Shown: positions 1 to 54,605 of the stretch, one piece after another
How the letters are laid out: every line of letters starts with the position of its first letter
Position numbering within the stretch: the stretch's first letter is position 1
IMG/VR virus record: IMGVR_UViG_3300037114_000023
Location: 1 to 54,605 of that record
Source of the DNA: a virus
Reading direction: 5' to 3' (one strand)
Length of the DNA: 54,605 nucleotides
Position numbers and translations under genes: made by a program
Notes under the pieces: generated by a model
Database searches by the model: none
Seen by the model: only the letters and a program-made list of their open reading frames with translations
Told to the model about the DNA's origin: nothing

Positions 1-118
1 CGCGCTCGACGGCAAATTTGAACATGCTCTCAATGTTCATGGTTGGCGCTTCTGGCCGACCAACCGGCAGCGGCTCGGGGTGGACGAGTTCCAAATCTTT
101 TGTGTTATCTTTACTCAT
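1..118 (-). CDS. Truncated N-terminus, possible ERF-type single-strand annealing protein
   Basis: Only the first 39 codons are present; the gene runs off the left edge. It starts at the ATG at 118, after an A-rich leader (TAAAATTATG) and just after the stop of the gene at 123. An acidic, Pro-rich lead is followed by a segment of the type 'IESMFKFAVER'. Phage ERF-family recombinases often begin like this, with a short helix before the annealing domain. The neighbouring RusA-like nuclease gene (460-837) fits a recombination module. The annealing core itself is missing, so this is only a suggestion. The reading frame is sound; the function is weak. Confidence 0.4.
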   Translation of the reverse strand, partial: MSKDNTKDLELVHPEPLPVGRPEAPTMNIESMFKFAVER

Positions 119-122
119 AATT

Positions 123-389
123 TTAGTCGCTTGGCGGTTCGGGCGGTTCTTCCGCAATTTCGAGACATTCCAGTTCAATCGCCTCAAGGGTCATTTTCGG
201 CAGCTCGTCCCGAACATTGCCACCCTCAACGGTGATGCTGTTAATTTCAACGTGAGCCGGTTCGTCCGGCTCCAGCGCAGGTCCGGCACCGCGAACGCCG
301 CAGCACGAATCCCGCGCACCGCGGCAGGCGGGGTGATAGGTGTAATCCACTGTTGCCTCAACTTCGATTGTGATTTTTGTTTGGCTCAC
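123..389 (-). CDS. Conserved small phage protein, function unknown
   Basis: An 88-residue acidic protein with a GTG start at 389 that overlaps the stop of the 25-codon gene upstream (GTGA). It begins with a beta-rich stretch (KITIEVEATVDYTYHPAC), has a Cys-rich patch around residues 22-31, then 'PAHVEINSITVEGG' and an acidic tail. Proteins with a 'YTYHPGC ... PAEPASVEI' layout are common among early genes of tailed phages, next to recombination genes. I know of no assigned function. The tight coupling on both sides supports a real gene. Confidence 0.75.
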   Translation of the reverse strand: MSQTKITIEVEATVDYTYHPACRGARDSCCGVRGAGPALEPDEPAHVEINSITVEGGNVRDELPKMTLEAIELECLEIAEEPPEPPSD

Positions 390-463
390 GGCTTTGTCGG
401 GGAAAAAATTATATACGCCAGCGTAAACAGGCCGATGAGGATGAATGCGACAATGACGATCAT
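386..463 (-). CDS. 25-residue single-pass membrane peptide
   Basis: A very short gene whose ATG at 463 overlaps the stop of the RusA-like gene (ATGA) and whose stop overlaps the next GTG start (GTGA). The peptide is almost wholly hydrophobic (MIVIVAFILIGLFTLAYIIF, then SPTKP), which is one transmembrane helix. Coupling at both ends is the main argument that it is translated. The role is unknown; holin-like, toxin-like and membrane-anchor roles are all possible. Confidence 0.65.
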   Translation of the reverse strand: MIVIVAFILIGLFTLAYIIFSPTKP

Positions 464-837
464 AACGCTCGGATAATTATTTCGGTTCTTTCCTCGGCTT
501 CCGTGTGTACTTTTTCGGACTTGACCCCACCAGAAAGAGTTGCCCATCCGTCGTCCGGAAGGAGTCCAGCTTTGACACACCAATCTTGCAGGCGTTTAAT
601 ATCCCAGCCGTCCCAGTCACAGGGTTGACAAGCAAATACTGTGAAAGAGATTTCAAACTTTCTCGCAGAGCCATACCATCGCGCTTCTTCTCCCGAAGAA
701 GCACCGTCCAGTGACATCCGTTCAACTGGTTTCTGGTTGACGGCGTGTAACCCGCCAGAACCAGCCGCATTTCTTTTGGCGGTGTCGGCGGAGACTGGGA
801 ACTTTCGTTTGATGAGTTCAAGGTCGCCTGGTTTCAC
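460..837 (-). CDS. RusA-like Holliday junction resolvase candidate
   Basis: A 125-residue protein read from the GTG at 837, which overlaps the stop of the membrane gene at 834-977. An upstream in-frame start at 870 would overlap that gene more deeply. The C-terminal half has the RusA look: D74-x-D76 followed by D79 and K81, 'LLPDDGWATLSGG' with D95/D96, then 'KSEKV' and a closing beta strand (ERTEIIIRAL). In E. coli RusA the catalytic aspartates sit 21 residues apart, as D74 and D95 do here. The K position is one residue further away than in RusA. The N-terminal 55 residues are divergent. RusA enzymes cut branched DNA during phage replication and recombination. A non-catalytic relative is possible. 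Confidence 0.5.
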   Translation of the reverse strand: MKPGDLELIKRKFPVSADTAKRNAAGSGGLHAVNQKPVERMSLDGASSGEEARWYGSARKFEISFTVFACQPCDWDGWDIKRLQDWCVKAGLLPDDGWATLSGGVKSEKVHTEAEERTEIIIRAL

Positions 838-977
838 GTTTGTTTGCTCCGCTGGGAGAACTGCCGGCAAATCCAGCAGAGCGCCAGCGCGCCAAGATAG
901 ACGGCGAACAGCGCGATGAAAAACACGCTGTCAATCAGGCTGGTTGAACGCCAGTTGTTTATTGGTCTGGATTTCAT
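834..977 (-). CDS. 47-residue single-pass membrane protein
   Basis: The ATG at 977 overlaps the stop of the ribbon-helix-helix gene (ATGA), and the stop overlaps the GTG of the RusA-like gene (GTGA). A polar N-terminus (about 15 residues) precedes a helix of about 24 hydrophobic residues (VFFIALFAVYLGALALCWI) and a basic C-terminus (RQFSQRSKQT). This gives an N-out/C-in topology by the positive-inside rule. Function is unknown. It is one of several mini membrane proteins in this genome. Confidence 0.65.
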   Translation of the reverse strand: MKSRPINNWRSTSLIDSVFFIALFAVYLGALALCWICRQFSQRSKQT

Positions 978-1186
978 TTGCTCCGCCTCTTTTTGGCGAG
1001 AACGCCACGCAGGTCATTTGCCACTCTGCCACTGGAACCAACCTTGATGGCCTCATCCTGATTCAACGCGAGAAGCAATCCGTTTTTCACCAGTTGATTC
1101 AGGCTTATGCGGCGGCGCGCGGCGGCGTTTTTGCACTTTAGCCAGAAACCTTCCTCAAGGCAGATGTTGGTGTTTACGTTGCTCAT
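974..1186 (-). CDS. Ribbon-helix-helix (Arc/CopG-like) DNA-binding protein candidate
   Basis: A 70-residue protein starting at ATG 1186 (MSNVNTNICLEEGFW). It has a short beta-like N-terminus, a first helix (GFWLKCKNAAARRR), a turn (ISLN) and a second helix (QLVKNGLLLAL), which is the beta-helix-helix order of Arc/CopG repressors. The C-terminus is basic (AKKRRSK). It is the first leftward gene beside the divergent control region, so it may regulate itself and the late genes. The repeated sequence at 1276-1297 lies about 90 bp upstream of its start and could be its operator, but that link is inferred. Confidence 0.6.
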   Translation of the reverse strand: MSNVNTNICLEEGFWLKCKNAAARRRISLNQLVKNGLLLALNQDEAIKVGSSGRVANDLRGVLAKKRRSK

Positions 1187-1382
1187 GCAGATGCACCATT
1201 GCACACTCGCACAAAAAGAATCAAGAAAAACTTTCAACTATTTTTACCGCCAGCGACCACCGCTCACGTCGGTATCGTTAACGTCCAATAAATTACCCTT
1301 GCGCCGACTGATACACTGTAGTAGATGTTTCACCAATGGCCCGTGCGTCCGGTTTTGGCCGCACTAAAAATAAGGCAAAAAT
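1187..1382. promoter_or_regulatory. Divergent control region between early and late arms
   Basis: 196 bp without a convincing ORF separate the leftward regulator gene from the first rightward gene. The region holds the repeated element at 1276-1297 and AT-rich stretches near 1210-1250 and 1365-1382. I see no clear consensus -35/-10 pair. A short imperfect hairpin (about 1342-1363) lies just before the rightward start but has no U-tract after it. Promoters for both arms are inferred from the divergent gene layout. Confidence 0.5.
1276..1297 (+). repeat. Copy 1 of a 22-bp intergenic element shared with 4422-4443
   Basis: The element reads CGTTAACGTCCAAT, then AAATTACC. The copy at 4422-4443 differs at only two positions (C to A at position 7, A to G at position 15). 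Extended leftward it contains TATCGTTAA (1273-1281), also found near 4.41 kb and in reverse orientation at 15.85 kb. All three sites lie between genes, which suggests a binding site for a phage or host regulator. Confidence 0.65.
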
Positions 1383-2045
1383 ATGTCGAAACGCGGTAAT
1401 CTTACAAATTCAGGGGCATTGAGCCTCCAATCCCTCCGGTTCGTTTCATTCTCCCAAGCGGCAACTGGATCGTTCGTCAGCTTGGGAGCGAACTTCACCC
1501 CGGTAAACATCACCGTGCTACAGGACAACGGCACGGGGAAATACGGAGGGTTTTACTATCAATTCGACGTTGCCTCCGCCGTGTTGCCGGAATGGGTTCA
1601 GCCCGGCGTGGGCTTGAAGATTGTGGCCAGTGTGACGATAAGCGGGACAAGTTACGATGTCTCCGGTTACTACATCGTGGACGCACTCGACCCCAGCGGT
1701 CATTATTTTCAAGTCCGAAATCCGTCGGGAAGGAATAACGCGGCGTCGTTTACGCAAACGCTCGTTCAGACCGCTCTGGACAGTGGCAGCGGCGCGGAAG
1801 GAACGCCGCTCGTGAGCCTCATCACCCAGTTTCAAAAGGCGATGTTTCAAGCGTCGGCTGGAACCGTGTTGCTGGCTCCGTCCGTGGACGCCAGTGGAAA
1901 CGCGCCGTACTCGATTTCACTGACGCCCCTAAGTGGCAGCGGGGCGGAATACGAAATCACCGCACCGTGGGGCGCGAAGTTCGATTTGGCAGATTGGTCC
2001 ATCAAAGAAAGTGGCTCCGGCACTTTGACTGTGAGGTTTGCGTGA
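1383..2045 (+). CDS. Putative virion or fibre-associated protein, unknown
   Basis: A 220-residue protein and the first gene of the rightward arm. The start has an A-rich leader (GGCAAAAATATG) and no Shine-Dalgarno sequence. The protein is Gly/Ser/Thr-rich and predicted beta-rich throughout, with no signal peptide, and ends in a beta-like stretch (SGTLTVRFA). It overlaps the next gene by four bases (GTGA), so it is probably co-translated with the fibre-like protein. Composition resembles the small protein at 19862-20248. A fibre tip, baseplate or adhesion role is possible, but no known family is recognised. Confidence 0.55.
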   Translation: MSKRGNLTNSGALSLQSLRFVSFSQAATGSFVSLGANFTPVNITVLQDNGTGKYGGFYYQFDVASAVLPEWVQPGVGLKIVASVTISGTSYDVSGYYIVDALDPSGHYFQVRNPSGRNNAASFTQTLVQTALDSGSGAEGTPLVSLITQFQKAMFQASAGTVLLAPSVDASGNAPYSISLTPLSGSGAEYEITAPWGAKFDLADWSIKESGSGTLTVRFA

Positions 2046-3403
2046 AAAACTTTTTTCTCATTGCTGCGTTCTGGATTCTGGCGTTCTCCGCGTTCGGGGA
2101 TGGATTTCAACCGGCTCCGAATGGCGGCGGCGGAAGCGGAAGCCAGACGCCGCTCACAGCCAACGTGAACGGCGCGGGTTATTCGATTACGAACGCCTCG
2201 TTTTCCGGGAATGGTGGAGGATTAACCAATTTCCCCGCCAACTCGGGCAGTTTTGGGACATTGAGTCCGGACAGCACAGGGACGAATTTTACGGTCAACT
2301 TGAGCGGACCGGTAAGCAAGGCGTATATTTGGGCGACGAACAACGTGGATCTCTACCCGACTAACGGGCCGGGGAGTGAGACGATCTACATTCTGGACAA
2401 CGGGACGACGAACCATGTTTTGTTCTTGGCAACCAACCTGAATTGGGTGGTGCCCAGCTTTTTCTCCGTGATGGTAGGGACGAACTACACGTTTATACTG
2501 ACTAATGGCGTGCTGGCCGAGATCACGTTTGAGACAATTACCAACGCGGCAAATCCGGCGTGGACGAATTATCAGGCGTCAATCACCATCAATGGATATT
2601 CGCCTGGCGGTACGCTTCCCCCTACCAATAGCCTCGCCTACACCATCCAGCTTAACGCGCTCAGCAACGCCATCCCCGCCGCGAACCTGAGCGGCATTGT
2701 GCCGTCGAATAATCTCGGTGGGTTACTGCCAATGTTGGAGAACACCAACGGCGGCGGACTGACCGGCATCCATCTTGGAGCCCTGGTAACGAACGGGATC
2801 ACTTCCGGAACGGTCGGCCAATTTTTAATGCTCACTAATACCGGGACCGGTTTCGCCTGGGGCACGCCGGCCGGAGGCGGGGGCGGATCCGGCACGGTTA
2901 CGAGTGTGTCCGGGCCGTCCGGATTCCTGACCTGGGCCAACTCGACCACCGCAGCGGCCGCCACGCTGAACAGCCAGCCGGCGGGATCCATCTTCGGCAA
3001 TGGCGGAGGCAGCTCCGCCGCGCCAGCCCCATCGACCAATGGCACCTACACTGCGAACACAGTTAATGTTCAGCAGTTGAACGCGAACGGCGCCAGTATT
3101 ACCGCAGGTTTAATAACGGGAGTTTTAACCTCTTCAGGAAACGCCAACCTTAACGATACGAAGATTGCGAATGGCTCCATCACGGAACTGAACAATAATG
3201 GTTATGATCTGGAGCCCGATGGAAATTCCGCATTCACCTCGAGTGTCACCACTCCGTGGATTGTTTACACCAGCACCACCACCACACCCACCGGGGCACA
3301 AATCGGCGCGGGCAACGCCATCGCCTGGGTAAGTAACGCCGTTTTTTACGTCTCGGTTTCCACCGATGGATCCACCGTCAATACCAAGCTTCTCGCGCCA
3401 TGA
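2042..3403 (+). CDS. Exported fibre-like protein with Sec signal
   Basis: About 453 residues read from a GTG at 2042 that overlaps the previous stop (GTGA). This start gives a clean signal peptide: two charged residues near the N-terminus, a hydrophobic core (FFLIAAFWILAFSAF) and a cleavage region near GDG. The mature part is low-complexity Gly/Asn/Thr-rich with phrases such as SGNGGGLTNF and NTNGGGLTGI, a style I associate with Verrucomicrobiota surface proteins and with phage fibres. There is a poly-Gly stretch in the middle and a beta-rich C-terminus. The stop overlaps the next start (ATGA). It could be a fibre, spike or host-surface protein. An export signal on a fibre is unusual. Confidence 0.6.
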   Translation: MKNFFLIAAFWILAFSAFGDGFQPAPNGGGGSGSQTPLTANVNGAGYSITNASFSGNGGGLTNFPANSGSFGTLSPDSTGTNFTVNLSGPVSKAYIWATNNVDLYPTNGPGSETIYILDNGTTNHVLFLATNLNWVVPSFFSVMVGTNYTFILTNGVLAEITFETITNAANPAWTNYQASITINGYSPGGTLPPTNSLAYTIQLNALSNAIPAANLSGIVPSNNLGGLLPMLENTNGGGLTGIHLGALVTNGITSGTVGQFLMLTNTGTGFAWGTPAGGGGGSGTVTSVSGPSGFLTWANSTTAAAATLNSQPAGSIFGNGGGSSAAPAPSTNGTYTANTVNVQQLNANGASITAGLITGVLTSSGNANLNDTKIANGSITELNNNGYDLEPDGNSAFTSSVTTPWIVYTSTTTTPTGAQIGAGNAIAWVSNAVFYVSVSTDGSTVNTKLLAP

Positions 3404-3693
3404 CCGACCAGCCGCATCCAGCAATCAATGCCCTGATCGGCGCGGCCGGAGGCGGCGTCTCGATCATCGCGGATTATTTCACCTGGCTGGACCCGGCGAT
3501 CCGCGCCATCAGTTTTTACGGCGGCAGAATTAGGCTGGACGTGGACGGCACGCTTAACATGGCGGTTGCTGGAACGGTTCAAGTTGTGTTCACCAACATC
3601 ACAACCGGCGAGGGGCATATAGTTTCCGGCAGAACGCATTACAAACGCAGGAACGACTTACTTTTCAGACGAAAGATTTTTGTCACCCAATGA
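3400..3693 (+). CDS. Small fibre-related protein, probably frameshifted near its end
   Basis: 97 residues starting with ATGA overlap on the previous gene. The first ~73 residues look coding (a hydrophobic helix, then 'GRIRLDVDGTLNMAVAGTVQVVFTNITTG'). The last ~24 residues switch to an odd basic sequence (RTHYKRRNDLLFRRK). In the +1 frame an open stretch (3623-3772) reads like a natural continuation, with ITNAGTTYFSDERFLSPND and then a Thr/Ser-rich tail. A one-base change between about 3622 and 3655 would join them into a ~124-residue protein. I see no slippery sequence, so a sequencing error or true mutation is more likely than programmed frameshifting. Confidence 0.5.
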   Translation: MTDQPHPAINALIGAAGGGVSIIADYFTWLDPAIRAISFYGGRIRLDVDGTLNMAVAGTVQVVFTNITTGEGHIVSGRTHYKRRNDLLFRRKIFVTQ

Positions 3694-3772
3694 CATAATC
3701 CAATATTACAGCACAGCGACCGGCTCAGCTACGGCATCAATAACCAAGACGATTGTGACGGCGATTCAATAG
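3623..3772 (+). other. Out-of-frame continuation of the 3400 gene
   Basis: This +1-frame segment is open from just after a TAG at 3620-3622 to the TAG at 3770-3772 and has no start codon in a sensible place. It encodes a Thr/Ser/Ala-rich beta-like tail (IIQYYSTATGSATASITKT) much closer in style to the neighbouring fibre proteins than the annotated C-terminus of the 3400 gene. It also fills an otherwise empty gap before the gene at 3785. Confidence 0.5.
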
Positions 3773-3784
3773 CGCAATGATTTT

Positions 3785-4102
3785 ATGCCTCAATTAAATC
3801 CAGACGAACTGCCGGAACATTTGCTGGCTGGCAAGACGCCGGAAATGCAGTGGCTTTTGCGTTCTGCTTTCGAGCATACGAATCAGAATAAAAACATATT
3901 GACGCGCCTTAACGAGATGAACACGCGGCAGGAGGAACATGCAACCAAGCTGGCGGAGATTGACAAATTGCGTCAGAAATTCAGCGGCGGAAAACTCGTG
4001 CTCGGATTGATTGTCAGCTTCATCGGCGGTGTTCTCATTGTGCCGCTGATGTGCGCGTTCTTTTTATCTTGGGTTGAACACTGGCAATTCTGGAAGAAAT
4101 AA
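3785..4102 (+). CDS. Coiled-coil protein with C-terminal membrane anchor
   Basis: 105 residues. An N-terminal polar region is followed by a heptad-like coiled coil (about residues 35-65, QNKNILTRLNEMNTRQEE), a basic patch, and one strong transmembrane segment (about 71-95, LVLGLIVSFIGGVLIVPLM), ending WQFWKK. The layout recalls XhlA-like and holin-accessory proteins of phage lysis modules. It begins a run of membrane proteins that leads to the peptidase gene at 5853, so a lysis role is reasonable but unproven. Confidence 0.6.
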   Translation: MPQLNPDELPEHLLAGKTPEMQWLLRSAFEHTNQNKNILTRLNEMNTRQEEHATKLAEIDKLRQKFSGGKLVLGLIVSFIGGVLIVPLMCAFFLSWVEHWQFWKK

Positions 4103-4127
4103 TTTGCGGTAAACAAAAAGTAAATCT

Positions 4128-4310
4128 ATGAACATTCACTTAATTCTTATCGGCGTTGCCCTCGGCCTCGCCATACTTTCAATTATAAAACCCTCATGGC
4201 CATGTTTGGCTGTAGCCGTGATTCTCATCGCGGCTGACTTAAAGTGCGAGGGATGGAAAGGGGGAGGAAGAAGCAAAGGCAAGCTGCGAGTCAGGGCTAA
4301 AAGCCCATAG
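4128..4310 (+). CDS. Small two-helix membrane protein, holin candidate
   Basis: 60 residues with two closely spaced hydrophobic stretches (about 3-22 and 25-37: HLILIGVALGLAILSII and CLAVAVILIAA) and a strongly basic C-terminus (KGGGRSKGKLRVRAK). The start follows an A-rich leader with no Shine-Dalgarno sequence. Size and topology suit a class II holin. No sequence family is recognised. Confidence 0.5.
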   Translation: MNIHLILIGVALGLAILSIIKPSWPCLAVAVILIAADLKCEGWKGGGRSKGKLRVRAKSP

Positions 4311-4405
4311 GACAACCGTCAAAGAGAAAGAAACGACCAAAAGAAAGAGGGGATTATTAAGGGGAGATTTCAGAAATTGCGTCAACGCCTATTTTTGGCC
4401 TTACT

Positions 4406-4464
4406 TTATCGTTAAAGTTACCGTTAAAGTCCAATGAATTACCAATTTTTGTCTTTAACGATAA
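4406..4464. repeat. 12-bp inverted repeat flanking a tandem half-site
   Basis: The left arm TTATCGTTAAAG (4406-4417) and right arm CTTTAACGATAA (4453-4464) are perfect reverse complements, separated by 35 bp. Inside lies a direct repeat of CGTTAAAG (4410-4417 and 4422-4429), spaced one helical turn apart (12 bp). Tandem phased half-sites plus an inverted copy are typical of cooperative operators. The arm can also pair in RNA, with a large loop. Confidence 0.7.
4422..4443 (+). repeat. Copy 2 of the 22-bp intergenic element
   Basis: 20 of 22 bases match the copy at 1276-1297. This copy lies between the arms of the inverted repeat and about 70 bp before the ATG at 4513, so it is placed to act on the second group of late genes. 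Confidence 0.65.
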
Positions 4465-4512
4465 CGCAGATTTTTTGCTTGAAATGATGGCTTTGCTGCA
4501 TACCCTCCGTTT

Positions 4513-4881
4513 ATGGGAATAAAATATATCAAGCTCCTTTGGCGGATTGCCTTCGTGCGCCTAGCCCTTTACGTCCTTGTGACCGTTGGGACGGCTTTTA
4601 GCATCGCAACCTACAATGTCGGCTTCTTCTCGATGAACGGCGAGCAGCACCTTGCGCTGGCTGTTTCGCTCGCCATCCTGGCGGCGAAGGACATTATCTC
4701 TTTCCTTGATTCATCGGCCAAGCGAATTGAGGCGGGGAACTATCTGCCGCCTGACCCGCCTGAGACGCAGGAGCAGAAGGCGCAAATTCAGGCACAGAAA
4801 CCGCTTGACGCTGGCCCGATTGTCGTCGTAAATTCCCAAACCGAAGCACCTAAACCCGCTGAAACAGTTAAACCATTATGA
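4513..4881 (+). CDS. Two-helix membrane protein, holin-like
   Basis: 122 residues. A basic N-terminus (MGIKYIKLLWR) precedes transmembrane segment 1 (about 13-35) and segment 2 (about 46-64, ALAVSLAILAAKDIISFL). The last ~45 residues are Pro/Glu/Gln-rich and soluble. The stop overlaps the start of the next gene (ATGA). Length, two helices and a charged C-terminal tail suit a phage holin, next to the peptidase at 5853. An alternative is a membrane partner for the exported protein encoded immediately downstream. Confidence 0.5.
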   Translation: MGIKYIKLLWRIAFVRLALYVLVTVGTAFSIATYNVGFFSMNGEQHLALAVSLAILAAKDIISFLDSSAKRIEAGNYLPPDPPETQEQKAQIQAQKPLDAGPIVVVNSQTEAPKPAETVKPL

Positions 4882-5489
4882 AAAGAATCATCCTCGCTCT
4901 AACCATCCTCGCCACGGCTTTCGCAGCGACGGCGCAGACGAATATTCCTCCGGCCAACACAAATTTGTCAGTCGGCCAAAATCTGTCGCTGGCCCTGCAA
5001 ACTCTCGTCTCATCCACGAACATGCTTTGGGAAGCTCATGCGACCTACACACCCAGCCTCGCGCAGCATGTTGGCGGTGGCGTCGGTGGTTATTACCTTC
5101 TCAGCCAGACCGGCAGCGGCACGGTTACGCTGGACACTTACACCGGCCTCCGTATTGATTGGGTTGACGGAGGATTCTGGATGCCGCAAGGGAACGTCGG
5201 ATTGCAGACGCCGATTACCGTATTTAGCAATCTCGTCGTGACACCTTTCACTTACGCTGGAATCGGCGTCCCGCTCTCTGGCGCGTCCATCGGCGGCATT
5301 TCTATTGGCGGCAGCGTCAAGGACAACGACGGACAGGCAACGGCCATCATCGGCGCGGGCGGCGCAATCTCGTTCCTGTCGCTGGACAAAGGAAAATGGA
5401 ACGCTGGTATTCTTGCGGACGTTGAAAAATGGAGCGGATTTTCCGGCAATCAATTTCGATTTGGATTGTTCGCTCGAAAGAATTTTTAA
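4878..5489 (+). CDS. Exported protein, possible outer-membrane beta-barrel
   Basis: 203 residues with a textbook Sec signal peptide (MKRIILALTILATAFAATAQ, cleaved around residue 19-20). The mature part has alternating polar and hydrophobic short strands, Gly-rich turns (IGGISIGGSV, AIIGAGGAIS) and a final strand ending in Phe (FGLFARKNF). A C-terminal aromatic residue is the recognition signal of many outer-membrane barrels. It is translationally coupled to the membrane protein before it. A phage-encoded outer-membrane protein could block superinfection or alter the host surface. A secreted virion protein is the alternative. No named family is recognised. Confidence 0.55.
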   Translation: MKRIILALTILATAFAATAQTNIPPANTNLSVGQNLSLALQTLVSSTNMLWEAHATYTPSLAQHVGGGVGGYYLLSQTGSGTVTLDTYTGLRIDWVDGGFWMPQGNVGLQTPITVFSNLVVTPFTYAGIGVPLSGASIGGISIGGSVKDNDGQATAIIGAGGAISFLSLDKGKWNAGILADVEKWSGFSGNQFRFGLFARKNF

Positions 5490-5748
5490 CCAGTCGGCGT
5501 CGGCTCATTTTCTACCTAGTAGGAGAGCCGCCGGTGGCGGAAGCGATATGAATTTATCAACGCCTCAAAGCAGTAGCGGAATCAGCCAGAGCAGGCCATT
5601 TCCTGCGCGGCCCGTGAAGATACGGCAAGTGCGAGGCATATAACACAATGAGCGTAGCGGGCGGCTGCGTCAAAGGTTCGGAAAAGAACAAAACGGGTGC
5701 ATGGCCCGACCGCCCTCGATTTAATCACGCCGCTGGTTTTTAGAGTTT
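5490..5748 (+). other. Intergenic stretch with no supported gene
   Basis: Two ORFs of 31 codons occur here (ATG at about 5549 and about 5648), but neither has coupling, a recognisable product or a clear initiation site. A short GC hairpin is possible around 5528-5545 (GCCGCC/GGCGG). No tRNA or strong terminator was seen. Confidence 0.4.
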
Positions 5749-5856
5749 ATGATTCTTTTTTTAATGGTTCTCGCCTTCGCAGTCGGGCATCTTGCCGGAT
5801 ATATTCGAGGTTTGAAACACGGCCACAATGATGCAAACGGAAGAAACTTTCCATGA
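5749..5856 (+). CDS. 35-residue membrane peptide
   Basis: The ATG at 5749 opens a 35-codon frame whose stop overlaps the ATG of the peptidase gene (ATGA at 5853-5856). Residues 1-18 form a hydrophobic helix (MILFLMVLAFAVGHLAGY), followed by a polar, His/Asn-rich tail. The overlap with the hydrolase suggests co-translation and a part in lysis or in anchoring. Confidence 0.6.
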   Translation: MILFLMVLAFAVGHLAGYIRGLKHGHNDANGRNFP

Positions 5857-6362
5857 CCACAGACCGTCCAGACCTGCGAGTAGGAGATATTTGCACCTAC
5901 GCTTCTCAAGGTGATTTGGTTGACCGGCTGATAGCTTTAAAGACGTGGGATTATGTCGTTCACACGGAAACTTATATCGGCTCTGATTTCTCCGTGGCTT
6001 CGCGCAACTTCATTGGGATTAACAAATATCCCGTTCGTTGGAATAATCTCTATCGCGTTTATCGTCCGGTTGTCCCGTTTGATTTGGACAAGGCGATGTA
6101 TCGGTTTGAAAGGGAATGGCGCGGTCAGAAGTATGATTTGCTCGGCGTTTGCCTCGGCTTCGAGTTCGCTGAATGGCAGGCAAATCCATTCAGGCAATGG
6201 TGCAGCGAGTTCACAACTAATTTTGCGCGGGAAGGCGGCTGCATGATATTCCAGCCTGAAACCGTTGCTGACAGAGTTGCTCCGGCCTCGCTCCGCTATA
6301 CCAGCGAGAAGGATTTGAAAATCGTTTTTCAAAGCAGCAGCAAGAAAGGATTGCAACCATGA
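5853..6362 (+). CDS. Permuted NlpC/P60 (YiiX/YaeF-like) papain-fold hydrolase
   Basis: 169 residues. The order of motifs fits the permuted papain-like amidase group: a GD motif near the N-terminus (VGDICTY), a His in 'VVHTETYIG' (H37), then 'KYDLLGVCLGF' and the candidate catalytic Cys in 'QWCSEFTTNFA' (C117). These proteins cleave amide or ester bonds in peptidoglycan peptides or lipids. It sits among small membrane proteins, so it is the best endolysin or lysis-hydrolase candidate in the window. It has no signal peptide and would need a holin or similar for export. Its stop overlaps the next start (ATGA). Confidence 0.6.
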   Translation: MTTDRPDLRVGDICTYASQGDLVDRLIALKTWDYVVHTETYIGSDFSVASRNFIGINKYPVRWNNLYRVYRPVVPFDLDKAMYRFEREWRGQKYDLLGVCLGFEFAEWQANPFRQWCSEFTTNFAREGGCMIFQPETVADRVAPASLRYTSEKDLKIVFQSSSKKGLQP

Positions 6363-6826
6363 AACAACCCTCCCCTCTCATCGTCTCCATAATCTTCGCC
6401 ATAATCCTCGTCTTTCTGGCTTGTCATGTGAAGGGGCAGCCATCCGCACCGCCGGTCAAAGGCACTGCCGCTTGGAACGAGAGCATTTATCAGATGGGAA
6501 GGAAAACAGCGATGGCAGCAACACCAACCCCTGACGTTCTGATTGTCGTTGTGCCGAAGGTGACTAACTCCTGCACGCTTCTGGTGACGAACAACACGGT
6601 GACGATCACGAATTATCAGTCCTACGTGGACGGCAAGCTCGTTTCAAACTTTTGGACATACACTTTTGCCCCTCCATTTAACTATTTCTGGTCAAGTAAC
6701 TCTGCTGGCCCATATTCCAACGCTGGATTTGTCATGCAGGGAAACACAAACCCGATGGAAACATTTCAGTTTGTGAACGGCAAAAGGTTCTTCTACGCGA
6801 AACTGGCGGGGAACGTGACGAATTGA
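6359..6826 (+). CDS. Exported or lipoprotein-like protein of the lysis block
   Basis: 155 residues with an N-terminal hydrophobic segment (about residues 6-22, SPLIVSIIFAIILVFLAC). The Cys at 22 in 'FLAC' could be a lipid-attachment site, although the lipobox is not ideal. The mature part is Asn/Thr/Tyr-rich (TNNTVTITNYQ) like the other exported proteins here. Position after the peptidase suggests an outer-membrane disruption (spanin-like) role, but the sequence does not resemble Rz/Rz1. A surface protein is equally possible. Confidence 0.45.
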   Translation: MKQPSPLIVSIIFAIILVFLACHVKGQPSAPPVKGTAAWNESIYQMGRKTAMAATPTPDVLIVVVPKVTNSCTLLVTNNTVTITNYQSYVDGKLVSNFWTYTFAPPFNYFWSSNSAGPYSNAGFVMQGNTNPMETFQFVNGKRFFYAKLAGNVTN

Positions 6827-7080
6827 TGGACGACTTCAAGAGCATTGACGACGTGCGGGCGGAAATGTGGCGGCGTAGGGAGTTGCGGGATAAGCCTAAG
6901 AACATCGTCCCGCTTCCCACAAGGTTGCATCAAGTGAGCGATGATGAGTTGGTGAAGTTGTTGGAGAACGAAAATCAGGAGCAAATCGGTAAAAGGTTTG
7001 GCGTTACTCAAGCGGCCGTGTCTCTCAGCCTTCGGCGGCGCGGGCTGAAACTGGTGGCGTTGCGGCGGAAGTATGGATGA
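6826..7080 (+). CDS. Small helix-turn-helix protein
   Basis: 84 residues, ATG overlapping the previous stop. The C-terminal half contains a helix-turn-helix of the type 'EQIGKRFGVTQAAVSLSLRRRGLK' (residues ~53-75, split here into a core of fewer than 20: GKRFGVTQAAVSLSLRRR). It lies just before the terminase genes, so it may assist DNA recognition in packaging or regulate late genes. Confidence 0.6.
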   Translation: MDDFKSIDDVRAEMWRRRELRDKPKNIVPLPTRLHQVSDDELVKLLENENQEQIGKRFGVTQAAVSLSLRRRGLKLVALRRKYG

Positions 7081-7152
7081 CCGGATGGCTTTTGACGCCG
7101 CTCCATAAGCCATGCCGCTTGTAAATATTTAAGACCGGAAATATGGTGGGGC

Positions 7153-7794
7153 ATGTCCGAGATAACATCACTCTCAATAAACAAGGCGCTTTTGGATGCC
7201 GAAGGAAACTTCGACATCGCCGCGGCTTCCCTGGATTTGACGGTTGAGAGGCTGCGTGACCGGGTGAAGGAAGATGCCGCGCTCAATACCAGATGGCTGG
7301 CAAATGCCGCAGCGCCGCCCAGCACAGCCATCCTGAACCGGGAGTCTGACCCCGCGATCATCGAGGCTTTGCAGCGGGAGGAATCGAAGATAAAATCTGG
7401 ATTGGAAAAGATGGGGCTTACCCAAAACCAGACCGGTGTGGCCGTGGCCTGCATGGGGTTTTACAAACAGCACTTCGCCTCCCTGCTGAACCTTACCGGC
7501 GGCGGACTGGCCAAAACTGTGGTTGAGGCGCTGGAGTCTGTTTCGGAGATGGGCAGGGAAATCAAGGAGATTGGGAAGCCTACGCTCCCGCAAGACCTGG
7601 AATATCTCAAGGCGTTGCTCCGCGCGCGTTCCGATTTGCAGGATTACATCCTCCGGGCCTCGACGATGGTGAACCAAAGCCTGCTGATTCTTGCCAAGGT
7701 GCAAAACATTTCCGGTGCCGGCAGGAGAGCCGCCGGACCAGGGCGCCCCGGATTTGACAGCGTGAGGCGGGCGGATGTCACTGAAACAGAATGA
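7153..7794 (+). CDS. terS: Terminase small subunit candidate
   Basis: 213 residues, mostly helical. The N-terminal ~55 residues can form a helix-turn-helix (NFDIAAASLDLTVERLRDRV), as in small terminases that recognise phage DNA. The middle forms long helices suited to ring assembly, and the C-terminus is basic and Gly/Pro-rich. It overlaps the large terminase by four bases (ATGA), the classical order. The call rests on position and architecture. Confidence 0.65.
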   Translation: MSEITSLSINKALLDAEGNFDIAAASLDLTVERLRDRVKEDAALNTRWLANAAAPPSTAILNRESDPAIIEALQREESKIKSGLEKMGLTQNQTGVAVACMGFYKQHFASLLNLTGGGLAKTVVEALESVSEMGREIKEIGKPTLPQDLEYLKALLRARSDLQDYILRASTMVNQSLLILAKVQNISGAGRRAAGPGRPGFDSVRRADVTETE

Positions 7795-9386
7795 AAACAG
7801 AAAAGATGACCAGCGAAGGGGTTGAGCTTTTGGCCCAATATCTCGGCGACCAGATTGAGCCGACCGACGCGCCGCCACCGCCGAAAGGAAAGCCTTCTAA
7901 GGCTCCCGCAGATGGCTGGAACCCTGATCTTAACCCGACCCAGAAGAAAATCTTCGACGACCCTGCTGAGAACATCCTAGCTCATTCCGAGAAAGGCGCG
8001 GGAAAAACCATCGGCTTCGCGCACAAGGCCATCCGGCACGCTTACGAGAACAAGAACGCACTCGTCCTGATTATCACGCCGACGATACGAACCGGCAATG
8101 AAGGCATCTGGTACGAAATGGAGACATTGATACTTCCCGCCTGGTCGGAAGGCATTGGACTGGAATACACGAGTTCGCGGCTGGACCCGCTCACGAAAGA
8201 CCGGCATCGCTGGATACGAAACAAGTTTGGAGGCTGGTCGAAACTCCTGCTCATGTCCATCCCGTACGCCAGTCAGGTCGAGGCGCGCATGGCAGGCATG
8301 GCCCCGAGCATGGTTGTGATTGACGAGTTGGACAAATGCGATGGGCGCGAATACTGGACGCTGGTATCCTCGCAGTTGGGACGCCGCAAAGGCATCACTG
8401 GTCCGCAACAATACTGCGCGTCCTGCAACCCCAAAGGGCCGATCCACTGGGTCTATCAGGTATTTTTCGTGGAAAACGTCCATCAGGATACCGGCAAGCA
8501 GATGCACAATTTCTCGGTTTACCATGTTCCGATTACCGAGAACATTCACCGGTTGCCGCCGGGATACGTCGAGCGATTGCACTCGACCTGGGCCAATGAC
8601 CCGATCATGTGGAAGCGGCTCGTCGAAGGCATCTGGATTGACGTTCCAAGCGGTGACGGCCTTTTCAAAATGCAGTTCCGGGCGGACATCCATATCAAGG
8701 GCGATGCCGCAAAGGGGACTGGATTACAGCCCAAGGTGGGTTATCCGGTTTACATCGGGTACGACATAGGCCAGGTGTGGCAGGGCATCACCTTTTTACA
8801 GTCCATCCCGACGCCGGGAAAAAACATCTGGATCGCCTTCGATGAATGCGACCATCTGGACGAGCGCGTAATTTTCAAGGTGCTGGCATGGGAAGTCATC
8901 GAGCGAATGCGCTACTGGCGGAGACGGATGAATTACCAGTTTCAGTACGTGCATATCACAGACGAGAGCGCCATCAACCAATGGCGGCCCGGCGGCGAGG
9001 GCAGTTACGACGCATGGGAGTTCGAGCGGGAGTTTAACGAGGTTCTGGGCGAGTTCGGCGCTATCGGCGCGGAGGGAAAAGTTGAGCCGGCGAAGATGCT
9101 GGGTTGTCCAAAGGGGCCTGGCTCCATAGCGGCCCGCGTGCGGTTGTTGCAGAGTAAATTGCTGCAACAGGAGTTTTTCGCAGGGGCGCAATGCGCGAAC
9201 GTCAAGGATTGCCTGATTAACCTTGACCGGGACAAGAAAGACCCGTCCGTTCCCAGCCGGTCAAGGTGGTCGCACAAATTCGATTCGATTACCTACGTGC
9301 TGTTCAAGGTGGAGATCGGCGGAGACGCGCGGCTGCATCTTACGATTGCCCCTCAACCGGCGGTCAGGCTGATACGGCTGCGGTAG
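7791..9386 (+). CDS. terL: Terminase large subunit (packaging ATPase/nuclease)
   Basis: 531 residues. The ATPase domain has a Walker A loop (SEKGAGKT, 66-73) and a Walker B strand with catalytic Glu (MVVIDELD, 174-181). The nuclease domain shows the expected spaced acidic residues: D325 in YIGYDIGQ, D391 in ITDES and D498 in HKFDS. It pumps DNA into the prohead through the portal and cuts the concatemer. All key residues are present and length is normal, so it should be active. It is the best phylogenetic marker in the window. Confidence 0.92.
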   Translation: MKTEKMTSEGVELLAQYLGDQIEPTDAPPPPKGKPSKAPADGWNPDLNPTQKKIFDDPAENILAHSEKGAGKTIGFAHKAIRHAYENKNALVLIITPTIRTGNEGIWYEMETLILPAWSEGIGLEYTSSRLDPLTKDRHRWIRNKFGGWSKLLLMSIPYASQVEARMAGMAPSMVVIDELDKCDGREYWTLVSSQLGRRKGITGPQQYCASCNPKGPIHWVYQVFFVENVHQDTGKQMHNFSVYHVPITENIHRLPPGYVERLHSTWANDPIMWKRLVEGIWIDVPSGDGLFKMQFRADIHIKGDAAKGTGLQPKVGYPVYIGYDIGQVWQGITFLQSIPTPGKNIWIAFDECDHLDERVIFKVLAWEVIERMRYWRRRMNYQFQYVHITDESAINQWRPGGEGSYDAWEFEREFNEVLGEFGAIGAEGKVEPAKMLGCPKGPGSIAARVRLLQSKLLQQEFFAGAQCANVKDCLINLDRDKKDPSVPSRSRWSHKFDSITYVLFKVEIGGDARLHLTIAPQPAVRLIRLR

Positions 9387-9435
9387 AATGGTGTTGCCAC
9401 GGCAAATTATCTGATATACGTTTCCGCCCAAGAGC

Positions 9436-9672
9436 ATGGACAGCGAGATAAGCGCCGATGATGAGAAAGTTATCCAAAAAGCCCTGGATACCTTGCGGGA
9501 ACACTTCGATTGGGCGCAGATTTTCGTCGGCAGAAAGAATGAGACCGGGGAAGCAACCGATAATGCCTGTCAGGGCAGTGGGGATTGGTTTGCGCGTTAC
9601 GGAGCGATTGACTGCTGGCTGATAAAGCGGAAAGAGGAAACCCGGCTCGAAGTTCACAAGGAGGCAACATGA
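9436..9672 (+). CDS. Conserved small phage protein, unknown
   Basis: 78 residues, acidic N-terminus, then 'WAQIFVGRKNETGEATDNACQGSGDWFARYG' (core GSGDWFARYGAIDCWL). Small proteins with an 'R-H/N-E-x-G ... GxGNWFARYGQ' pattern are common near structural genes of podoviruses and siphoviruses. No function is known to me. It overlaps the next start (ATGA). Confidence 0.65.
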   Translation: MDSEISADDEKVIQKALDTLREHFDWAQIFVGRKNETGEATDNACQGSGDWFARYGAIDCWLIKRKEETRLEVHKEAT

Positions 9673-10049
9673 GCGATAATTTGGATAAAAAAGACAAGAT
9701 ACTCATTCATCCCAACCCCAACTCGCCGAAGCAGGGAGAAATCATCCTTGACCCGGATGACGCATCGGAATTTCTGGAGTTTTTCAGTCGCATGAATCCC
9801 GGCGATGAGTTCAAGGGAACCTACAAGGCGACTATGGACGAGTTCGGCCAGAAGATTATCCGCGCCTCGATCATGGAAATCACGATTGACACCGAGGAAG
9901 GTGAGAACAGCCCGAAAGGCGACGATATTGACGAGGAAGATAAGAAGGGGAACGGCGTAACCTCAGCCGCCGTCGAAATGATGAAGAACGAGGAAGGGGT
10001 GCCGGACAACCCCAACAATCTGCCGCAGGACACAATGCCAACGCATTAG
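9669..10049 (+). CDS. Acidic small protein, unknown
   Basis: 126 residues with a strongly acidic C-terminal half (DTEEGENSPKGDDIDEEDKK) and a more ordered N-terminal part. It is coupled by ATGA to the gene before. Nothing identifies a family. Acidic proteins near packaging genes can be head-assembly factors or inhibitors of host DNA-binding proteins, but there is no direct evidence here. Confidence 0.55.
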   Translation: MSDNLDKKDKILIHPNPNSPKQGEIILDPDDASEFLEFFSRMNPGDEFKGTYKATMDEFGQKIIRASIMEITIDTEEGENSPKGDDIDEEDKKGNGVTSAAVEMMKNEEGVPDNPNNLPQDTMPTH

Positions 10050-10050
10050 G

Positions 10051-10236
10051 ATGCTCTCCAACCGTCAACTCGCGGCTCGCAAATTCCGCGAAAAGCAGCG
10101 ACGGGCGAGGATGCTGGAAGTGCGGCTTGACCGCCAGGTTGCCCGCGCCGAAGCCTTCAAGAGGGGCGCGACTCGAAAGAAGTGGCTGGCGATGGCTGAA
10201 AAGACCAGACAGGAATTGCGTGAAACGGACCATTAA
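10051..10236 (+). CDS. Small basic helical protein, unknown
   Basis: 61 residues, rich in Arg/Lys and Ala, predicted to be one long helix (REKQRRARMLEVRLDRQVAR). It starts one base after the acidic gene ends and overlaps the following GTG start, so an acidic/basic pair is co-translated. A nucleic-acid-binding or partner-binding role is possible. Confidence 0.5.
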   Translation: MLSNRQLAARKFREKQRRARMLEVRLDRQVARAEAFKRGATRKKWLAMAEKTRQELRETDH

Positions 10237-10561
10237 CCAGCGGCACAATAAGGAGCATCCCTTGGACTCAATGGTCGCTCCGCTGATTTTCAGCCGGTAT
10301 CGGCAGGCGGGAATCATCCCCGGATGGGGTGTTGAGAGGGTGAGAAAACTGGCGCATTTGTCGAACCGCACGGTCGAGGAACTCGGGGCGATGGCGGGAC
10401 TCATGCCGAGCGAGACGAGGACAGCAATGAAAAGAGGCTTGTTTTCCCCGCCGGTAAGCCTACATTTCGCCATGATTGACGCCGCATTAAGGTCCGCAAA
10501 GTTTGGCGAACCGAGCGAGCCGATTGTGCCTTTGGAAATTACCGCAGAAAAAGAAACCTGA
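10220..10561 (+). CDS. Unknown protein with possible helix-turn-helix
   Basis: 113 residues if read from the GTG at 10220, which overlaps the preceding gene by 17 bases; an ATG at 10270 would give 97 residues. The middle reads 'VERVRKLAHLSNRTVEELGAMAG', plausible as a helix-turn-helix. Function is unknown. The longer reading from 10127 would lie on top of the preceding gene and was not chosen. Confidence 0.5.
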   Translation: MKRTINQRHNKEHPLDSMVAPLIFSRYRQAGIIPGWGVERVRKLAHLSNRTVEELGAMAGLMPSETRTAMKRGLFSPPVSLHFAMIDAALRSAKFGEPSEPIVPLEITAEKET

Positions 10562-10562
10562 A

Positions 10563-11279
10563 ATGCCAGCCAGATTACAACTCGTGGGGCAGAAGTTTAA
10601 CAAACTCACCGTAGTAGAGTCCGCTGGTTCAAGCAAGTTCGGAACGAGCCTTTGGAGGTGTGTATGCGAGTGCGGTGGTGAAAAGGTTGTGATTGGCAAT
10701 AATCTTAAAACCGGCCATATAAAAACCTGCGGCTGTTCGATTTATTCCAATAATAAGACCCCGGACCAAAAGAAAGAAATCAAGTTCGCCCATGAGGCCA
10801 GACGAAAGGCGGCATATAAAGCAAGTCCAGAAAAGAGAAGGGCTGCGGTAATTCGGGCGAGGCGGTGGATGAATTCAAATCCAGAAAAGTGGCGAGAGGG
10901 ACACAGAGTTTATCAAGCTAATTTGCGACAGCAGCCGCGCAATAAGATTCATTCAAGGATGTCTGCCGGGGTTCGGGCATCCATGAGGGATGGAAAGAAT
11001 GGGCGAAGCTGGGAATCAATTCTTGGCTACACGTCCGCCGATCTTCACAGGCATTTGAAACTGCTTTTCAAGCCGGGAATGACCTGGGAGAAATTCGCCG
11101 CAGGGGAGATTCATATTGACCACATCATCCCGAAGGCGAAGTTTTCGTTCACTTCGGAGAATGACATTGACTTCAAACGCTGTTGGGCGATGGAGAACCT
11201 GAAACCGGAGTGGGCGCTTGTGAACACATCGCGCGGAAGCAAAATTCTTGAACCGTCACAAATCGCTTTAGGTGTATAA
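10563..11279 (+). CDS. HNH homing endonuclease
   Basis: 238 residues from ATG 10563. The N-terminal domain (about 5-60) has the 'GQKFNKLTVVE ... WRCVCECG ... GHIKTCGC' pattern of the Cys-containing DNA-recognition domain fused to many phage HNH enzymes. A basic linker follows. The HNH core is HIDHIIP (184-190) with downstream Asn in 'ENLKPEW' (N212) and 'VNTSRGSK' (N221). It stands alone between terminase-side genes and the portal, the usual place for free-standing homing endonucleases in phages. No intron or interrupted neighbour is visible. Confidence 0.8.
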   Translation: MPARLQLVGQKFNKLTVVESAGSSKFGTSLWRCVCECGGEKVVIGNNLKTGHIKTCGCSIYSNNKTPDQKKEIKFAHEARRKAAYKASPEKRRAAVIRARRWMNSNPEKWREGHRVYQANLRQQPRNKIHSRMSAGVRASMRDGKNGRSWESILGYTSADLHRHLKLLFKPGMTWEKFAAGEIHIDHIIPKAKFSFTSENDIDFKRCWAMENLKPEWALVNTSRGSKILEPSQIALGV

Positions 11280-11281
11280 AT

Positions 11282-13717
11282 ATGCCTCTGGATTTTGAAA
11301 TTCTAAACCAGTTTGGGACTTCTGACGAAGTAATAAGAGAGTTTTTTTGCAGTGTCCCTCCGACTGGGGCGCAAGAAGCAAAAATGACAAAGAAAGAATT
11401 ACGCACTAGGGAGCGTAATTGCAAGCAGCGGAAGCGGTTTGAGACCTGGCTGAGTGGGATCTTGCAGGAACACATTGTTTTCTCCTTATCAAATCATTCC
11501 AAGTACGCGGCTGTAGATATGGCGTGGGATTCATTTCCAGTAAATTCCCATGTCGTTCCCTTGATGTTGTACGCGTCTGGGCGTTGTGATTTAGCCAAAG
11601 TTGAAAGCAGTCTGAAAAGCGTCGAAGGGGGAAGCAACTATCTCCGAAAAAACGACAAAGGCGAAGTCGTCGGCGTAAACCTGCCAAAGTTCTACGAGGT
11701 CAACATCAACCTTCTGCGCTCGGTGATTACCCGCCGTCGGGCCGCGCAAGTCGAGAAATATGACCGGCTCTATCCGTATTTCCTTTACGAATCCCGCGAC
11801 CAGACCCAGGTGGGAAAACTTCGCGCCGACATGGTGAGTCAACGCATGGACGTGATGGCCGACCAGTTTGGCTACCGGCACATGATGTCGCAGGCAACCC
11901 TCCACATGCTGCTTTACGCGCATACCGCGGCATTTCCCAGAAGCTATTGGGAGCGCGAGGTGTCGCTGGAAAAAATGCCCGGTAACGCGAAAACCGAGGA
12001 CGGAAAAATTCGCACGCGCACGCGGGTTACACGCGAGGGAATCTCATGGGTGCTGCCGCATCCCAGCCGTTTGTTTTACGACAACAATTACCCGCTGACT
12101 TCGCTCAACGAGGATCAGGGCTGCGAGTATGTCGGCTTCTGGGACGTGACCCGCTGGGGCGACATCGCGCACAATCCGGATTATTTCAATCGGAAGAAGG
12201 TGAGCTACACGTCGGGCATGGTGGACTGGTTCTCAACCTACTGGGCCTACTTCAACCAGTATTTCACCACGATTATCCCGCCCTCGATTCCTTCGGCGCG
12301 CGGCGACAATGTCAATTTCACGAACGACAGGAAGAATCAGGTCGGGCTGTTCACCGGCAACATGGAGCAAGTCTCGACCATCTTCACGCATTTATGGGTA
12401 AAGGTGCTGCCGCAGAACTGGGGCTGGGGCCGCTATCCATATCCGATTTGGGTGCATTTGAAAGTGGCCGGGGACGCCACGGTCGTTTACGCTAAGATTT
12501 GCCCGTCGTCACCGGCGGCGGTATTTTCCCACAACGAGAATGATGCCCGACTGTTCAATATCTCGCTGGCGCATGAGTTGATGCCGTTTCAGGACCAGCT
12601 TACGAATTTGTTCACGCAATTTCTCGAAACCGTCCATCAGGACTTGCTCTCTGTGTGCGTGCTGAACACCGATGTATTTCCCGATACGGAGGAAGGAAAA
12701 TCGGCCCGTGCGGATTTTGAGGCGGTGTTGAGCGGCAAGGATACCAATGCCTCGATGCACCTTTTGGAAGTCAGTTACATGAAGCTAAAGGAGTTGGGCA
12801 TTGACGCCAAGGACGTGTTTACCGTGGTTCGCGCCAAACCGAACACCAGCATTGACAAGATTTTCGAGTCCATCACGCAGCTTTTGAACATGACTGACCG
12901 GCTGGAGGTCATGTCCCCGCATGAACAGGCGCAAGCCGCGAGCCACGAAATCAGCGCCACTGAGAGTCATCAGATGGGGCAAAGCACGGACACGGTTTTT
13001 AATTTCATTTCGACCGGCATAGACGAGGGAAGGGCCGCGATTAAGCGGATCTGTTACGACTCACTGGTGTCCTGTTCGGAAAATGATTTGGAACTTACCG
13101 TCGCCAATCGGTATGCCGACGACGTGGTCAAGGCCGCCGGCTTCAAGCCAACCGGCGATGCGATGGCGGACTCGCTTGGCTTTACGAGGCTCATGGGCGA
13201 CAAAACGGATTTGATTCACGATTACATTTTCACGTCCAGGGATGCCGGGGATCGTCCGGCGGGTTCGCAAGCCGCGCAGATATTGGTTCAAATGTTGCAG
13301 GCCATCGGAAGTTTCGAGGCCGACATGCAGCAAGCGATTTTGGCGGCGATGGGCAAGACCAAGCTGTTCGAGATAATGAACACGATTTTCCGCGCCATTG
13401 ACGCCGGGATTGACCTGAAACTCGAATTGAAGCCCGGCGAGAAGGACGAACTGTTAATGTCACAGGACGAGCAGATGAAGTCCGCGATGAGCCGGATGGC
13501 GGGGATGCTGCAAAAGGACACGCAAGACATTGACGACATCCACCAGTTTTTGCAGGCGTTGACCCAGATTATCGGCCAGAGCAATCCGGCGGCAGGGCAG
13601 CAAATCGCGCAGTTAATGCAGCGGTTGCAGGCCGGGGCGCAGAAGCAGTTGCAGACACCGCAGCCCGGAGGGCCGCCGGGAGCGCAACCGCCGGGCCAGC
13701 CACCACAGCAGTTTTAA
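11282..13717 (+). CDS. Portal protein
   Basis: 811 residues, long for a portal but in the range of podovirus head-tail connectors. It lies in the terminase-portal-scaffold-capsid order. The middle is mixed alpha/beta with many aromatic residues (GWGRYPYPIWVHLKV). A long helical region at about 450-760 would form the stem and crown. The C-terminal 30 residues are a Pro/Gln/Gly tail (PGGPPGAQPPGQPPQQF). The portal is the dodecameric DNA entry ring and docks the terminase. The call rests on order, size and architecture. Confidence 0.75.
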   Translation: MPLDFEILNQFGTSDEVIREFFCSVPPTGAQEAKMTKKELRTRERNCKQRKRFETWLSGILQEHIVFSLSNHSKYAAVDMAWDSFPVNSHVVPLMLYASGRCDLAKVESSLKSVEGGSNYLRKNDKGEVVGVNLPKFYEVNINLLRSVITRRRAAQVEKYDRLYPYFLYESRDQTQVGKLRADMVSQRMDVMADQFGYRHMMSQATLHMLLYAHTAAFPRSYWEREVSLEKMPGNAKTEDGKIRTRTRVTREGISWVLPHPSRLFYDNNYPLTSLNEDQGCEYVGFWDVTRWGDIAHNPDYFNRKKVSYTSGMVDWFSTYWAYFNQYFTTIIPPSIPSARGDNVNFTNDRKNQVGLFTGNMEQVSTIFTHLWVKVLPQNWGWGRYPYPIWVHLKVAGDATVVYAKICPSSPAAVFSHNENDARLFNISLAHELMPFQDQLTNLFTQFLETVHQDLLSVCVLNTDVFPDTEEGKSARADFEAVLSGKDTNASMHLLEVSYMKLKELGIDAKDVFTVVRAKPNTSIDKIFESITQLLNMTDRLEVMSPHEQAQAASHEISATESHQMGQSTDTVFNFISTGIDEGRAAIKRICYDSLVSCSENDLELTVANRYADDVVKAAGFKPTGDAMADSLGFTRLMGDKTDLIHDYIFTSRDAGDRPAGSQAAQILVQMLQAIGSFEADMQQAILAAMGKTKLFEIMNTIFRAIDAGIDLKLELKPGEKDELLMSQDEQMKSAMSRMAGMLQKDTQDIDDIHQFLQALTQIIGQSNPAAGQQIAQLMQRLQAGAQKQLQTPQPGGPPGAQPPGQPPQQF

Positions 13718-13747
13718 CAGCAGTAAACCAAAACCGAGACGAAAATT

Positions 13748-14062
13748 ATGAAAGTAATCACTGACGGGCACCGCTACGAGTTGCCAAACTTCGAGCGACC
13801 CGACCAAAAAGGGCAGGAACTCCAGTTCATCGAGAAACTTCCCGAAACAGGAAACCCCACACGCCTGCTAACCGTAAACGACGGCACCACGAACGAGGCT
13901 GTGCTGGAGGTGCTTATTGACCGCCTGAACTATCTCAACGGCAAGTTTCCCTGCCGTGAAAACTCCGTCGCTCTGACGCATTTGGACTCGGCTTTGTTAT
14001 GGTTAAACAAGCGCACCAATGACCGGAAGAAACGCGGAGTTGAAGGAAAGGCGGCGGCATGA
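13748..14062 (+). CDS. Acb2/Tad1-like small protein, anti-CBASS candidate
   Basis: 104 residues. The C-terminal helical hairpin reads 'LIDRLNYLNGKFPCREN' followed by 'SVALTHLDSALLWLNKRT', then a basic end (DRKKRGVEG). This matches, from memory, the signature of the Acb2/Tad1 hairpin family (P-x-S/C-R-E-x-S-x-A-x-T-x-L-x-x-A-x-x-W). Family members sequester cyclic nucleotides that activate CBASS or Thoeris defence. Many family-type proteins in phages are untested. The gene has an ACGAAAATTATG start context and overlaps the acyl carrier protein gene (ATGA). Alternative: a structural small protein that shares the hairpin. Confidence 0.55.
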   Translation: MKVITDGHRYELPNFERPDQKGQELQFIEKLPETGNPTRLLTVNDGTTNEAVLEVLIDRLNYLNGKFPCRENSVALTHLDSALLWLNKRTNDRKKRGVEGKAAA

Positions 14063-14310
14063 GTGAAAAAATCGAAGAAATAGAGGGCAAATTACGCACT
14101 GTGGTTTGCGACAACCTTGGCGTCGAGCCGACGCAAGTAACCAGCAGCGCGAGGTTCATCGAGGACCTGGGCGCGGATTCGCTGGATTGTGTCGAAATCA
14201 TCATGGGCGCGGAGGAAGCATTCCCCAGCCTTGAAATCCCCGACGAGGATTCCGAGAAGTTGACCACCTTCGGGCAGATGGTGGAATACATCAAAGAAAA
14301 GGTGGCTTAA
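14059..14310 (+). CDS. acpP: Acyl carrier protein
   Basis: 83 residues with the classical four-helix ACP pattern: 'FIEDLGADSLDCVEIIM' with the phosphopantetheine Ser at position 41 in the DSLD motif, then 'IPDEDSEKLTTFGQMVEYI'. The protein is acidic and of standard length. Apo-ACP would be loaded by the host 4'-phosphopantetheinyl transferase. In bacteria ACP carries acyl chains for fatty-acid, lipid A and other acyl transfers. Here it is coupled to the Acb2-like gene and sits between portal and scaffold. All key residues are intact. Its purpose in a phage late operon is unknown. Confidence 0.9.
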   Translation: MSEKIEEIEGKLRTVVCDNLGVEPTQVTSSARFIEDLGADSLDCVEIIMGAEEAFPSLEIPDEDSEKLTTFGQMVEYIKEKVA

Positions 14311-14340
14311 ACCGTAAACCCCCAACCAAGAGACGAAATT

Positions 14341-15765
14341 ATGGCAGACGCACCCAGCACTGTAGCCCCCCCACCGCCCGCACCGCCCGAGCCACCGGCT
14401 GCACCAGCAGCGCCGGAACCGCCAAAGCCAGCCGCAGACCCGTTGCTTATGCGGATTCTGGAGGGTTTGAAGGGCGAGCCGGAAACCCCGGTGGTTGCCG
14501 CGGCACCCGAACCGCCGGTAGAGCCGCCAGTGGCACCGCCGGTTGAACCGCCCGTCGAGCCTCCTGTTGTTCCGGCCGCCCCAGCCGCCCCGGCAATCAA
14601 AAGGATAAGGTCGGTCGCGCAGGATCACCCGCTGTTATCCACCGAACCAGCCCCGCGCCAACCGGCAGTAGCGCCGGTATTGCCGCCGGTGACATCACAG
14701 CCGGACATGGCTCTCACCGAGGAACAGCGCGACGAACTGGCCGAGGCGATGGTGGCAGAGCGGTTGTTCCCTGATAAATACAAGGGATTTTCGGACAGGC
14801 TCAGGGCGTGGATGCAGAAATCCAGCAGCGAGCAAGAGGCCCTGTTCCAGCAAAATCCAAACATCACCCAGGAGGACGACGAGTATCAGGCCACTCTCAA
14901 GGGCAAGCCAAGGATAGGCGAGGGGGACGCGAGGAAGGTTCTCCGAACGATGGGCGCCGAGGAAGCCACCCGAGCCACCAGGCAGGAAATGCAGCCTGCC
15001 ATTGAGAAGGCGGCGATGGACGCCAAATACGCGAAGATACTGCCGGAGGTCAAGGAATTCGTCAGCAAGAAGTTCGGGCTGTATATCGCGCAGGTAATCC
15101 AGAGCGATGAAAAATCCCCGCTGTTGCCCTGCCTGAAACTTTACCTTGAGAAAGGCGAGGAAGCTGCGGCAAAGAAATACCCGCTGGAATTCAACATCCT
15201 CCGCGACCAGACCAGGACCATCCAGACCATGACGGCGGAGTTCATGTTCATGCGGAACAACGCGAAACCTTTCGATCCAGCCAACCCGCATCACCTTGCC
15301 GTGTCGGACTTTATCGCCCAGGAAGGGCGGGCCTTCGAGCAAAAAGGCGGGAAGATGCTGGTTCGCAATGGCCGGATGTTCATGCCCCGCGAAAAATTCC
15401 TGAGTCTCTACCGCACCGACCTGGAGGAATGGAAAAGCTGGGATGAACAAAACTGGACGACGAACCGGTATTGGACGTTCACGGACACCGCGATTACCGA
15501 CATGATGGGGTGGCGGGTGAAGCAGGCATCCGAAAATTTAATAGATGCCGAGCGTCAAAGGGCCAAAAGATACGGCTTTACGGAAGCGCCGCCCGAACAG
15601 ATTGAAAATCCGCAACCGCCGCCGCCGGAGCCGATACGCGCGCCAAGGACGACGGTAACTCCGGCACCTGGAAGCACGACGCCCCCGAAAACGGCCTCAA
15701 CCGAGGGCGATACCGCCATCCCGGTAAGCAAGGTGGCTTCCTACCTGAAAAAGACGACAGTTTGA
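14341..15765 (+). CDS. Scaffold protein candidate
   Basis: 474 residues, placed directly before the capsid gene. The first ~125 residues are a Pro/Ala/Glu-rich disordered region with PEPPVEPPVAPPVEPP-type repeats. The middle (about 125-400) is helical with many charged residues. The C-terminus is another Pro-rich linker ending in a short basic helix (VSKVASYLKKTTV), typical of the coat-binding end of scaffolds. Start context is GAGACGAAATTATG. A terminator follows 34 bp after the stop. Confidence 0.65.
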   Translation: MADAPSTVAPPPPAPPEPPAAPAAPEPPKPAADPLLMRILEGLKGEPETPVVAAAPEPPVEPPVAPPVEPPVEPPVVPAAPAAPAIKRIRSVAQDHPLLSTEPAPRQPAVAPVLPPVTSQPDMALTEEQRDELAEAMVAERLFPDKYKGFSDRLRAWMQKSSSEQEALFQQNPNITQEDDEYQATLKGKPRIGEGDARKVLRTMGAEEATRATRQEMQPAIEKAAMDAKYAKILPEVKEFVSKKFGLYIAQVIQSDEKSPLLPCLKLYLEKGEEAAAKKYPLEFNILRDQTRTIQTMTAEFMFMRNNAKPFDPANPHHLAVSDFIAQEGRAFEQKGGKMLVRNGRMFMPREKFLSLYRTDLEEWKSWDEQNWTTNRYWTFTDTAITDMMGWRVKQASENLIDAERQRAKRYGFTEAPPEQIENPQPPPPEPIRAPRTTVTPAPGSTTPPKTASTEGDTAIPVSKVASYLKKTTV

Positions 15766-15798
15766 TTGTAAGTTGCCAATCTTAAATTCTCGAAAATC

Positions 15799-15836
15799 GG
15801 CACTGGAAAATGAAGGCTTCCAGTGCCTTTTTCTTT
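15799..15836 (+). terminator. Rho-independent terminator after the scaffold gene
   Basis: A perfect 10-bp stem GGCACTGGAA/TTCCAGTGCC (15799-15808 with 15818-15827) with a 9-nt loop is followed by TTTTTCTTT. It separates the scaffold gene from the capsid gene, so the capsid gene should have its own promoter or depend on read-through. Confidence 0.85.
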
Positions 15837-15848
15837 GTACGCCCATGA

Positions 15849-15862
15849 TTAACGATAAAGTA
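15849..15862 (-). promoter_or_regulatory. Regulatory motif upstream of the capsid gene
   Basis: TTAACGATAAAGTA is the exact reverse complement of 4402-4415 (TACTTTATCGTTAA) and shares its core with 1273-1281. It lies between the terminator and the capsid start (45 bp before the ATG), a sensible position for a promoter element or operator. Confidence 0.55.
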
Positions 15863-15906
15863 GTGGGTAACAAAAGGCGCACATCGCGCCGAAACGAGAA
15901 ACGATT

Positions 15907-17823
15907 ATGGCAATTACGAATACGCCTCCGGGAGCTTCCCAAACTCCAAACCAAGCCGCAAATGGCTTTAACGCTGATAATTGCAGTCCCCGGCTGATCG
16001 AGGTGGATGATGCAATGAGTCTCACCCGGGCGAACATCACTGGCTGGAACCCATCCGACATTGAATCCAATTTCTTCAAGGAAGTCGGGCTGGACCGGAT
16101 CATCGCGCAGACCAAAGAGGCGCGGATGGCCGGCTCGATGCAGCGTGTATTGAGCGACCTGTTGCTCTCGCGCCACACCCCGCTCAAGGTTGGCGGCGGC
16201 GTAAACACCCAGTCCATCATTCAGCCTTTCCGCTTGGTGCCGCGCCGGAACCGCGTGAATCCCGGATATTTCCGAATTCGCACAGGCGCAACACTGGCCA
16301 CTTGGACCGGCCAGGGTGGCAACGGCACCACGAATGTCGCTTTCACTGGAGTTTTCAACGGGGCCGTCAATTACAATTCCGCCATCGGCGCATTGTGGGT
16401 TTTGACCGTGAACAACGGCAGCATTGATGCAGATAGTTCGCCGTTCGCGAAATCCCCGAACAATGTCCTCAAAAATCCCGAGAAATATTTCCTTCCCAGA
16501 CATGGCCTTACCTGCGAATGGGTGGACAACAGTGGAAACCACCAGGTCGCGCAGATGAAGATTGTGGACAGCGCCTCCGGTGCGGACACCAATCAGGCTT
16601 ACATTTTGGTCTGCCCGAACCGGACGTTCAAGGGCGACTCGACCATCCCCAGCGGTACTTTGACCCCGAACGGCACTACGCCGGCAACAGTTACCGGTGT
16701 GTTTGGCGTCCTCTCCGCCTCGACAAATGGCTGGTGGGAATCCGCGAGTTCCGGCGTTCAGGCCACCTATCAGCCGCCAACCGGACTCTGCCGCATCGGC
16801 GCGAACTCGGTCAGCGATTATCAGCAATACGGCAACTCGACGCCCGGTTACAACGAGTACGGGCTGATCGAATACTGGAGGCAGACGCACCGCTGGGTTC
16901 ACCAGTATAACGATGAGTACGTCAAGGCATTGGAAGCCACGACCACGAGCGAAGGTTTGAAAAAGTTTCGGTTGCTTCCCCTCGCCAAGCTCCGCGCTCA
17001 ACAGGAGAAGTTTTCCGACGATTATTTCTTCGAGACCTGTTTTTACGGCGACATCATCAACGAAAACCAGACGGTTTCCGGATGGTTCAACCTGCCGCCT
17101 GTGGTTGACCCCGCGTGGGCGTCCTCCGGCCAGAGTGGCACGCTCGCCCTCGAATACCTGTCGAACACCATCGGCATCCGCCCGCAGATTGCGGCTTGCG
17201 GCAATGTGTTCGATTTCCAGAACGGCCCGCTCGACGTGGACGCCATTTTTGAAGCCGCTTACTTCGTGCGGCGCGAACGCCAGGGAGAGGCGACCCAGGA
17301 AGTCCGGGACATTGACATAATGACCGACAACCTTTTCACCCGGCCATTGCTGCGCCAGATGATGACCAAGTATTACAAGGCGAAATACGGCGTGGACAAT
17401 GTCCAGATGTGGATGAAGTCCGGCGAGAAAATCAGTTTCATGGGCATGGTAATGTTCGAGTATGACAGCTACGAACTGCCCGACCAGGGCTTGACCCTCC
17501 ATGTGTTCGGCGACAACTACTTCGATGACCGTGTGGCCCAGTTCCAGACCGGCCAGAAATCCGCTGGTCGCGGCATTTGGATGTTGGACTGGTCGGACAT
17601 CGCGGTCGGCGTGATGAAGTCCATGAGCGTGCCCCGCACGAACAATCTGGCGGACAACGTCTATAAGTTCGTCATCCAGCAGAACGTGCAGCATGTCCTG
17701 CTCAACAGCAAGACCTTTGAAGTCGCGGTCGGCAACACCAACCGCCATCGGCTGTTTGAAAACTACAGCGATTCGTGCGCGAAACTCACCGTCCCCGGTT
17801 GCGACCTCTCGGTGAACCAATAA
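15907..17823 (+). CDS. Major capsid protein candidate
   Basis: 638 residues, directly after the scaffold and a dedicated terminator/motif pair, and followed by connector and tail genes. It is a mixed alpha/beta soluble protein with no signal peptide. The N-terminal ~100 residues are helical (FFKEVGLDRIIAQTKEARMAG). The middle has loops rich in Asn/Thr/Gly. The C-terminal half has long strands (FMGMVMFEYDSYELPD). The size is large for an HK97-fold subunit and allows an inserted domain. No other gene in the head cluster fits the role. The long antisense ORF covering it is treated as a codon-bias shadow. Confidence 0.65.
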   Translation: MAITNTPPGASQTPNQAANGFNADNCSPRLIEVDDAMSLTRANITGWNPSDIESNFFKEVGLDRIIAQTKEARMAGSMQRVLSDLLLSRHTPLKVGGGVNTQSIIQPFRLVPRRNRVNPGYFRIRTGATLATWTGQGGNGTTNVAFTGVFNGAVNYNSAIGALWVLTVNNGSIDADSSPFAKSPNNVLKNPEKYFLPRHGLTCEWVDNSGNHQVAQMKIVDSASGADTNQAYILVCPNRTFKGDSTIPSGTLTPNGTTPATVTGVFGVLSASTNGWWESASSGVQATYQPPTGLCRIGANSVSDYQQYGNSTPGYNEYGLIEYWRQTHRWVHQYNDEYVKALEATTTSEGLKKFRLLPLAKLRAQQEKFSDDYFFETCFYGDIINENQTVSGWFNLPPVVDPAWASSGQSGTLALEYLSNTIGIRPQIAACGNVFDFQNGPLDVDAIFEAAYFVRRERQGEATQEVRDIDIMTDNLFTRPLLRQMMTKYYKAKYGVDNVQMWMKSGEKISFMGMVMFEYDSYELPDQGLTLHVFGDNYFDDRVAQFQTGQKSAGRGIWMLDWSDIAVGVMKSMSVPRTNNLADNVYKFVIQQNVQHVLLNSKTFEVAVGNTNRHRLFENYSDSCAKLTVPGCDLSVNQ

Positions 17824-17832
17824 GCCCAATAG

Positions 17833-17867
17833 CTGAAACGAAATATCGGTAAACTGAAACGAAATAT
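17833..17867 (+). repeat. 14-bp direct repeat in the leader of the 17866 gene
   Basis: CTGAAACGAAATAT occurs at 17833-17846 and again at 17854-17867, where its last two bases are the start of the ATG. The second copy is part of the A-rich start context shared by several structural genes, and the first may be a duplicated leader. Confidence 0.6.
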
Positions 17868-18534
17868 GAGAATCTTCAATCGAATCGTCAAAAAAGTGAA
17901 ACAGCCCTTGAAGTTCGCGGCTTTGGCTCTGGCGGGCGTTGCTGCGGCATTGGAAACCCCAAGCGCAAGCGGGCAGGCGGCACAAGATCCGCCGATGTAC
18001 GGCGCGAACCTTATCCTGAACAATCAGGTTTTCACCAATGGCGTCGTGACGCTGGGGTCAAGCAACTACGACGCGAAGGGCGGCTGGATTAGCTTCCCCA
18101 ACGCTGGAAATGTCGGGGCGATGGGGCGCGCGACCAATCTGACTATCGAGTTGCTGTCCGCGCCCGCGCAGTACGTGACCAACACCAACGGCATCAATGT
18201 TTTCACGAACAGCTTCAACAGCACCAACAACGTGCCATTGATAGTCACCTGGCAGTTGGTCATGGACGATTACACGTCCCTCTACAGCCTCAGCACGAAT
18301 TACACCTGGTTCGGTGTGGCCCAGACCAACCCGATTCCAGCGACATGGACGAATGTGACGGTGACAAACATCTTCAATATCAATTCCAACAGAACGTGGC
18401 AGTTGGTGGGCACGAACACGGCGTTGAGCAATTTTTACGGATGCAAAAAGGGAAGGATTGTCCAGTTGCAGTACATGGGAACCAACGACGTGGCGATTTA
18501 CTTCCTGCGCGCCGGGTTCATCATGGGGCCGTAG
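17866..18534 (+). CDS. Exported-looking protein after the capsid, possible decoration protein
   Basis: 222 residues. The N-terminus is strongly basic (RIFNRIVKKVKQPLK), then hydrophobic (FAALALAGVAAAL), with a possible cleavage region at SASGQA, so it resembles a Sec signal. The remainder is Asn/Thr-rich beta sequence (TNTNGINVFTNSFNSTNNV). Position right after the capsid gene suggests a capsid decoration or head-tail protein; the signal argues for export. If the segment is not a signal it could be a membrane-active virion helix. Confidence 0.5.
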   Translation: MRIFNRIVKKVKQPLKFAALALAGVAAALETPSASGQAAQDPPMYGANLILNNQVFTNGVVTLGSSNYDAKGGWISFPNAGNVGAMGRATNLTIELLSAPAQYVTNTNGINVFTNSFNSTNNVPLIVTWQLVMDDYTSLYSLSTNYTWFGVAQTNPIPATWTNVTVTNIFNINSNRTWQLVGTNTALSNFYGCKKGRIVQLQYMGTNDVAIYFLRAGFIMGP

Positions 18535-18651
18535 TGATTTCCAAGGTCTCCGATTCGTCTCGGATTTTGGATTGCGAGCGCCGGAGGAACCCCACCACTG
18601 GCGTTCGTTTTTGGTTTGCGGTGTTAAATTGCGGAAATTGAAAGCATTATT

Positions 18652-19065
18652 ATGAGCAAATTCTATCATCTTGTCGGTGCCGCGCGCGCTGTAGCCGCTG
18701 GTTCGTTCCTCATCACGTTTTACCCGTACGAGCGCACAAGCACATGGCTCGGGGTTTACGAGGCCACTGACGAGAAGCAGATCGAGGCCCTGGACGCGCT
18801 CATCAAGGAGAACGGCGACAAAAAGACCGCCCTCACTGAGATTGACGAGAAGGAGTACCAGAAGTGCATCAAAAAAAAGGTAGCCGCCGGTCAGGGCTAC
18901 ACGCAATCGCTGGCGCAATCAACGCCGACGCCTGGAGTCAAGGAAACTGCCGGTTTTGCGGGTAAACCCGTGGAGGCCGACAAGTTTTCGATGCTGCCGC
19001 CGCCGGAAAAGCCGAAAGAGGCGGAAGTGCTGGAGCCAGTTCCGGTCGAGAAGAAAACCGAATAA
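18652..19065 (+). CDS. Small structural protein, unknown
   Basis: 137 residues. The N-terminal ~45 residues are beta-like and hydrophobic, the middle is charged (EKQIEALDALIKENGDKK), and the C-terminal third is a Pro/Glu/Lys-rich flexible tail. It lies between capsid and connector genes, where head completion proteins occur. No family is recognised. The 117 bp before it hold a weak 5-bp hairpin and nothing else clear. Confidence 0.5.
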   Translation: MSKFYHLVGAARAVAAGSFLITFYPYERTSTWLGVYEATDEKQIEALDALIKENGDKKTALTEIDEKEYQKCIKKKVAAGQGYTQSLAQSTPTPGVKETAGFAGKPVEADKFSMLPPPEKPKEAEVLEPVPVEKKTE

Positions 19066-19079
19066 ACCATTGGTGATGA

Positions 19080-19865
19080 ATGTCCGATCCCTACGAACGG
19101 CTGAGTGGCTTTCCGACCTGGCGGGATTTCAACGCCAAGGTGGACAAGCTGTGTCCGCTTGAGCGCAAGCGGATTTTCGGGACAAAGTGCGAGGATGGTT
19201 CGTCGGTTTATTACCGGGAGCAAATCCGGCAGGCCATTCTGGACCTGAAAAACTTCATCCCGGAATACACCCGCAACCACGAGAGTATTTACTACCCCGC
19301 CGACTTCGCCGATGACGGGCAGGCCAGTGTGGGTGCTTTGCCGCCGATGGCGCAGGTTCGCTCCGCGTGGTATTACGGCGTGGAATCCAGCGACCCGGCC
19401 AAACATCGGCGGTTCGAGGTAATCAATTTCCCGTGGGAAAAGCGGTTTGAAATGACCAGTCGGGAGATCCACGACTTTCTGGACAGTGACTATATCACCC
19501 TGACTGCGGCTTCGATTAGCGCCCTGGCTATGGCAGAGACATTGGATATGTTCCGGGCCAATGGGCGCCGGAGGGTTGGCATGATGGCGATAAGCCCGAC
19601 GCATGAGCGGTTCTACCTTTACCCGAAGCTCGCCGGACCGTGGATTTTCTCACTGTTTTGGGACGGGCAGAAGCTTGATTACCGGGACAACGAGCATGTG
19701 CCGTTTGACGAGGACACCGCGGGAGCCGTGGCGTTTTACGTCAAATCCCAATTTAATATGTACGTTGACCGCGAGCCTGCGCTTGCCGAAGCCAACGGGA
19801 AGATGTACACAGTCAAGCGCACGAACATTATGCTGCGATTACAAGCGAAAGGTTTCATCAAATGA
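19080..19865 (+). CDS. Head-to-tail adaptor candidate (T7 gp11-like position)
   Basis: 261 residues, mainly helical at the N-terminus (YYREQIRQAILDLKNFIP), then mixed. In T7-type genomes the adaptor (tail tubular A) follows the capsid and precedes the nozzle, matching this gene's place before the 900-residue protein at 22241. 'REQIRQAILDLKNFIPEYTR'-type N-termini occur in connector proteins. The call is by order and general look. It overlaps the next start (ATGA). Confidence 0.45.
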   Translation: MSDPYERLSGFPTWRDFNAKVDKLCPLERKRIFGTKCEDGSSVYYREQIRQAILDLKNFIPEYTRNHESIYYPADFADDGQASVGALPPMAQVRSAWYYGVESSDPAKHRRFEVINFPWEKRFEMTSREIHDFLDSDYITLTAASISALAMAETLDMFRANGRRRVGMMAISPTHERFYLYPKLAGPWIFSLFWDGQKLDYRDNEHVPFDEDTAGAVAFYVKSQFNMYVDREPALAEANGKMYTVKRTNIMLRLQAKGFIK

Positions 19866-20248
19866 GAAACTGCCAGCCACCAGCCGTACCGGCACCGCTC
19901 GCGCCTTACGAGCGCCTTGTGCAATCGCCATTGGCGAACATCATCGGCGATGCTTCGATCATCAATATTCCGCTGTCGCCGGAGGTCACATACTTGCAGG
20001 GAGCCGCCACTGCCGCACCCGGAGGAACCTATGCGCTGACATTGCCACCGGGGAACACACAGCAACTTTTCAAAAGGATTTACATTCCCGGCGCTTTGGT
20101 AGTCGGAACGGCGACCTGGGTTATCACCGGAACTTTTGCCGGCGGATTTACCAAACTTACATTTAACGCTCTGGCAACTTCGGCGGTTCTGGAATGGGAT
20201 GGTTCTAGCTATCAATTGATTGGCGGCAACGCGATATTGAGTCCGTAA
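19862..20248 (+). CDS. Small beta-rich virion protein candidate
   Basis: 128 residues, Pro/Ala-rich N-terminus then Gly/Thr-rich beta sequence ending 'EWDGSSYQLIGGNA', a common ending for beta-sandwich tips of phage fibres. There is no signal peptide. It is coupled to the adaptor candidate (ATGA) and precedes the exported fibre-like gene by 4 bp. It may be a fibre or decoration component. Confidence 0.5.
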   Translation: MRNCQPPAVPAPLAPYERLVQSPLANIIGDASIINIPLSPEVTYLQGAATAAPGGTYALTLPPGNTQQLFKRIYIPGALVVGTATWVITGTFAGGFTKLTFNALATSAVLEWDGSSYQLIGGNAILSP

Positions 20249-20252
20249 ACCT

Positions 20253-22238
20253 ATGATTAAACGCATACTTTTGACAGGGCTGGCAATGTTTGCGGCCGTA
20301 AACATCTTCGCGCAGCACGAACGGCAGATTGTGGAGACATCACCCCTCGCGCGCGCGTTGCTGACGAATGACACGGCGTTACAGTGGATTGACGCGCTTG
20401 GCATCGGCACGAACATCAATGTCACCAACATAGGCGACCTGACGGTTACTACTAACCTTTCCTTGCCGCTCGGGGCAAGCGTTGGGGCATTCTGGACCAG
20501 CACGGACAGCAGCGGCGATGGTGCGTGGACAAACAACGGGTTTTCCCTGACGAACCTGAACGCGACGAACTTGACTGGCAATATCTCGACATTCGGAGTG
20601 ACTGCCAACATCAATCCGGGCTTGTATCCCAAAGGGGCGACCTACAACAGCGGTAGCGATTTCCCCGTGCCCTTGATTGCTGGAGCGTCTTACTATTTCA
20701 ACCGATCTGACTTATCCGTCATTGACTCAGGTGGGCCGCATTGGACGAACTCGGGGATATTCACGGCGGTTGGAACCAACCTGACGTTCGGCGGTATTGG
20801 AACCTACGGGCAACCCGTGAAAGACCAGGTCTGGATGATTACGAATTACGTGGCCGGGACATTCGTGGGCGACTTTTCTAGATACCCAATAAACGCTCAG
20901 ATTCTAACCAATCTGACCAACGTGGTGATAAGCGGACCAAGTCCGCATTTTATTTACCAGCAGACAAACATTCCCGCCACTTATTCCCAGGGAACCCCGA
21001 TCTTTGCAAATTTTATCCCCGGAGGAAACCCAACTTTCAATGACGCCTTGATTATTGCGTGCGATGACCTTCTGCCAAATGGCTATGCTGATATTGCCTT
21101 CGGTTACTTTGGAGGTGGCCTCAACACCGATCCGACAAACTTTGTCACGTCTGGAGGAATCGGCGTCAGTTCCTACAACGGAAACTGGGGAACTCCTTGG
21201 CTAAACCAGTCTAATTATGGTGTGTGGAATCCCGGAGCGCTAACGGTCTGTACCGTTGGTGGAACCGCTTTTATAGTCTGCGGAGATTATGTCGGCCAGA
21301 CCCTCAACGGAGACATTCCTGAATTTTTCATCAGTTCAAACGGCTACCATGTAATGATAACCGACCAGTCATCGGGCAGCACTAACTACTTTGATTTCAA
21401 CCGCACCAACTCGGTTCTAAATATACCCTATGGTGGTCTGGTAATCGGGGCATCAAATAATGCACAATTTGTTTATATTGAGGGGACAAACGGCGGTCGA
21501 GAGCCGGTTTTTGCGAATTACAATAACGGCTCCAACTCGCTTGATTTGGTCACGGCCAGCGACACCAACGGCGGCTTGGCGGCGATTGAATTCGGTTACA
21601 CAAGCAACCCTTTTTCGGCTCCGGTCCAAGTTGCCGCCATCGGAATAAGTTCCCCGAAAAGTTTTTACTCCCAGCCTTATACGGGCACAAGCAACTATGG
21701 AATGTACACGCCCGGAAATCTTTACTTTCAAACCGATGGTGGCGAGCCTTGGGTTTTTAGCTCCGTTGGAATACCGGGGGTTGCCTCAATGCCAATTGGG
21801 CAGATTCCTGAATTTTACATGGCCAGCAACCACTATGGAATGCACATCACGGATTGGTACACAGGCAGCACTAATTATTTCAACTTCAACAGAACAAACG
21901 CAAGTTTCTCCGCGCCATTTGGTAGTATAGCTTCATTGACGAACTCTGCCGTCATTACTCTAGCGGGAACAGTGACGGCGACCAATGGGCTTATATCCGA
22001 GGCGGCGAACGCTCCCGTCTTAATTCAGCCAAGCGGCATCACCAATGCGTTCGGCGTGAATGGAATTGCTTTCGTGACCTGCACGAACGGGAGTTGGACA
22101 AATTTCAATAGCCTTGGAACCGCAGTTTTGACCAACACGGCTATTACCGGAACCAATATTCCCGTGCCGGTTCAGGCCGGTGGCTACCTCAAAGCTGCCG
22201 CCGCAGGGGTGATGTCTGGAACTCTTGTGCCGTTCTAA
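20253..22238 (+). CDS. Exported fibre-like protein with internal repeats
   Basis: 661 residues. Residues 1-22 form a Sec signal (MIKRILLTGLAMFAAVNIFA, then Q). The mature part is Asn/Thr/Gly-rich beta sequence. Two regions repeat: about residues 305-390 and 469-551, both containing an 'IPEF..(S/A)SN.Y...ITD...GSTNYF(D/N)FNRTN' pattern. The last ~100 residues resemble a fibre tip (YLKAAAAGVMSGTLVPF). It lies between adaptor and nozzle candidates. It may be a tail fibre, a surface adhesin, or a virion protein that transits the membrane; the signal is the odd part. Confidence 0.6.
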   Translation: MIKRILLTGLAMFAAVNIFAQHERQIVETSPLARALLTNDTALQWIDALGIGTNINVTNIGDLTVTTNLSLPLGASVGAFWTSTDSSGDGAWTNNGFSLTNLNATNLTGNISTFGVTANINPGLYPKGATYNSGSDFPVPLIAGASYYFNRSDLSVIDSGGPHWTNSGIFTAVGTNLTFGGIGTYGQPVKDQVWMITNYVAGTFVGDFSRYPINAQILTNLTNVVISGPSPHFIYQQTNIPATYSQGTPIFANFIPGGNPTFNDALIIACDDLLPNGYADIAFGYFGGGLNTDPTNFVTSGGIGVSSYNGNWGTPWLNQSNYGVWNPGALTVCTVGGTAFIVCGDYVGQTLNGDIPEFFISSNGYHVMITDQSSGSTNYFDFNRTNSVLNIPYGGLVIGASNNAQFVYIEGTNGGREPVFANYNNGSNSLDLVTASDTNGGLAAIEFGYTSNPFSAPVQVAAIGISSPKSFYSQPYTGTSNYGMYTPGNLYFQTDGGEPWVFSSVGIPGVASMPIGQIPEFYMASNHYGMHITDWYTGSTNYFNFNRTNASFSAPFGSIASLTNSAVITLAGTVTATNGLISEAANAPVLIQPSGITNAFGVNGIAFVTCTNGSWTNFNSLGTAVLTNTAITGTNIPVPVQAGGYLKAAAAGVMSGTLVPF

Positions 22239-22240
22239 TT

Positions 22241-24943
22241 ATGGCACGCCAATCCCCACCTGTTGAGATAAAGCCTTCCCAGGGCGGAAAGCTGATGGGC
22301 GGATTGTCCTACGAAGCGGCTGGCCTTTCCAACTACATCACCAAAAGGGACTGGAGGCGATACGGGGATCGGGAGTTGCGCGCCGAAGGGAATGAGGGGC
22401 TTTACTTGAATGTTCTGGTGGCTAAAAATATCCAAGTCACGCCAGCGGGTTCTACCTTTCCATTGACCTTGATTTGCGAGGCTCGCCGAGGCGATGGCAA
22501 GCGAACGGTTGTCGCCGGAAACCAGACAACGCTCTGGGCTTACACAGGAACCGAGGACACGCATTACGTTTTGAATTCCGAAGGACAGCCGGATTATTTC
22601 TCGAATACAATCAATGGACCAACACCTCCGGATGTTCCGGTTTACAGTGGTGGTGGCGACAACTTTTTTTCTAACTTGGTCTCCGGACAGAAGTACACGC
22701 TTACATTCGGACAAAACGACAACGCCGCAAAGATTAACAATCAGGTTTATCTAGGGCCAAACCCAGTTACGTTTACCGCTGGCCCTGGCCCTGTCACCCT
22801 TTTTGGAAAACCCAACCTGCCAACAACGGCACAACTTACCGCCCCCTACGTGGACGAGAACCAATACGGCTGGATACAGATAGCCAGCGGTCTCTCAGCA
22901 AGCGGACGACGGTGGGAAGCCGTGAGCGTGGGGGATTATATCTGCCTGAACAATGGGGTTGACCTGCCGCTCACCTTCCGACCAGGCGACCAGAGTGCGT
23001 TTCCGATTTACGAACTGCGGGAGCAACAGATTGCGTGCGTGGGAACGATTGCCTCGCATGTCGGCAATTTGCTGTGCATGGACATCACCAGCATAAACGA
23101 CGCCCCATTTGCCGCGCTCATGGCCCCCGTGACCGGTGCCGTGGATGCCGGAATGGACGTTACCGGCCTGATTTCCGTTCCAGCACAAACTCTTTTTCCT
23201 GATGCGACTGTTACGGTTGGTCTGACGATATTCTGGGCCTCCGGACAAGCGGCCAAGATTATTTCGATTGACGGGGATGGAAACATTACCACGGCTGTAG
23301 TTCAGGCTATTCCATCCGGCCCTGTCTATCTCGAAAACCCATTGGCTTACGCAGCCTACGTGAGTAACGGAAACACGCAGAGATACCCCTGGAGGATGCT
23401 GCCCTCGATGCCCGGCGCTCCGCGGCGATTCGGGGCTACGGTTCCAGTGAGCGCCAACCTTTTTGACCGCCAGTTGATTTTCCAGTATCCGATACGCTCA
23501 CTGCCCGAGCTTTTGACGCTCAATCTCGCCGGCGGGTTCTCGGTCGAGGGCCAGATTGGCGGCACCACGGATATTCAGGTTCTTTACGCCGGACAAGGAG
23601 GCATAACCCTGACGACCAGCGTGATCGGGATACAGGACGGCATAGCGATGTCCTGCCTGATTTTCGACCCGATTCTCAGCCCGATAAGCGACACGGGCAA
23701 TGTGAACGAAAACACGGTGTCATCCATCGAGGCGGCAGATGCCGCAGACAGTTACGCCGGGGCTTATACCGATCTGGTGGGCGACGGAAGCGCCATCCTC
23801 AAGGCGCTGCAACTCCAGACTCAAATCATCGTTTACAAGGAAACTGGACATATTTTCCTCGGCGTGTTCACTGGAGACATCACCAACCCATACCAGTTTC
23901 AGGACATCGAGGTTCATAACCAGGGCCAGTGTTTGCGTTACCGAAACGTCGTTATCGGGAGCGGGGGCGGGTTTTACGGCAGTTGCCATGTTTACGCCGG
24001 GAGGAATGCTTTTTACAAGTTCGATTTGTTCATGCAGACGCCGCAGGAGATTCCCGAACTGCAACCCGCACAGGACTTGTTCTTTCAGGCTTCGATTGCC
24101 GACCCGGAGAATGCCTATGTAGCGGAGAATCCCCTCACGACGGAGTGGGTGTTTGGCTGGGACTTGCCGGGAGCGGACCGGGCCTTGTGCTTCGACTACA
24201 CGAGCCGGACATGCCGTACGACCAGCATGACGATGGCGTCCGCGTGCAAAATCCAGCATCCGAATCCAGCGCGGAATGACTGGCTGTTTCTTTTTGGCAG
24301 CGACGACGGCACTGTCCAGCGTTACGGGCTGTGGGACGCCAAACCTCAGCCATCGGGTGCGGTGACGGTAAGCGTGACGGGAATTGTCGCTACGGCATCC
24401 GCAGCGTTCTTCACCGTCGATCATGTAGGCATGAGCATCCTCGCCAAGATTGGAGACTGTGCGGAACTCGTGGCCATCACCGGCTACACTTCACCGACGC
24501 AAGTTACCGTCCTGGGTTCATTCTCAACCCCGGCATGTCCGTTGCCGTTTTACATCCTGCCCGCGACATGGCATCGAAACGGTCTGCCGTACGATTCCAT
24601 CCTTGAATCCGGCCTTGGCGACCTCGGCTCATCGGACATGGAAAAGCAGGTCATCCGGTATGTGCCCATTGCGGGCAGCAAGCTCCAGTGGGACACCGTT
24701 GATTTTCCGCCGTTCCCGACGTTGCTGAATCTCGCGTTCAAGGGTGCCATCAACCCGACGGCCAAACCGGATTGGGAAATCGAGACGACGGCGAGTGAGC
24801 CGCACAATCTCGTGGAACCGACCTATCAGGCGTTTTACGTCGGGGACAAAGTTTGCATCAACGCCATCAACGCACCATACGCACTCGTGAACCGGATATG
24901 GCAGAGTAAAGCCATCGGCAGCCAGAGCGCGGGGAGAGTATAA
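22241..24943 (+). CDS. Tail nozzle candidate (T7 gp12-like position)
   Basis: 900 residues, no signal. The N-terminus reads 'GGLSYEAAGLSNYITKRDWRRYG', recalling tail tubular B proteins, which open with a description of bound partners and a conserved basic/aromatic motif. The remainder is beta-rich with many Gly/Asp loops, as expected for a beta-propeller nozzle. It follows the adaptor and a fibre-like gene, as in T7-like tails. It starts 2 bp after the previous stop. The assignment is by size and order. Confidence 0.5.
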   Translation: MARQSPPVEIKPSQGGKLMGGLSYEAAGLSNYITKRDWRRYGDRELRAEGNEGLYLNVLVAKNIQVTPAGSTFPLTLICEARRGDGKRTVVAGNQTTLWAYTGTEDTHYVLNSEGQPDYFSNTINGPTPPDVPVYSGGGDNFFSNLVSGQKYTLTFGQNDNAAKINNQVYLGPNPVTFTAGPGPVTLFGKPNLPTTAQLTAPYVDENQYGWIQIASGLSASGRRWEAVSVGDYICLNNGVDLPLTFRPGDQSAFPIYELREQQIACVGTIASHVGNLLCMDITSINDAPFAALMAPVTGAVDAGMDVTGLISVPAQTLFPDATVTVGLTIFWASGQAAKIISIDGDGNITTAVVQAIPSGPVYLENPLAYAAYVSNGNTQRYPWRMLPSMPGAPRRFGATVPVSANLFDRQLIFQYPIRSLPELLTLNLAGGFSVEGQIGGTTDIQVLYAGQGGITLTTSVIGIQDGIAMSCLIFDPILSPISDTGNVNENTVSSIEAADAADSYAGAYTDLVGDGSAILKALQLQTQIIVYKETGHIFLGVFTGDITNPYQFQDIEVHNQGQCLRYRNVVIGSGGGFYGSCHVYAGRNAFYKFDLFMQTPQEIPELQPAQDLFFQASIADPENAYVAENPLTTEWVFGWDLPGADRALCFDYTSRTCRTTSMTMASACKIQHPNPARNDWLFLFGSDDGTVQRYGLWDAKPQPSGAVTVSVTGIVATASAAFFTVDHVGMSILAKIGDCAELVAITGYTSPTQVTVLGSFSTPACPLPFYILPATWHRNGLPYDSILESGLGDLGSSDMEKQVIRYVPIAGSKLQWDTVDFPPFPTLLNLAFKGAINPTAKPDWEIETTASEPHNLVEPTYQAFYVGDKVCINAINAPYALVNRIWQSKAIGSQSAGRV

Positions 24944-24945
24944 TT

Positions 24946-25227
24946 ATGCACATAATAACAGTTTGGAAAGACAGCAAGAATCTGTGCCCAAAATGCGGAA
25001 CACCGCTGCAACGAATAGACCGCAACAAATCTGATAGAATTATTTTAGACCAGTTCCACTGCGAAAAATGTGGAACCTGGGCACTTGAGAGTGTCATCAA
25101 AACCAAAACAGTCACAACCGACCTTGACACGCCCGCTGGCTATCCTATGGCTACACCGCCTCCAGGTGGTTGGCCTAAAGTGGCAGATCCGACGGTTGAC
25201 CGTTCTGAGGATTGGAAAAAAGAATAA
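24946..25227 (+). CDS. Small zinc-ribbon protein
   Basis: 93 residues with two CxxC knuckles (CPKCGTPL near residue 14 and CEKCGTWAL near 39), a standard zinc ribbon. The C-terminal ~40 residues are Pro/Asp-rich and probably disordered. It starts right after the nozzle candidate. It may bind nucleic acid or a virion protein. Confidence 0.65.
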   Translation: MHIITVWKDSKNLCPKCGTPLQRIDRNKSDRIILDQFHCEKCGTWALESVIKTKTVTTDLDTPAGYPMATPPPGGWPKVADPTVDRSEDWKKE

Positions 25228-25231
25228 AATT

Positions 25232-25429
25232 ATGTATGACCCAAAAACAGACGAAGTAACCAAGAATCCCGACCCGAACTCGTTTCCTCGCGGCGAAACC
25301 TGCCCGGACGGAACGCCTCACACGTTTGAGGAAACCGGGGTTGAGAAGCATTGTCATGGCTGTTGCCAGTGTCAGACGCTTTGCACCAAGTGCAACGAGG
25401 AACGGTGGATAATTCCGAGCCACGAATAA
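25232..25429 (+). CDS. Small Cys/His-rich protein
   Basis: 65 residues from ATG 25232 (AATAAAATTATG leader). A Cys/His cluster in the second half (KHCHGCCQCQTLCTKC) would bind zinc. The stop and the next ATG share bases (TAATG). Function is unknown. Confidence 0.6.
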   Translation: MYDPKTDEVTKNPDPNSFPRGETCPDGTPHTFEETGVEKHCHGCCQCQTLCTKCNEERWIIPSHE

Positions 25430-25830
25430 TGGACGAGATTGTTGGCATCGCGGTATTGACGGACGTAAACCCCTCAGACGGGTACGAGTATCTTTTTGTC
25501 ACCTGTTCCAGTCCGAGCCGAAAGACCATCCAGACATCGGCCATACCGATTCGTGCGAAAGGAATCCCCAATCCCGGCAATCGCTGCTGGCAGTACGTGG
25601 TTCGTGGCGATTATCTGGACGTGACACCCAGCCTGAAAATCAGCTACCCCAGGCAGGATTTAAAACCCGAGAGGGAGATTTTCCACAACAGCGGCGCGTG
25701 GAGTGTCAAATTCGTCCGTAAAACAATGGACGAAGCCAGCGACGAACTGGGAAGGCTTAACTTTGAACTGGTAAATAAACTCCGCGAACAATGGGGACTT
25801 GCTCCCGTAAGGAGCATTTACCATGAGTAA
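25429..25830 (+). CDS. Unknown tail-region protein
   Basis: 133 residues from the ATG that overlaps the previous stop (TAATG). Mixed alpha/beta, with a beta N-terminal half (IVGIAVLTDVNPSDGYEYLF) and a helical C-terminus. The longer reading from 25351 would lie within the previous gene. It overlaps the next start by 8 bases. No family is recognised. Confidence 0.5.
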   Translation: MDEIVGIAVLTDVNPSDGYEYLFVTCSSPSRKTIQTSAIPIRAKGIPNPGNRCWQYVVRGDYLDVTPSLKISYPRQDLKPEREIFHNSGAWSVKFVRKTMDEASDELGRLNFELVNKLREQWGLAPVRSIYHE

Positions 25831-26104
25831 GCTCACCGCCCAAACTCCGGCAGGCGCAACCAAGCCCGCGCACGCGGTCATTCAATGGCCGACGTTCAAT
25901 CCGCCCCCGCCGCATCCGGTTTTCGGCGTCACGGCGGCGCATCTGGACTACATGAGCAAGTGGTATTCCAGCGTCCAAGGCGCGGTCAACGGACGCATGG
26001 ACGCCCAAAGCGCGGCGATTGAGGCGACCAACACGGCACTCGCAACGGCGAACGAAACGATTGCATCCTTGCAAACACAGTTGAAATCAACGACAAAGAC
26101 CTAA
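25823..26104 (+). CDS. Small tail-region protein with C-terminal coiled coil
   Basis: 93 residues. A Pro-rich segment (WPTFNPPPPHPVFG) is followed by a coiled-coil stretch (about 50-90, AIEATNTALATANETIASLQ). It lies directly before the tail fibre gene, so it may be a fibre-attachment or trimerisation partner. Confidence 0.5.
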   Translation: MSKLTAQTPAGATKPAHAVIQWPTFNPPPPHPVFGVTAAHLDYMSKWYSSVQGAVNGRMDAQSAAIEATNTALATANETIASLQTQLKSTTKT

Positions 26105-26108
26105 CGAT

Positions 26109-28412
26109 ATGGCAGGAACAGTTCCAACATTTCCTACGGTGGTCACGAGGGCGCAACTTGGTGTCCCGCTTACCGACACGCAGATGGACGCCAACTGGAC
26201 CGGCATACGGCAATACTGCCTGACGCTCGCCGCGCTCATCGTCCAGTCGCTCAACGCTGATGGCACGCTCACTAATGGGTCGGTTGGCTCGAACGCCTTG
26301 CAAGCCGCCGCGGTAACGCTGGCATCGCTCAATCCTTCGCTTCTCTATTCGATTATCCCCGTGGATACCGACGCGGGAAAAACGAACGCTTATTCGATAA
26401 CGGCGCGCGGCGGTGAGGGTGGAACGAACCTTGTGCCCGGCGGGTCGGTCTATGACGGCAACGGCAATTTCGCCCTGACCGGACTTACGCCGAACTACGG
26501 CTATTTCTGGACACCCAGCGCGACGAACACGAATGACATAAGCTGCATCGTCAACAGCCAGCTTACCATCACGACGCCGGGCGGTGGAGCGTTCACGGCG
26601 ATAACCACGGGCATAACGCTTACCGGCACTCCGGGCGATGCCGTCACCGCGACGGTGATTCAGTCCGCACCGATCAACGCCTACAAGCCGCAACAGGTTT
26701 TTTGGATATGGACACTCAATCCAAATACGGGGCCAAGCACGCTCAATGTAAATAATTTAGGCCCAGTCCCAATCCTCCTGAATGGACAGCCGTTGCAGGC
26801 GGGATCAATTCTCGGGCAGGGTGTGTTCATCGTGGTTTACATGAATGGCGCTTTCAATCTCGTTGGCGGCAATGCGTCGGCCAACAGCACTACTGCGTCA
26901 GGACAGACCATTAACTACACATTTGAAGGAACCACCTTGTTTTCGTCCGGAAATATCGCCATACCGGCGACCACGTACAGCGTGGCGCATGGTTTTGGCA
27001 GTGTTCCCAGCAGTGTGGCGGTGTTCCTTAAGAAAGTGGCGGCGGATTCAACGGGACCGCTGGTGGGACAACTTGTGCCGATTGGGGAGTTTCAGGTTGG
27101 CACATCAGCAGCCTTTGTCGTTTCGTTCGATGCGAACCTTATCACTGTCAGTCCCCAGTCTGGAACCGTCGCGCTAGCCGGCACGTCCATAACTCCGGCA
27201 AGTTGGAATCTAGTGGTCAACGCGGCCCTGCAAACCAGCGTGAGCAACACTGTGTTTCCGGCCTTGACCTACTGGACACAGTACGTGGCTGGAGCGGTTT
27301 CGTATGGCGACAATCTATTAGTTTGGAACTTCGGATATTATACGAGCCTGGTCAACGGTTTCGCCATCAATCTGACCACCAATTTGGTGACGCCGCTTGC
27401 GCCATTTAGCGTGGGCACTCCAACTGTCCAGAACCACAACGTATTCAAAAGGGCGAGCGGCGCGATTCAGGATATTTTCTGCGGCAGCGACGGCATCTAC
27501 GCCATCTCCGCGACCAACCCGATCCAGAACCTTGTGCCGGCGGCGAGCGTTTATGCCAGCAACGGCTTGTTTACAATTACAGTTCCGGCATCAACCGCAC
27601 TGACAATCACGCCGGGAACCAACGAACTTGCCTACGGTCTTAATGTGACCGGAACGTACCCGAGCGGGACGGGTTATTCCGCGTTTACCGGCGTCCCGGT
27701 AAATATTCCCAATACCAACACCTATACAACCCTGACGCTGGCTGGCAATCCTGGGTCAAGCGTTACGGCGACCGTGGTGAATACCACAACTGCGGTGTGG
27801 GCGCCCGTTCAAATCAGCAATGAGTGGACGAATTTCTACTATAAGCCTGCGTGGATCACGGAGAGCGGCGGTAATATCAGCGCCGTTTACGTCATTAGCG
27901 GCGGCATCGGCAATGGCACGCTCAACGGGCTGGCGATGTTTGAAGTGCCGACCGAGACGGCGGCGAGCGAGGTTGGGGCCGGAGCCACGAGGCCGGATCT
28001 GAGCAACGCCAACATTGGAAACATTGCGCCGTTCAATGTGTGGTATCCGGCGGGGGCGGTGGCGGCGAATCTCTATCTTGTCCAATACAATCCGTTCACG
28101 CGACGGCTTTACGTCATCACCGACCAGATTGGGTTGCTGCATATTTTCAGTTTCCCGAATGGAACGGACGGGGCCGGAGGAAATGACATCACGGTCTGGT
28201 GGGCGCTCACTAATGGAGCGACTAAGTACGGTTATCTCTCGTATGAAAAAAGCATCGGGCTGGCTGGCTTTGGCGCTGGCAACACCGACACTTCGCGGAC
28301 GCAGATTGCGGTCGAGATAAACCAGAACACCGGAAAAGAGGTTGCGATTGTGATGACGAACTCTGGCTACAACAACGTCGGCAGCGTAACCCGCATTCCG
28401 TGGGTGGAATAA
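26109..28412 (+). CDS. Tail fibre or tailspike protein
   Basis: 767 residues, no signal peptide. The N-terminal ~90 residues are helical and charged, typical of an attachment domain (GVPLTDTQMDANW). Then comes a beta-rich, Gly/Thr/Asn repeat region. The 'FWIWTLNPNTGPSTLNVNNLG' segment and 'YMNGAFNLVGGNA' are standard in phage tail fibres. A second unit repeats an 'ITLTGTPGDAVTATVI' phrase (about residues 180-195 and 540-560). It would contact the host receptor. Confidence 0.75.
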   Translation: MAGTVPTFPTVVTRAQLGVPLTDTQMDANWTGIRQYCLTLAALIVQSLNADGTLTNGSVGSNALQAAAVTLASLNPSLLYSIIPVDTDAGKTNAYSITARGGEGGTNLVPGGSVYDGNGNFALTGLTPNYGYFWTPSATNTNDISCIVNSQLTITTPGGGAFTAITTGITLTGTPGDAVTATVIQSAPINAYKPQQVFWIWTLNPNTGPSTLNVNNLGPVPILLNGQPLQAGSILGQGVFIVVYMNGAFNLVGGNASANSTTASGQTINYTFEGTTLFSSGNIAIPATTYSVAHGFGSVPSSVAVFLKKVAADSTGPLVGQLVPIGEFQVGTSAAFVVSFDANLITVSPQSGTVALAGTSITPASWNLVVNAALQTSVSNTVFPALTYWTQYVAGAVSYGDNLLVWNFGYYTSLVNGFAINLTTNLVTPLAPFSVGTPTVQNHNVFKRASGAIQDIFCGSDGIYAISATNPIQNLVPAASVYASNGLFTITVPASTALTITPGTNELAYGLNVTGTYPSGTGYSAFTGVPVNIPNTNTYTTLTLAGNPGSSVTATVVNTTTAVWAPVQISNEWTNFYYKPAWITESGGNISAVYVISGGIGNGTLNGLAMFEVPTETAASEVGAGATRPDLSNANIGNIAPFNVWYPAGAVAANLYLVQYNPFTRRLYVITDQIGLLHIFSFPNGTDGAGGNDITVWWALTNGATKYGYLSYEKSIGLAGFGAGNTDTSRTQIAVEINQNTGKEVAIVMTNSGYNNVGSVTRIPWVE

Positions 28413-28427
28413 ACGAAAGGCAAAATT

Positions 28428-28676
28428 ATGAGAGACAAAAACTGGATCGAGAAAGCGGTGAAACATCCGGGCGCATTAAAAGCGAAGGCATCGCGTTCGG
28501 GAGAAAGCACCAAGGCGTTTGCCTCGGAACATGCCGGATCTCCCGGAACACTTGGCAAACAGGCCCGGCTTGCGGAAACTTTGATGTCCATGCACACCGC
28601 CGGACGTGCGGCCACGGACGGGGAAAAGGCTTCGATCACCGCAGCACATCATCAAATGGGCGGCGAAAACTATTGA
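28428..28676 (+). CDS. Small conserved phage protein, unknown
   Basis: 82 residues: 'NWIEKAVKHPGALKAKA' at the N-terminus, then 'GKQARLAETLMSMH'. Small basic proteins with 'NWI..AIKHPGAL' and 'GKQARLAKTLKS' phrases are widespread in tailed phages, near structural genes. Function is not known to me; a DNA-associated or internal head protein is plausible. The leader is GGCAAAATTATG. About 145 bp of non-coding DNA follow before the terminator, in which I saw no tRNA. Confidence 0.65.
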   Translation: MRDKNWIEKAVKHPGALKAKASRSGESTKAFASEHAGSPGTLGKQARLAETLMSMHTAGRAATDGEKASITAAHHQMGGENY

Positions 28677-28821
28677 CCTTCCGGTTGCGCGAGATACTTT
28701 CCACCTGTGCAGTTTAGGGTTGCCGTAGGCTGTGCGGTCGCTGGTTGGGTCTGCACATTTCATATAGTTGCCCGACCGGCCCTTCTGAGCCTCGCTGCGA
28801 CTGGGTAATCACAGTCATCGT

Positions 28822-28853
28822 AAAAGTGCGCTTCAACCGAAGCGCACTTTTTG
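28822..28853 (+). terminator. Strong hairpin terminator
   Basis: A perfect 13-bp stem AAAAGTGCGCTTC/GAAGCGCACTTTT (28822-28834 with 28839-28851) with an AACC loop. The arm bases give a U-rich 3' end on the plus strand, and the opposite A-tract could make it bidirectional. It closes the fibre unit. Confidence 0.85.
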
Positions 28854-28882
28854 TTGACACCCCACCCCACCCCGGCTAAATA
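28854..28882 (+). promoter_or_regulatory. Possible sigma70-type promoter
   Basis: A perfect -35 hexamer TTGACA (28854-28859) begins one base after the terminator hairpin. With a 17-bp spacer the -10 region is TAAATA (28877-28882), a weak match. The predicted start (about 28889) is only a few bases before the ATG at 28895, implying a very short or absent leader. Confidence 0.4.
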
Positions 28883-28894
28883 TTGGCGAATCAG

Positions 28895-29467
28895 ATGGGC
28901 AAAGACTTTACATTGCTGGTAAAAGACCACTTCACCACCAGACCGAATGACATCCGCAAGGGCGCACTCATGCTGGATTATCAGGTTCGCAATCACGATG
29001 GCGTTGACTACGATGGAGTCGGCATTGGACCGGACCCAGGGATTAAACCGCTAATCGAGGACGCAGTGGGATTTACAATCAAGCAACGGCTTCTGTTCTT
29101 CCGGCTGGGCATGACAGGGATAAAAACAGCGGGCTATATTCATTGCGACCAGAATTGTGGTCAATACGCAGGCGTCCTTTATTTGAACCTGCCCCACCAG
29201 CGTTACGGCGGCACTTCATTCTGGAGGCACAAGGAATTTGAGATAAGCGAAATGCCGGACAACGCGAACGATGTCGCCGTGGCGACTCTCCGCAATGACA
29301 GTCTGGACGAAAGCAAGTGGGAACGCGACGGGCATGTCGAAATGCGCTTTAACCGATTTGTAACTTATCCGGCGCGACGTTTTCATAGTCGCTATCCGAA
29401 TGTCATTGAGGCTGCGACGAAAGAGGAAGGCCGGTTGATTCTGGCCGTTATGTATGACCGAGTCTGA
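28895..29467 (+). CDS. 2OG-Fe(II) oxygenase (DUF6445-like)
   Basis: 190 residues from ATG 28895; a TTG at 28883 is an upstream alternative. The double-stranded beta-helix motifs are visible: H83-x-D85 in 'YIHCDQNCG', then 'AGVLYLNLPHQRYGGTSFW', and the distal iron His164 with Arg166 for 2-oxoglutarate in 'ARRFHSRYP'. Such enzymes hydroxylate small molecules, proteins or nucleic acids. The family sits beside sugar or peptide modification genes in many bacteria. It overlaps the methyltransferase by 14 bases. The metal triad is intact, so activity is likely; the substrate is unknown. Confidence 0.75.
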   Translation: MGKDFTLLVKDHFTTRPNDIRKGALMLDYQVRNHDGVDYDGVGIGPDPGIKPLIEDAVGFTIKQRLLFFRLGMTGIKTAGYIHCDQNCGQYAGVLYLNLPHQRYGGTSFWRHKEFEISEMPDNANDVAVATLRNDSLDESKWERDGHVEMRFNRFVTYPARRFHSRYPNVIEAATKEEGRLILAVMYDRV

Positions 29468-30083
29468 AACATTCCGCCAGCAGTTCAAGCAGCATCACTC
29501 TAAAGAGTCTGCCGACACGCTCATGCTGTCCAACATCGCGCACCTTGAACGGTTGATGAAGTTGCTGCCGCCAAACGCGCGCGGTCTTGAAATCGGCTGC
29601 TTCAAGGGCGGAGCGACCGTCTGGTTTCTGGAACACGGGATCGAGCGCATGACGGTGATTGATACCTTCGAGGGCAGCCCGGAGCATCAGAACATTGTGA
29701 AGCCGGGCGAGATACGGGCGGCGTTCGACGAAGCGGTCAAGCCCTACGCTGGCCGTGTGGCTGTGAGCAAGGGGAAGTCCAGCATGAGATTGCCGATATT
29801 ACTGCAAGGCAATCATTCCGGTCTCCGAAAGACCGCTCCAACGCTTTACGATTTTATCTACGTGGATGGGAGCCATGATTCTGTTGACGTGGTGTTGGAC
29901 GCCATACTCGCGTTCAAGCTGCTCAAGCCGGGAGGGGTGATGTGCTTTGATGATTACGAGTGGTGCTATTATCTCGACGCTTTCAGGAACCCGAAGCCCG
30001 CGATTGACTTCTTCCTTGCGAGCCATGAAGGGAAGTTTACGTTGCTGGAAAAGCATTATCAGGTGAGCATTCGGAAATTATGA
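29454..30083 (+). CDS. Class I SAM methyltransferase (TylF/Methyltransf_24-like)
   Basis: 209 residues. Motif I is 'LEIGCFKGGATVWF' (about 45-58), the acidic end of strand 2 is 'TVIDTFEG', and motif IV/V are 'YDFIYVDGSHDS' and 'LLKPGGVMCFDDYEW'. The 'VDGSH' and 'DDY' phrases are typical of the TylF/macrocin-O-methyltransferase and CmcI-like clade, which act on sugars or small molecules with a metal. It is coupled to the oxygenase, suggesting a joint pathway. A protein or glycan substrate is possible. Confidence 0.75.
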   Translation: MTESETFRQQFKQHHSKESADTLMLSNIAHLERLMKLLPPNARGLEIGCFKGGATVWFLEHGIERMTVIDTFEGSPEHQNIVKPGEIRAAFDEAVKPYAGRVAVSKGKSSMRLPILLQGNHSGLRKTAPTLYDFIYVDGSHDSVDVVLDAILAFKLLKPGGVMCFDDYEWCYYLDAFRNPKPAIDFFLASHEGKFTLLEKHYQVSIRKL

Positions 30084-30152
30084 AAATTGGGAGGCGTGTC
30101 AGTAAAACTACGAAGTTTACAATGCTGCGCCGAGTGATATTGTTAGAAGGTA

Positions 30153-30509
30153 ATGCAAGAATTGAATGAACTCGCGCGCGCTCTTGTTGAGCGGTGGGAG
30201 CATCAGCATAACCAAATAATGTCCGCCCTTCAACGGGTGGAGCAACAACAGGAAAAAATAATGAGCGCAATCACAGACTTCGCAGCCGCCGCACAGGCGA
30301 GCTTCACCAAGGTAAGTGCCGATTTGGACAGTCTCTCGACTGACATCGCCGCCTTGAACGCACAAATCGCCGCCTTCAACAATTCATCCGGCACGTTGAG
30401 CGCAAGCGATCAGGCCGCACTGGACGGTATCCAGACAGCCGCAGCCGCCCTGGCGACCAAGGCCGACGGGATTGTTCCCGCACCGCTGCCTCCGGCTCCG
30501 ACAACGTAA
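30153..30509 (+). CDS. Helical coiled-coil protein
   Basis: 118 residues with a fair ribosome site (AGAAGG) before the ATG at 30153. The first ~35 residues form a coiled coil (HNQIMSALQRVEQQQEK), and the rest has Ala-rich heptads (LDSLSTDIAALNAQIAAF) and a Pro-rich end. A later start at 30261 is possible. Small proteins of this kind are common in tail regions. It is the last gene before a terminator. Confidence 0.55.
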   Translation: MQELNELARALVERWEHQHNQIMSALQRVEQQQEKIMSAITDFAAAAQASFTKVSADLDSLSTDIAALNAQIAAFNNSSGTLSASDQAALDGIQTAAAALATKADGIVPAPLPPAPTT

Positions 30510-30529
30510 CCGACGACACAAATAACTTG

Positions 30530-30560
30530 AACGCCCGTCAGAAATGGCGGGCGTTTTTGT
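30530..30560 (+). terminator. Hairpin terminator with GAAA tetraloop
   Basis: An 11-bp stem (30530-30540 with 30545-30555) with one G-U pair and a GAAA loop is followed by TTTTGTTT. It ends the oxygenase/methyltransferase unit. Confidence 0.85.
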
Positions 30561-30606
30561 TTGCAAGCGTGGGATTTTGAAACTAGCCTGAGAGCCATCA
30601 AATAAT

Positions 30607-31386
30607 ATGCGAGTCTTTATCTCCGCTCACTGCCGCAACCCCGACCTGTTCGACGCCACGAAATTCGTTTTCAAAACACTGCGCGTCGGATTCCCGAACT
30701 CAGAAATAATCGTTTATGACAACGCCCTGAGCCAGCTTCACCGTTCCGAGATACAGGAACTTTGCCGGAAAAACACCTGCAAGTTTCAGCATATCCCACA
30801 GGCGGTTTCCTACGGCGGTTTAATCTGGCAGATATTCAGCAGCATACTCGCCAGCGATCAGGATGAACCGTTCTGGCTGTGCGACACCGACATCGTGTTC
30901 TGGGATAGCATGGAGCAATTTGAATTCGAGACGGCGATGGCTGGCCGGCATATCCCCAAGTTTTTCGACACGTACACAAAGTGCATCACCATGCCGCGAC
31001 TGCATACCAGCCTGCTTTACATTGACCCCGCCAAAGTTCGCCGGGAAATGGACATGCTGCTCGAAAACTTCCCCCGCGAGACGCCGCACAATCCGATGGT
31101 AAATCCGGTTTTCCCATTTTTCATGCCTTCACCCGAGGGCAAGGACGAATATTTCTTCTATGATTTGTGCGCGCCGATGAGTTATATGTTGAGCCAGACG
31201 CGGTTTACCGAGAAACACCTTGATTGCTTTGACCACGCTAATTGCGGCACGTTTGCAGACCTCCTGGAACCGCATGGACACGAGGGAATGGTGGCGCGAC
31301 AGAAGGCGATGTTTGCGAATCCGGAGACGATGCGCGGATTATGGAAAGAGCAGGATAAATATTTCGCGTATCACGCCGTCAAATGA
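30607..31386 (+). CDS. GT-A type glycosyltransferase candidate
   Basis: 259 residues. 'RVFISAHCRNPDLFDATKFV' starts a Rossmann-like fold with a Lys/Arg-rich helix, then 'SEIIVYDNA' and the metal-binding DxD at 93-95 (FWLCDTDIVFWD). 'PRLHTSLLYIDPAKV' resembles the acceptor side of GT-A enzymes. It would transfer a sugar from a nucleotide sugar to a protein, glycan or DNA base. The stop overlaps the cupin start (ATGA), so the two are co-translated. Confidence 0.7.
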   Translation: MRVFISAHCRNPDLFDATKFVFKTLRVGFPNSEIIVYDNALSQLHRSEIQELCRKNTCKFQHIPQAVSYGGLIWQIFSSILASDQDEPFWLCDTDIVFWDSMEQFEFETAMAGRHIPKFFDTYTKCITMPRLHTSLLYIDPAKVRREMDMLLENFPRETPHNPMVNPVFPFFMPSPEGKDEYFFYDLCAPMSYMLSQTRFTEKHLDCFDHANCGTFADLLEPHGHEGMVARQKAMFANPETMRGLWKEQDKYFAYHAVK

Positions 31387-31904
31387 AAACTGATTCACAG
31401 CCGGTAATCGAACTTGGGCCATCCGTCGGGGATGTCCTGGAGGATTTTGTCGCGTGGTATCTCAAGACCTTTGGCGGTGTACCGCCGTCGCCCCATGACG
31501 GCGTGGGTTACGTCGGAAAGTTTTCCCTGCTGACTTTCTACCGGCAAAAGGAGTTTCAGGTTCAACTCACGATTTGCAAACCGAACTCCAGGATTCCCGA
31601 CCATGCCCACCCGAACGTGGACACGATGGTTTCGTACGTTTGCGGCGAACTCTATTTCAGGGTTGACGGGAAAGAGGTTTTCAAACCGGAGGATATTTTC
31701 CAGACGGAGGACGGGCGCACGTCCAAGAATTTCAAGTTTATGCGCGTCAAGCCGGGGCAGATGCACGGGGCGACCATTGGTGACAAGGGGGCAGCGTTTA
31801 TTACTTTTCAGCGGTGGCTATCCGGCACGCCGAAAAGCGTGGAGTTGGATTGGGATGGACCGCCACTCAGCAAGGAACATTCAGAAAGGGAACTATATAC
31901 ATGA
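31383..31904 (+). CDS. Cupin-fold protein
   Basis: 173 residues. Cupin motif 1 is 'RIPDHAHPNVDTMVSYVCG' (H74, H76 and downstream residues) followed by 'ELYFRVDG', and motif 2 has 'VKPGQMHGAT' (H128), so a metal site is likely. The protein could be an isomerase, dioxygenase or sugar-binding protein. It is coupled to the glycosyltransferase before and the DNA methyltransferase after (ATGA overlaps at both ends), suggesting a sugar-modifying partner. Confidence 0.65.
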   Translation: MKTDSQPVIELGPSVGDVLEDFVAWYLKTFGGVPPSPHDGVGYVGKFSLLTFYRQKEFQVQLTICKPNSRIPDHAHPNVDTMVSYVCGELYFRVDGKEVFKPEDIFQTEDGRTSKNFKFMRVKPGQMHGATIGDKGAAFITFQRWLSGTPKSVELDWDGPPLSKEHSERELYT

Positions 31905-32398
31905 CACCACTAATTGACCGTGTTTGGGAAATGCCGAACCGTTTTACGTTTAAAATGCGTTGCGTAGCGAGCCTTCTCAAAGAAGAAATGCAAGGCACAT
32001 GGATTGACCCATTCGCCGGTGAAACCAGCCCAGCACAACTGCGCAACGATGCAGATGAATCACGCCATGCGGAACATCACTTAGACGGTCTGGATTTTTT
32101 AAAATCTCTACCGGATAAGACTTATGATGGCATTCTATTTGACCCGCCCTATTCGGTGACACAAGCCTTGAGGAAATATAAACCACGACAAGGAGGCACG
32201 GCGGGGCGAAGTGAGTATTGGGCCAAGTGTATGGACGAGGCGGCACGTGTCATAAAAATTGGTGGCAAGGCAATTTGCTTTGGATGGAACTCAAACGGTC
32301 TCGGAAAAAAACGTGGATTTCGGTTGGCACGCATGTTGGTAATTGCGCATGGAGCCTGCCACAATGACACGATTGTAACAGTAGAGACAAGTATATAA
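31901..32398 (+). CDS. Orphan adenine-specific DNA methyltransferase
   Basis: 165 residues from the ATG that overlaps the cupin stop. Motif I is 'WIDPFAGETSPA', motif IV is 'DGILFDPPYS', and the end reads 'ICFGWNSNGLGKKRGF' and 'HNDTIVTVE'. This order matches a widespread family of small phage N6-adenine methyltransferases. It lacks a separate target-recognition domain and has no endonuclease partner here, so it is probably used to protect phage DNA or for regulation. The DPPY catalytic motif is intact. Confidence 0.75.
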   Translation: MTPLIDRVWEMPNRFTFKMRCVASLLKEEMQGTWIDPFAGETSPAQLRNDADESRHAEHHLDGLDFLKSLPDKTYDGILFDPPYSVTQALRKYKPRQGGTAGRSEYWAKCMDEAARVIKIGGKAICFGWNSNGLGKKRGFRLARMLVIAHGACHNDTIVTVETSI

Positions 32399-32420
32399 TT
32401 CCCTTCAGAAAGGCTAAAAG

Positions 32421-32687
32421 ATGAAATGCAAACATGAGCAATTTGAGGCCAAGGTGGATGTCAACAGACTTTCCGACAGTGGGAGGTTCTGCGCTGACAT
32501 CAAAATAAAGTGCCTCCAATGCGGGGAGTATTTCCGTTTTCTTGGGTTGCCGTGCGGGATTGACCTTGACGGTGCGGCGGTTTCCGCGGATGGAACGGAA
32601 ATGCGCGTGGCGATTGGAACCAATGAGACGGTGGCGAACATCATTGACGGAAAATGTCCAGTTGGATTCACTGTGCGCAGGGGATGA
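32421..32687 (+). CDS. Conserved phage zinc-binding protein
   Basis: 88 residues. A Cys/His pattern (MKCKHEQFEA and IKCLQCGEYF) is followed by 'RFLGLPCGIDLDGAAVSADGTE', a phrase seen in many tailed-phage proteins of this size that I recognise but cannot assign a role. It overlaps the acetyltransferase start (ATGA). Confidence 0.65.
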   Translation: MKCKHEQFEAKVDVNRLSDSGRFCADIKIKCLQCGEYFRFLGLPCGIDLDGAAVSADGTEMRVAIGTNETVANIIDGKCPVGFTVRRG

Positions 32688-33127
32688 TACGCGCACTACA
32701 ACCATACGAAGTCGGCCTTTGCGTCGAAGGCGGCAAACTCTTTTTTAAGGAGGGCGATCTTCCGGGAGGCTTCGACGCCAAACATTTCTGCGCCACTTGG
32801 GCGCAACTAATCACGGACAAACGGGCGGCGATTCTCGCGGGATTCACGGATGCCAATGTCATCACGGGTGCATTGGGCGCTGTGCTGGCTCCCGGATTGT
32901 TCAACGCCAAGACTTACGCCACCGAAGCATTTTGGTACGTGATACCTGGCTATCGCGGCCACGGCGTCGAACTTCTGCTGGCTTTTCAGGAGTGGGCCAA
33001 GAACGCCGGGGCGCACTACGTAGCCATGATTCACCTTCTCAATTTGCAGCCGGAACATCTGTCGAGACTGTATCGGAAAATGGGGTACAACCCCATTGAA
33101 ACAAACTACTTGAAGCCGCTTACGTAA
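32684..33127 (+). CDS. GNAT-family N-acetyltransferase
   Basis: 147 residues from the ATG overlapping the previous stop. The acetyl-CoA loop is 'FWYVIPGYRGHGVELL' (R/Q-x-x-G-x-G/A type), followed by a helix (FQEWAKNAGA) and the C-terminal 'LYRKMGYNPIETNY' typical of GNATs. It could acetylate a virion protein, a host protein or a small molecule. Similar genes lie before ejection-protein genes in other podoviruses. Confidence 0.75.
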   Translation: MIRALQPYEVGLCVEGGKLFFKEGDLPGGFDAKHFCATWAQLITDKRAAILAGFTDANVITGALGAVLAPGLFNAKTYATEAFWYVIPGYRGHGVELLLAFQEWAKNAGAHYVAMIHLLNLQPEHLSRLYRKMGYNPIETNYLKPLT

Positions 33128-33151
33128 GATGGTAGTAAGTGTTTCAAGTGC

Positions 33152-34375
33152 GTGAACAATTTTCTTCTTAATCTCAGCCGTGTGTTGGCTTATAGCGTGG
33201 TTTACGAAACCCGCTTGGCGATGTTTGACGGTGCGGTGATGGAGGCGTTTGACCCACAAGGAAGTATTGTGAGCGGAACAATCGGCGCGATATTAGGCTC
33301 GAACGCCCAACGCCAGGCGGCCGATACGGCTGCTGACGCAGCCAAGGCATCGCAAGCCGCCACCAATGCGCAAAATCAGTCGCTTTTTAATCAGGCCCAT
33401 GGATCAACAGGAAGTGCTGTTTTCCCTCAGTATTTGACTGGCGAGGGCGGGGCGGGTCTTTTCGAGCCGGAGCTTGGGCAAGATTTGGTAAAATCCTACG
33501 CAGCGGCAAACGTCCCGCTTTCCACTTTCCAATCGGCCACGGACAAAACGGCTGGCGCACGCAATCAAGCCCTTGACTTCACCAACAGCATTTTCAACGG
33601 CGGCGTGACAAACAAAATGCTGACGAATGTGGCTCCGGTCCAGACGCAACGGCTGGCCACGGCGCGGTCATCCTCGCTGGATGCGTTGCACAAAACCTTG
33701 GACCAGATTGACGCGAGCCAGGCCAATCGGGGATACGTGGGCGACAGTTACGGAAACCGGCTTTTGAGTTTCCAAGCCGGAAAAGAGGCGGGGAATTCCA
33801 TCGGTGCCGCACAGTTGCAAAACAAGCAGGAGACGGCGGACATCCAGAATTATGGAGACGTGACGCTGCCTTTGCAGAACATCAACCTGCCGTATCAGAT
33901 GAACCAGCAACAGGCATCGGCGGCGTTTCTTCCGCAGGACGAATATCTGGCGAGTCTTGGGCAGCGGATGCAGCCTTTCAACATGCTCAAACTCGGATAC
34001 ACAGGTCCATTCCAGTATCAGCCGTTGCCGACGCGGGGGCCAGCGGCGTTCAATTCAGGCGCGACAGCACTATCGGCGTTCGGGGGTGGCGCGGGACAAC
34101 TGGGCGGCGCGGCGATGAATTATTTCGGAACCAACAATCTTTTGAGCAGCGGATACGGGGGTTCGACCATTGGCAATGGCGCCAGCTATGGCCAGCTACC
34201 GTCTGGTTTCAGTGATACCTTGACCGAGGACAATGCGAGCGATCCGTTCTATGCGTCCGGCGCGGCGGCTGCGGGCGCGGGTGTTGCGAATAACGGACTT
34301 GATTTTAGCGGGTCAACAGCATCGGGTGTGGACTCATTAACCGGCGGAAGTTCGCTGTTTGGGGGGAGCGTTTAA
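33152..34375 (+). CDS. Internal virion (ejection) protein candidate, T7 gp14-like position
   Basis: 407 residues from GTG 33152; ATG at 33239 (about 378 residues) is an alternative. A glycine-containing hydrophobic stretch near the N-terminus (GSIVSGTIGAILGSN) is followed by long Ala/Gln-rich helices (AADTAADAAKASQAATNAQN) and a Gly/Ala-rich C-terminus. These features match DNA-ejection proteins that insert into the membrane. It precedes two further large internal proteins, as in T7 (gp14, gp15, gp16). Confidence 0.55.
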   Translation: MNNFLLNLSRVLAYSVVYETRLAMFDGAVMEAFDPQGSIVSGTIGAILGSNAQRQAADTAADAAKASQAATNAQNQSLFNQAHGSTGSAVFPQYLTGEGGAGLFEPELGQDLVKSYAAANVPLSTFQSATDKTAGARNQALDFTNSIFNGGVTNKMLTNVAPVQTQRLATARSSSLDALHKTLDQIDASQANRGYVGDSYGNRLLSFQAGKEAGNSIGAAQLQNKQETADIQNYGDVTLPLQNINLPYQMNQQQASAAFLPQDEYLASLGQRMQPFNMLKLGYTGPFQYQPLPTRGPAAFNSGATALSAFGGGAGQLGGAAMNYFGTNNLLSSGYGGSTIGNGASYGQLPSGFSDTLTEDNASDPFYASGAAAAGAGVANNGLDFSGSTASGVDSLTGGSSLFGGSV

Positions 34376-34376
34376 T

Positions 34377-35924
34377 ATGGCAGAAGCAGTCGTATCACCA
34401 GCGGTAAGGCCACTTGACTTTGGTTATCAGATTCCGAATCTGACAGACCAGATGCGTTCGGCCAGCGCCCAGACCTCGCAGGCAGCGGCTCCGATTGCCG
34501 AGGCGGCGTCAAACTTATCCAGGGCAAGAATCGAATTCGCGTTGCAGAATTTGAACGCGCAAAAGGCTTTAGAACTGGCAGGGTGGCAGCATCAGTCACA
34601 GATGCAGCGCAATGAAATGATGTATAAGAGGTTTTTGGATCAGCAGAAACTCAAGGGCACTCAGATGCTTGAGCAGATCAAGGGAAAGAACGACGCGGAC
34701 ACAATTAAACAGCTAAACACCACGATTCAAAGATATGGCGGACAACCGATGGTGCGTCAGAGCGGTGAGAGCGACAGTGACTACGCGGCCCGGCTTGGAA
34801 CTGCGGCAGTAGGCGCGAAGGCGCACGCAGTCGCAGCGGACACCACGGCAGCACTTCATTGGAATGATGAACTCGAAAAACAGAAAGATGCGGCGACTAG
34901 GTTGCAGGCACTTCCGGCGGTCAAGGCAGAGTTGGGGGCGGCACTCGCAAATCCCGGAGTGAATTCACAGGCCGATAATTATGTCGCGCAAAACTTTAAC
35001 AAATGGTTGAGCCAAGTCAGGCCGGAGCAGGCAGACCTGATAATGACGGCGTTACAGAAACAGCCGAATAAAGACGGCGAGATGATGGTGCTTAAAAACG
35101 CCGGGATTCTTGCTCAGTATCAGGATTTCAGGAATGGTGCGTTGCAGGACGAGGCGTACCGATTCCTTAAAAATGCCGGTACTCCGCAGGGAAAAGCGTT
35201 GGCGACGATTAATGAAAACATAAAATTTGCCCAGGATAGGTACAACGGTGTGCTGATGACGGAGGCGAGCGGGAATACTGGGAGACAGGTTAGAAAATCC
35301 TACGCATCGGATATTGAGAACGGTGTTCAAGATACGCTGTTGCAACGGAAGAATGACGCAATAAAGGCAGCTCAGACCCCGCCACCACCCCCTGCGGGTA
35401 GCGGATCTGGGACTACCATCCCAACCCCAAATGGTGTCACCCCGCCGCCACCGTCCCTTTTCGGGCCGGGAGCGAGTGTGCCGGCCAGATTCTTGCAGGA
35501 TAATGTGGCAACTCCAACAGTCAGTGCCCCAGCAAACCCGAACCCTATGTCTCCGCAGTGGACAACGCTGCCAAACGGCGCGCGAGCTTTCATCCCAATG
35601 CCTGTGTCTCAAAGCGACCGCACAAACGGTGTGATATTGCCGGGTGGCAGTATAAACCCGTACTTACGGGCACCTGTCATTGGGCCACCAGAAAACGCCA
35701 TAGCAAACGGGGTAAACCCGCCCGGTGGAGTGACGAACTCACCCGCGACAATGATGCCGGCAAGCCCATTTCTCGTCCCGCCAGTTTTGCCCGGCCCTCG
35801 CGGCGTGTCTGTTTCTCCCGACAATTACGCGCCCGCTGCGCCGCAAGGTTCTCCGATGGACGCTGGTGGCGACTACGGAAGTTTCCTGCGAGATCAATAC
35901 TTTATGGGCATGGGTGTGCAGTAG
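34377..35924 (+). CDS. Internal virion protein candidate, T7 gp15-like position
   Basis: 515 residues from ATG 34377, preceded by a purine-rich GGGGGGAG. The first 330 residues are helical with coiled-coil features (AGWQHQSQMQRNEMMYKRFL), and the last ~180 are Pro/Asn/Gly-rich and disordered. It sits between the gp14-like and giant proteins and probably forms part of the ejectosome. There is no sequence signature beyond architecture. Confidence 0.5.
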   Translation: MAEAVVSPAVRPLDFGYQIPNLTDQMRSASAQTSQAAAPIAEAASNLSRARIEFALQNLNAQKALELAGWQHQSQMQRNEMMYKRFLDQQKLKGTQMLEQIKGKNDADTIKQLNTTIQRYGGQPMVRQSGESDSDYAARLGTAAVGAKAHAVAADTTAALHWNDELEKQKDAATRLQALPAVKAELGAALANPGVNSQADNYVAQNFNKWLSQVRPEQADLIMTALQKQPNKDGEMMVLKNAGILAQYQDFRNGALQDEAYRFLKNAGTPQGKALATINENIKFAQDRYNGVLMTEASGNTGRQVRKSYASDIENGVQDTLLQRKNDAIKAAQTPPPPPAGSGSGTTIPTPNGVTPPPPSLFGPGASVPARFLQDNVATPTVSAPANPNPMSPQWTTLPNGARAFIPMPVSQSDRTNGVILPGGSINPYLRAPVIGPPENAIANGVNPPGGVTNSPATMMPASPFLVPPVLPGPRGVSVSPDNYAPAAPQGSPMDAGGDYGSFLRDQYFMGMGVQ

Positions 35925-35939
35925 TTAAATGGTCAAGCC

Positions 35940-38900
35940 ATGCCTGACCAACTCACAATAGAACAGCTTTTACAAGGTACTCCAAAGATACCGGAGGAAG
36001 GCGGACTGGATTCGCCCGCGCCACAGTCGAAGGGTAATCAGCCAGCGAGCACGTTGACGCTGGAGGGTTTGCTCAAGGGGACACCAGGGGCGGATCAGGA
36101 CGCAGTTCCACAGACTACCGCAATGGGCACAGCCGCACGCGCCGCAGTCTCGAACATCGGACCGGGTGCGGCTGCGGCGGCGGCTTTTCCGATTGGCGCG
36201 GAAAAGGGCGCTGCGATAGGGGCGCTTGTGCCCGGTGCGGGGGAAACCGGATTGTCGGAAGCTGCTGGAGGGCTAATCGGTGGAACCATCGCGGCAGGCG
36301 CGGCGGCATGGGCGGCAGCAAAGGCCCAACACGCACTAGCCTCGACGCTGGCTCCCGAGACCACGGAGAAGTTCAACCAAGCGGAAGCCGCGGGCGAGGA
36401 AGCGCATCCCGTTGCGGGTGCGATCGGGCGGCTGGCCACCATGCTTCCAATGTTCGAGTTTGCTCCGCAGAACACGGTGGGCGGACTATCGGCGCTTTAC
36501 AAGGCGGCTCGTGGCGGGACGCTCACGGTGGCGGAGAAGCTGGCGGCCAAAACTACAGCGAGTCAGGTGGGATTGCAGACCGGTCTTGGGGTGGTTCAGC
36601 CATTGATGTTTGGAGAAAGCCCGACAAAGAAGGGGATTGCAGAGGCTTTTGTCCAGTCACTTTTGCTGGGGCATCCTCGATATGAGATTTTTGGCGCTCC
36701 GGCAGCGGAGGCCATTGGGAAGGAGGAGGCGGCGACGGACGCGCAGACCGAGAAAGCGCAGGGTGTCGTTCAAAATCCAGCCTCAATCTACAGTCCGCCG
36801 CCGCCGCCCGACTTGACGCCGGAACAGCGCGGGCAACTGTCGGAATTGGCGGCTCGCACGGCATCGGGCGCGCCGGAGGACGTGAACGACGCCCAGCATT
36901 TGAAACTAATGGGCGAGAATGAGAACGCCCGGAAGTATTACGAGCAGCAAAAGCAGGGTTGGGCGCAACTCATGGCCTACACGCTGGCCGGCAAGTCCAA
37001 GATTGAGACGGTGGGGGATGGTGGTCAGGAATCTCCGCAAGCGCAGCCTCAAAAGTGGTATTCCTCAAATGATTCCGTTGGTCCAAAGCAGACACCACAG
37101 GGCGATACAATTCACGGATTATCACTCAGCCAAGACCCGCTTTACGCCGGAGAGTATTCAAAGACTGGGCAGGTTCACGAATTCGACTTGTCTGGGGCAA
37201 AACTGAAACCTGTCAGTTTTGACTATGGGATGACCATTACCACCGACAAGTTGAATCAAATCAGGTCGGAGGGTTACGACGGGGTATCGTTCGATGGGAT
37301 GCATGGCCCGGAGGTCGCTCTGGTAAACGATGTGGCTAAAAAGACCGGAACCGTCAACGCCTTGCAGGAGAAATTCAACGAGGCGATTGCGGACGGCAGG
37401 CCAATAGGGCGAGTGGAGCAGAGGCTCTACGCAGTGAAGGGCTTGCAGTTGCCGGAGGTTTACCACCAGCAGGAGGATGGCTCATGGATACGCGCAACCG
37501 AACCTGGAAAGCCACCTGGCGGCGATGCTGCACGCCTCGAACAACTCCGCGCCATCCCAGAGTCCCAACGCACGCCGGAACAGGCCGCGGAATTCAACGC
37601 GCTTGTGGCTAAATCCGGTTCCGTTAAGGACCAGATGGCGGCTGAATTTGCGAAACTCAAGGCGGCACAACCAATAGTTGACCAACCGGTAAACAATCCG
37701 CCCGTGGCTCCCGGCGGCAGCACACCCGCGATGGCGGAGTGGACTAAACATCAGGGCGATCCCGCTGAATTAGTCCAGAGGATGCAAAACACGGCTGAAT
37801 CCGGCAAGGTGGCCGTGGCGACTGGCGAGGGCGGTGTTGGCAGGAAGTCCGCCACAATGTATCAGGATTTGACCGGCAAGCCCGCTGGCGAAGCCAAGGA
37901 GCTTGTGCGGCAGGACGTGGCTGGATCCAAGGAAGCCGGGGCGCAATCCCGCAAGCTGGTGGCCATGCTGTCCCCGGACAAGTCCCATGTTCTCGTCGGG
38001 ACGGCCAGCGAAACCAGGAGCGGCGAGACGCGGACTTTGAAGGTCTCGACCTACGATGTGGGTGCTGGCCGTAAATCGCCCGGCGGTGAGCATTTCGCCA
38101 GCAATTACGATAAAATGGTGGCGGATGGCTGGCAGCCGTTGGCGAGTCTGAAAACCGACAAACCGGCCAAGGGATTCTTCGCTACGTATTCGCCAGAGCA
38201 GTGGAAAACCATTGAGACGGAACTGCGGGCGAGCCATCAGGCGGCGCAACGCACGGCGGAGGCGATGGAGCAACACCTTGCGGCTGGCAAAGACTTTGGG
38301 CGCGACGTTACCGTTAACGCTGACGAAACCGGAGAACACCCCCCGGAGGAAGCGCCGACACCTGAAGCGGCGGTTGAACACCCGCCGGAACGGGTTGTAA
38401 CGGCTGAACATGCGGAGGCTATCGCAGAGGCAATCAAGGGCTTAAAACCCGAGGACATTGCCGACCAGAACTCGATGGCGTTAGCGATAAAGAAGGCCGG
38501 ACCGGATGCGGTCGAGGCTTTCAAGGTCATGGTTCGCCATGCCTTCGATGCCGGTTTTCCAGAAGATAAAGCGGTAAGTATCGTGCATGAAATACTTTAT
38601 GAACATTCAAGAAGCGGCGAAACGAGTGGGCCAGAAGTGGAAAAGTCCTTCCTACAGAAAGTCGGCCAGGGCGGCGATGAAAACGCTGGGAATAACACCG
38701 GGAAGCCTCCAGGTCCAGACACAGGACCAGGTAGCGAAGCAGCCGGAAATAAACCAGGCGCAAGCGGAACTGAAACGGGAGCAAACCCAGATGCAGAAGG
38801 TGGCGGCAAAGGAGGGAGCAAACCCAATCCCGCAGGTACTCCCCTCGGCACTCCCGCCAGCATAGCCGGAAAGACAGGTAAGATTTTTCTGCCGGCCAAG

Positions 38901-41900
38901 CTGGAAAGGCCGCATGACATCGTGGACGAGATTCAGGGTCAGGTGGGTAAGATACGGTCGCAGAATGCAGCCAAGCCCGGCACGGAGGATCATTACGCCA
39001 CAGACGCTTATAAGCAGGTTCGCAAGGCGTTTCCCAATATGTTCTCCGATACCGGCAGCACGGCGGACCAAGTGGTATCCGCGCTCATGCGAACCGGCCA
39101 CTTTCAGGAAGGGGCCACCGTGGATGATTTGTGGGATGCGATGCTGCGCGCGCGCGGCGAGCGGACGGCTCATGCCCGCGGCCAGTTGCCGGAACAGAAG
39201 GCGGACAAGTTTCAGCAGGCGGTATCGGATAATCTTGCCAAAAAGGGTAGCCACAAGCTGTCGGTCGGCGAACTGTCGGTCGGCGACACGTTCAGGATTA
39301 AAGGCGCGAGCTTCGAGGTAAACCATATTGATCCGGACACCGGAGAGGTCCAGGTAAAGGATGGCAAGAAATTCGGCTATCAAGTCATCCCGGATGGTGC
39401 GGACATAGCCGTGGATGCTGGTTCGCTAAAGCAAAATCCTCCGGAATCCGGCGGTGACGACCCGTTCTCGGACGAAAATGTCCGCAATCGCACGCGCCAG
39501 GCCAAGGAGGAAGTTGAGAATCTTCGCCCGGGGGACGCCCATACCGCGAGAACGCTGGACGTGGTTGAGCGCAACCTTACCGCACTCGGCATCAAGGTCA
39601 GGCGGATTATTGACCCGTTGGTTGACCATTTCAGCACAGGTTCGTACAAGGAACTCACCAATGGCCGGGGCAACGCGGAGAGGATTGTCACCTACTCGGT
39701 AGCTGACGCCCACAAGCCATCGGCTGACAGCCTCGTCAGTCTCTACCACGAGGTTTTGCACGCGATATTCGCCAGGGAAAGCCCGGAAATGCAGGCGGCG
39801 GCGCAACGGGCGGTGCGGGACGTGTCGAACGAGGAATTGGGAATCGGCAAGTTCAAGGAGCAAGTCCCTCAAAATTTACCGGAAAACGTGAGGGAAGGCG
39901 TCCAGCAGGAAGGGCGCATAGCGGAATCTCTGGCCCGAAAGCTGGTCAACGACGGATTTGACCCAGTGACCGCCAACAGCTTCATGCAACGCGCCGTGCG
40001 GCTGATACGGGACGTTTACAACGGCGCACTCATGGCACTGGCCAAGGTGGCGGGGTATCCCATCAGCCAGGAACGGGCACTGGCGTACTTCGAGAACCGG
40101 ATGAAGATGGTGGTTTCCGGCGATATGATGTCTTGGATTAACTTCCTCGGTGGACCAAGGATGAAGATGCCAGACTGGGACAGCCCGAACATCGGCGGCG
40201 TGGAGCGTTACCGCAGCATCAACTCAGTCAGTAACCCGCGCAAGTATCTGGACACCAAAGAGGGCGCACCGACGGGAATTGCCGCACTCAACCACTTTTT
40301 GACTTCGATGAAGGCCATCGCCCATGAGTGGGGCGTCTCCGCTGGCAATCTCGCCGGCATGACGGACGAGCAGGTCATGGCACGATATATCAACCTGCCG
40401 GAAAAGCTGGGCGACCAGGATTTGTTCACGAACGGCGACACGCCGCAAAGCCTGATCGCCGACGCGGTAAAGCAACACGGCGTTAGTCCAGACACTAAAA
40501 TTAGTGATTTGCCTAACGACGTGGCCAAACAACGGGCCTTGGTTGTGACACACGGAATGCTGTCCGCGGTGAAGGCGGAAATGGAGGGTGTCGCAGGCGA
40601 GGCTCGCACGCAATGGAACAAGGACGCTAACGCATTGGAGCGCAATACCAGCCAACTTGACCGCCTGGCCAGTCATTACGTGGACATTGATTACATGGCC
40701 AGGACGGCCAGGGACTCGATGCTGCAACTCGTCAAGGACGTTACCGGCGCCGTCCGGGGCATCCGGGATGTCTCGGCGAGAAAAGGCGAGGTCGAACAGA
40801 CCTTGGCGCAACTGGACCCTGCCAGCCAACTCAACGGCCAGTTGACGGCGCCGTACCGGAAGGCACTTGATGTAATACAAAAACGGCTGTCCGGCGAAGT
40901 GACCACGAATTTCGCGGATGCTCTGCAAACCATTGGCAGCATGGACATTGACTGGAAACGACCGAGCCATGACATTGCCAATGACTTGCTCGCCAAACAC
41001 AGTGAGAACCCGGAATTGAACCATGCGCTTCGGGAATTCCTTGGGGACAATCCGGAGTCGAAGGCGTTGCTGTCCACGTTGATTGCCTACGGTAAGGCCA
41101 ACAGTCATATGATGGACATGCTCGCGCTCCGGGCCGACCGCGCCAGCGAGAATAAGATTGAGGCTAACCAGATTTTGCGGGACATGGTGGGCGCGAGCAA
41201 GGGAATGCTCGCGGAACTCAAGCAGCGCATCAATTCCACGTTCGGGAAAAACATGCGGATGCGCGACCGGATGCTCCGGATTTCCGATAAGATGGATGAT
41301 TTGAGCGACCGCAACCATGACCTGTTGGACTCCATTGCCCGCAATAAATCGCTGGTGGACTTTCATGAGGACATTTTTAAACCGGCGGTGAACGGGGAAC
41401 TTGCGGCCGTAGAGAAGGAAACCGGCATCACGCTCAAGAATTTCGAGGTTGTGCATGACGCCGAAGTCTCCGTCCCTGCCAAGCCCGATGCGACCCCGGA
41501 CCAGTTCGCAACGAGAACGCTTAAAATTCGCACAGCCTTGGGCAAGCGCGGCGATTTGCCGACGCCATCGGCGGAGGTCATCGGCTGGCAGCGATCAATT
41601 CAAAAGTGGCTGGACAATCCGGAGAACCTGAAGTACGGGGCCAAATACAACGAGATGGCGGACGTGGCGCTGAAACTGAAAAACCACGCCATCAGCAATG
41701 AACACCTGAATATCAAAACGAATTTCCTGGAACGGATGCTCGCGCCGATACAGGACCGATGCCGACAGGCCGGGACAGAGGCGGCGCGATTGGCTGGGCA
41801 GGGGTTTAATAAATTCTCGTCGCTCGTCCGTGGCAAGCGGGAAATGGCCGTCCAGACCGGCACCAATTTTTCCGCGCAACTCAGCCGGGCAAAGAAGGCG

Positions 41901-44900
41901 TTGGGCTATCCCAACGTCGAAAACGGCGTCTTTTGGAAAACCATTATCTCGCCGCAGCTTCACGCCTTGCAGGATCGGGCGGACATCTGGGGGACTGCCA
42001 AGACGGAAAAGGAAATGATTGACCGGGCAGTCAACGCTGTCGCGGATGCCTTGAAGCTGAAAGACCCAGCCGCCAGGGATGCGGTTTCCAAGCTCATTCG
42101 GATTCACGCGGACAACTCGACCGAACTCCGCAACCACGGCGCGGAACTGGGGAACAAAGTCAAGGACATCGGCGGCGCACCTAAGAGCAGCATCTTCCGT
42201 CTGGCGCTGGGCGTTGCTCCCCTTGTGCTGCCCAGGGCGACCACGGCTCAGGCGATTGATTTTTACCACGAACACATGGGGCGGTCATGGGGTGGTGATA
42301 AATTGGATCTTCCGGCAATACGGGACATGTACGACAAAGACCCGGATCAGTTGCGGGCATCGCTGCAAAACCGGTTTACCAAGCCGGTGTGGGATTGGTT
42401 CGTGAAGTCACTGGCCGAAAATGACAAGCCGCACTTCTCGGCACCGCCGGAGAATGGTCTTTCCCCGCTGGCCGACCGCGAGAACATCATTAAGGCATAC
42501 CAAGGGGCGCACGGCGATCCTGTGGCGTTTGCCGAACTGATTGCCGCGCTGCACGACCACAAGGCCGATGGCGCTTTCGTGGCCGACACCTTGGATACCA
42601 TGCAGAATTTCAGCAACTTGCTGCGAACCATGGCCGGTGACGAGGCGGAGTCCGTGACGCGGGGAAGTCCAAACCCGCCGCGCTTCATCGTGGACGCCCG
42701 GCATTGGGAAGCCGCGCCGAAAGAGTGGTGGGATTACCTGATGACCGACCAGAACACCATGCTCCGGGTGATTAACGGGCAGGCGCACCAAGCGGCCTTT
42801 GGTCGAAATGGCGAGGCTCAGGACAATCTGCTGTCCACCGCCATGAACGAGCAGCGGGAATTCTACACGAAATATCAGGCATGGCGACAGGAAGCGCAGA
42901 ATGTCAATCCCGGCATCAAAGAACGGGAGTTGCAGGCCATGTTGAAGGCGCGCGCGGAGAAGGAGGGTATTTCCTTCGACGCGCTTAAAAACGCCAAGCG
43001 AAACTTGAACGGTTTGACCAACGCCGCTCAGCATTACGACGCCATTCAGTCCATGAACAATTCCGGCAAGATACCGGAACTCCTGCCGTGGCTCCGGGTG
43101 TTGCATACGATTGCCGGCGGGACGGTGGCCGGTGCCGGTACAGCGATCACGGCGCACAGCGTCTTTCTGGAGCAGCCGGCGAGACACCTTGGGTTCGGCC
43201 CGCGCTCGCTGGCGATGACCGGGCGTGCCATCACCGATTTGGCCGGCACGATGGCGAATTCATTGTTGCAGGCGTTCGGTCATTCCGTGGTTTACGAGGC
43301 GCGGCGCACGCTGGACGCCAATGATGGCGGCATCTATGACCCGATTAACACCAATAAAGACCGCTACACGGTGGCCTATGAACACGCGCACGCGGCTTAC
43401 CGCGACTCCAGCAGGCTCGGGCAGACGGTCGGCACCGCAGCGGATGTCGGGGCGGCGGCGATGCAACATGACGTGTGGGGGCCGGGAGCGCGGGAGAAGG
43501 CATTGGCGCGGCAGGCGGCGGGGCAGCCGGTGGCGCCCAGCCTCAAGGCGTTGTCGCCCTTCCATTGGATTGCCAAATGCCTGGAGATTTCCAACTTCAT
43601 CACCTGGGAGCGGCATATTGAGGGTATGGTCGCGGCCGGGGCGAATCATTTTGAGTCAAACCCGGAACACTACGCGGACAATGATTTCAGGTTCACGCCC
43701 AAAACCCTCAACGGCTTCAATCCCGGCGACCGCGAGTTTAATTTTCTGAGTGACCGTCTGGCGCAGTACGGGGCGAGCATCGAGCAGCTTTCGCGGGAAG
43801 CCTATGACAATCGCGGGACCAGCAAGCCGATGTTGTCCCATGAAATGCGGAAGAACATCCAGCAGGTCGTGCTGAACGAGATAACGCTGGAATCGTCACT
43901 GACGAGCCGGATGCCGTCACTCCAAACCAAGGGACTCGGCACGGCGATGAATCCGTTTCTGGGGTGGCCGCTGCAAAAGACCTATCAGGTTATGCGGGGG
44001 TTCCGGCAACCGGACGGCGTGGCTTCGGCTTTCCGAAACGGGCTGACGCCATACCTGGCGATCCTGCCGCTGGGCATGGCGGCGGCATGGCTCCGCAACA
44101 AGTTCGACGAGGACGTGCTGGGGAGGAAGCAGAATGTTTCAGACATCAGCCAGATACATGACGTGAAATCCGGCCTAATGACCGCCCTGGACAATGCGAG
44201 CCGCGTGGGAACCTTCGGACTGCTGGGCGAGGGAGCGAATTACTTTTTGAGCAACGACAACGTGCGACCGCTCTCGGTGGACAACCGGATTTTCTTCCTG
44301 AACACCTTGGAAAACGCTTTCAATGCCGCGCGCGGTTTGTATCAGCAGACCGGCCCGCAAATTATGGCTGGAAACTTCGAGGGTGCGGAAAAAACCGCGA
44401 CGGATTATCAGACGGTCTGGAGGCCGATAATTCAATCGCTGGGCGGCAATGGATTGCTGCAAAACCTGGGTGCGGTGAATCATCTCCTGGCGATTGACGA
44501 CGCGGAAGCCCGCGTGAGCAACCGCATCTCGGTGAACAATTACCTGCGGGTGGCTGGCCGCGAACTGAATCTCGATGTCCGCACGTTTGGCGGGATGATG
44601 TCCGATCAGAGCGTGCCGGGTCCGATCAAGCCGTTTGTGGGAAAGATGGTGTTGGCGGCTTACGCGAACAACAGCGAGGACTTCAATTCCTCGATGCGCG
44701 ATGCGGTGCGGCAGGCGAAAACCGAGGGCATGACCTCCGACCAGGCGATGAAAAAAGTGGTGGGCATGTACGAGGCGCAAAGCCCGATCCGGATCGTGTT
44801 CAAATCTCCGCCGACGGAAATGGAATACCGGAAGCTCATCGCTCAACTGCCAGACAACGGGAAGCAATCCGTGCAACAATCCATCGCGCTATTCAACCAT

Positions 44901-45035
44901 TTTGGCCAGCAGATTGGCGCGAACCCAGTGACGTTCGGGAAGGACAAGGCGGATAAGCCTATCATTTTCGACTCCGGGGCTTCTTCGGTTTTGAATCGGC
45001 TGCGGGGGCAAAGGGCTACGGTTGGGGCGTTTTAG
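35940..45035 (+). CDS. Giant polyvalent virion protein (3031 aa) with metallopeptidase and ART-like segments
   Basis: 3031 residues in one open frame, the last rightward gene. The N-terminus has a 12-residue motif twice (LTIEQLLQGTP at 5-15 and LTLEGLLKGTP at 39-49), then an Ala/Gly-rich hydrophobic region (about 60-135) suited to membrane insertion. Residues about 370-470 resemble a small ADP-ribosyltransferase fold (LSLSQDPLYAGEYSK, SEGYDGVSFDG, EVALVND). Residues 1270-1274 are HEVLH, a zinc metallopeptidase motif, with acidic helices downstream. A Gly/Pro/Asn-rich linker lies at about 885-980. The rest is mainly helical with hydrophobic patches near 2390 and 2710. Size and place match gp16-like ejected proteins and 'large polyvalent proteins' of phages. 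Its end overlaps the opposing gene by 20 bp. Confidence 0.65.
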   Translation: MPDQLTIEQLLQGTPKIPEEGGLDSPAPQSKGNQPASTLTLEGLLKGTPGADQDAVPQTTAMGTAARAAVSNIGPGAAAAAAFPIGAEKGAAIGALVPGAGETGLSEAAGGLIGGTIAAGAAAWAAAKAQHALASTLAPETTEKFNQAEAAGEEAHPVAGAIGRLATMLPMFEFAPQNTVGGLSALYKAARGGTLTVAEKLAAKTTASQVGLQTGLGVVQPLMFGESPTKKGIAEAFVQSLLLGHPRYEIFGAPAAEAIGKEEAATDAQTEKAQGVVQNPASIYSPPPPPDLTPEQRGQLSELAARTASGAPEDVNDAQHLKLMGENENARKYYEQQKQGWAQLMAYTLAGKSKIETVGDGGQESPQAQPQKWYSSNDSVGPKQTPQGDTIHGLSLSQDPLYAGEYSKTGQVHEFDLSGAKLKPVSFDYGMTITTDKLNQIRSEGYDGVSFDGMHGPEVALVNDVAKKTGTVNALQEKFNEAIADGRPIGRVEQRLYAVKGLQLPEVYHQQEDGSWIRATEPGKPPGGDAARLEQLRAIPESQRTPEQAAEFNALVAKSGSVKDQMAAEFAKLKAAQPIVDQPVNNPPVAPGGSTPAMAEWTKHQGDPAELVQRMQNTAESGKVAVATGEGGVGRKSATMYQDLTGKPAGEAKELVRQDVAGSKEAGAQSRKLVAMLSPDKSHVLVGTASETRSGETRTLKVSTYDVGAGRKSPGGEHFASNYDKMVADGWQPLASLKTDKPAKGFFATYSPEQWKTIETELRASHQAAQRTAEAMEQHLAAGKDFGRDVTVNADETGEHPPEEAPTPEAAVEHPPERVVTAEHAEAIAEAIKGLKPEDIADQNSMALAIKKAGPDAVEAFKVMVRHAFDAGFPEDKAVSIVHEILYEHSRSGETSGPEVEKSFLQKVGQGGDENAGNNTGKPPGPDTGPGSEAAGNKPGASGTETGANPDAEGGGKGGSKPNPAGTPLGTPASIAGKTGKIFLPAKLERPHDIVDEIQGQVGKIRSQNAAKPGTEDHYATDAYKQVRKAFPNMFSDTGSTADQVVSALMRTGHFQEGATVDDLWDAMLRARGERTAHARGQLPEQKADKFQQAVSDNLAKKGSHKLSVGELSVGDTFRIKGASFEVNHIDPDTGEVQVKDGKKFGYQVIPDGADIAVDAGSLKQNPPESGGDDPFSDENVRNRTRQAKEEVENLRPGDAHTARTLDVVERNLTALGIKVRRIIDPLVDHFSTGSYKELTNGRGNAERIVTYSVADAHKPSADSLVSLYHEVLHAIFARESPEMQAAAQRAVRDVSNEELGIGKFKEQVPQNLPENVREGVQQEGRIAESLARKLVNDGFDPVTANSFMQRAVRLIRDVYNGALMALAKVAGYPISQERALAYFENRMKMVVSGDMMSWINFLGGPRMKMPDWDSPNIGGVERYRSINSVSNPRKYLDTKEGAPTGIAALNHFLTSMKAIAHEWGVSAGNLAGMTDEQVMARYINLPEKLGDQDLFTNGDTPQSLIADAVKQHGVSPDTKISDLPNDVAKQRALVVTHGMLSAVKAEMEGVAGEARTQWNKDANALERNTSQLDRLASHYVDIDYMARTARDSMLQLVKDVTGAVRGIRDVSARKGEVEQTLAQLDPASQLNGQLTAPYRKALDVIQKRLSGEVTTNFADALQTIGSMDIDWKRPSHDIANDLLAKHSENPELNHALREFLGDNPESKALLSTLIAYGKANSHMMDMLALRADRASENKIEANQILRDMVGASKGMLAELKQRINSTFGKNMRMRDRMLRISDKMDDLSDRNHDLLDSIARNKSLVDFHEDIFKPAVNGELAAVEKETGITLKNFEVVHDAEVSVPAKPDATPDQFATRTLKIRTALGKRGDLPTPSAEVIGWQRSIQKWLDNPENLKYGAKYNEMADVALKLKNHAISNEHLNIKTNFLERMLAPIQDRCRQAGTEAARLAGQGFNKFSSLVRGKREMAVQTGTNFSAQLSRAKKALGYPNVENGVFWKTIISPQLHALQDRADIWGTAKTEKEMIDRAVNAVADALKLKDPAARDAVSKLIRIHADNSTELRNHGAELGNKVKDIGGAPKSSIFRLALGVAPLVLPRATTAQAIDFYHEHMGRSWGGDKLDLPAIRDMYDKDPDQLRASLQNRFTKPVWDWFVKSLAENDKPHFSAPPENGLSPLADRENIIKAYQGAHGDPVAFAELIAALHDHKADGAFVADTLDTMQNFSNLLRTMAGDEAESVTRGSPNPPRFIVDARHWEAAPKEWWDYLMTDQNTMLRVINGQAHQAAFGRNGEAQDNLLSTAMNEQREFYTKYQAWRQEAQNVNPGIKERELQAMLKARAEKEGISFDALKNAKRNLNGLTNAAQHYDAIQSMNNSGKIPELLPWLRVLHTIAGGTVAGAGTAITAHSVFLEQPARHLGFGPRSLAMTGRAITDLAGTMANSLLQAFGHSVVYEARRTLDANDGGIYDPINTNKDRYTVAYEHAHAAYRDSSRLGQTVGTAADVGAAAMQHDVWGPGAREKALARQAAGQPVAPSLKALSPFHWIAKCLEISNFITWERHIEGMVAAGANHFESNPEHYADNDFRFTPKTLNGFNPGDREFNFLSDRLAQYGASIEQLSREAYDNRGTSKPMLSHEMRKNIQQVVLNEITLESSLTSRMPSLQTKGLGTAMNPFLGWPLQKTYQVMRGFRQPDGVASAFRNGLTPYLAILPLGMAAAWLRNKFDEDVLGRKQNVSDISQIHDVKSGLMTALDNASRVGTFGLLGEGANYFLSNDNVRPLSVDNRIFFLNTLENAFNAARGLYQQTGPQIMAGNFEGAEKTATDYQTVWRPIIQSLGGNGLLQNLGAVNHLLAIDDAEARVSNRISVNNYLRVAGRELNLDVRTFGGMMSDQSVPGPIKPFVGKMVLAAYANNSEDFNSSMRDAVRQAKTEGMTSDQAMKKVVGMYEAQSPIRIVFKSPPTEMEYRKLIAQLPDNGKQSVQQSIALFNHFGQQIGANPVTFGKDKADKPIIFDSGASSVLNRLRGQRATVGAF

Positions 45036-45591
45036 AAAACCCCATGCTCTCCAGCCACTCTTTAATTTCGTGCGCGGGCTTTCCTGCGGCAGCCAACCTT
45101 TCCATGAGTGCTTCGGCATGGCGATCCAGCAACTCTTTTCGAGTTTTCGGTTCATCAACCGCGAAGATTCTGGCGATGCTGTCCTTTGTGATTGGCTCGC
45201 GGACAGCCGTGCCTTCGATTCGGTGCGGGATGTGGCCAAATCCGGCGGCGACCGCACCGTCTGGGTCTGGCCTTGGTTGAAATGAGCAATGGTCAATCTC
45301 GCGTTCCCAAGTTCCGAGCAGTTGTTGATTGAAATATAAAGGATCGTCTCCATTGCGACGGCGTTCCCGACGCACGGCGTATAGTCGCTCAAACAGAGAA
45401 TCCAGATTGATGTCTCCGGGAATTATCGGAAGCTGTTCAGCCATCCGCAGTTGCTCCATGATGCCGGTGGTGGACTCAATAAAAGCGGCTTGGAATGGCA
45501 GTAATTGGGCAGACATCCACCGCCTGCGCTGCCGTGCGGCCTCGCGTTGCGGGCAAACCGTTCCGTAAACTTTTGTCCAAGTTGGTCTCAC
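45016..45591 (-). CDS. Unknown protein at the end of the early arm
   Basis: 191 residues from the GTG at 45591, which overlaps the stop of the small Zn-type gene (GTGA). An N-terminal basic helix (REAARQRRRWMSAQLL) is followed by a helical region and a C-terminal helix pair (KTRKELLDRHAEALMERLAA). It ends head-on with the giant gene, overlapping 20 bp. Coupling and regular composition support it. No family is recognised. Confidence 0.55.
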   Translation of the reverse strand: MRPTWTKVYGTVCPQREAARQRRRWMSAQLLPFQAAFIESTTGIMEQLRMAEQLPIIPGDINLDSLFERLYAVRRERRRNGDDPLYFNQQLLGTWEREIDHCSFQPRPDPDGAVAAGFGHIPHRIEGTAVREPITKDSIARIFAVDEPKTRKELLDRHAEALMERLAAAGKPAHEIKEWLESMGFSKTPQP

Positions 45592-45764
45592 GCGACAACC
45601 TTACCCTGCTTCGCCAGGATTTCAACCTCGTAGGATGATCCAGTACACCAGCGTTTGATTTTCCGGTTCTTATGCGCCTCGGGAAAAACGAATACGCTGT
45701 TTCTCTCGTGACGCGCGGAAACCTTTCGACCGCAGACTTTGCAGATGACTCGGAGGACGCTCAC
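45588..45764 (-). CDS. 58-residue Cys-containing protein
   Basis: A GTG start at 45764 overlaps the previous stop and its own stop overlaps the next GTG (GTGA at both ends). The sequence has 'VICKVCGRKVSARHERN' (CxxC) and a later Cys (KRWCTGSSYE), compatible with a small zinc ribbon. It is too short for routine gene finding; coupling on both sides is the main support. Confidence 0.6.
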   Translation of the reverse strand: MSVLRVICKVCGRKVSARHERNSVFVFPEAHKNRKIKRWCTGSSYEVEILAKQGKVVA

Positions 45765-46048
45765 GCCTTCCCCTCCGTCTCTTTCTTCGGCAGCACTTTG
45801 TCGAGCGCGGCGAGGGCTTCATCCCATTTTTTAGCAGAGGTGGTTCGTGACAGCAGTTGATTGCGAACCGGTTGCCATGCTTTAAATGCCTCTCTCGCCA
45901 ACTCCATCGCCTCTTGCGGCGCGGTAAAGTGGCGGGTGATAATGAGGGCTAGAACGTTCCTTGTAAAAGGACTGCTACCGCCAATTTCTTTCTGTATCTC
46001 CTCCGCCGCGTTAACAGCGAATGGAAGGGGTTGGGTGGGTTCGCTCAT
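45761..46048 (-). CDS. Small helical protein, unknown
   Basis: 95 residues from the ATG at 46048, which overlaps the previous stop (ATGA); a longer start at 46069 would overlap more. Helical with 'NVLALIITRHFTAPQEAMEL' and a basic/acidic C-terminus (KVLPKKETEGK). Its stop overlaps the next GTG. Unknown. Confidence 0.6.
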   Translation of the reverse strand: MSEPTQPLPFAVNAAEEIQKEIGGSSPFTRNVLALIITRHFTAPQEAMELAREAFKAWQPVRNQLLSRTTSAKKWDEALAALDKVLPKKETEGKA

Positions 46049-46488
46049 AAATTCAGGTTCTTCACCCATTTCATTTTTTGTTCCTGCGGCTGGTCAGTCC
46101 GTCTGTCGGGCCGCGTCTGCCAACTGCCATTTTTGGTCATGCCTTCACACTTCCAGCCCGAAGCCTTTAAACTAGTTCCGAGTTCAGTTTGAAGTATGAA
46201 TGTCTGGATTGATTTGAAAGCCAACTCCTTTGCCGCACGAGCTGCTTGAGCATAGAGGAATGAGCAGGCATTGGGCGTTCCGTCAGTTGTCAGGCGGGTA
46301 ACTTCCGCAATGTTTTTCTGGTCTGTTTGGCGAGCGACCGGCCTGCCAACGATAACACACCCCACAAGCCTACCGTTTACCGCCGCGCCAATACTGAATC
46401 TGTGGCCGACAACGGGCTTGTGATGGCGATGTAATTTTGCCACGAACTCATTTGCCTCAGTCAATTCGATTCTCACAGCTTTCAGCAT
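46045..46488 (-). CDS. XF1762-like conserved phage protein
   Basis: 147 residues from ATG 46488 (upstream in-frame starts overlap the preceding gene). The core reads 'ANEFVAKLHRHHKPVVGHRF', 'LVGCVIVGRPVARQTD' and 'AEVTRLTTDGTPNACSFLY', the hallmark of the XF1762 phage family, which has a GNAT-like look ('GRPVAR', 'EVTRL'). The family has no proven function that I know of. The C-terminal ~30 residues are polar and probably disordered. Confidence 0.75.
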   Translation of the reverse strand: MLKAVRIELTEANEFVAKLHRHHKPVVGHRFSIGAAVNGRLVGCVIVGRPVARQTDQKNIAEVTRLTTDGTPNACSFLYAQAARAAKELAFKSIQTFILQTELGTSLKASGWKCEGMTKNGSWQTRPDRRTDQPQEQKMKWVKNLNL

Positions 46489-46492
46489 AAAT

Positions 46493-46885
46493 TCATTCCG
46501 CTGGTTGTTTGGTTGGGGTTGGTGGGTTGAGGGCTTTCTGTGCATACTTATTTATCAATTCGTGAACAGAACTATTACGAATATACGACCGGCCAAGCGA
46601 TTCAATCTTTTGTAACTCCACCCTCATAGTCGCACAATCAGCTTCGAGTTGTCGGATTGTGTTTCGTAGCAGGGTTTGTGCGTCGTCCACTTCTTCGATT
46701 AGTTGCTGCTGGCCCCATATATTTGACCATTCAGGGCTGAGGCCAGTGACAAGGAAATAAACTTGATTCAACGCTTCTTCGTGCTGGTCGCGTTGGTCAA
46801 TTGTGTTCGAGTGGGCAGATTCCTCTCTCTGCAAGGCTTCTTCAAGCCGCTGGCACTTTTCGGTTAGTTGTTCAATCTCGGTCAT
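46493..46885 (-). CDS. Coiled-coil protein
   Basis: 130 residues from ATG 46885, which overlaps the preceding stop. A clear coiled coil at the N-terminus (IEQLTEKCQRLEEALQREES), a short globular middle (VYFLVTGLSPEWSNIWG), and another coiled coil before a Pro-rich end. It is a probable oligomeric accessory protein. Unknown. Confidence 0.6.
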   Translation of the reverse strand: MTEIEQLTEKCQRLEEALQREESAHSNTIDQRDQHEEALNQVYFLVTGLSPEWSNIWGQQQLIEEVDDAQTLLRNTIRQLEADCATMRVELQKIESLGRSYIRNSSVHELINKYAQKALNPPTPTKQPAE

Positions 46886-47067
46886 ATAAAGTATTCGGGT
46901 TCGGTTTCTGGTATCGGACAAGGACACATACAAGGGACGCCAACGCAATGCCCGCAATCATCCTCCTTGCAGTGATAACAGACAAAGCAGTTCCCTTGCT
47001 TCGCCATCATCAACGATTCCTCGTGGCTTTCAGGAGGGTAGTCGGCTATTTCAATCTCGGTTGGCAT
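46882..47067 (-). CDS. Small Cys-rich zinc-binding protein
   Basis: 61 residues, start at ATG 47067 with an A-rich leader, stop overlapping the next ATG (ATGA). The second half carries about eight Cys and two His ('CFVCYHCKEDDCGHCVGVPC'), enough for one or two zinc sites. Function unknown. Confidence 0.65.
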   Translation of the reverse strand: MPTEIEIADYPPESHEESLMMAKQGNCFVCYHCKEDDCGHCVGVPCMCPCPIPETEPEYFI

Positions 47068-47261
47068 GTTATTTTTTCTTTCGATTTTTTATCTCTTGTA
47101 AAATAACCACCCCAAAAAATGTGACAAGGAACATGATTGCAAGTCCAAAGACGCAGACTTCTGCTGTTTTTTTGTTGTCCACAGCCACAGGTGCATTGAG
47201 CATAGAAAAAGTTTAGGCACTTCTCCAACTCATTCACCCTCTGCGCGATTTTGTGGTTCAT
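47046..47261 (-). CDS. Alternative overlapping ORF, doubtful
   Basis: 71 codons from an ATG that overlaps the stop of the zinc-finger gene (ATGA). The first ~18 residues look natural (NHKIAQRVNELEKCLNFF), but the rest overlaps the membrane-protein frame and ends inside the next gene with an unnatural mix. The gene may be truncated or frameshifted, leaving only its start. Confidence 0.25.
   Translation of the reverse strand: MNHKIAQRVNELEKCLNFFYAQCTCGCGQQKNSRSLRLWTCNHVPCHIFWGGYFTRDKKSKEKITCQPRLK
47069..47203 (-). CDS. 44-residue single-pass membrane protein
   Basis: The ATG at 47203 opens a frame with a polar N-terminus (14 residues), one strong helix (VCVFGLAIMFLVTFFGVVIL) and a basic end (EIKNRKKK). 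Topology by the positive-inside rule is N-out/C-in. It ends 1 bp before the Cys-rich gene. It competes with the overlapping frame at 47046-47261; the membrane-protein frame is the more convincing of the two over the shared part. Confidence 0.6.
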   Translation of the reverse strand: MLNAPVAVDNKKTAEVCVFGLAIMFLVTFFGVVILQEIKNRKKK

Positions 47262-47926
47262 GGCAATAGCTTAAGCCGGACAAGCATTTCATATAAACAA
47301 GAGTGTTGCTCTGCCCAGTCGTTTCCTAATTCGCCTTCAATTATACTGACGGATTCCTTACAACACGCTAGAAGTCTCTCATTCTTCGCTTTCAACTCGT
47401 CGCGTTGGTCTTGATACTGGTCACGTTCTTCACGGGCAATGCGATAGGATTCTATAAGTTGCGCATTCTCCGCTTTCAGCTTGGCGATGGTGGAGAGGTG
47501 CCAGCGGGCGACGGCTCTACTTTCCACACGGTTACGGAAATGAAACCTATCATCGTATAACAACTCCTCCCCTAATACACACACTTGGTCATCACTTGGC
47601 GATGTTGCCCCATTAGTCACTTCTGGGGCTGGACTTCCCTGCGAACCATTCAAGTCCTGAGGGCATGTAGCATCACCTCCTTTCAATTTGTCGCCACACC
47701 AAGGGCAGTGAGTAAAACTGGTTAAAGCGTATCCGGCATAGTAATTACGCCACACAATATTAGATTTCCAGTTGATGCAATCACATTGTAATCCTTCCTT
47801 TGGTTGCGGCGTGGCGGGAGTGAAGTGTTGGCACGGACAGGAACCGTGATAACAATTAAGTTTATTCCCGTGCCAACTATAATTATGCCCACACTCGCAA
47901 ATCTGTTTGTCTTGTTGCTCACTCAT
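47258..47926 (-). CDS. Zinc-finger protein with C-terminal coiled coil
   Basis: 222 residues from ATG 47926 (leader AAAGGAACGAAAATG); a longer start at 47992 overlaps the previous gene. Cys/His clusters at the N-terminus (CECGHNYSWHGNKLNCYHGS and CPCQHF) and near residue 80 (CPWCGDKL) suggest two zinc sites. A coiled coil at the C-terminus (KAENAQLIESYRIAREERD). Possible nucleic-acid-binding role. Unknown. Confidence 0.6.
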   Translation of the reverse strand: MSEQQDKQICECGHNYSWHGNKLNCYHGSCPCQHFTPATPQPKEGLQCDCINWKSNIVWRNYYAGYALTSFTHCPWCGDKLKGGDATCPQDLNGSQGSPAPEVTNGATSPSDDQVCVLGEELLYDDRFHFRNRVESRAVARWHLSTIAKLKAENAQLIESYRIAREERDQYQDQRDELKAKNERLLACCKESVSIIEGELGNDWAEQHSCLYEMLVRLKLLP

Positions 47927-47942
47927 TTTCGTTCCTTTGGGG

Positions 47943-48188
47943 TTATCGGTGTTCGGTTGTGCCGCGTTTATATGCGTAAGGCTCAAATTCATCCTCGCGT
48001 GATTCTCTCAAATCATTTTGCATGGCCGGATGGCAGTCATAATGAAAACGGTTTGTCTGAAATTCACCATCGTAAACGCCAGCCATTTTTACATGAACTT
48101 CACGGATGGCGATTGCCTCTCCGCACCAAATGCAGTTGTATTGCTTCCGTGCTTTTGGCCTCGTCTCGGATAACAGTTCGTAGCCCAT
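47943..48188 (-). CDS. Small zinc-finger protein, conserved in phages
   Basis: 81 residues. 'KQYNCIWCGEAIAIREVHVK' gives a CxxC and 'NRFHYDCHPAM' an HxxC, a common treble-clef arrangement in small phage proteins. It may bind nucleic acid. The start is TTGAGATTATG, and an upstream direct repeat (48200-48213) is shared with the next gene. Confidence 0.65.
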   Translation of the reverse strand: MGYELLSETRPKARKQYNCIWCGEAIAIREVHVKMAGVYDGEFQTNRFHYDCHPAMQNDLRESREDEFEPYAYKRGTTEHR

Positions 48189-48216
48189 AATCTCAATCCC
48201 TCAAATAAACGACTGG

Positions 48217-48636
48217 TTATTGGTCATAATGGTAGCGTCTATCTGCGATTTCCTGACGCTCAGACCACCACGCAGCGGCTTCTTCCTTAAATTTGAACGA
48301 CAAGCCGATAATGTTCATTTGGTCGTCTAGGCAAACAGAATTAAAGGTTGTTTTTGGATGCGAGCGAAGCGCGGCGAGAATGCAAGCGGGGCAGCGGTTA
48401 GCAGCGTCTCTCAGCGCGGAAAGTATTTGCTCTTTGTTGTCATTGGTCAACCCATCAAGAATGATGTGCAATTCCGCCCGTGGGGCACTTGGCGTTTCTC
48501 CACTCGCCCCGCACATGCCGCAAATCCGATTAGGGTTAGCTGTGCATCCGCGTTCATGCTTTTCCATTCTGCCCTTGAAGAATCCGCCCTTGCTGCAAAA
48601 TTCGCAGTAATATCGCTTCACGGTTTTTGTTCTCAT
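48217..48636 (-). CDS. Zinc-finger protein, unknown
   Basis: 139 residues. An N-terminal zinc finger (YYCEFCSKGGFFKGRMEKHE, then RGC) and a second Cys pair (CGMCGASGE). A helical domain (QILSALRDAANRCPACILA) and a basic/aromatic end (AAWWSERQEIADRRYHY). The ATG at 48636 overlaps the membrane peptide's stop. Function unknown, but C2H2-like fingers in phage early proteins often act on DNA or RNA. Confidence 0.6.
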   Translation of the reverse strand: MRTKTVKRYYCEFCSKGGFFKGRMEKHERGCTANPNRICGMCGASGETPSAPRAELHIILDGLTNDNKEQILSALRDAANRCPACILAALRSHPKTTFNSVCLDDQMNIIGLSFKFKEEAAAWWSERQEIADRRYHYDQ

Positions 48637-48710
48637 AATCTCAAATAAACGACCAGCGCGACGAGTGGCGTCAAGGCCACAGCGACCAGGATTAGGAAGG
48701 CGGTTAGCAT
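48633..48710 (-). CDS. 25-residue membrane peptide
   Basis: The ATG at 48710 overlaps the end of the integrase gene (CCATGCTAA) and the stop overlaps the next ATG (ATGA). The peptide is one hydrophobic helix (TAFLILVAVALTPLVALVV). Same length and style as the peptide at 386-463. Confidence 0.55.
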   Translation of the reverse strand: MLTAFLILVAVALTPLVALVVYLRL

Positions 48711-49819
48711 GGTTTTAAATACCCACGGGTCGTCTGGCTGCTGGCGTGACCGAGCAGATCGCGGATTTGATTCTCGGTGAGAACCTGGGCCAGCCGTTTG
48801 GCAAGTCCCTCTTTGCTCACCGAATCGAATTCCGACTGGGCCTTGAATCTTCTCGTGCTGTGGAAGCCCTTATCGGCCACGCCAAGCCTTTGGCACAGCC
48901 GCGAGAATTGCAGCGATAGGCTGGCTCGCTTGCGAGGATCGCGGGCAATGGCGTTCTGTTCTGGGAACAAATAAACCTTGCTCGCCGGGACTTCGGAAAT
49001 TAGCCGCGATGTTTCGGCGGTGATAACATGGGCGATGCGTTCGGATGTCTTTTGCATCCAGAGAGTCACCTTGCCGGACTCGGCCAGCGATGCGCGTTCC
49101 AGTTGCGCGATGTCGGACAATCGCAATCCCGTCTCCCTGGCGACACGCACGGCCACCAGCCAGAAAATGATTTGAGTTTCATCCTCGAAAAGCTCTTGCG
49201 AACCTTCCCAATCATCAGTGAGTCCTTTGACCAAGGCGTCCATTTCAGAATCGGTAAACGGCTCGCGTTTCACCTTCTCTTTCTGTTCATGCGAAAGAAT
49301 TGAGAAATCAACCTCGACCAGCTTGGAGACATCGGCGATCAGCCAGCCGTTGCACGCGCAGTAGTCGAAGAAAGCCCGGATGATTCCCAGCGTGGTCCTT
49401 CGGGTGGACAGTTTCCACGTTGACTCGGGGTTGTTCACGACCGCGCCGATATGCTCGGAGGTGACTGCCGACGGCGGTTTGCTGCGGATGCCAGCTTCAT
49501 CCAGCCAGTTATGCAGAACAAACCAGCTACCGGACACTGTGTTGGCGGCGCGATGCCGGCGGATATGCGCCATGTATTTTTCCAATGCCTTGTCACAGGT
49601 AAGATTCTGGCCGGTGAGGATTTGGCCGATTACCCGCGTGGTGAGGCTCCCGGACTTCGCGGCGATGGTGAGCTTTTCGACGCCAGCCTCGCGGACCACC
49701 TTGGCGGCCTCCTCGCGGCTGGAGCAGCCCGTGCTGATGCGCTTGGTCTTGCCTCCGGCGGTCATCACTTTTACGTGATAGATTCCGGAAAGTTTTTTGA
49801 GTGAAGGTTGGGTGGTCAT
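48704..49819 (-). CDS. int: Tyrosine-type integrase
   Basis: 371 residues. The catalytic set is complete: R233 (TGLRLSDIAQL), K257, H320-x-x-R323 (FHSTRRF), H358 (LLGHASSQTT) and the nucleophile Y367 four residues before the end. An N-terminal arm-binding region (10-50) and a SAM-like core-binding region (about 72-180) precede it. It would integrate and excise the prophage, indicating a temperate phage. It overlaps the preceding gene by four bases. I could not identify an attachment site. Confidence 0.9.
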   Translation of the reverse strand: MTTQPSLKKLSGIYHVKVMTAGGKTKRISTGCSSREEAAKVVREAGVEKLTIAAKSGSLTTRVIGQILTGQNLTCDKALEKYMAHIRRHRAANTVSGSWFVLHNWLDEAGIRSKPPSAVTSEHIGAVVNNPESTWKLSTRRTTLGIIRAFFDYCACNGWLIADVSKLVEVDFSILSHEQKEKVKREPFTDSEMDALVKGLTDDWEGSQELFEDETQIIFWLVAVRVARETGLRLSDIAQLERASLAESGKVTLWMQKTSERIAHVITAETSRLISEVPASKVYLFPEQNAIARDPRKRASLSLQFSRLCQRLGVADKGFHSTRRFKAQSEFDSVSKEGLAKRLAQVLTENQIRDLLGHASSQTTRGYLKPC

Positions 49820-50136
49820 AAACGCGAATCCCTTTCAATGTTTCCGCGGTTTATGTAAAGCTGACGCTCTGGACACCCCAACGCTTTCGCCATGCCGCGC
49901 TTCCAAAGCCGCTCGCGCTCATCGCGTTCTCTAAGTTCGCGGTCATGCTTGCGGAGCGTTTCCTGCAACTCTGATCGAACAGGATTTGGAATACAAAGCT
50001 CGCCAGTCGCTTCGGCGTGCATTTCGTGCGCTCTTTGCAAGTCATCCGCCACCTTCTCGCGCTGCTCTTTGGTTAGAGCATCAATACAACCCGCCTCATC
50101 AAGAGAGCATTCGAGAGCTTCGAGCCAGTAATTCAT
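49816..50136 (-). CDS. Small charged helical protein, conserved in phages
   Basis: 106 residues. It starts 'MNYWLEALECSLDEAGC' and is followed by a helical, highly charged region (RKHDRELRERDERERLWKRG). Proteins with the same opening are frequent in temperate phages beside integrase or recombination genes. It could be an excisionase-like accessory factor or a DNA mimic. The start is good; the stop overlaps the integrase. Confidence 0.6.
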   Translation of the reverse strand: MNYWLEALECSLDEAGCIDALTKEQREKVADDLQRAHEMHAEATGELCIPNPVRSELQETLRKHDRELRERDERERLWKRGMAKALGCPERQLYINRGNIERDSRL

Positions 50137-50163
50137 AAATCCTCATCGTACGTGGTTAACGGT

Positions 50164-50490
50164 TTATCTGCTCAATCGATCACGGTGCATGAACAGCAGT
50201 TTGTCCTTAAACCACTGGCTTTTGTCAATAAACCAGCCGTTTAGGAAAATGATTGTCACCCCTCTAAGGCCGGCAAGCTGTTGCTCGTCCCACACCCTGA
50301 CAAATTCCTGGTCGCGTTGAACCTCGATGTTGCATCGCCAATGCTCAAACTGTGCCTGATTATGCGCGGCGACAAGTATCCGCTCCTTAGATGACTCACG
50401 CTTTTCAAATTCTTTTTTTATCTTGGCGTACGAAACAACCCTCCAGTATCCAACCGCCGGAATATCTGGATGCGGGTCAGTCACGGTCAT
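50164..50490 (-). CDS. Unknown phage protein
   Basis: 108 residues from ATG 50490 (MTVTDPHPD), overlapping the preceding gene by 14 bases; a longer start at 50559 gives an Arg/Lys-rich tail. The pattern 'RILVAAHNQAQFEHWR' and 'LAGLRGVTIIFLNGWF' recalls the Rossmann-like part of some phage proteins that look like a P-loop fold without a Walker motif. Unknown. Confidence 0.5.
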   Translation of the reverse strand: MTVTDPHPDIPAVGYWRVVSYAKIKKEFEKRESSKERILVAAHNQAQFEHWRCNIEVQRDQEFVRVWDEQQLAGLRGVTIIFLNGWFIDKSQWFKDKLLFMHRDRLSR

Positions 50491-50956
50491 AGGGAGTTTG
50501 TGGCGGCTCTGGCGGCGCGCTGGCTTTCGCTTTGGCATCCTTCGCTTTTTTGTTTTCATAGATTCGTTTCCATTCTTCTGACGCGGTCCTGACGAATTGC
50601 CGCTGGTAGTGGCGCCGCAGCCCGGCCCTCCGGCTGTTCACCGCAACGCGCCACTTTCGCAGCTTCAAATCCACCGCCGTCAAGCGCTTGATAAAATCGT
50701 CTATCCGCTTTCTCCGTTCCTTGTGCAATTCCGCCACTGCGGCCGCAATCTGCCGTGCCAAGGCTTTCGAGTCGTCCTTCCGAAAAGCGTTCACCAGGAG
50801 TTTCCGCTGATGATAAAGCTCGCCCAGCTTGACGCCTGCCGCCTTGATTTGCCTGTCCTCTTTTATCCATGCGATGACCTGTTTTTTGAAAGCCGGTGTG
50901 AACTTGAATGTCGTAAGGCCGACATCGAGATAGGAATGGTCATGGTGTCCTCTCAT
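50477..50956 (-). CDS. Basic helical protein, unknown
   Basis: 159 residues, strongly basic with coiled-coil features (HKERRKRIDDFIKRLTAVDL) and a Lys/Ala/Pro end. The start overlaps the stop of the ATPase gene (ATGA). It may be a DNA-binding partner of the HerA-like ATPase. Confidence 0.55.
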   Translation of the reverse strand: MRGHHDHSYLDVGLTTFKFTPAFKKQVIAWIKEDRQIKAAGVKLGELYHQRKLLVNAFRKDDSKALARQIAAAVAELHKERRKRIDDFIKRLTAVDLKLRKWRVAVNSRRAGLRRHYQRQFVRTASEEWKRIYENKKAKDAKAKASAPPEPPQTPYDRD

Positions 50957-52746
50957 GCGGTCGCTGCCGGGGTTAGTTTGATGGTGCCGCGTTCAGGTAT
51001 CAGGCCCATGCAACGGAGGCGAGCAAGGTTTTGCCCGAAAGTTCCTCCAGTGGGATGCAGGTCCAGTGCTGCGGCCAGCGAATTTCGGTCATGCGATTGG
51101 CCATCTTGCAGTTGCTCCAGGATGCGTTCCTGCGACGGATCAACCGTTTGCTTGGCGGCGTCCAGCCCGGTTTCGATTGGCCGCGCTGCGGCTGCGCCTT
51201 TCTCGGTCAACTCACAGCCGTTCAAATAGCCATTGGCGCGGAGAAAAGCGAGATTCTGGCCGTAGGTACCGCCGGTCGGATGAATTCCGTCACGGTTGGA
51301 CTTCTTGTGCCAGCGGGCGATGTTGTTACGGCTCGGCACAATCCCGCGAACATTCAGCATGAGGATGGTGTCAAGGATTTGTTGCTGGCCTACGTCAAGG
51401 TCGCCATTACTTGCGGTGATGGGTTCTGATTGGCGGCGGTTCGTCCCTGATTCCACGGTAAACGGCTCATTATGGCGCACGTCAAGGTTTACGCTGACCT
51501 TTTCACCAGCGATGGATTTTATCTGCGAAAGTATCTTCTCAGCATCCGTTTTTAATTTGGAAAGTGTTTTCTGGCGATTTTGAAGATTCTCATCAATTAC
51601 TTTAGTCACGCGTTCCATTGCCAGTTTAAGGGCTTGCTGTATTTCCTCCTTTGGAACGGTGGACTCGAAATTTCGCGTACTGATTTCGACAATGAATTTC
51701 ATGGCTATCTCCAATTCTTTTGTAAGTTTCTTGATTTCTGACTTTGTTGCACTGAATTCTTCGCTGCTCCGGGCGTAATTCCCGAGGTCTGGCTTTGCTT
51801 TTGCTTTCTGTTCAAGCTCGCGGATCTTCTTCTTCAATTCCGCCGGGTCGTTGGCCTTGGCTTCCTCGATCACGGTGGCCATCTTTTCCTTAACCTCGTC
51901 CAGATTAACGTCGGCCCAACCAGCCATCGTGGTCTTGCGTTGCAACTGCGGCGGGGCAAAAGAATCGAACGTCTCAAACATCGGGAACGTCAGCCGTTTC
52001 GGGCCAAACGCAATTTCAGGCGACCAGACGTAAGCCTCGCCGCGAGCCATGCCTGCCAGATTGTCCAAAACTTCACGGCCTTGCGCCATATCGCCGCAAC
52101 CATCAATCCAATCCTTGACGGCTCCGCGGTCGGCGGCATGGATAACGCGCATCGCGACCAGGGTTTCGCAGCATGTCAGGGTGTCATTGTGGACTTTCTG
52201 CGGGCGCTGGCTGGCAATGAGACAGACCAGCCCGTAGCCCCGTCCTTCGCTCATCAGCCGGTTTGACCAGTGAAGGCATTTACCCGCCTCAGGGTCCATG
52301 ATTTTACCCTTGGGTGCAAAGTTATGGAATTCATCCCCCACCAGATAAAGCTCGCCACTGTTGGCATTGAACAGTGTAGAGGCGAAGTCTATCCAGAATT
52401 TTACCATGTGCGAGGTCATCCAGCCGCGAAATCCGATGATGCAGGGGCGATTGCCCGCGGTGATTAGTTCGGCAACATGCTTGCCGGACTGCGCGTTGAT
52501 TGGAACGTCCTGGGCCTTTGGCTCCTTGAAGTCGCCGAAAGCGATGACAGGAAAGCCTGGCCCATCGCCTGCGGCAGACGACTTTAACCCCCACCAGTCA
52601 CCTTTCGGATCTACCACGCAAACCCGCTTTTTGTGCCGCAAAAGATGCTCGACAATGTGGCGCAGTGCGGAAGACTTGCCGGCACCGGTCTTGCCCAATA
52701 CGGCGATATGCTGATTAAGAATGGCTTCTGGAAATATGAGTTTCAT
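50953..52746 (-). CDS. HerA/DUF87-type ATPase with duplicated C-terminal winged helices
   Basis: 597 residues from ATG 52746. A Walker A loop (GKTGAGKSS, 18-26), a Walker B strand with Glu (LYLVGDE, 133-139) and a downstream 'IASQRPQ' sensor place it among HerA/FtsK-type hexameric ATPases. A coiled coil lies at about 280-410. Two winged-helix units at the C-terminus (about 450-520 and 535-595) share 'HPTGGT(Y/F)GQNLA.LR..G(Y/L)'. HerA relatives translocate DNA and can act in repair, plasmid transfer or defence and anti-defence. Here it forms a tight operon with a basic protein. Confidence 0.7.
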   Translation of the reverse strand: MKLIFPEAILNQHIAVLGKTGAGKSSALRHIVEHLLRHKKRVCVVDPKGDWWGLKSSAAGDGPGFPVIAFGDFKEPKAQDVPINAQSGKHVAELITAGNRPCIIGFRGWMTSHMVKFWIDFASTLFNANSGELYLVGDEFHNFAPKGKIMDPEAGKCLHWSNRLMSEGRGYGLVCLIASQRPQKVHNDTLTCCETLVAMRVIHAADRGAVKDWIDGCGDMAQGREVLDNLAGMARGEAYVWSPEIAFGPKRLTFPMFETFDSFAPPQLQRKTTMAGWADVNLDEVKEKMATVIEEAKANDPAELKKKIRELEQKAKAKPDLGNYARSSEEFSATKSEIKKLTKELEIAMKFIVEISTRNFESTVPKEEIQQALKLAMERVTKVIDENLQNRQKTLSKLKTDAEKILSQIKSIAGEKVSVNLDVRHNEPFTVESGTNRRQSEPITASNGDLDVGQQQILDTILMLNVRGIVPSRNNIARWHKKSNRDGIHPTGGTYGQNLAFLRANGYLNGCELTEKGAAAARPIETGLDAAKQTVDPSQERILEQLQDGQSHDRNSLAAALDLHPTGGTFGQNLARLRCMGLIPERGTIKLTPAATA

Positions 52747-52752
52747 TGGCAA

Positions 52753-53043
52753 TTATTCTTCGAGGATTATCATTGTGACCGGCTTCCGTGTGGTTATGGA
52801 GTAGCCAGGTCTAAGCAAAAAACCGATGGATTGGTTGGCTGGCGATACTGCGATGTTCGTTTTACTATCAAACACGGACACGGGATAGGTCGGTTCAATC
52901 CTCACATAAACAGTGGTCTTTGTGTCATTGGTAAAGGAGAATGGCTCGCCCTCGTGTCCGCGCATGGACCTTGTTGTGATCGCCCACTCGGCCAGCATTC
53001 CAGCGATAACTACGAGTATAATTCCGAATGTTTTAGGTTTCAT
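52753..53043 (-). CDS. Membrane-anchored protein, unknown
   Basis: 96 residues. Residues 5-22 are a transmembrane helix (TFGIILVVIAGMLAEWAI). The outer part is beta-like (TTVYVRIEPTYPVSVFD). The ATG overlaps the stop of the next gene upstream (ATGA). The role is unclear; a membrane partner for the ATPase is possible. Confidence 0.55.
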   Translation of the reverse strand: MKPKTFGIILVVIAGMLAEWAITTRSMRGHEGEPFSFTNDTKTTVYVRIEPTYPVSVFDSKTNIAVSPANQSIGFLLRPGYSITTRKPVTMIILEE

Positions 53044-53348
53044 GCTGCGGGTTTCTTTCTGTTTTTAATCCAATCCGGCCAGTCTCCGGGCCGTGTGGTT
53101 CCGATGATTGCCGATGCCAGCGGATACCACCGGATATTTCCGTTCTCCAAACAACACGCTATCTGGTCGGGTTGAATCGCGTCACAAATCGCTACGACGG
53201 CATAACCCTTGAATTCCTGGCACTCGATGTAAACAACGTCGCCGGTCGAGAATCGTTCCATCTTCCACTTGACCAGAGCGTCCCTTGCCGCCTGAAAGCT
53301 GGCAATCAGGCCGTCGCGCTCGTCATCCATTCCGTCAACGGCTGTCAT
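53040..53348 (-). CDS. Small protein with SH3-like segment
   Basis: 102 residues. The first ~30 are helical and acidic (DDERDGLIASFQAARDALV), followed by a beta-barrel-like region (FSTGDVVYIECQEFKGYAVV) and a basic end (WIKNRKKPAA). The start and stop both overlap neighbours by four bases. Function unknown. Confidence 0.55.
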   Translation of the reverse strand: MTAVDGMDDERDGLIASFQAARDALVKWKMERFSTGDVVYIECQEFKGYAVVAICDAIQPDQIACCLENGNIRWYPLASAIIGTTRPGDWPDWIKNRKKPAA

Positions 53349-53755
53349 ACCTTAAACCCCTTGAGCAGTCGGCAAATCGCGCTCGGCAGTTTATCGTTCG
53401 GTTTGGTCATGGTCTTCCGCCAGCGGACAATCAGCGGTTGGAACACGGTTTTCCAGTGCGGAGATTCCAAAAGGTATGTCCATTTGGGATTAACGTCGTT
53501 CATCCGCAAATAGACTTCCGCCCGGTTCAAGTCGTCGCTGTTGGTGAAGTCCAGGTTGCACGCTCGGGTGAACATTCGGATCTGCCAGAGCGGCACTTGC
53601 TCCCACGTCGGGGTATTGGCGATGCGCTCCACCACGTCGGGATGCCACGCGCAACGCTCGGCAATGTACTCGGTGGTCATCGCTTTGCCTCCTTCGCGGG
53701 CCAACAGGCGGACCAACGGGGGCGGGTATCTTTCTGCCAGTTCGTAATATTTCAT
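53345..53755 (-). CDS. Unknown protein, first gene of the minus-strand block after the gap
   Basis: 136 residues from ATG 53755; the start upstream at 53806 adds a Cys-containing stretch unlike the rest. It contains 'MTTEYIAERCAWHPDVVERI', which may be a helix-turn-helix, and a charged C-terminal region. No Shine-Dalgarno sequence is present. It leads a run of overlapping genes down to the integrase, so the promoter should be in 53756-53993. No known family. Confidence 0.55.
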   Translation of the reverse strand: MKYYELAERYPPPLVRLLAREGGKAMTTEYIAERCAWHPDVVERIANTPTWEQVPLWQIRMFTRACNLDFTNSDDLNRAEVYLRMNDVNPKWTYLLESPHWKTVFQPLIVRWRKTMTKPNDKLPSAICRLLKGFKV

Positions 53756-53993
53756 TGGAGGGATGGAGTTAAACCTGACATGAGGCGGGAGGCAGCACTG
53801 AGCCAAAACCCCCTCTTTCCCCCTTTGACTTCGGGAGATTGAGAGAGGGCAACCCGTCCGCGCTTGTTTAGAGTGCCTTTTCCTGCGGACACCGCCGACT
53901 TCGACGGCCCTCTTAGCACTATTGACCTATAGCCTTTTCCTGTGCTGTAGCCATTTGTGAACAGCGTTAAATTGTCCTCGATTGGCGGGGAAA
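53756..53993 (-). promoter_or_regulatory. Non-coding region ahead of the early block
   Basis: About 240 bp between the terminator at 53994-54028 and the ATG at 53755. On the minus strand it contains CAGGAAAAGGC twice (about 50 bp apart). An ORF on the minus strand covers it but has an unnatural composition and no coupling, so I read it as a promoter/operator region. No clear -35/-10 pair was found. Confidence 0.45.
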
Positions 53994-54028
53994 GTAAAAA
54001 CCCCCGCACCGGGTCAAGCAGTGCGGGG
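53994..54028 (-). terminator. Terminator of the 54145-54468 gene
   Basis: On the minus strand CCCCGCAC (complement of 54021-54028) pairs with GTGCGGGG (complement of 54002-54009) around an 11-nt loop and is followed by a GTTTTTACTTT tail. This ends leftward transcription from the gene at 54145 before the next block. The 116 bp between this hairpin and that gene hold nothing else I can identify. Confidence 0.75.
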
Positions 54029-54144
54029 ATTAATTTCTGCCGGTAAGCCTGAAAAGACAAACTGGCAAATCCTATACGCGCCGTCTTGACCACGGGCATC
54101 GAACGATAAAAATGTAACACGCTTGGCATGGTCTGCAAGTGAAA

Positions 54145-54468
54145 TTAAAACCCGCGTTCTTCCTCATTTTCGGGGTCCGGCTCTGGCCCGCTGCTTGCCG
54201 CCAGTCTCGGCAACTCATAACGCTCGACCGGCACGTTCTGATAGCGCCGCACGAGTTGCAAGGCGATTTCCTGGCTGACTGGATTGAGCGAGTAGATTGC
54301 GCCCGGCCCGTAGAACCGTGTGAATCCCGGTTGCTCGTCAACCTTGGGCACGTCAACGCGGATGAAAGCACCTCCGGCCAGCGTTGCTTCGGTGACTTTG
54401 CCGACAATCTTTTGATGGCCGAACAGCTCGACCAACGCCCATTCCTCGAATCCTTTTTTCTCGTCCAT
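54145..54468 (-). CDS. Conserved phage early protein, unknown
   Basis: 107 residues. 'EEWALVELFGHQKIVGKVTE' followed by 'FIRVDVP' and 'GFTRFYGPGAIYSLNPVSQE' is a very common signature in small phage and plasmid proteins encoded near recombination genes. I know no proven function. Its terminator and its position next to the ERF-like and RusA-like genes (if the ends join) support an early role. The A-rich leader AAAAGTAAAACCTATG lacks a Shine-Dalgarno sequence. Confidence 0.8.
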   Translation of the reverse strand: MDEKKGFEEWALVELFGHQKIVGKVTEATLAGGAFIRVDVPKVDEQPGFTRFYGPGAIYSLNPVSQEIALQLVRRYQNVPVERYELPRLAASSGPEPDPENEEERGF

Positions 54469-54496
54469 AGGTTTTACTTTTGTTTTGTTTCTACCC

Positions 54497-54605
54497 CGAC
54501 CGCGACCGCGACCCCGACCACGACCCCGACCGCGACCCCGACCGCGACCCCGACCGCGACCGCGACCCCGACCACGACCCCGACCGCGACCCCGACCGCG
54601 ACCCC
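54497..54605. repeat. Tandem repeat of 54-bp units at the right edge
   Basis: Eighteen hexamers of the type CGACC(G/C/A) run to the end of the window. They form two identical 54-bp units (54497-54550 and 54551-54604), each with nine hexamers ending in the order G,G,C,A,C,G,C,G,C. The array lies directly upstream of the 54468 ATG and reaches the edge, so its true length is unknown. It could be an iteron-like or structural region, coding low-complexity sequence, or an assembly artefact. Confidence 0.8.

Follow-up and report, generated by a model that had tools for sequence, protein, structure and literature searches.

An accessory island between tail and putative ejection genes of a podovirus-like phage carries both members of a recurrent oxygenase-acetyltransferase pair

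GNAT acetyltransferases encoded at the junction of tail and internal virion protein genes are already known from phages, as are phage 2OG-Fe(II) oxygenases. In Lentibacter phage ICBM1 a GNAT gene stands alone between the genes for a "tail appendage" and "internal virion protein B", in T7 gene 13 lies between genes 12 and 14, and in SP6 a GNAT is encoded near the portal (head-tail adaptor) gene. The cobavirus GNAT has been suggested to correspond to T7 gp13, a protein proposed to act in virion morphogenesis (PMC6775973). The tight pairing of a GNAT with an oxygenase that we describe here is new relative to the literature and the annotated phage genomes that we searched. We found no publication joining an oxygenase, an acetyltransferase and ejection or internal virion proteins, no paper on the oxygenase family concerned (DUF6445), and no cultured phage with the pair among annotated phage genomes, where searches with oxygenases of two other groups returned only a distant marine/cyanophage type.

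The window, IMG/VR virus record IMGVR_UViG_3300037114_000023 at its full length of 54,605 bp, comes from a short-tailed (podovirus-like) phage with a cargo slot between a tail gene and putative DNA-injection genes. The slot, its borders and its contents are as follows.

26109-28412, plus strand: tail (fibre/appendage-like) gene that borders the slot on its left; 41-48% identity in relatives G001, G002 and G004
28428-28676, plus strand: 82-aa ORF, phrog_20603, function not assigned; extra to most relatives
28677-28821, plus strand: non-coding, strongly folding stretch (z -2.8)
28822-28851, plus strand: perfect 13-bp terminator, A/T-flanked, could act both ways
28895-29467, plus strand: DUF6445 2OG-Fe(II) oxygenase, 190 aa, assigned by Pfam, motif and fold
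29454-30083, plus strand: O-methyltransferase of class I, metal-dependent type; shares 14 bp with the oxygenase gene
30153-30509, plus strand: 118-aa coiled-coil-like ORF with a Pro-rich tail
30529-30556, plus strand: 12-bp terminator, hairpin with T tract (z -5.2)
30607-31386, plus strand: GT-A-like glycosyltransferase candidate with DxD motif "CDTD"; DUF6734 match sub-threshold only
31383-31904, plus strand: cupin-like protein, weak match
31901-32398, plus strand: DNA-methyltransferase-like protein (DPPY), phrog_11619 (1.7e-38)
32421-32687, plus strand: 88-aa Cys-containing small ORF
32684-33127, plus strand: GNAT acetyltransferase, phrog_1249, the regular oxygenase partner in other viruses
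33152-34375, plus strand: gene in the position of internal virion/ejection protein B, which closes the slot on the right; G001 and G002 counterparts 53-58% identical
34359-45035, plus strand: a 521-aa and a 3031-aa ORF in the positions of ejection proteins C and D

All genes from the accessory set at 30607-33127 through the ejection-position ORFs (33152-45035) lie on the same strand. The 3031-aa ORF (35940-45035) is very large for the ejection protein D position, and G001 and G002 contain segments homologous to it. The contig ends in a tandem repeat of ACCCCG/ACCGCG-type units (54481-54600).

Relatives of the phage carry the same slot with widely differing contents. A nucleotide search of the region found no match in annotated phages. 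Viral contigs yielded no relatives of the oxygenase, tail gene or methyltransferase when each was searched as a single sequence, and alignments were required (one, alignment A1, was too divergent for scanning). A capsid protein search gave three relatives, and a portal-protein alignment gave 59 viral loci plus three in bacterial MAGs. The tail gene at 26109-28412 and the gene at 33152-34375 are conserved neighbors in these relatives, including those with 65-73% identical portal or capsid proteins (G001, G002 and G004), while the genes between them vary. G001 has a single 160-aa ORF matching phrog_12032 ("short tail fiber protein"), with a similar-looking 166-aa ORF at the slot of the more distant L211/L212; G002 has a sulfotransferase-like ORF; and G004 has a radical-SAM gene and a GNAT. 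Among more distant relatives, a DUF6445 oxygenase and a GNAT that overlaps it fill the slot in four (G009, G013, G024 and G025), and the slot is empty in another four (G014, G019, G023 and G030). The G002 ORF (L014, 4708-5775; 355 aa) combines a sulfotransferase-like N-terminal half with a second conserved part (phrog_21390), and the G004 radical-SAM protein (CxxxCxxC; L088, 4379-5389, minus strand) adjoins its GNAT in the place of the oxygenase.

In the window the slot holds an eight-gene set of extra enzymes. An earlier note on this DNA, made from the sequence alone, had described 28822-30560, the left part of this set, as a self-contained, terminator-bounded "moron" in the late arm. That the genes are accessory, that is non-core, is supported by the close relatives that lack the block or have other genes there. 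In the comparison with related phages that the note had proposed, the unit as such occurs in none of those examined, but the oxygenase is present at the same site in four. Nor is the label self-contained supported, since accessory genes run on to 33127.

The feature of the slot that recurs is an oxygenase gene adjoining a GNAT gene. Searching with the window oxygenase aligned to those of related slots yielded 27 viral oxygenase loci. In 24 of them the oxygenase has a co-directional GNAT (detected with a profile built from the GNATs of the slot) no more than 33 bp away. The remaining three are L119, whose contig stops 194 bp downstream, and L125 and L126, which have the two most divergent oxygenases. 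Because the loci include near-duplicate contigs (e.g., L112/L113 and L121/L122/L123), independent cases of the pair number fewer than 24. The order of the two genes varies among loci, oxygenase-GNAT or GNAT-oxygenase, and they often overlap. Genes downstream of the pair fall into three groups between which phmmer detected no similarity, each with a Gly/Ala-rich start; genes upstream are more diverse still. The downstream gene of L120 is phrog_598, "DNA ejection". At least three dissimilar groups of flanking genes indicate that the pairing is not one inherited block of a single close lineage, and together with the two gene orders they point to several independent arrangements. The pair is dispensable, being missing from about half of the relatives in which the slot is visible. 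In the window, 3.2 kb separate the oxygenase from the GNAT, an interval that contains six genes and the second terminator, so that a boundary at 30560 cuts through an evolutionary unit.

The window oxygenase has the features expected of an active enzyme. Its assignment to the 2OG-Fe(II) oxygenase superfamily, which the earlier note had made, is confirmed and narrowed to DUF6445 (39.9 bits against a Pfam gathering cut-off of 24), and 2OG-dependent oxidation is predicted. The start codon is ATG at 28895, with TTG at 28883 as an alternative. In an alignment of 24 oxygenases the Fe ligands H82, D84 and H163 (numbered from window position 28898) are invariant, and the 2OG-binding Arg, R179, is present in over 90%, the sole exception being a sequence truncated ahead of it. 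The AlphaFold2 model (pLDDT 92.6) is a double-stranded beta-helix that resembles PHD2 (Z 12.8 over 142 residues, 2.9 Å) and, within Z 12.0-12.8, the EF-Tu-binding Pseudomonas P4H and the chlorella virus collagen prolyl hydroxylase vCPH. Among the best matches these protein hydroxylases are tied with the small-molecule enzymes SnoN and OkaE, so the fold supports an active oxygenase and no particular substrate. A Pro-rich or collagen-like substrate was considered and rejected: Pro-rich scaffold segments occur equally in relatives lacking the oxygenase, and long collagen-like runs are absent. In the oxygenase tree the window gene is a long branch without a firm place, so that its link with the paired enzymes holds at the level of the family, with orthology a possibility.

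We propose an accessory island of 4.3 kb (28895-33127), with the interval 28822-30560 as its left half, that would occupy the cargo slot between the tail gene and the ejection-position genes. The recurrent core of the slot would be the DUF6445 oxygenase and the GNAT, adjacent and co-directional elsewhere. In the window the two would bracket later insertions (the O-methyltransferase, coiled coil, glycosyltransferase-like, cupin, DNA-methylase-like and small ORFs), and the pair appears to have been split by insertion of this methyltransferase-to-small-ORF block. Separate acquisition of the window oxygenase and GNAT is a possible alternative to a split pair, given the long, unplaced branch of the oxygenase. 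The pair would be made late, along with the morphogenesis genes, and would hydroxylate and acetylate a protein; tail or ejection proteins are the most likely targets, and a host target is less likely. The location of the pair favors a target among virion or late-infection proteins, and its most likely role would be to be expressed late and to modify a virion protein or a host target while particles assemble. We assign this explanation as a whole a probability of roughly 60%. Direct support covers the slot with its varied contents, the pairing of the two enzymes, the conservation of the Fe/2OG residues, the folds and the separation of the two genes in the window. In a more specific version, uncultured podovirus-like phages would have a dedicated post-translational system, a DUF6445 hydroxylase plus a GNAT with genes placed exactly at the tail/ejection junction, that modifies the phage's own tail or ejection proteins in assembly, with an effect on infectivity. 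This version is speculative, and we would not expect it to hold in full.

Among the alternatives, the one that survives best is that small molecules or the host envelope, and not virion proteins, are what the enzymes modify (in auxiliary metabolism, glycan decoration or superinfection exclusion). We consider this possible, if unlikely. A related marine-virus oxygenase lies in a cluster of sulfotransferase, glycosyltransferase and sugar-nucleotide genes. The methyltransferase, called TylF-like in the earlier note, is a class I O-methyltransferase, and the label TylF holds only as a resemblance of fold and motif: Methyltransf_24 alone scored above its cut-off in a Pfam scan, with no TylF model listed at E<=1. 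The closest fold match of its model (pLDDT 90.3) is MeT1 (Z 19.2), which we take to be a sugar O-methyltransferase. Close behind come MycF (17.8), NovP (17.7) and SpnH (near 17-18), with COMT-type enzymes and MeT1 spanning 17-19.2. The likeness to these metal-dependent O-methyltransferases consists of the fold (Z 17-19) and an invariant Asp-Asp pair (D166 D167), but identity to MeT1, COMT and NovP/MycF/SpnH is only 13-19%. A glycosyltransferase-like gene lies within 600 bp in 18/80 viral methyltransferase relatives examined, and a GT-A-like gene follows the unit in the window at 30607. The glycosyltransferase-like protein of the window belongs to another family than the one encoded beside the methyltransferase in other viruses. 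Relatives of the methyltransferase in L128, L129, L131, L144, L155 and L169 recurrently adjoin a GT-A-like protein of ~246 aa (phrog_1574), in many cases close to genes for replication.

The methyltransferase could thus plausibly act on a glycan or small molecule, and it and the glycosyltransferase-like enzyme probably tailor one of these. However, the oxygenase-GNAT pair in podovirus-like loci is locked to morphogenesis genes, mostly without glycan genes, which counts against this alternative.

It is also conceivable, at a lower level of likelihood, that the island is passive cargo in an insertion-tolerant slot, where oxygenase and GNAT travel together without a joint function. The very different contents of the slot, a hotspot that is empty in four relatives, speak for this, but the pair persists alongside divergent sets of tail and ejection genes and in both orders, with its active-site residues intact.

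Less probable again is a self-contained moron at 28822-30560 with its own promoter, expressed in lysogens and changing the host surface. Several of the observations behind it are sound. The first hairpin, AAAAGTGCGCTTC-AACC-GAAGCGCACTTTT, is a perfect 13-bp inverted repeat (28822-28851; -22.2 kcal/mol, z -7.4), the second terminator is present at 30529-30556, and so is the coiled-coil-like ORF. No other strong plus-strand terminator occurs in the 54.6 kb, where ~0.05 would be expected by chance (one stem of at least 12 bp with a T tract in all of 20 first-order shuffles), and these two bracket the unit. Furthermore, tblastn of the methyltransferase, coil, glycosyltransferase-like, cupin and DNA-methylase-like genes against the portal-related loci gave no match. 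Annotated phages gave none for the coil, glycosyltransferase-like and cupin genes. A tyrosine integrase gene (PF00589; 48704-49819, minus strand) suggests lysogeny, the phage being probably temperate.

Other points do not support autonomy. The TTGACA cited as promoter-like (at 28854, abutting the first hairpin) is followed by no -10 element passing a 9-of-12 scan, although the host promoter type may differ, and TTGACA occurs less often in the window than chance would give (17 vs 28.9 in shuffles); the scan found no promoter belonging to the unit. The GNAT, the usual partner of the oxygenase, lies outside the unit, and strong terminators are absent at the oxygenase-GNAT pair in 20/20 oxygenase loci, including pairs in the same slot of other viruses. 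In G001 (L011/L012), strong terminators flank the capsid gene (5859-5888 and 8562-8588 of the reverse complement), so in this group late-arm terminators do not mark an autonomous insert. The two in the window probably cut read-through into parts of the late arm, setting transcript dosage within it and not the bounds of an autonomous unit. Since the ejection-position genes lie downstream of both, read-through, antitermination or a further promoter must exist. Late-arm terminators are thus a poor guide to what moves or functions as one unit.

Directly ahead of the first terminator, the 145 nt at 28677-28821 contain no convincing gene and fold into a branched structure that is possibly a small RNA. 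Searches gave no Rfam or DNA relative for the stretch, and a nucleotide search with 28660-28900 gave only 21-bp chance matches.

Hypermodification of phage DNA bases by the oxygenase, GNAT, DNA-methylase-like and glycosyltransferase-like enzymes is the least probable reading: the island does include a DNA-methylase-like gene, and a Mom-family (DNA-modification protein) match at 46045-46545 (minus strand; E 2e-5) falls just below the cut-off, but the pair is encoded in the morphogenesis region and not among replication genes, the DUF6445 structural matches, among those listed, are prolyl hydroxylases and small-molecule enzymes, and in most relatives the pair comes without a methylase or glycosyltransferase.

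Returning to late modification of a protein by the pair, its recurrence at the tail/ejection junction of divergent viruses is a testable lead to virion-protein oxidation and acetylation by phages, and it gives the unstudied DUF6445 family a functional context. Enzymes of this accessory kind in the late regions of phages tend to be catalogued singly, as auxiliary metabolic genes. The window oxygenase resembles DUF6445 (PF20043)/phrog_1644 in its family match and its HxD...H...R residues; nothing in our analysis accounts for the "minor coat protein" label of phrog_1644. DUF6445 members of Flavobacterium and Tenacibaculum differ from it in lying in other regions, with no annotated GNAT adjoining. 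Marine-virus (cyanophage-type) 2OG oxygenase/sugar-gene clusters share with the window an oxygenase of this family amid tailoring genes, but theirs is a large sugar-nucleotide cluster in which no GNAT is seen beside the oxygenase. The slot GNAT, placed between the tail gene and the internal virion protein B-position gene, matches T7 gp13 in position only; a profile comparison (hhalign probability 2%, E 0.023, 24 columns) did not establish homology of sequence. Cobaviruses (SIO1 and ICBM1) and T7 gene 13 are alike to the window in location between tail genes and internal virion protein B, and the ICBM1 and T7 regions, with no oxygenase annotated beside the GNAT or gene 13, differ from the viruses in which the two enzymes are encoded side by side.

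Follow-up and report, generated by a model that had tools for sequence, protein, structure and literature searches.

A recurrent glycosyltransferase-cupin gene pair near putative DNA-injection genes of an uncultured tailed phage

The window, namely the whole stretch of DNA that was analysed, is a single virus record of 54,605 bases. Because it carries a TerL-like gene (7791-9386) and an integrase gene (48704-49819; phrog_1, E 2.6e-18), its source is probably an uncultured tailed phage with a temperate lifestyle. The 8.5 kb between positions 26000 and 34500 found no near match by megablast among 50,697 named phage records. This part of the genome and the genes that follow it (Table 1) include a block of five genes coding for a GT-A-fold glycosyltransferase (GT), a cupin, a small methylase-like protein (MTase), a small Cys-containing protein (Zn) and a GNAT-family protein. 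ATGA overlaps of 4 nt are found at three of the four junctions of the block, and MTase and Zn are separated by a 22-nt gap. The GT, cupin, MTase and GNAT are real genes, each with homologues elsewhere. A sequence-only reading of this DNA had placed the five genes at these positions, mostly joined by ATGA, and the coordinates are confirmed; its count of seven modifying or metal-binding genes in the interval from fibre to ejection-type genes also holds once those for the DUF6445 protein and the SAM methyltransferase are counted in. The seven are interspersed with a coiled-coil gene.

Table 1. Features of the fibre-to-ejection region of the window; core and cargo are the candidate assignments discussed in the text
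Feature	Position	Strand	Length	Remarks
Fibre-like protein	26109..28412	+	767 aa	phmmer to 323-aa gene upstream of L126 GT, E 1.4e-9
DUF6445 protein (variable cargo)	28883..29467	+		PF20043 E 5.7e-10, phrog_1644 E 3.7e-17
Class I SAM methyltransferase (variable cargo)	29454..30083	+		PF13578 E 2.4e-13
Coiled-coil gene	30153..30509	+		homologue near GT in L107, E 6e-15
Terminator-like hairpin	30529..30556	+	12 pairs	just upstream of GT
GT-A-fold glycosyltransferase, GT (core)	30607..31386	+	259 aa	48-locus viral family
GT/cupin ATGA overlap	31383-31386			
Cupin with 3-His site (core)	31383..31904	+	173 aa	A1 family
Cupin/MTase ATGA overlap	31901-31904			
Small DPPY methylase-like protein, MTase (cargo)	31901..32398	+	165 aa	phrog_11619 E 1.1e-38
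Small Cys-containing Zn-type protein (cargo)	32421..32687	+	88 aa	CxH + CxxC, by eye only
Zn/GNAT ATGA overlap	32684-32687			
GNAT-family protein (core)	32684..33127	+	147 aa	PF00583, phrog_1249 E 1.7e-13
Ejection-type protein 1	33152..34375	+		L126 homologue E 6e-17, directly after L126 GNAT
Ejection-type protein 2	34359..35924	+		by position, between protein 1 and giant protein
Giant protein	35940..45035	+	3031 aa	L126 homologue E 1.5e-35

Open reading frame starts were assigned mechanically in the scripts; the true start of ejection-type protein 1 may be the ATG at 33239. The hairpin region (30521-30570) has a folding energy of -22.8 kcal/mol (z -4.25), and across the whole region 11 terminator-like sites were observed against 11.1 expected by chance. 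Neither the fibre-like protein nor the giant protein has a Pfam or PHROG match, and ejection-type protein 2 has no meaningful one. The ejection labels follow gene order and size, without family matches, and on the same grounds the giant protein is taken as a large internal or ejection protein.

The GT carries the stretch FWLCDTDIVFW, with a DTD motif within it. It found nothing above the Pfam cut-off (best DUF6734, E 0.13), no match in PHROGs or NCBIfam, no meaningful PDB sequence match and no tblastn match in named phages and plasmids, and single-sequence scans of viral contigs and of genome contigs gave nothing useful. The motif pattern FWxxDxD retrieved 12 stretches from uncultured viral contigs, all 12 encoding GT relatives (E 4.8e-34 to 1.4e-51), and alignment-based scans yielded relatives in 17 of 33 stretches and later in 48 of 69, in 47 loci. 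The family set used here has 48 loci including the window, grouped at 80% identity in 32 clusters that are not fully independent of one another. Among 84,980 species genomes a single GT locus was found (one of 20 stretches). It belongs to a Spartobacteria metagenome-assembled genome (MAG), the same one that accounts for the match in one of 387 genomes of that phylum, and its GT gene is flanked by transketolase and DnaB genes. Given the loci in viral contigs against this one locus in species genomes, the family is, within the reach of the scans, essentially viral.

The AlphaFold model of the GT (pLDDT 92.2) has GT-A enzymes as its top structural matches, UGGT, GlyE, GT8 and LgtC being found at Z 10.6-11.3 over 177-205 residues; the tool itself states that the best Z for models without a clear match is typically 7-8. 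The fold also matches XXYLT1, COLGALT1 and LH3. These three, together with UGGT and GlyE, are protein-modifying glycosyltransferases, although a fold by itself shows no function. Residues D93, D95, G113, R131, H133, D186, F200, H210 and G244 are invariant in 48 of 48 GTs. D93 and D95 make up the DxD metal motif, and the putative roles of H210 as metal-binding C-terminal His and of D186 as catalytic-loop acid are assigned by sequence order. The DxD motif is a metal ligand of GT-A enzymes, as is the C-terminal His in LgtC, according to the excerpt of PMC7185993 used here. The GT is probably a metal-dependent GT-A enzyme, with sugar transfer as its predicted activity.

The window cupin scores below every Pfam cut-off, and neither a single-sequence scan of viral contigs nor tblastn of the cupin and two relatives against named phages and plasmids gave anything useful. 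The pattern HxHPNVD...G, built from the window sequence and from background on phage cupins, retrieved 85 stretches, all with a cupin homologue. Searches with A1, a cupin alignment of 58 rows, found at least 328 viral relatives in 346 stretches, and 80 loci were kept. (Two other alignments, A4 and A8, hold unrelated proteins pooled solely for joint scanning.) The predicted structure (pLDDT 83.3) has a double-stranded beta-helix fold (Foldseek E 3.1e-7; Z up to 13.3). H74, H76 and H128 are found in all 76 rows compared, 19 of them GT-linked and 57 others; the acid at position 80 is Asp in 57 of the 57 others and Asp or Glu in 15 of the 19 GT-linked sequences. The window protein is not classed here with the PCO/ADO thiol dioxygenases, as it scores 14.4 bits (E 0.025) on PF07847 against a cut-off of 27; 34 of the 58 family members match that profile, the best at 1.4e-5.

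A scan of 156 cupin loci (58 clusters at 75% identity) covered 97 same-strand immediate neighbours. Among 25 of the 162 families matched, those of the terminase large subunit come first, with 8, 7, 6, 5 and 4 members; portal has 6, head assembly and scaffold have 3 each, and major head protein and the phrog_1249 acetyltransferase have 2 each, one protein being able to match several families. With such packaging and head genes as its usual neighbours, the cupin is, as judged by homology, a general companion of virion genes.

From the side of the GT, the association of the two genes is strong. The 48 GT loci (822,514 nt), centred on the GT and giving scope for cupins about 10 kb either way, contain 19 cupin matches (A1 profile E-values for these short proteins, 1e-10 to 4e-4), all at most 671 nt from the GT. 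The pair occurs in 12 of the 32 GT clusters, ten with the cupin first and two with the GT first (the window and L126/L203), and the genes overlap by 4 nt in 7 of these 12, with mechanical starts. The neighbourhood survey thus bears out the earlier singling out of this pair. On the GT tree the label for cupin presence changes at least five times, and loci L217 and L212 have nearly identical genes upstream of closely related GTs, the cupin being present only in L217, directly between that gene and the GT. An A1-type cupin is absent from 20 of the 32 GT clusters, and the GT from all 85 first cupin loci, so that neither gene seems strictly to need the other; one of 71 further cupin loci has a GT (L126). 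Other partners are seen. In L113 the GT is preceded by a relative of Asp/Arg-hydroxylases (PF05118, E 2.1e-8) together with a weak cupin of AraC type, and in L223 and L224 a gene that is cupin-like by eye directly follows it. The helical partner of the DDxxD family, which four clusters carry as a fusion with the GT, matched nothing in PDB and nothing meaningful in Pfam. Sugar-nucleotide genes were not found beside the pair, and literature searches, mostly at title and abstract level, returned no work dealing with a GT-cupin pair in phages or with a cupin family of the window type.

The wider position of the GT varies. In 19 of the 32 clusters, a doubtful case (L111) among them, an ORF of at least 1000 aa lies no more than about 4.6 kb 3' of it. 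Six clusters have a GT without a cupin that is flanked by DnaB- and TerL-like genes, away from fibre or ejection genes. One clear relative of the window, L126, has fibre, GT, cupin, GNAT, protein 1, protein 2 and giant protein in one run. Its genes match those of the window in the same order: a virion structural protein (1.3e-58), the fibre (1.4e-9), GT (1e-47), cupin (2.9e-48), GNAT (4.7e-52), protein 1 (6e-17) and the giant protein (1.5e-35). For the virion structural protein, a single-sequence scan of viral contigs and tblastn against named phages and plasmids gave nothing useful. Within the 20 kb of L126 nothing matched the MTase, Zn, DUF6445, SAM methyltransferase or coiled-coil genes.

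The GNAT-family protein scores 25.4 bits on PF00583, above the curated cut-off of 20.7, with 32684 as its best start, and has relatives in 49 named phage records. Five of these regions were examined: in SP6, Alpheus and ctVRi840 the gene lies before portal or head-tail connector genes, in ICBM1 it precedes internal virion proteins B and D, and in Pam1 needle/injectosome genes. Since the family adjoins portal and internal virion genes, the GNAT may serve assembly. The excerpt of PMC6775973 used here suggests that the cobavirus GNAT could be the counterpart of T7 gp13 and act in morphogenesis; sequence comparison gave no sign of such homology (hhalign probability 2.4), the likeness being one of relative position only. 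Within the GT family the GNAT profile matches 3 of 48 loci (window, L203 and L102). A GNAT in L099 is supported solely through a profile that combines it with L102 (96.6), and the upstream gene of L109 was rejected as a GNAT (hhalign probability 0.2).

The MTase start is best placed at ATG 31901, the GTG at 31814 called by the tool giving a 91-nt overlap with the cupin. Its GC3 is 0.43 against 0.64-0.67 in GT, cupin and GNAT, its relatives are spread over 66 phage records, and it has no match in L126 or any other GT locus searched. DPPYS is invariant in 6 of 6 sequences of the family. With 165 aa there is little room for a separate target-recognition domain, and none is evident; by homology the protein is a relative of phage DNA methylases, with that activity predicted. 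The Zn-type protein has no family match in Pfam, PHROGs or NCBIfam, and no relative was found. The DUF6445 protein resembles, by eye, a 2OG-Fe oxygenase (HxD...H...R). From the L126 order, the MTase GC3 and the scatter of MTase relatives over phage records, GT, cupin and GNAT would form the core, and the remainder would be variable cargo that came and went, an assignment based on one relative. The idea that the seven genes act as one modifying unit did not survive this comparison, GT, cupin and GNAT being the only ones of them that L126 has there.

Our leading interpretation, to which we give roughly even chances, is that GT, cupin and GNAT form a late virion-modification module between fibre and ejection-type genes, in which GT and cupin act on a tail or ejection protein. 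The order and families of the genes, their predicted folds and conserved residues, the repeated linkage of GT and cupin and the setting among virion genes are observed, whereas we infer the catalysis, donor, acceptor, timing and benefit of such a module. Late in infection the GT would move a sugar from a nucleotide-sugar onto a phage structural protein, the putative acceptor being a fibre or ejection protein from the same gene cluster. The 3-His cupin would work on the same acceptor or on the sugar, most likely by oxygen-dependent modification of a side chain or else by isomerising the sugar. As it does in other podoviruses, the GNAT-family protein might assist or modify internal virion proteins. 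The proposal of the sequence-only reading that these genes modify the virion is favoured by the slot of the GT-cupin pair among virion genes but is not supported for all seven as one unit; its suggestion that they serve to avoid defences found no support.

The main rival to a virion module is modification of the host surface, in which GT and cupin would alter a host glycan, either in the lysogen or late in infection, and so block superinfection or rebinding of progeny. The phage has an integrase, LgtC, which acts on a surface glycan, is among the matches of the GT model, and the hairpin before the GT fits a separately expressed unit, leaving room for a host-directed role. However, the L126 GT shares 4 nt with the fibre gene and is continued in the same run by GNAT and ejection-type genes, a position among virion genes is found repeatedly, and the immediate surroundings of the pair showed no flippase or lipid-linked-sugar genes; we consider this explanation rather unlikely. 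Structural genes could also attract unrelated small cargo, the adjacency of GT and cupin being then hitch-hiking without a shared function. The MTase, Zn, DUF6445 and SAM methyltransferase genes do behave as cargo and the cupin is common without GT, but 19 of 19 cupins adjoin the GT (a rough chance product of 1e-10 with the 12 clusters taken as independent), both gene orders occur and the active sites are kept, which makes a merely passive set improbable. Modification of DNA was also among the options of the earlier reading; a counter-defence in which MTase and GT make a modified base in virion DNA, as T4-type phages do, is very improbable. There is a DPPY methylase-like gene in the operon, but its product has no evident target-recognition domain, neither L126 nor any other GT locus that was searched matched it, and the block gave no match to families for hydroxymethylases or base synthesis.

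Within the virion-modification reading, a more specific and distinctly doubtful version can be formulated. An iron-cupin would hydroxylate side chains of tail or ejection proteins and the GT would glycosylate the new hydroxyl, a viral counterpart, by analogy, of collagen-type hydroxylation plus glycosylation. This would be an undescribed virion maturation of short-tailed phages carried by a swapped two-gene cassette, with a helical DDxxD protein, an Asp/Arg-hydroxylase or a second GT as optional partners.

That phages carry glycosyltransferases, methylases and GNATs is already known; new are the two families, GT and cupin, and the fact that they pair repeatedly close to injection-type gene clusters. 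Both are conserved in phages, lack annotation and retain their active sites, and their partnership recurs near a putative DNA-injection cluster. The recurrence of the pair in many environmental phages suggests chemical decoration of their own particles. If ejection or tail proteins are indeed modified, protein glycosylation would help many uncultured short-tailed phages to build or deploy their injection machine.

Among known systems, LgtC, GlyE, UGGT, COLGALT1 and LH3 have the GT-A fold in common with the window GT (Z about 10-11), which differs from GT8/GT24-type GT-A enzymes in sequence, the matches with Z above 10 showing 7-12% identity. The residue types of the LgtC metal ligands, DxD and the C-terminal His, are the same in the window GT, by the excerpt of PMC7185993. 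The cupin shares its fold with PCO/ADO and small cupins (PMI 7zvm, KdgF, BacB and DddK; Z 13.3 to 10.6) as well as the HxH...H site, but its family has an extra conserved C-terminal W..G..P(T/S)SV..D and its own phage context. The GNATs of cobaviruses and Pam1 (phrog_1249) are sequence relatives in the same place, before internal virion proteins B/D or needle genes. The phrog_11619 'DNA methyltransferases' of Streptococcus, Staphylococcus, Serratia and Croceibacter phages share DPPYS and GWN with the MTase at 41-49% identity; unlike it, those in five regions (L121-L125) are not among virion genes, their annotated neighbours including replication, resolvase, nucleotide-metabolism and regulatory genes. 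A comparison by described function is with the virion glycosyltransferases of mycobacteriophages, for which Freeman 2023 is reportedly the primary paper. Like the window GT they are phage-coded, and they glycosylate virion proteins in Che8 (gp110), Corndog (gp38) and Myrna, according to the excerpt of PMC12363180 used here. That system targets the capsid and tail tube of long-tailed phages, and the same excerpt mentions no cupin partner.

The viral family of GT-A-fold glycosyltransferases (GT) has a recurrent neighbor other than the cupin. In 16 of its 32 clusters the GT gene adjoins a family of ~150 amino acids (alignment A7) in which DDxxD and D...E are invariant, and in four clusters the two are fused (L104, L197, L214 and the L200 cluster). 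This family is perhaps phrog_21390. Pfam and PDB searches gave no meaningful match to it, and nothing in the window matches it.

The GT is also found with further partners. A second, GT2-like glycosyltransferase (HILFLDADMVV, judged by eye) lies directly 3' of the cupin-GT pair in L199 and L206, defining a cupin-GT-GT operon. In three loci the GT partner is an AraC-type cupin, distinct from the 3-His cupin of alignment A1 and assigned by a weak match in L113 and by eye in L223 and L224, so non-A1 cupins may stand in for the A1 type; in L113 a relative of Asp/Arg hydroxylases accompanies the GT as well. The only bacterial GT copy found, flanked by transketolase and DnaB genes in a Spartobacteria MAG, gives a faint hint of the host phylum of GT-bearing phages.

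Coordinates of the features discussed
Feature	Sequence	Position	Strand
DDxxD family (A7)	L104	10001-11254
DDxxD family (A7)	L099	10735-11687
Second GT	L199	10744-11367
Second GT	L206	10711-11370
AraC-type cupin	L223	5211-6086
AraC-type cupin	L224	10870-11745
AraC-type cupin	L113	1144-1994
Bacterial GT	L114	10001-10786
Hybrid histidine kinase/response regulator (PF00072, PF02518)	L126	6638-8248
Likely TerL	window	7791-9386
DUF6445 / phrog_1644	window	28883-29467
phrog_2666 match	window	50953-52752	-
GACCCC/GACCGC tandem repeat	window	54490-54605

The A1 cupin occurs in hundreds of uncultured phages (alignment A1; loci L002-L086 and L126-L196); two of its relatives used as queries had no match among 50,697 named phage records. 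Its slot in the head/packaging module varies: between portal and scaffold genes, between tail genes or adjoining TerL. In L126, a clear relative of the window phage, the kinase/response regulator gene is placed between virion structural and fibre genes.

A second window protein, encoded separately from the likely TerL, matches phrog_2666 at E 2.5e-20, a family labelled 'terminase large subunit', and is perhaps helicase-like. The tandem repeat closing the record indicates that this end may be an assembly break. The DUF6445 product is named 'minor coat protein' in phrog_1644, which may be a mislabel; the HxD...H...R pattern in its sequence, judged by eye, resembles that of 2OG-Fe oxygenases.

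Follow-up and report, generated by a model that had tools for sequence, protein, structure and literature searches.

A giant, probably polyvalent-type protein with a likely zincin-like domain and variable segments, encoded at the end of the virion-protein block of a probably temperate phage

Results

The window, that is the whole stretch of DNA analysed here, is a complete IMG/VR record, 54,605 bases long and listed as linear. Its giant gene (35940–45035, + strand) is one unbroken frame with an ATG start, encodes a protein of 3031 amino acids and begins 15 bases after the stop codon of the preceding gene. A reading made from the sequence alone (hereafter, the sequence-only reading) had described this stretch as a single 3031-residue frame, and it is indeed a real, intact gene: homologues in this length class occur in three other contigs and are 52–55% identical over residues 1174–3005. 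The giant protein itself found no match in Pfam, PHROGs, NCBIfam and PDB, in whole-protein as well as in domain scans, nor in 50,697 phage records, and a tblastn search of it against phages gave no credible match.

The relatives were detected in viral contigs at 75–77% identity with a query of 230 residues near the C-terminus. Only this C-terminal query found relatives, and alignment queries re-found the same three contigs. No relative was returned when the viral contigs were searched with TerL, residues 373–465, the HExxH segment alone or the complete protein, nor when prokaryote contigs were searched. Two of the relatives' giant proteins are stop-to-stop frames of 2766 and 2831 amino acids, while the third reaches 3162 amino acids and is ended by the contig edge. 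The four giant proteins can be aligned over nearly their entire length, with conserved parts at residues 50–330, 600–760 and 1199–3005, and variable linkers at residues 350–600 and 800–1190.

The gene order is also conserved. Specifically, the window contains TerL (7791), a portal-size gene (11282), a scaffold-like gene (14341), a capsid-size gene (15907), genes starting at 19080, 22241, 26109, 33152 and 34359, and finally the giant gene; in the three other contigs the giant gene likewise comes after the terminase, portal, capsid and tail-protein genes and the two conserved genes, in this order. The large terminase (7791–9386) is backed by Pfam and PHROG 2, and the product of 22241–24943 matches PHROG 3287, "virion structural protein" (2e-16 in one relative); the portal, scaffold and capsid names rest on size, order and composition. 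Identity to the relatives is 64–67% for the large terminase, 64–71% for the portal-size protein and 68–73% for the capsid-size protein. The two genes directly upstream of the giant gene, both on the + strand, are candidates for partner virion proteins: the first (33152–34375, 407 amino acids) shows 54–61% identity and the second (34359–35924, 521 amino acids) 25–34% identity in all three relatives. In the contig of relative L004, the gene preceding the giant gene (L054:9496-11913, − strand) encodes 806 amino acids, compared with 521–555, and has a long additional part. The giant gene is the last gene of the virion-protein block of the phage.

An acyl-carrier-protein-like gene (14059–14310, +; PP-binding, Pfam E 6e-10, with a DSLD motif) lies within the structural block, between the portal-size and scaffold-like genes, and has no match in the three relatives. 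A cargo-like cluster (28883–33127, +), located after the tail genes and before the giant gene and including a DUF6445 gene, a methyltransferase, a GNAT acetyltransferase and unassigned genes, is unmatched for nearly all its genes in the relatives, which do have the flanking genes. On the opposite strand, an integrase (48704–49819, PHROG 1) is kept in two relatives and suggests a temperate phage; the phage is probably podovirus-like and temperate. The same strand carries a gene (46045–46545) with a weak Mom-family match (Pfam E 2e-5, slightly below the curated cut-off), whose product may modify DNA and would then represent a counter-restriction trait. It also carries a HerA/FtsK-like ATPase gene (50953–52752; DUF87, E 1e-9), which in addition matches PHROG 2666, terminase large subunit, and coexists with the separate large terminase.

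At the N-terminus of the giant protein, two similar short motifs, LTIEQLLQGTP (residues 5–15) and LTLEGLLKGTP (residues 39–49), span positions 35952–36086 (+). By eye, such a pair is present in all four homologues, worded differently in each, and may act as a signal for docking or packaging. The motifs are followed by a conserved Gly/Ala-rich region (residues 60–330; 36117–36929, +). The sequence-only reading had assigned to the protein a membrane-active N-terminus and several hydrophobic helices. The highest mean Kyte–Doolittle value over 19 residues is 1.34 (residues 109–127), compared with the usual transmembrane-helix threshold of 1.6, so that none of the helices is of the transmembrane kind and a membrane-spanning N-terminus is rejected on hydropathy; the label "membrane-active" for this region is a guess.

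Beyond the N-terminal region, two further conserved parts lack a recognised function. The first (residues 600–760; 37737–38219, +) emerges from the family alignment, and the second is a C-terminal scaffold (residues 1423–3005; 40206–44954, +), which reaches 86% identity per 50 residues and belongs to no known family. The scaffold starts at a seam (residues 1414–1423; 40179–40208, +) directly behind the zincin-like domain described below. At this seam the alignment shows an insertion in relative L004, which carries there a Kinase-PolyVal domain (PF18762, E 3e-26), while the other three homologues have nothing at this place. No second enzyme other than this kinase was recognised in the family, and as a curated polyvalent-protein domain it supports the class assignment. 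Kinase-PolyVal is found mainly in phages of Verrucomicrobia–Chlamydia and Bacteroidetes (PMC5512222), which at most hints at the host. Shortly behind the seam, residues 1434–1496 (40239–40427, +) show a weak similarity (hhalign P 0.002, against 0.1 for the best reversed control) to part of the SNF2 helicase region in the giant protein of Microcystis phage Mwe-JY07. Judged from this resemblance, the segment is possibly a relic of a methylase–helicase module.

The domain in front of the seam (residues 1199–1400; 39534–40139, +) was defined through alignment, structural model and profile comparisons. The zinc-peptidase motif HEVLH that had been noticed in the sequence is present at residues 1270–1274 (39747–39761, +), and is the sole HExxH of the giant protein, with 0.11 expected from composition. 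All four family members conserve it as HEVLH, HEAGH, HEAFH and HEAGH, respectively. In the four homologues, EGRIAE, EGRLVE, EGRLAE and EGRLVE stand 54–55 residues past HExxH. Both histidines, the intervening glutamate, E1324 and E1329 (39909–39926, +) are invariant at 50–58% identity to the window sequence, while the x residues vary (VL, AG, AF, AG). A third zinc ligand, the lack of which the sequence-only reading would have held against the motif, has two candidates, the invariant E1324 and E1329, which both fall within a predicted downstream helix (121–143 of the model); either may serve.

An AlphaFold model built with the four sequences orders the elements as helix, strand, strand, strand, HExxH helix, helix, and a helix with E1324 and E1329. 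The published core of polyvalent zincins consists of a three-stranded sheet, an N-terminal helix, the HExxH helix and a helix with a zinc-binding glutamate (Iyer et al. 2017, PMC5512222). The two orders are equal. Structure prediction by domain, proposed earlier as a check, agrees in the order of elements, but the confidence is low (mean pLDDT 62), and Foldseek with this model retrieved no solved structure at E 0.001. The Pfam family MPTase-PolyVal (PF18818) did not match the giant protein at E up to 10.

A relation to other polyvalent HExxH domains came from a tblastn match of E 3, no evidence alone, which pointed to the giant protein of Mwe-JY07. There, the matching stretch holds HEAWH and sits between helicase and LPD3, and plasmid proteins from Azospirillum and Thalassospira contain relatives of this domain, with HEGWH and HEMWH. 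When the resulting three-sequence HExxH set was compared by hhalign with every segment of the window family, those with the whole HExxH stretch gave P 8e-5 to 1e-4, compared with 0.038 for the best unrelated segment. The signal is weaker in HMMER, where a single-profile comparison of the zincin segment with the Microcystis domain gave 9.4–10.5 bits, barely above the best of 1500 shuffles (8.6). All together, these data make it quite probable that residues 1199–1400 have a zincin fold.

The second enzyme proposed for the protein, an ADP-ribosyltransferase (ART)-like segment at about residues 370–470, fared differently. Residues 373–465 (37056–37334, +) belong to a variable linker, and the relatives either do not have the segment or have an unrelated linker in its place. 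ART-PolyVal (PF18760) gave no match to the giant protein at E up to 10, and tblastn of the segment against phages and plasmids produced no credible match, the plasmid rows being short chance matches. As a yardstick we used a profile from eleven phage ARTs; the way to it led through one true ART lineage (L022, L034) found, amid mainly chance matches, with an ART-motif DNA pattern. The segment scored 3.4 bits against 61–174 for the true ARTs, each left out in turn, and the best of 200 shuffles reached 3.1. At the positions aligned by eye with the catalytic His of YHG in strand 1 and Tyr of YFT in strand 2 stand Ser375 and Ser395; within the ART catalytic set only the acidic residue has a counterpart, E458. 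The model of the segment (pLDDT 43) is uninformative. The ART identity is therefore unsupported, and a tempting annotation is removed.

Discussion

Large size, gene position and the likely zincin are features of the polyvalent class, and a second enzyme is seen in relative L004 alone. The giant protein appears to be a new and very diverged member of this known class, in line with the earlier description of a giant polyvalent-type protein, which the position in the virion block and the conserved HExxH support. The place in the late block, the conserved partner genes and the size favour a protein that is carried in the virion and accompanies the DNA; the late-block gene order makes it probable that the protein is present in the particle and ejected. 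Taken as a whole, the best explanation, which we hold with moderate confidence, is a virion-ejected polyvalent-type protein with a constant scaffold, a protease-like domain and a variable payload.

On this explanation, the giant protein would be synthesised late, along with the structural proteins, incorporated into the virion and brought into the cell together with the DNA. It would be the third and the largest of the products of a three-gene set at the place of T7 gp14–gp15–gp16. The constant scaffold, made up of the N-terminal region and about 1600 residues at the C-terminus, would serve packaging and delivery. The constant mid-protein zincin, with its HExxH and Glu, would cleave its own giant protein at assembly or after entry and free parts of it, and the variable stretches (about residues 366–600 and the seam behind the zincin) would hold exchangeable payloads, a kinase in one relative and nothing recognisable elsewhere.

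For polyvalent proteins, entry with the DNA has been proposed, and own processing has been raised for their MPTase domains (PMC5512222); DdrB of P1, which is processed before packaging and carries an MPTase-type domain, is the model given there. A self-processing role of the zincin has in our estimate slightly less than an even chance. It is favoured over an attack on the host by the constancy of the zincin across a family whose payload varies, and processing of the phage's own protein appears at least as likely as host attack. The sequence-only reading had envisaged two effector enzymes directed against host factors, and one candidate enzyme is now left. That this enzyme cuts host proteins on entry is rather unlikely: zincin domains are effectors in other conflict systems, and the option is left open for polyvalent proteins (PMC5512222), but effectors are expected to vary with the host, whereas this domain lies in the constant core of all four homologues, unlike the variable payload, even if four sequences are few.

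A somewhat more doubtful reading regards the protein as a giant structural ejection protein whose HExxH domain is catalytically dead and purely structural. It would agree with a protein that is for the most part conserved scaffold without known enzymes and that matches no active peptidase in the databases; the invariance of both histidines, the Glu between them and the two downstream Glu, while neighbouring positions vary, argues against a dead site.

It is improbable that residues 373–465 are a true, extremely diverged ART, in which case the giant protein would have two enzymes. Among the segments of the giant protein, this one ranks best in hhalign against the eleven ARTs, with 23 columns aligned around GYDG (P 0.033), GYDGV...PEVALV replaces GYDGI...EYVVF, and GLSLSQDPLYAGEYS resembles by eye the G-x-YFTSxxxxAxxY part. 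The resemblance to true ARTs spans only 20 residues (GYDGV...PEVALV), and the shuffle-level profile score, the two serines, the missing Pfam match, the low-confidence model and the relatives without the segment all speak against it. Finally, the conserved C-terminal part could conceal an N4-type virion RNA polymerase. This would account for the zincin as well, N4-like virion RNA polymerases being always fused to MPTase domains (PMC5512222), but it is very improbable, as neither the single sequence (Pfam, PHROG, PDB) nor a four-sequence profile of residues 2021–3031 (PDB) gave a polymerase match.

In conclusion, returning to the virion-ejected protein with constant scaffold and zincin, these data place a lineage whose giant protein is unmatched among phage records in the polyvalent-protein scheme. 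They also separate the constant parts (scaffold, zincin) from the exchanged ones (kinase or unrecognised payload), and raise the question whether the zincin processes the phage's own injected protein. A more speculative extension, to which we give a rather small chance, regards the giant protein as a vehicle for delivery whose docking seams are fixed: an unvarying ejection scaffold would be combined with a constant protease that releases whichever payload domain sits in front of or behind it. The payloads, a kinase in one phage and an unrecognised domain in the phage of the window, would be exchanged within the lineage, and segment 373–465 would represent a new type of payload.

Comparison with known systems sets these features in context. 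In T7, the structural operon closes with three co-oriented genes, the largest last, which encode the internal virion proteins gp14, gp15 and gp16; gp16 has a transglycosylase. The three-gene set of the window lies at the same place, is co-oriented and also ends with its largest gene; unlike in T7, no transglycosylase is recognised in the window protein, and no sequence similarity between the two sets was detected.

The Mwe-JY07 giant protein (WWT39866.1, "putative DNA methylase") combines the curated polyvalent domains LPD39, InPase and LPD3 with SNF2 helicase and methylase domains, none of which is present in the window protein. The two proteins resemble each other in the HEAWH domain, which aligns to residues 1199–1381 (26% identity, E 0.002 pairwise), and in the second, weak match at residues 1434–1496.

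With respect to polyvalent proteins in general (Iyer et al. 2017, PMC5512222), the window protein differs in that it matches no curated polyvalent domain, Kinase-PolyVal being missing from it, and in that only one candidate enzyme is recognisable. It is like them in being a giant multi-segment protein, in its place in the late virion block of a terminase–portal phage and in its zincin-like HExxH domain, and its relative L004 shares with them the Kinase-PolyVal domain.
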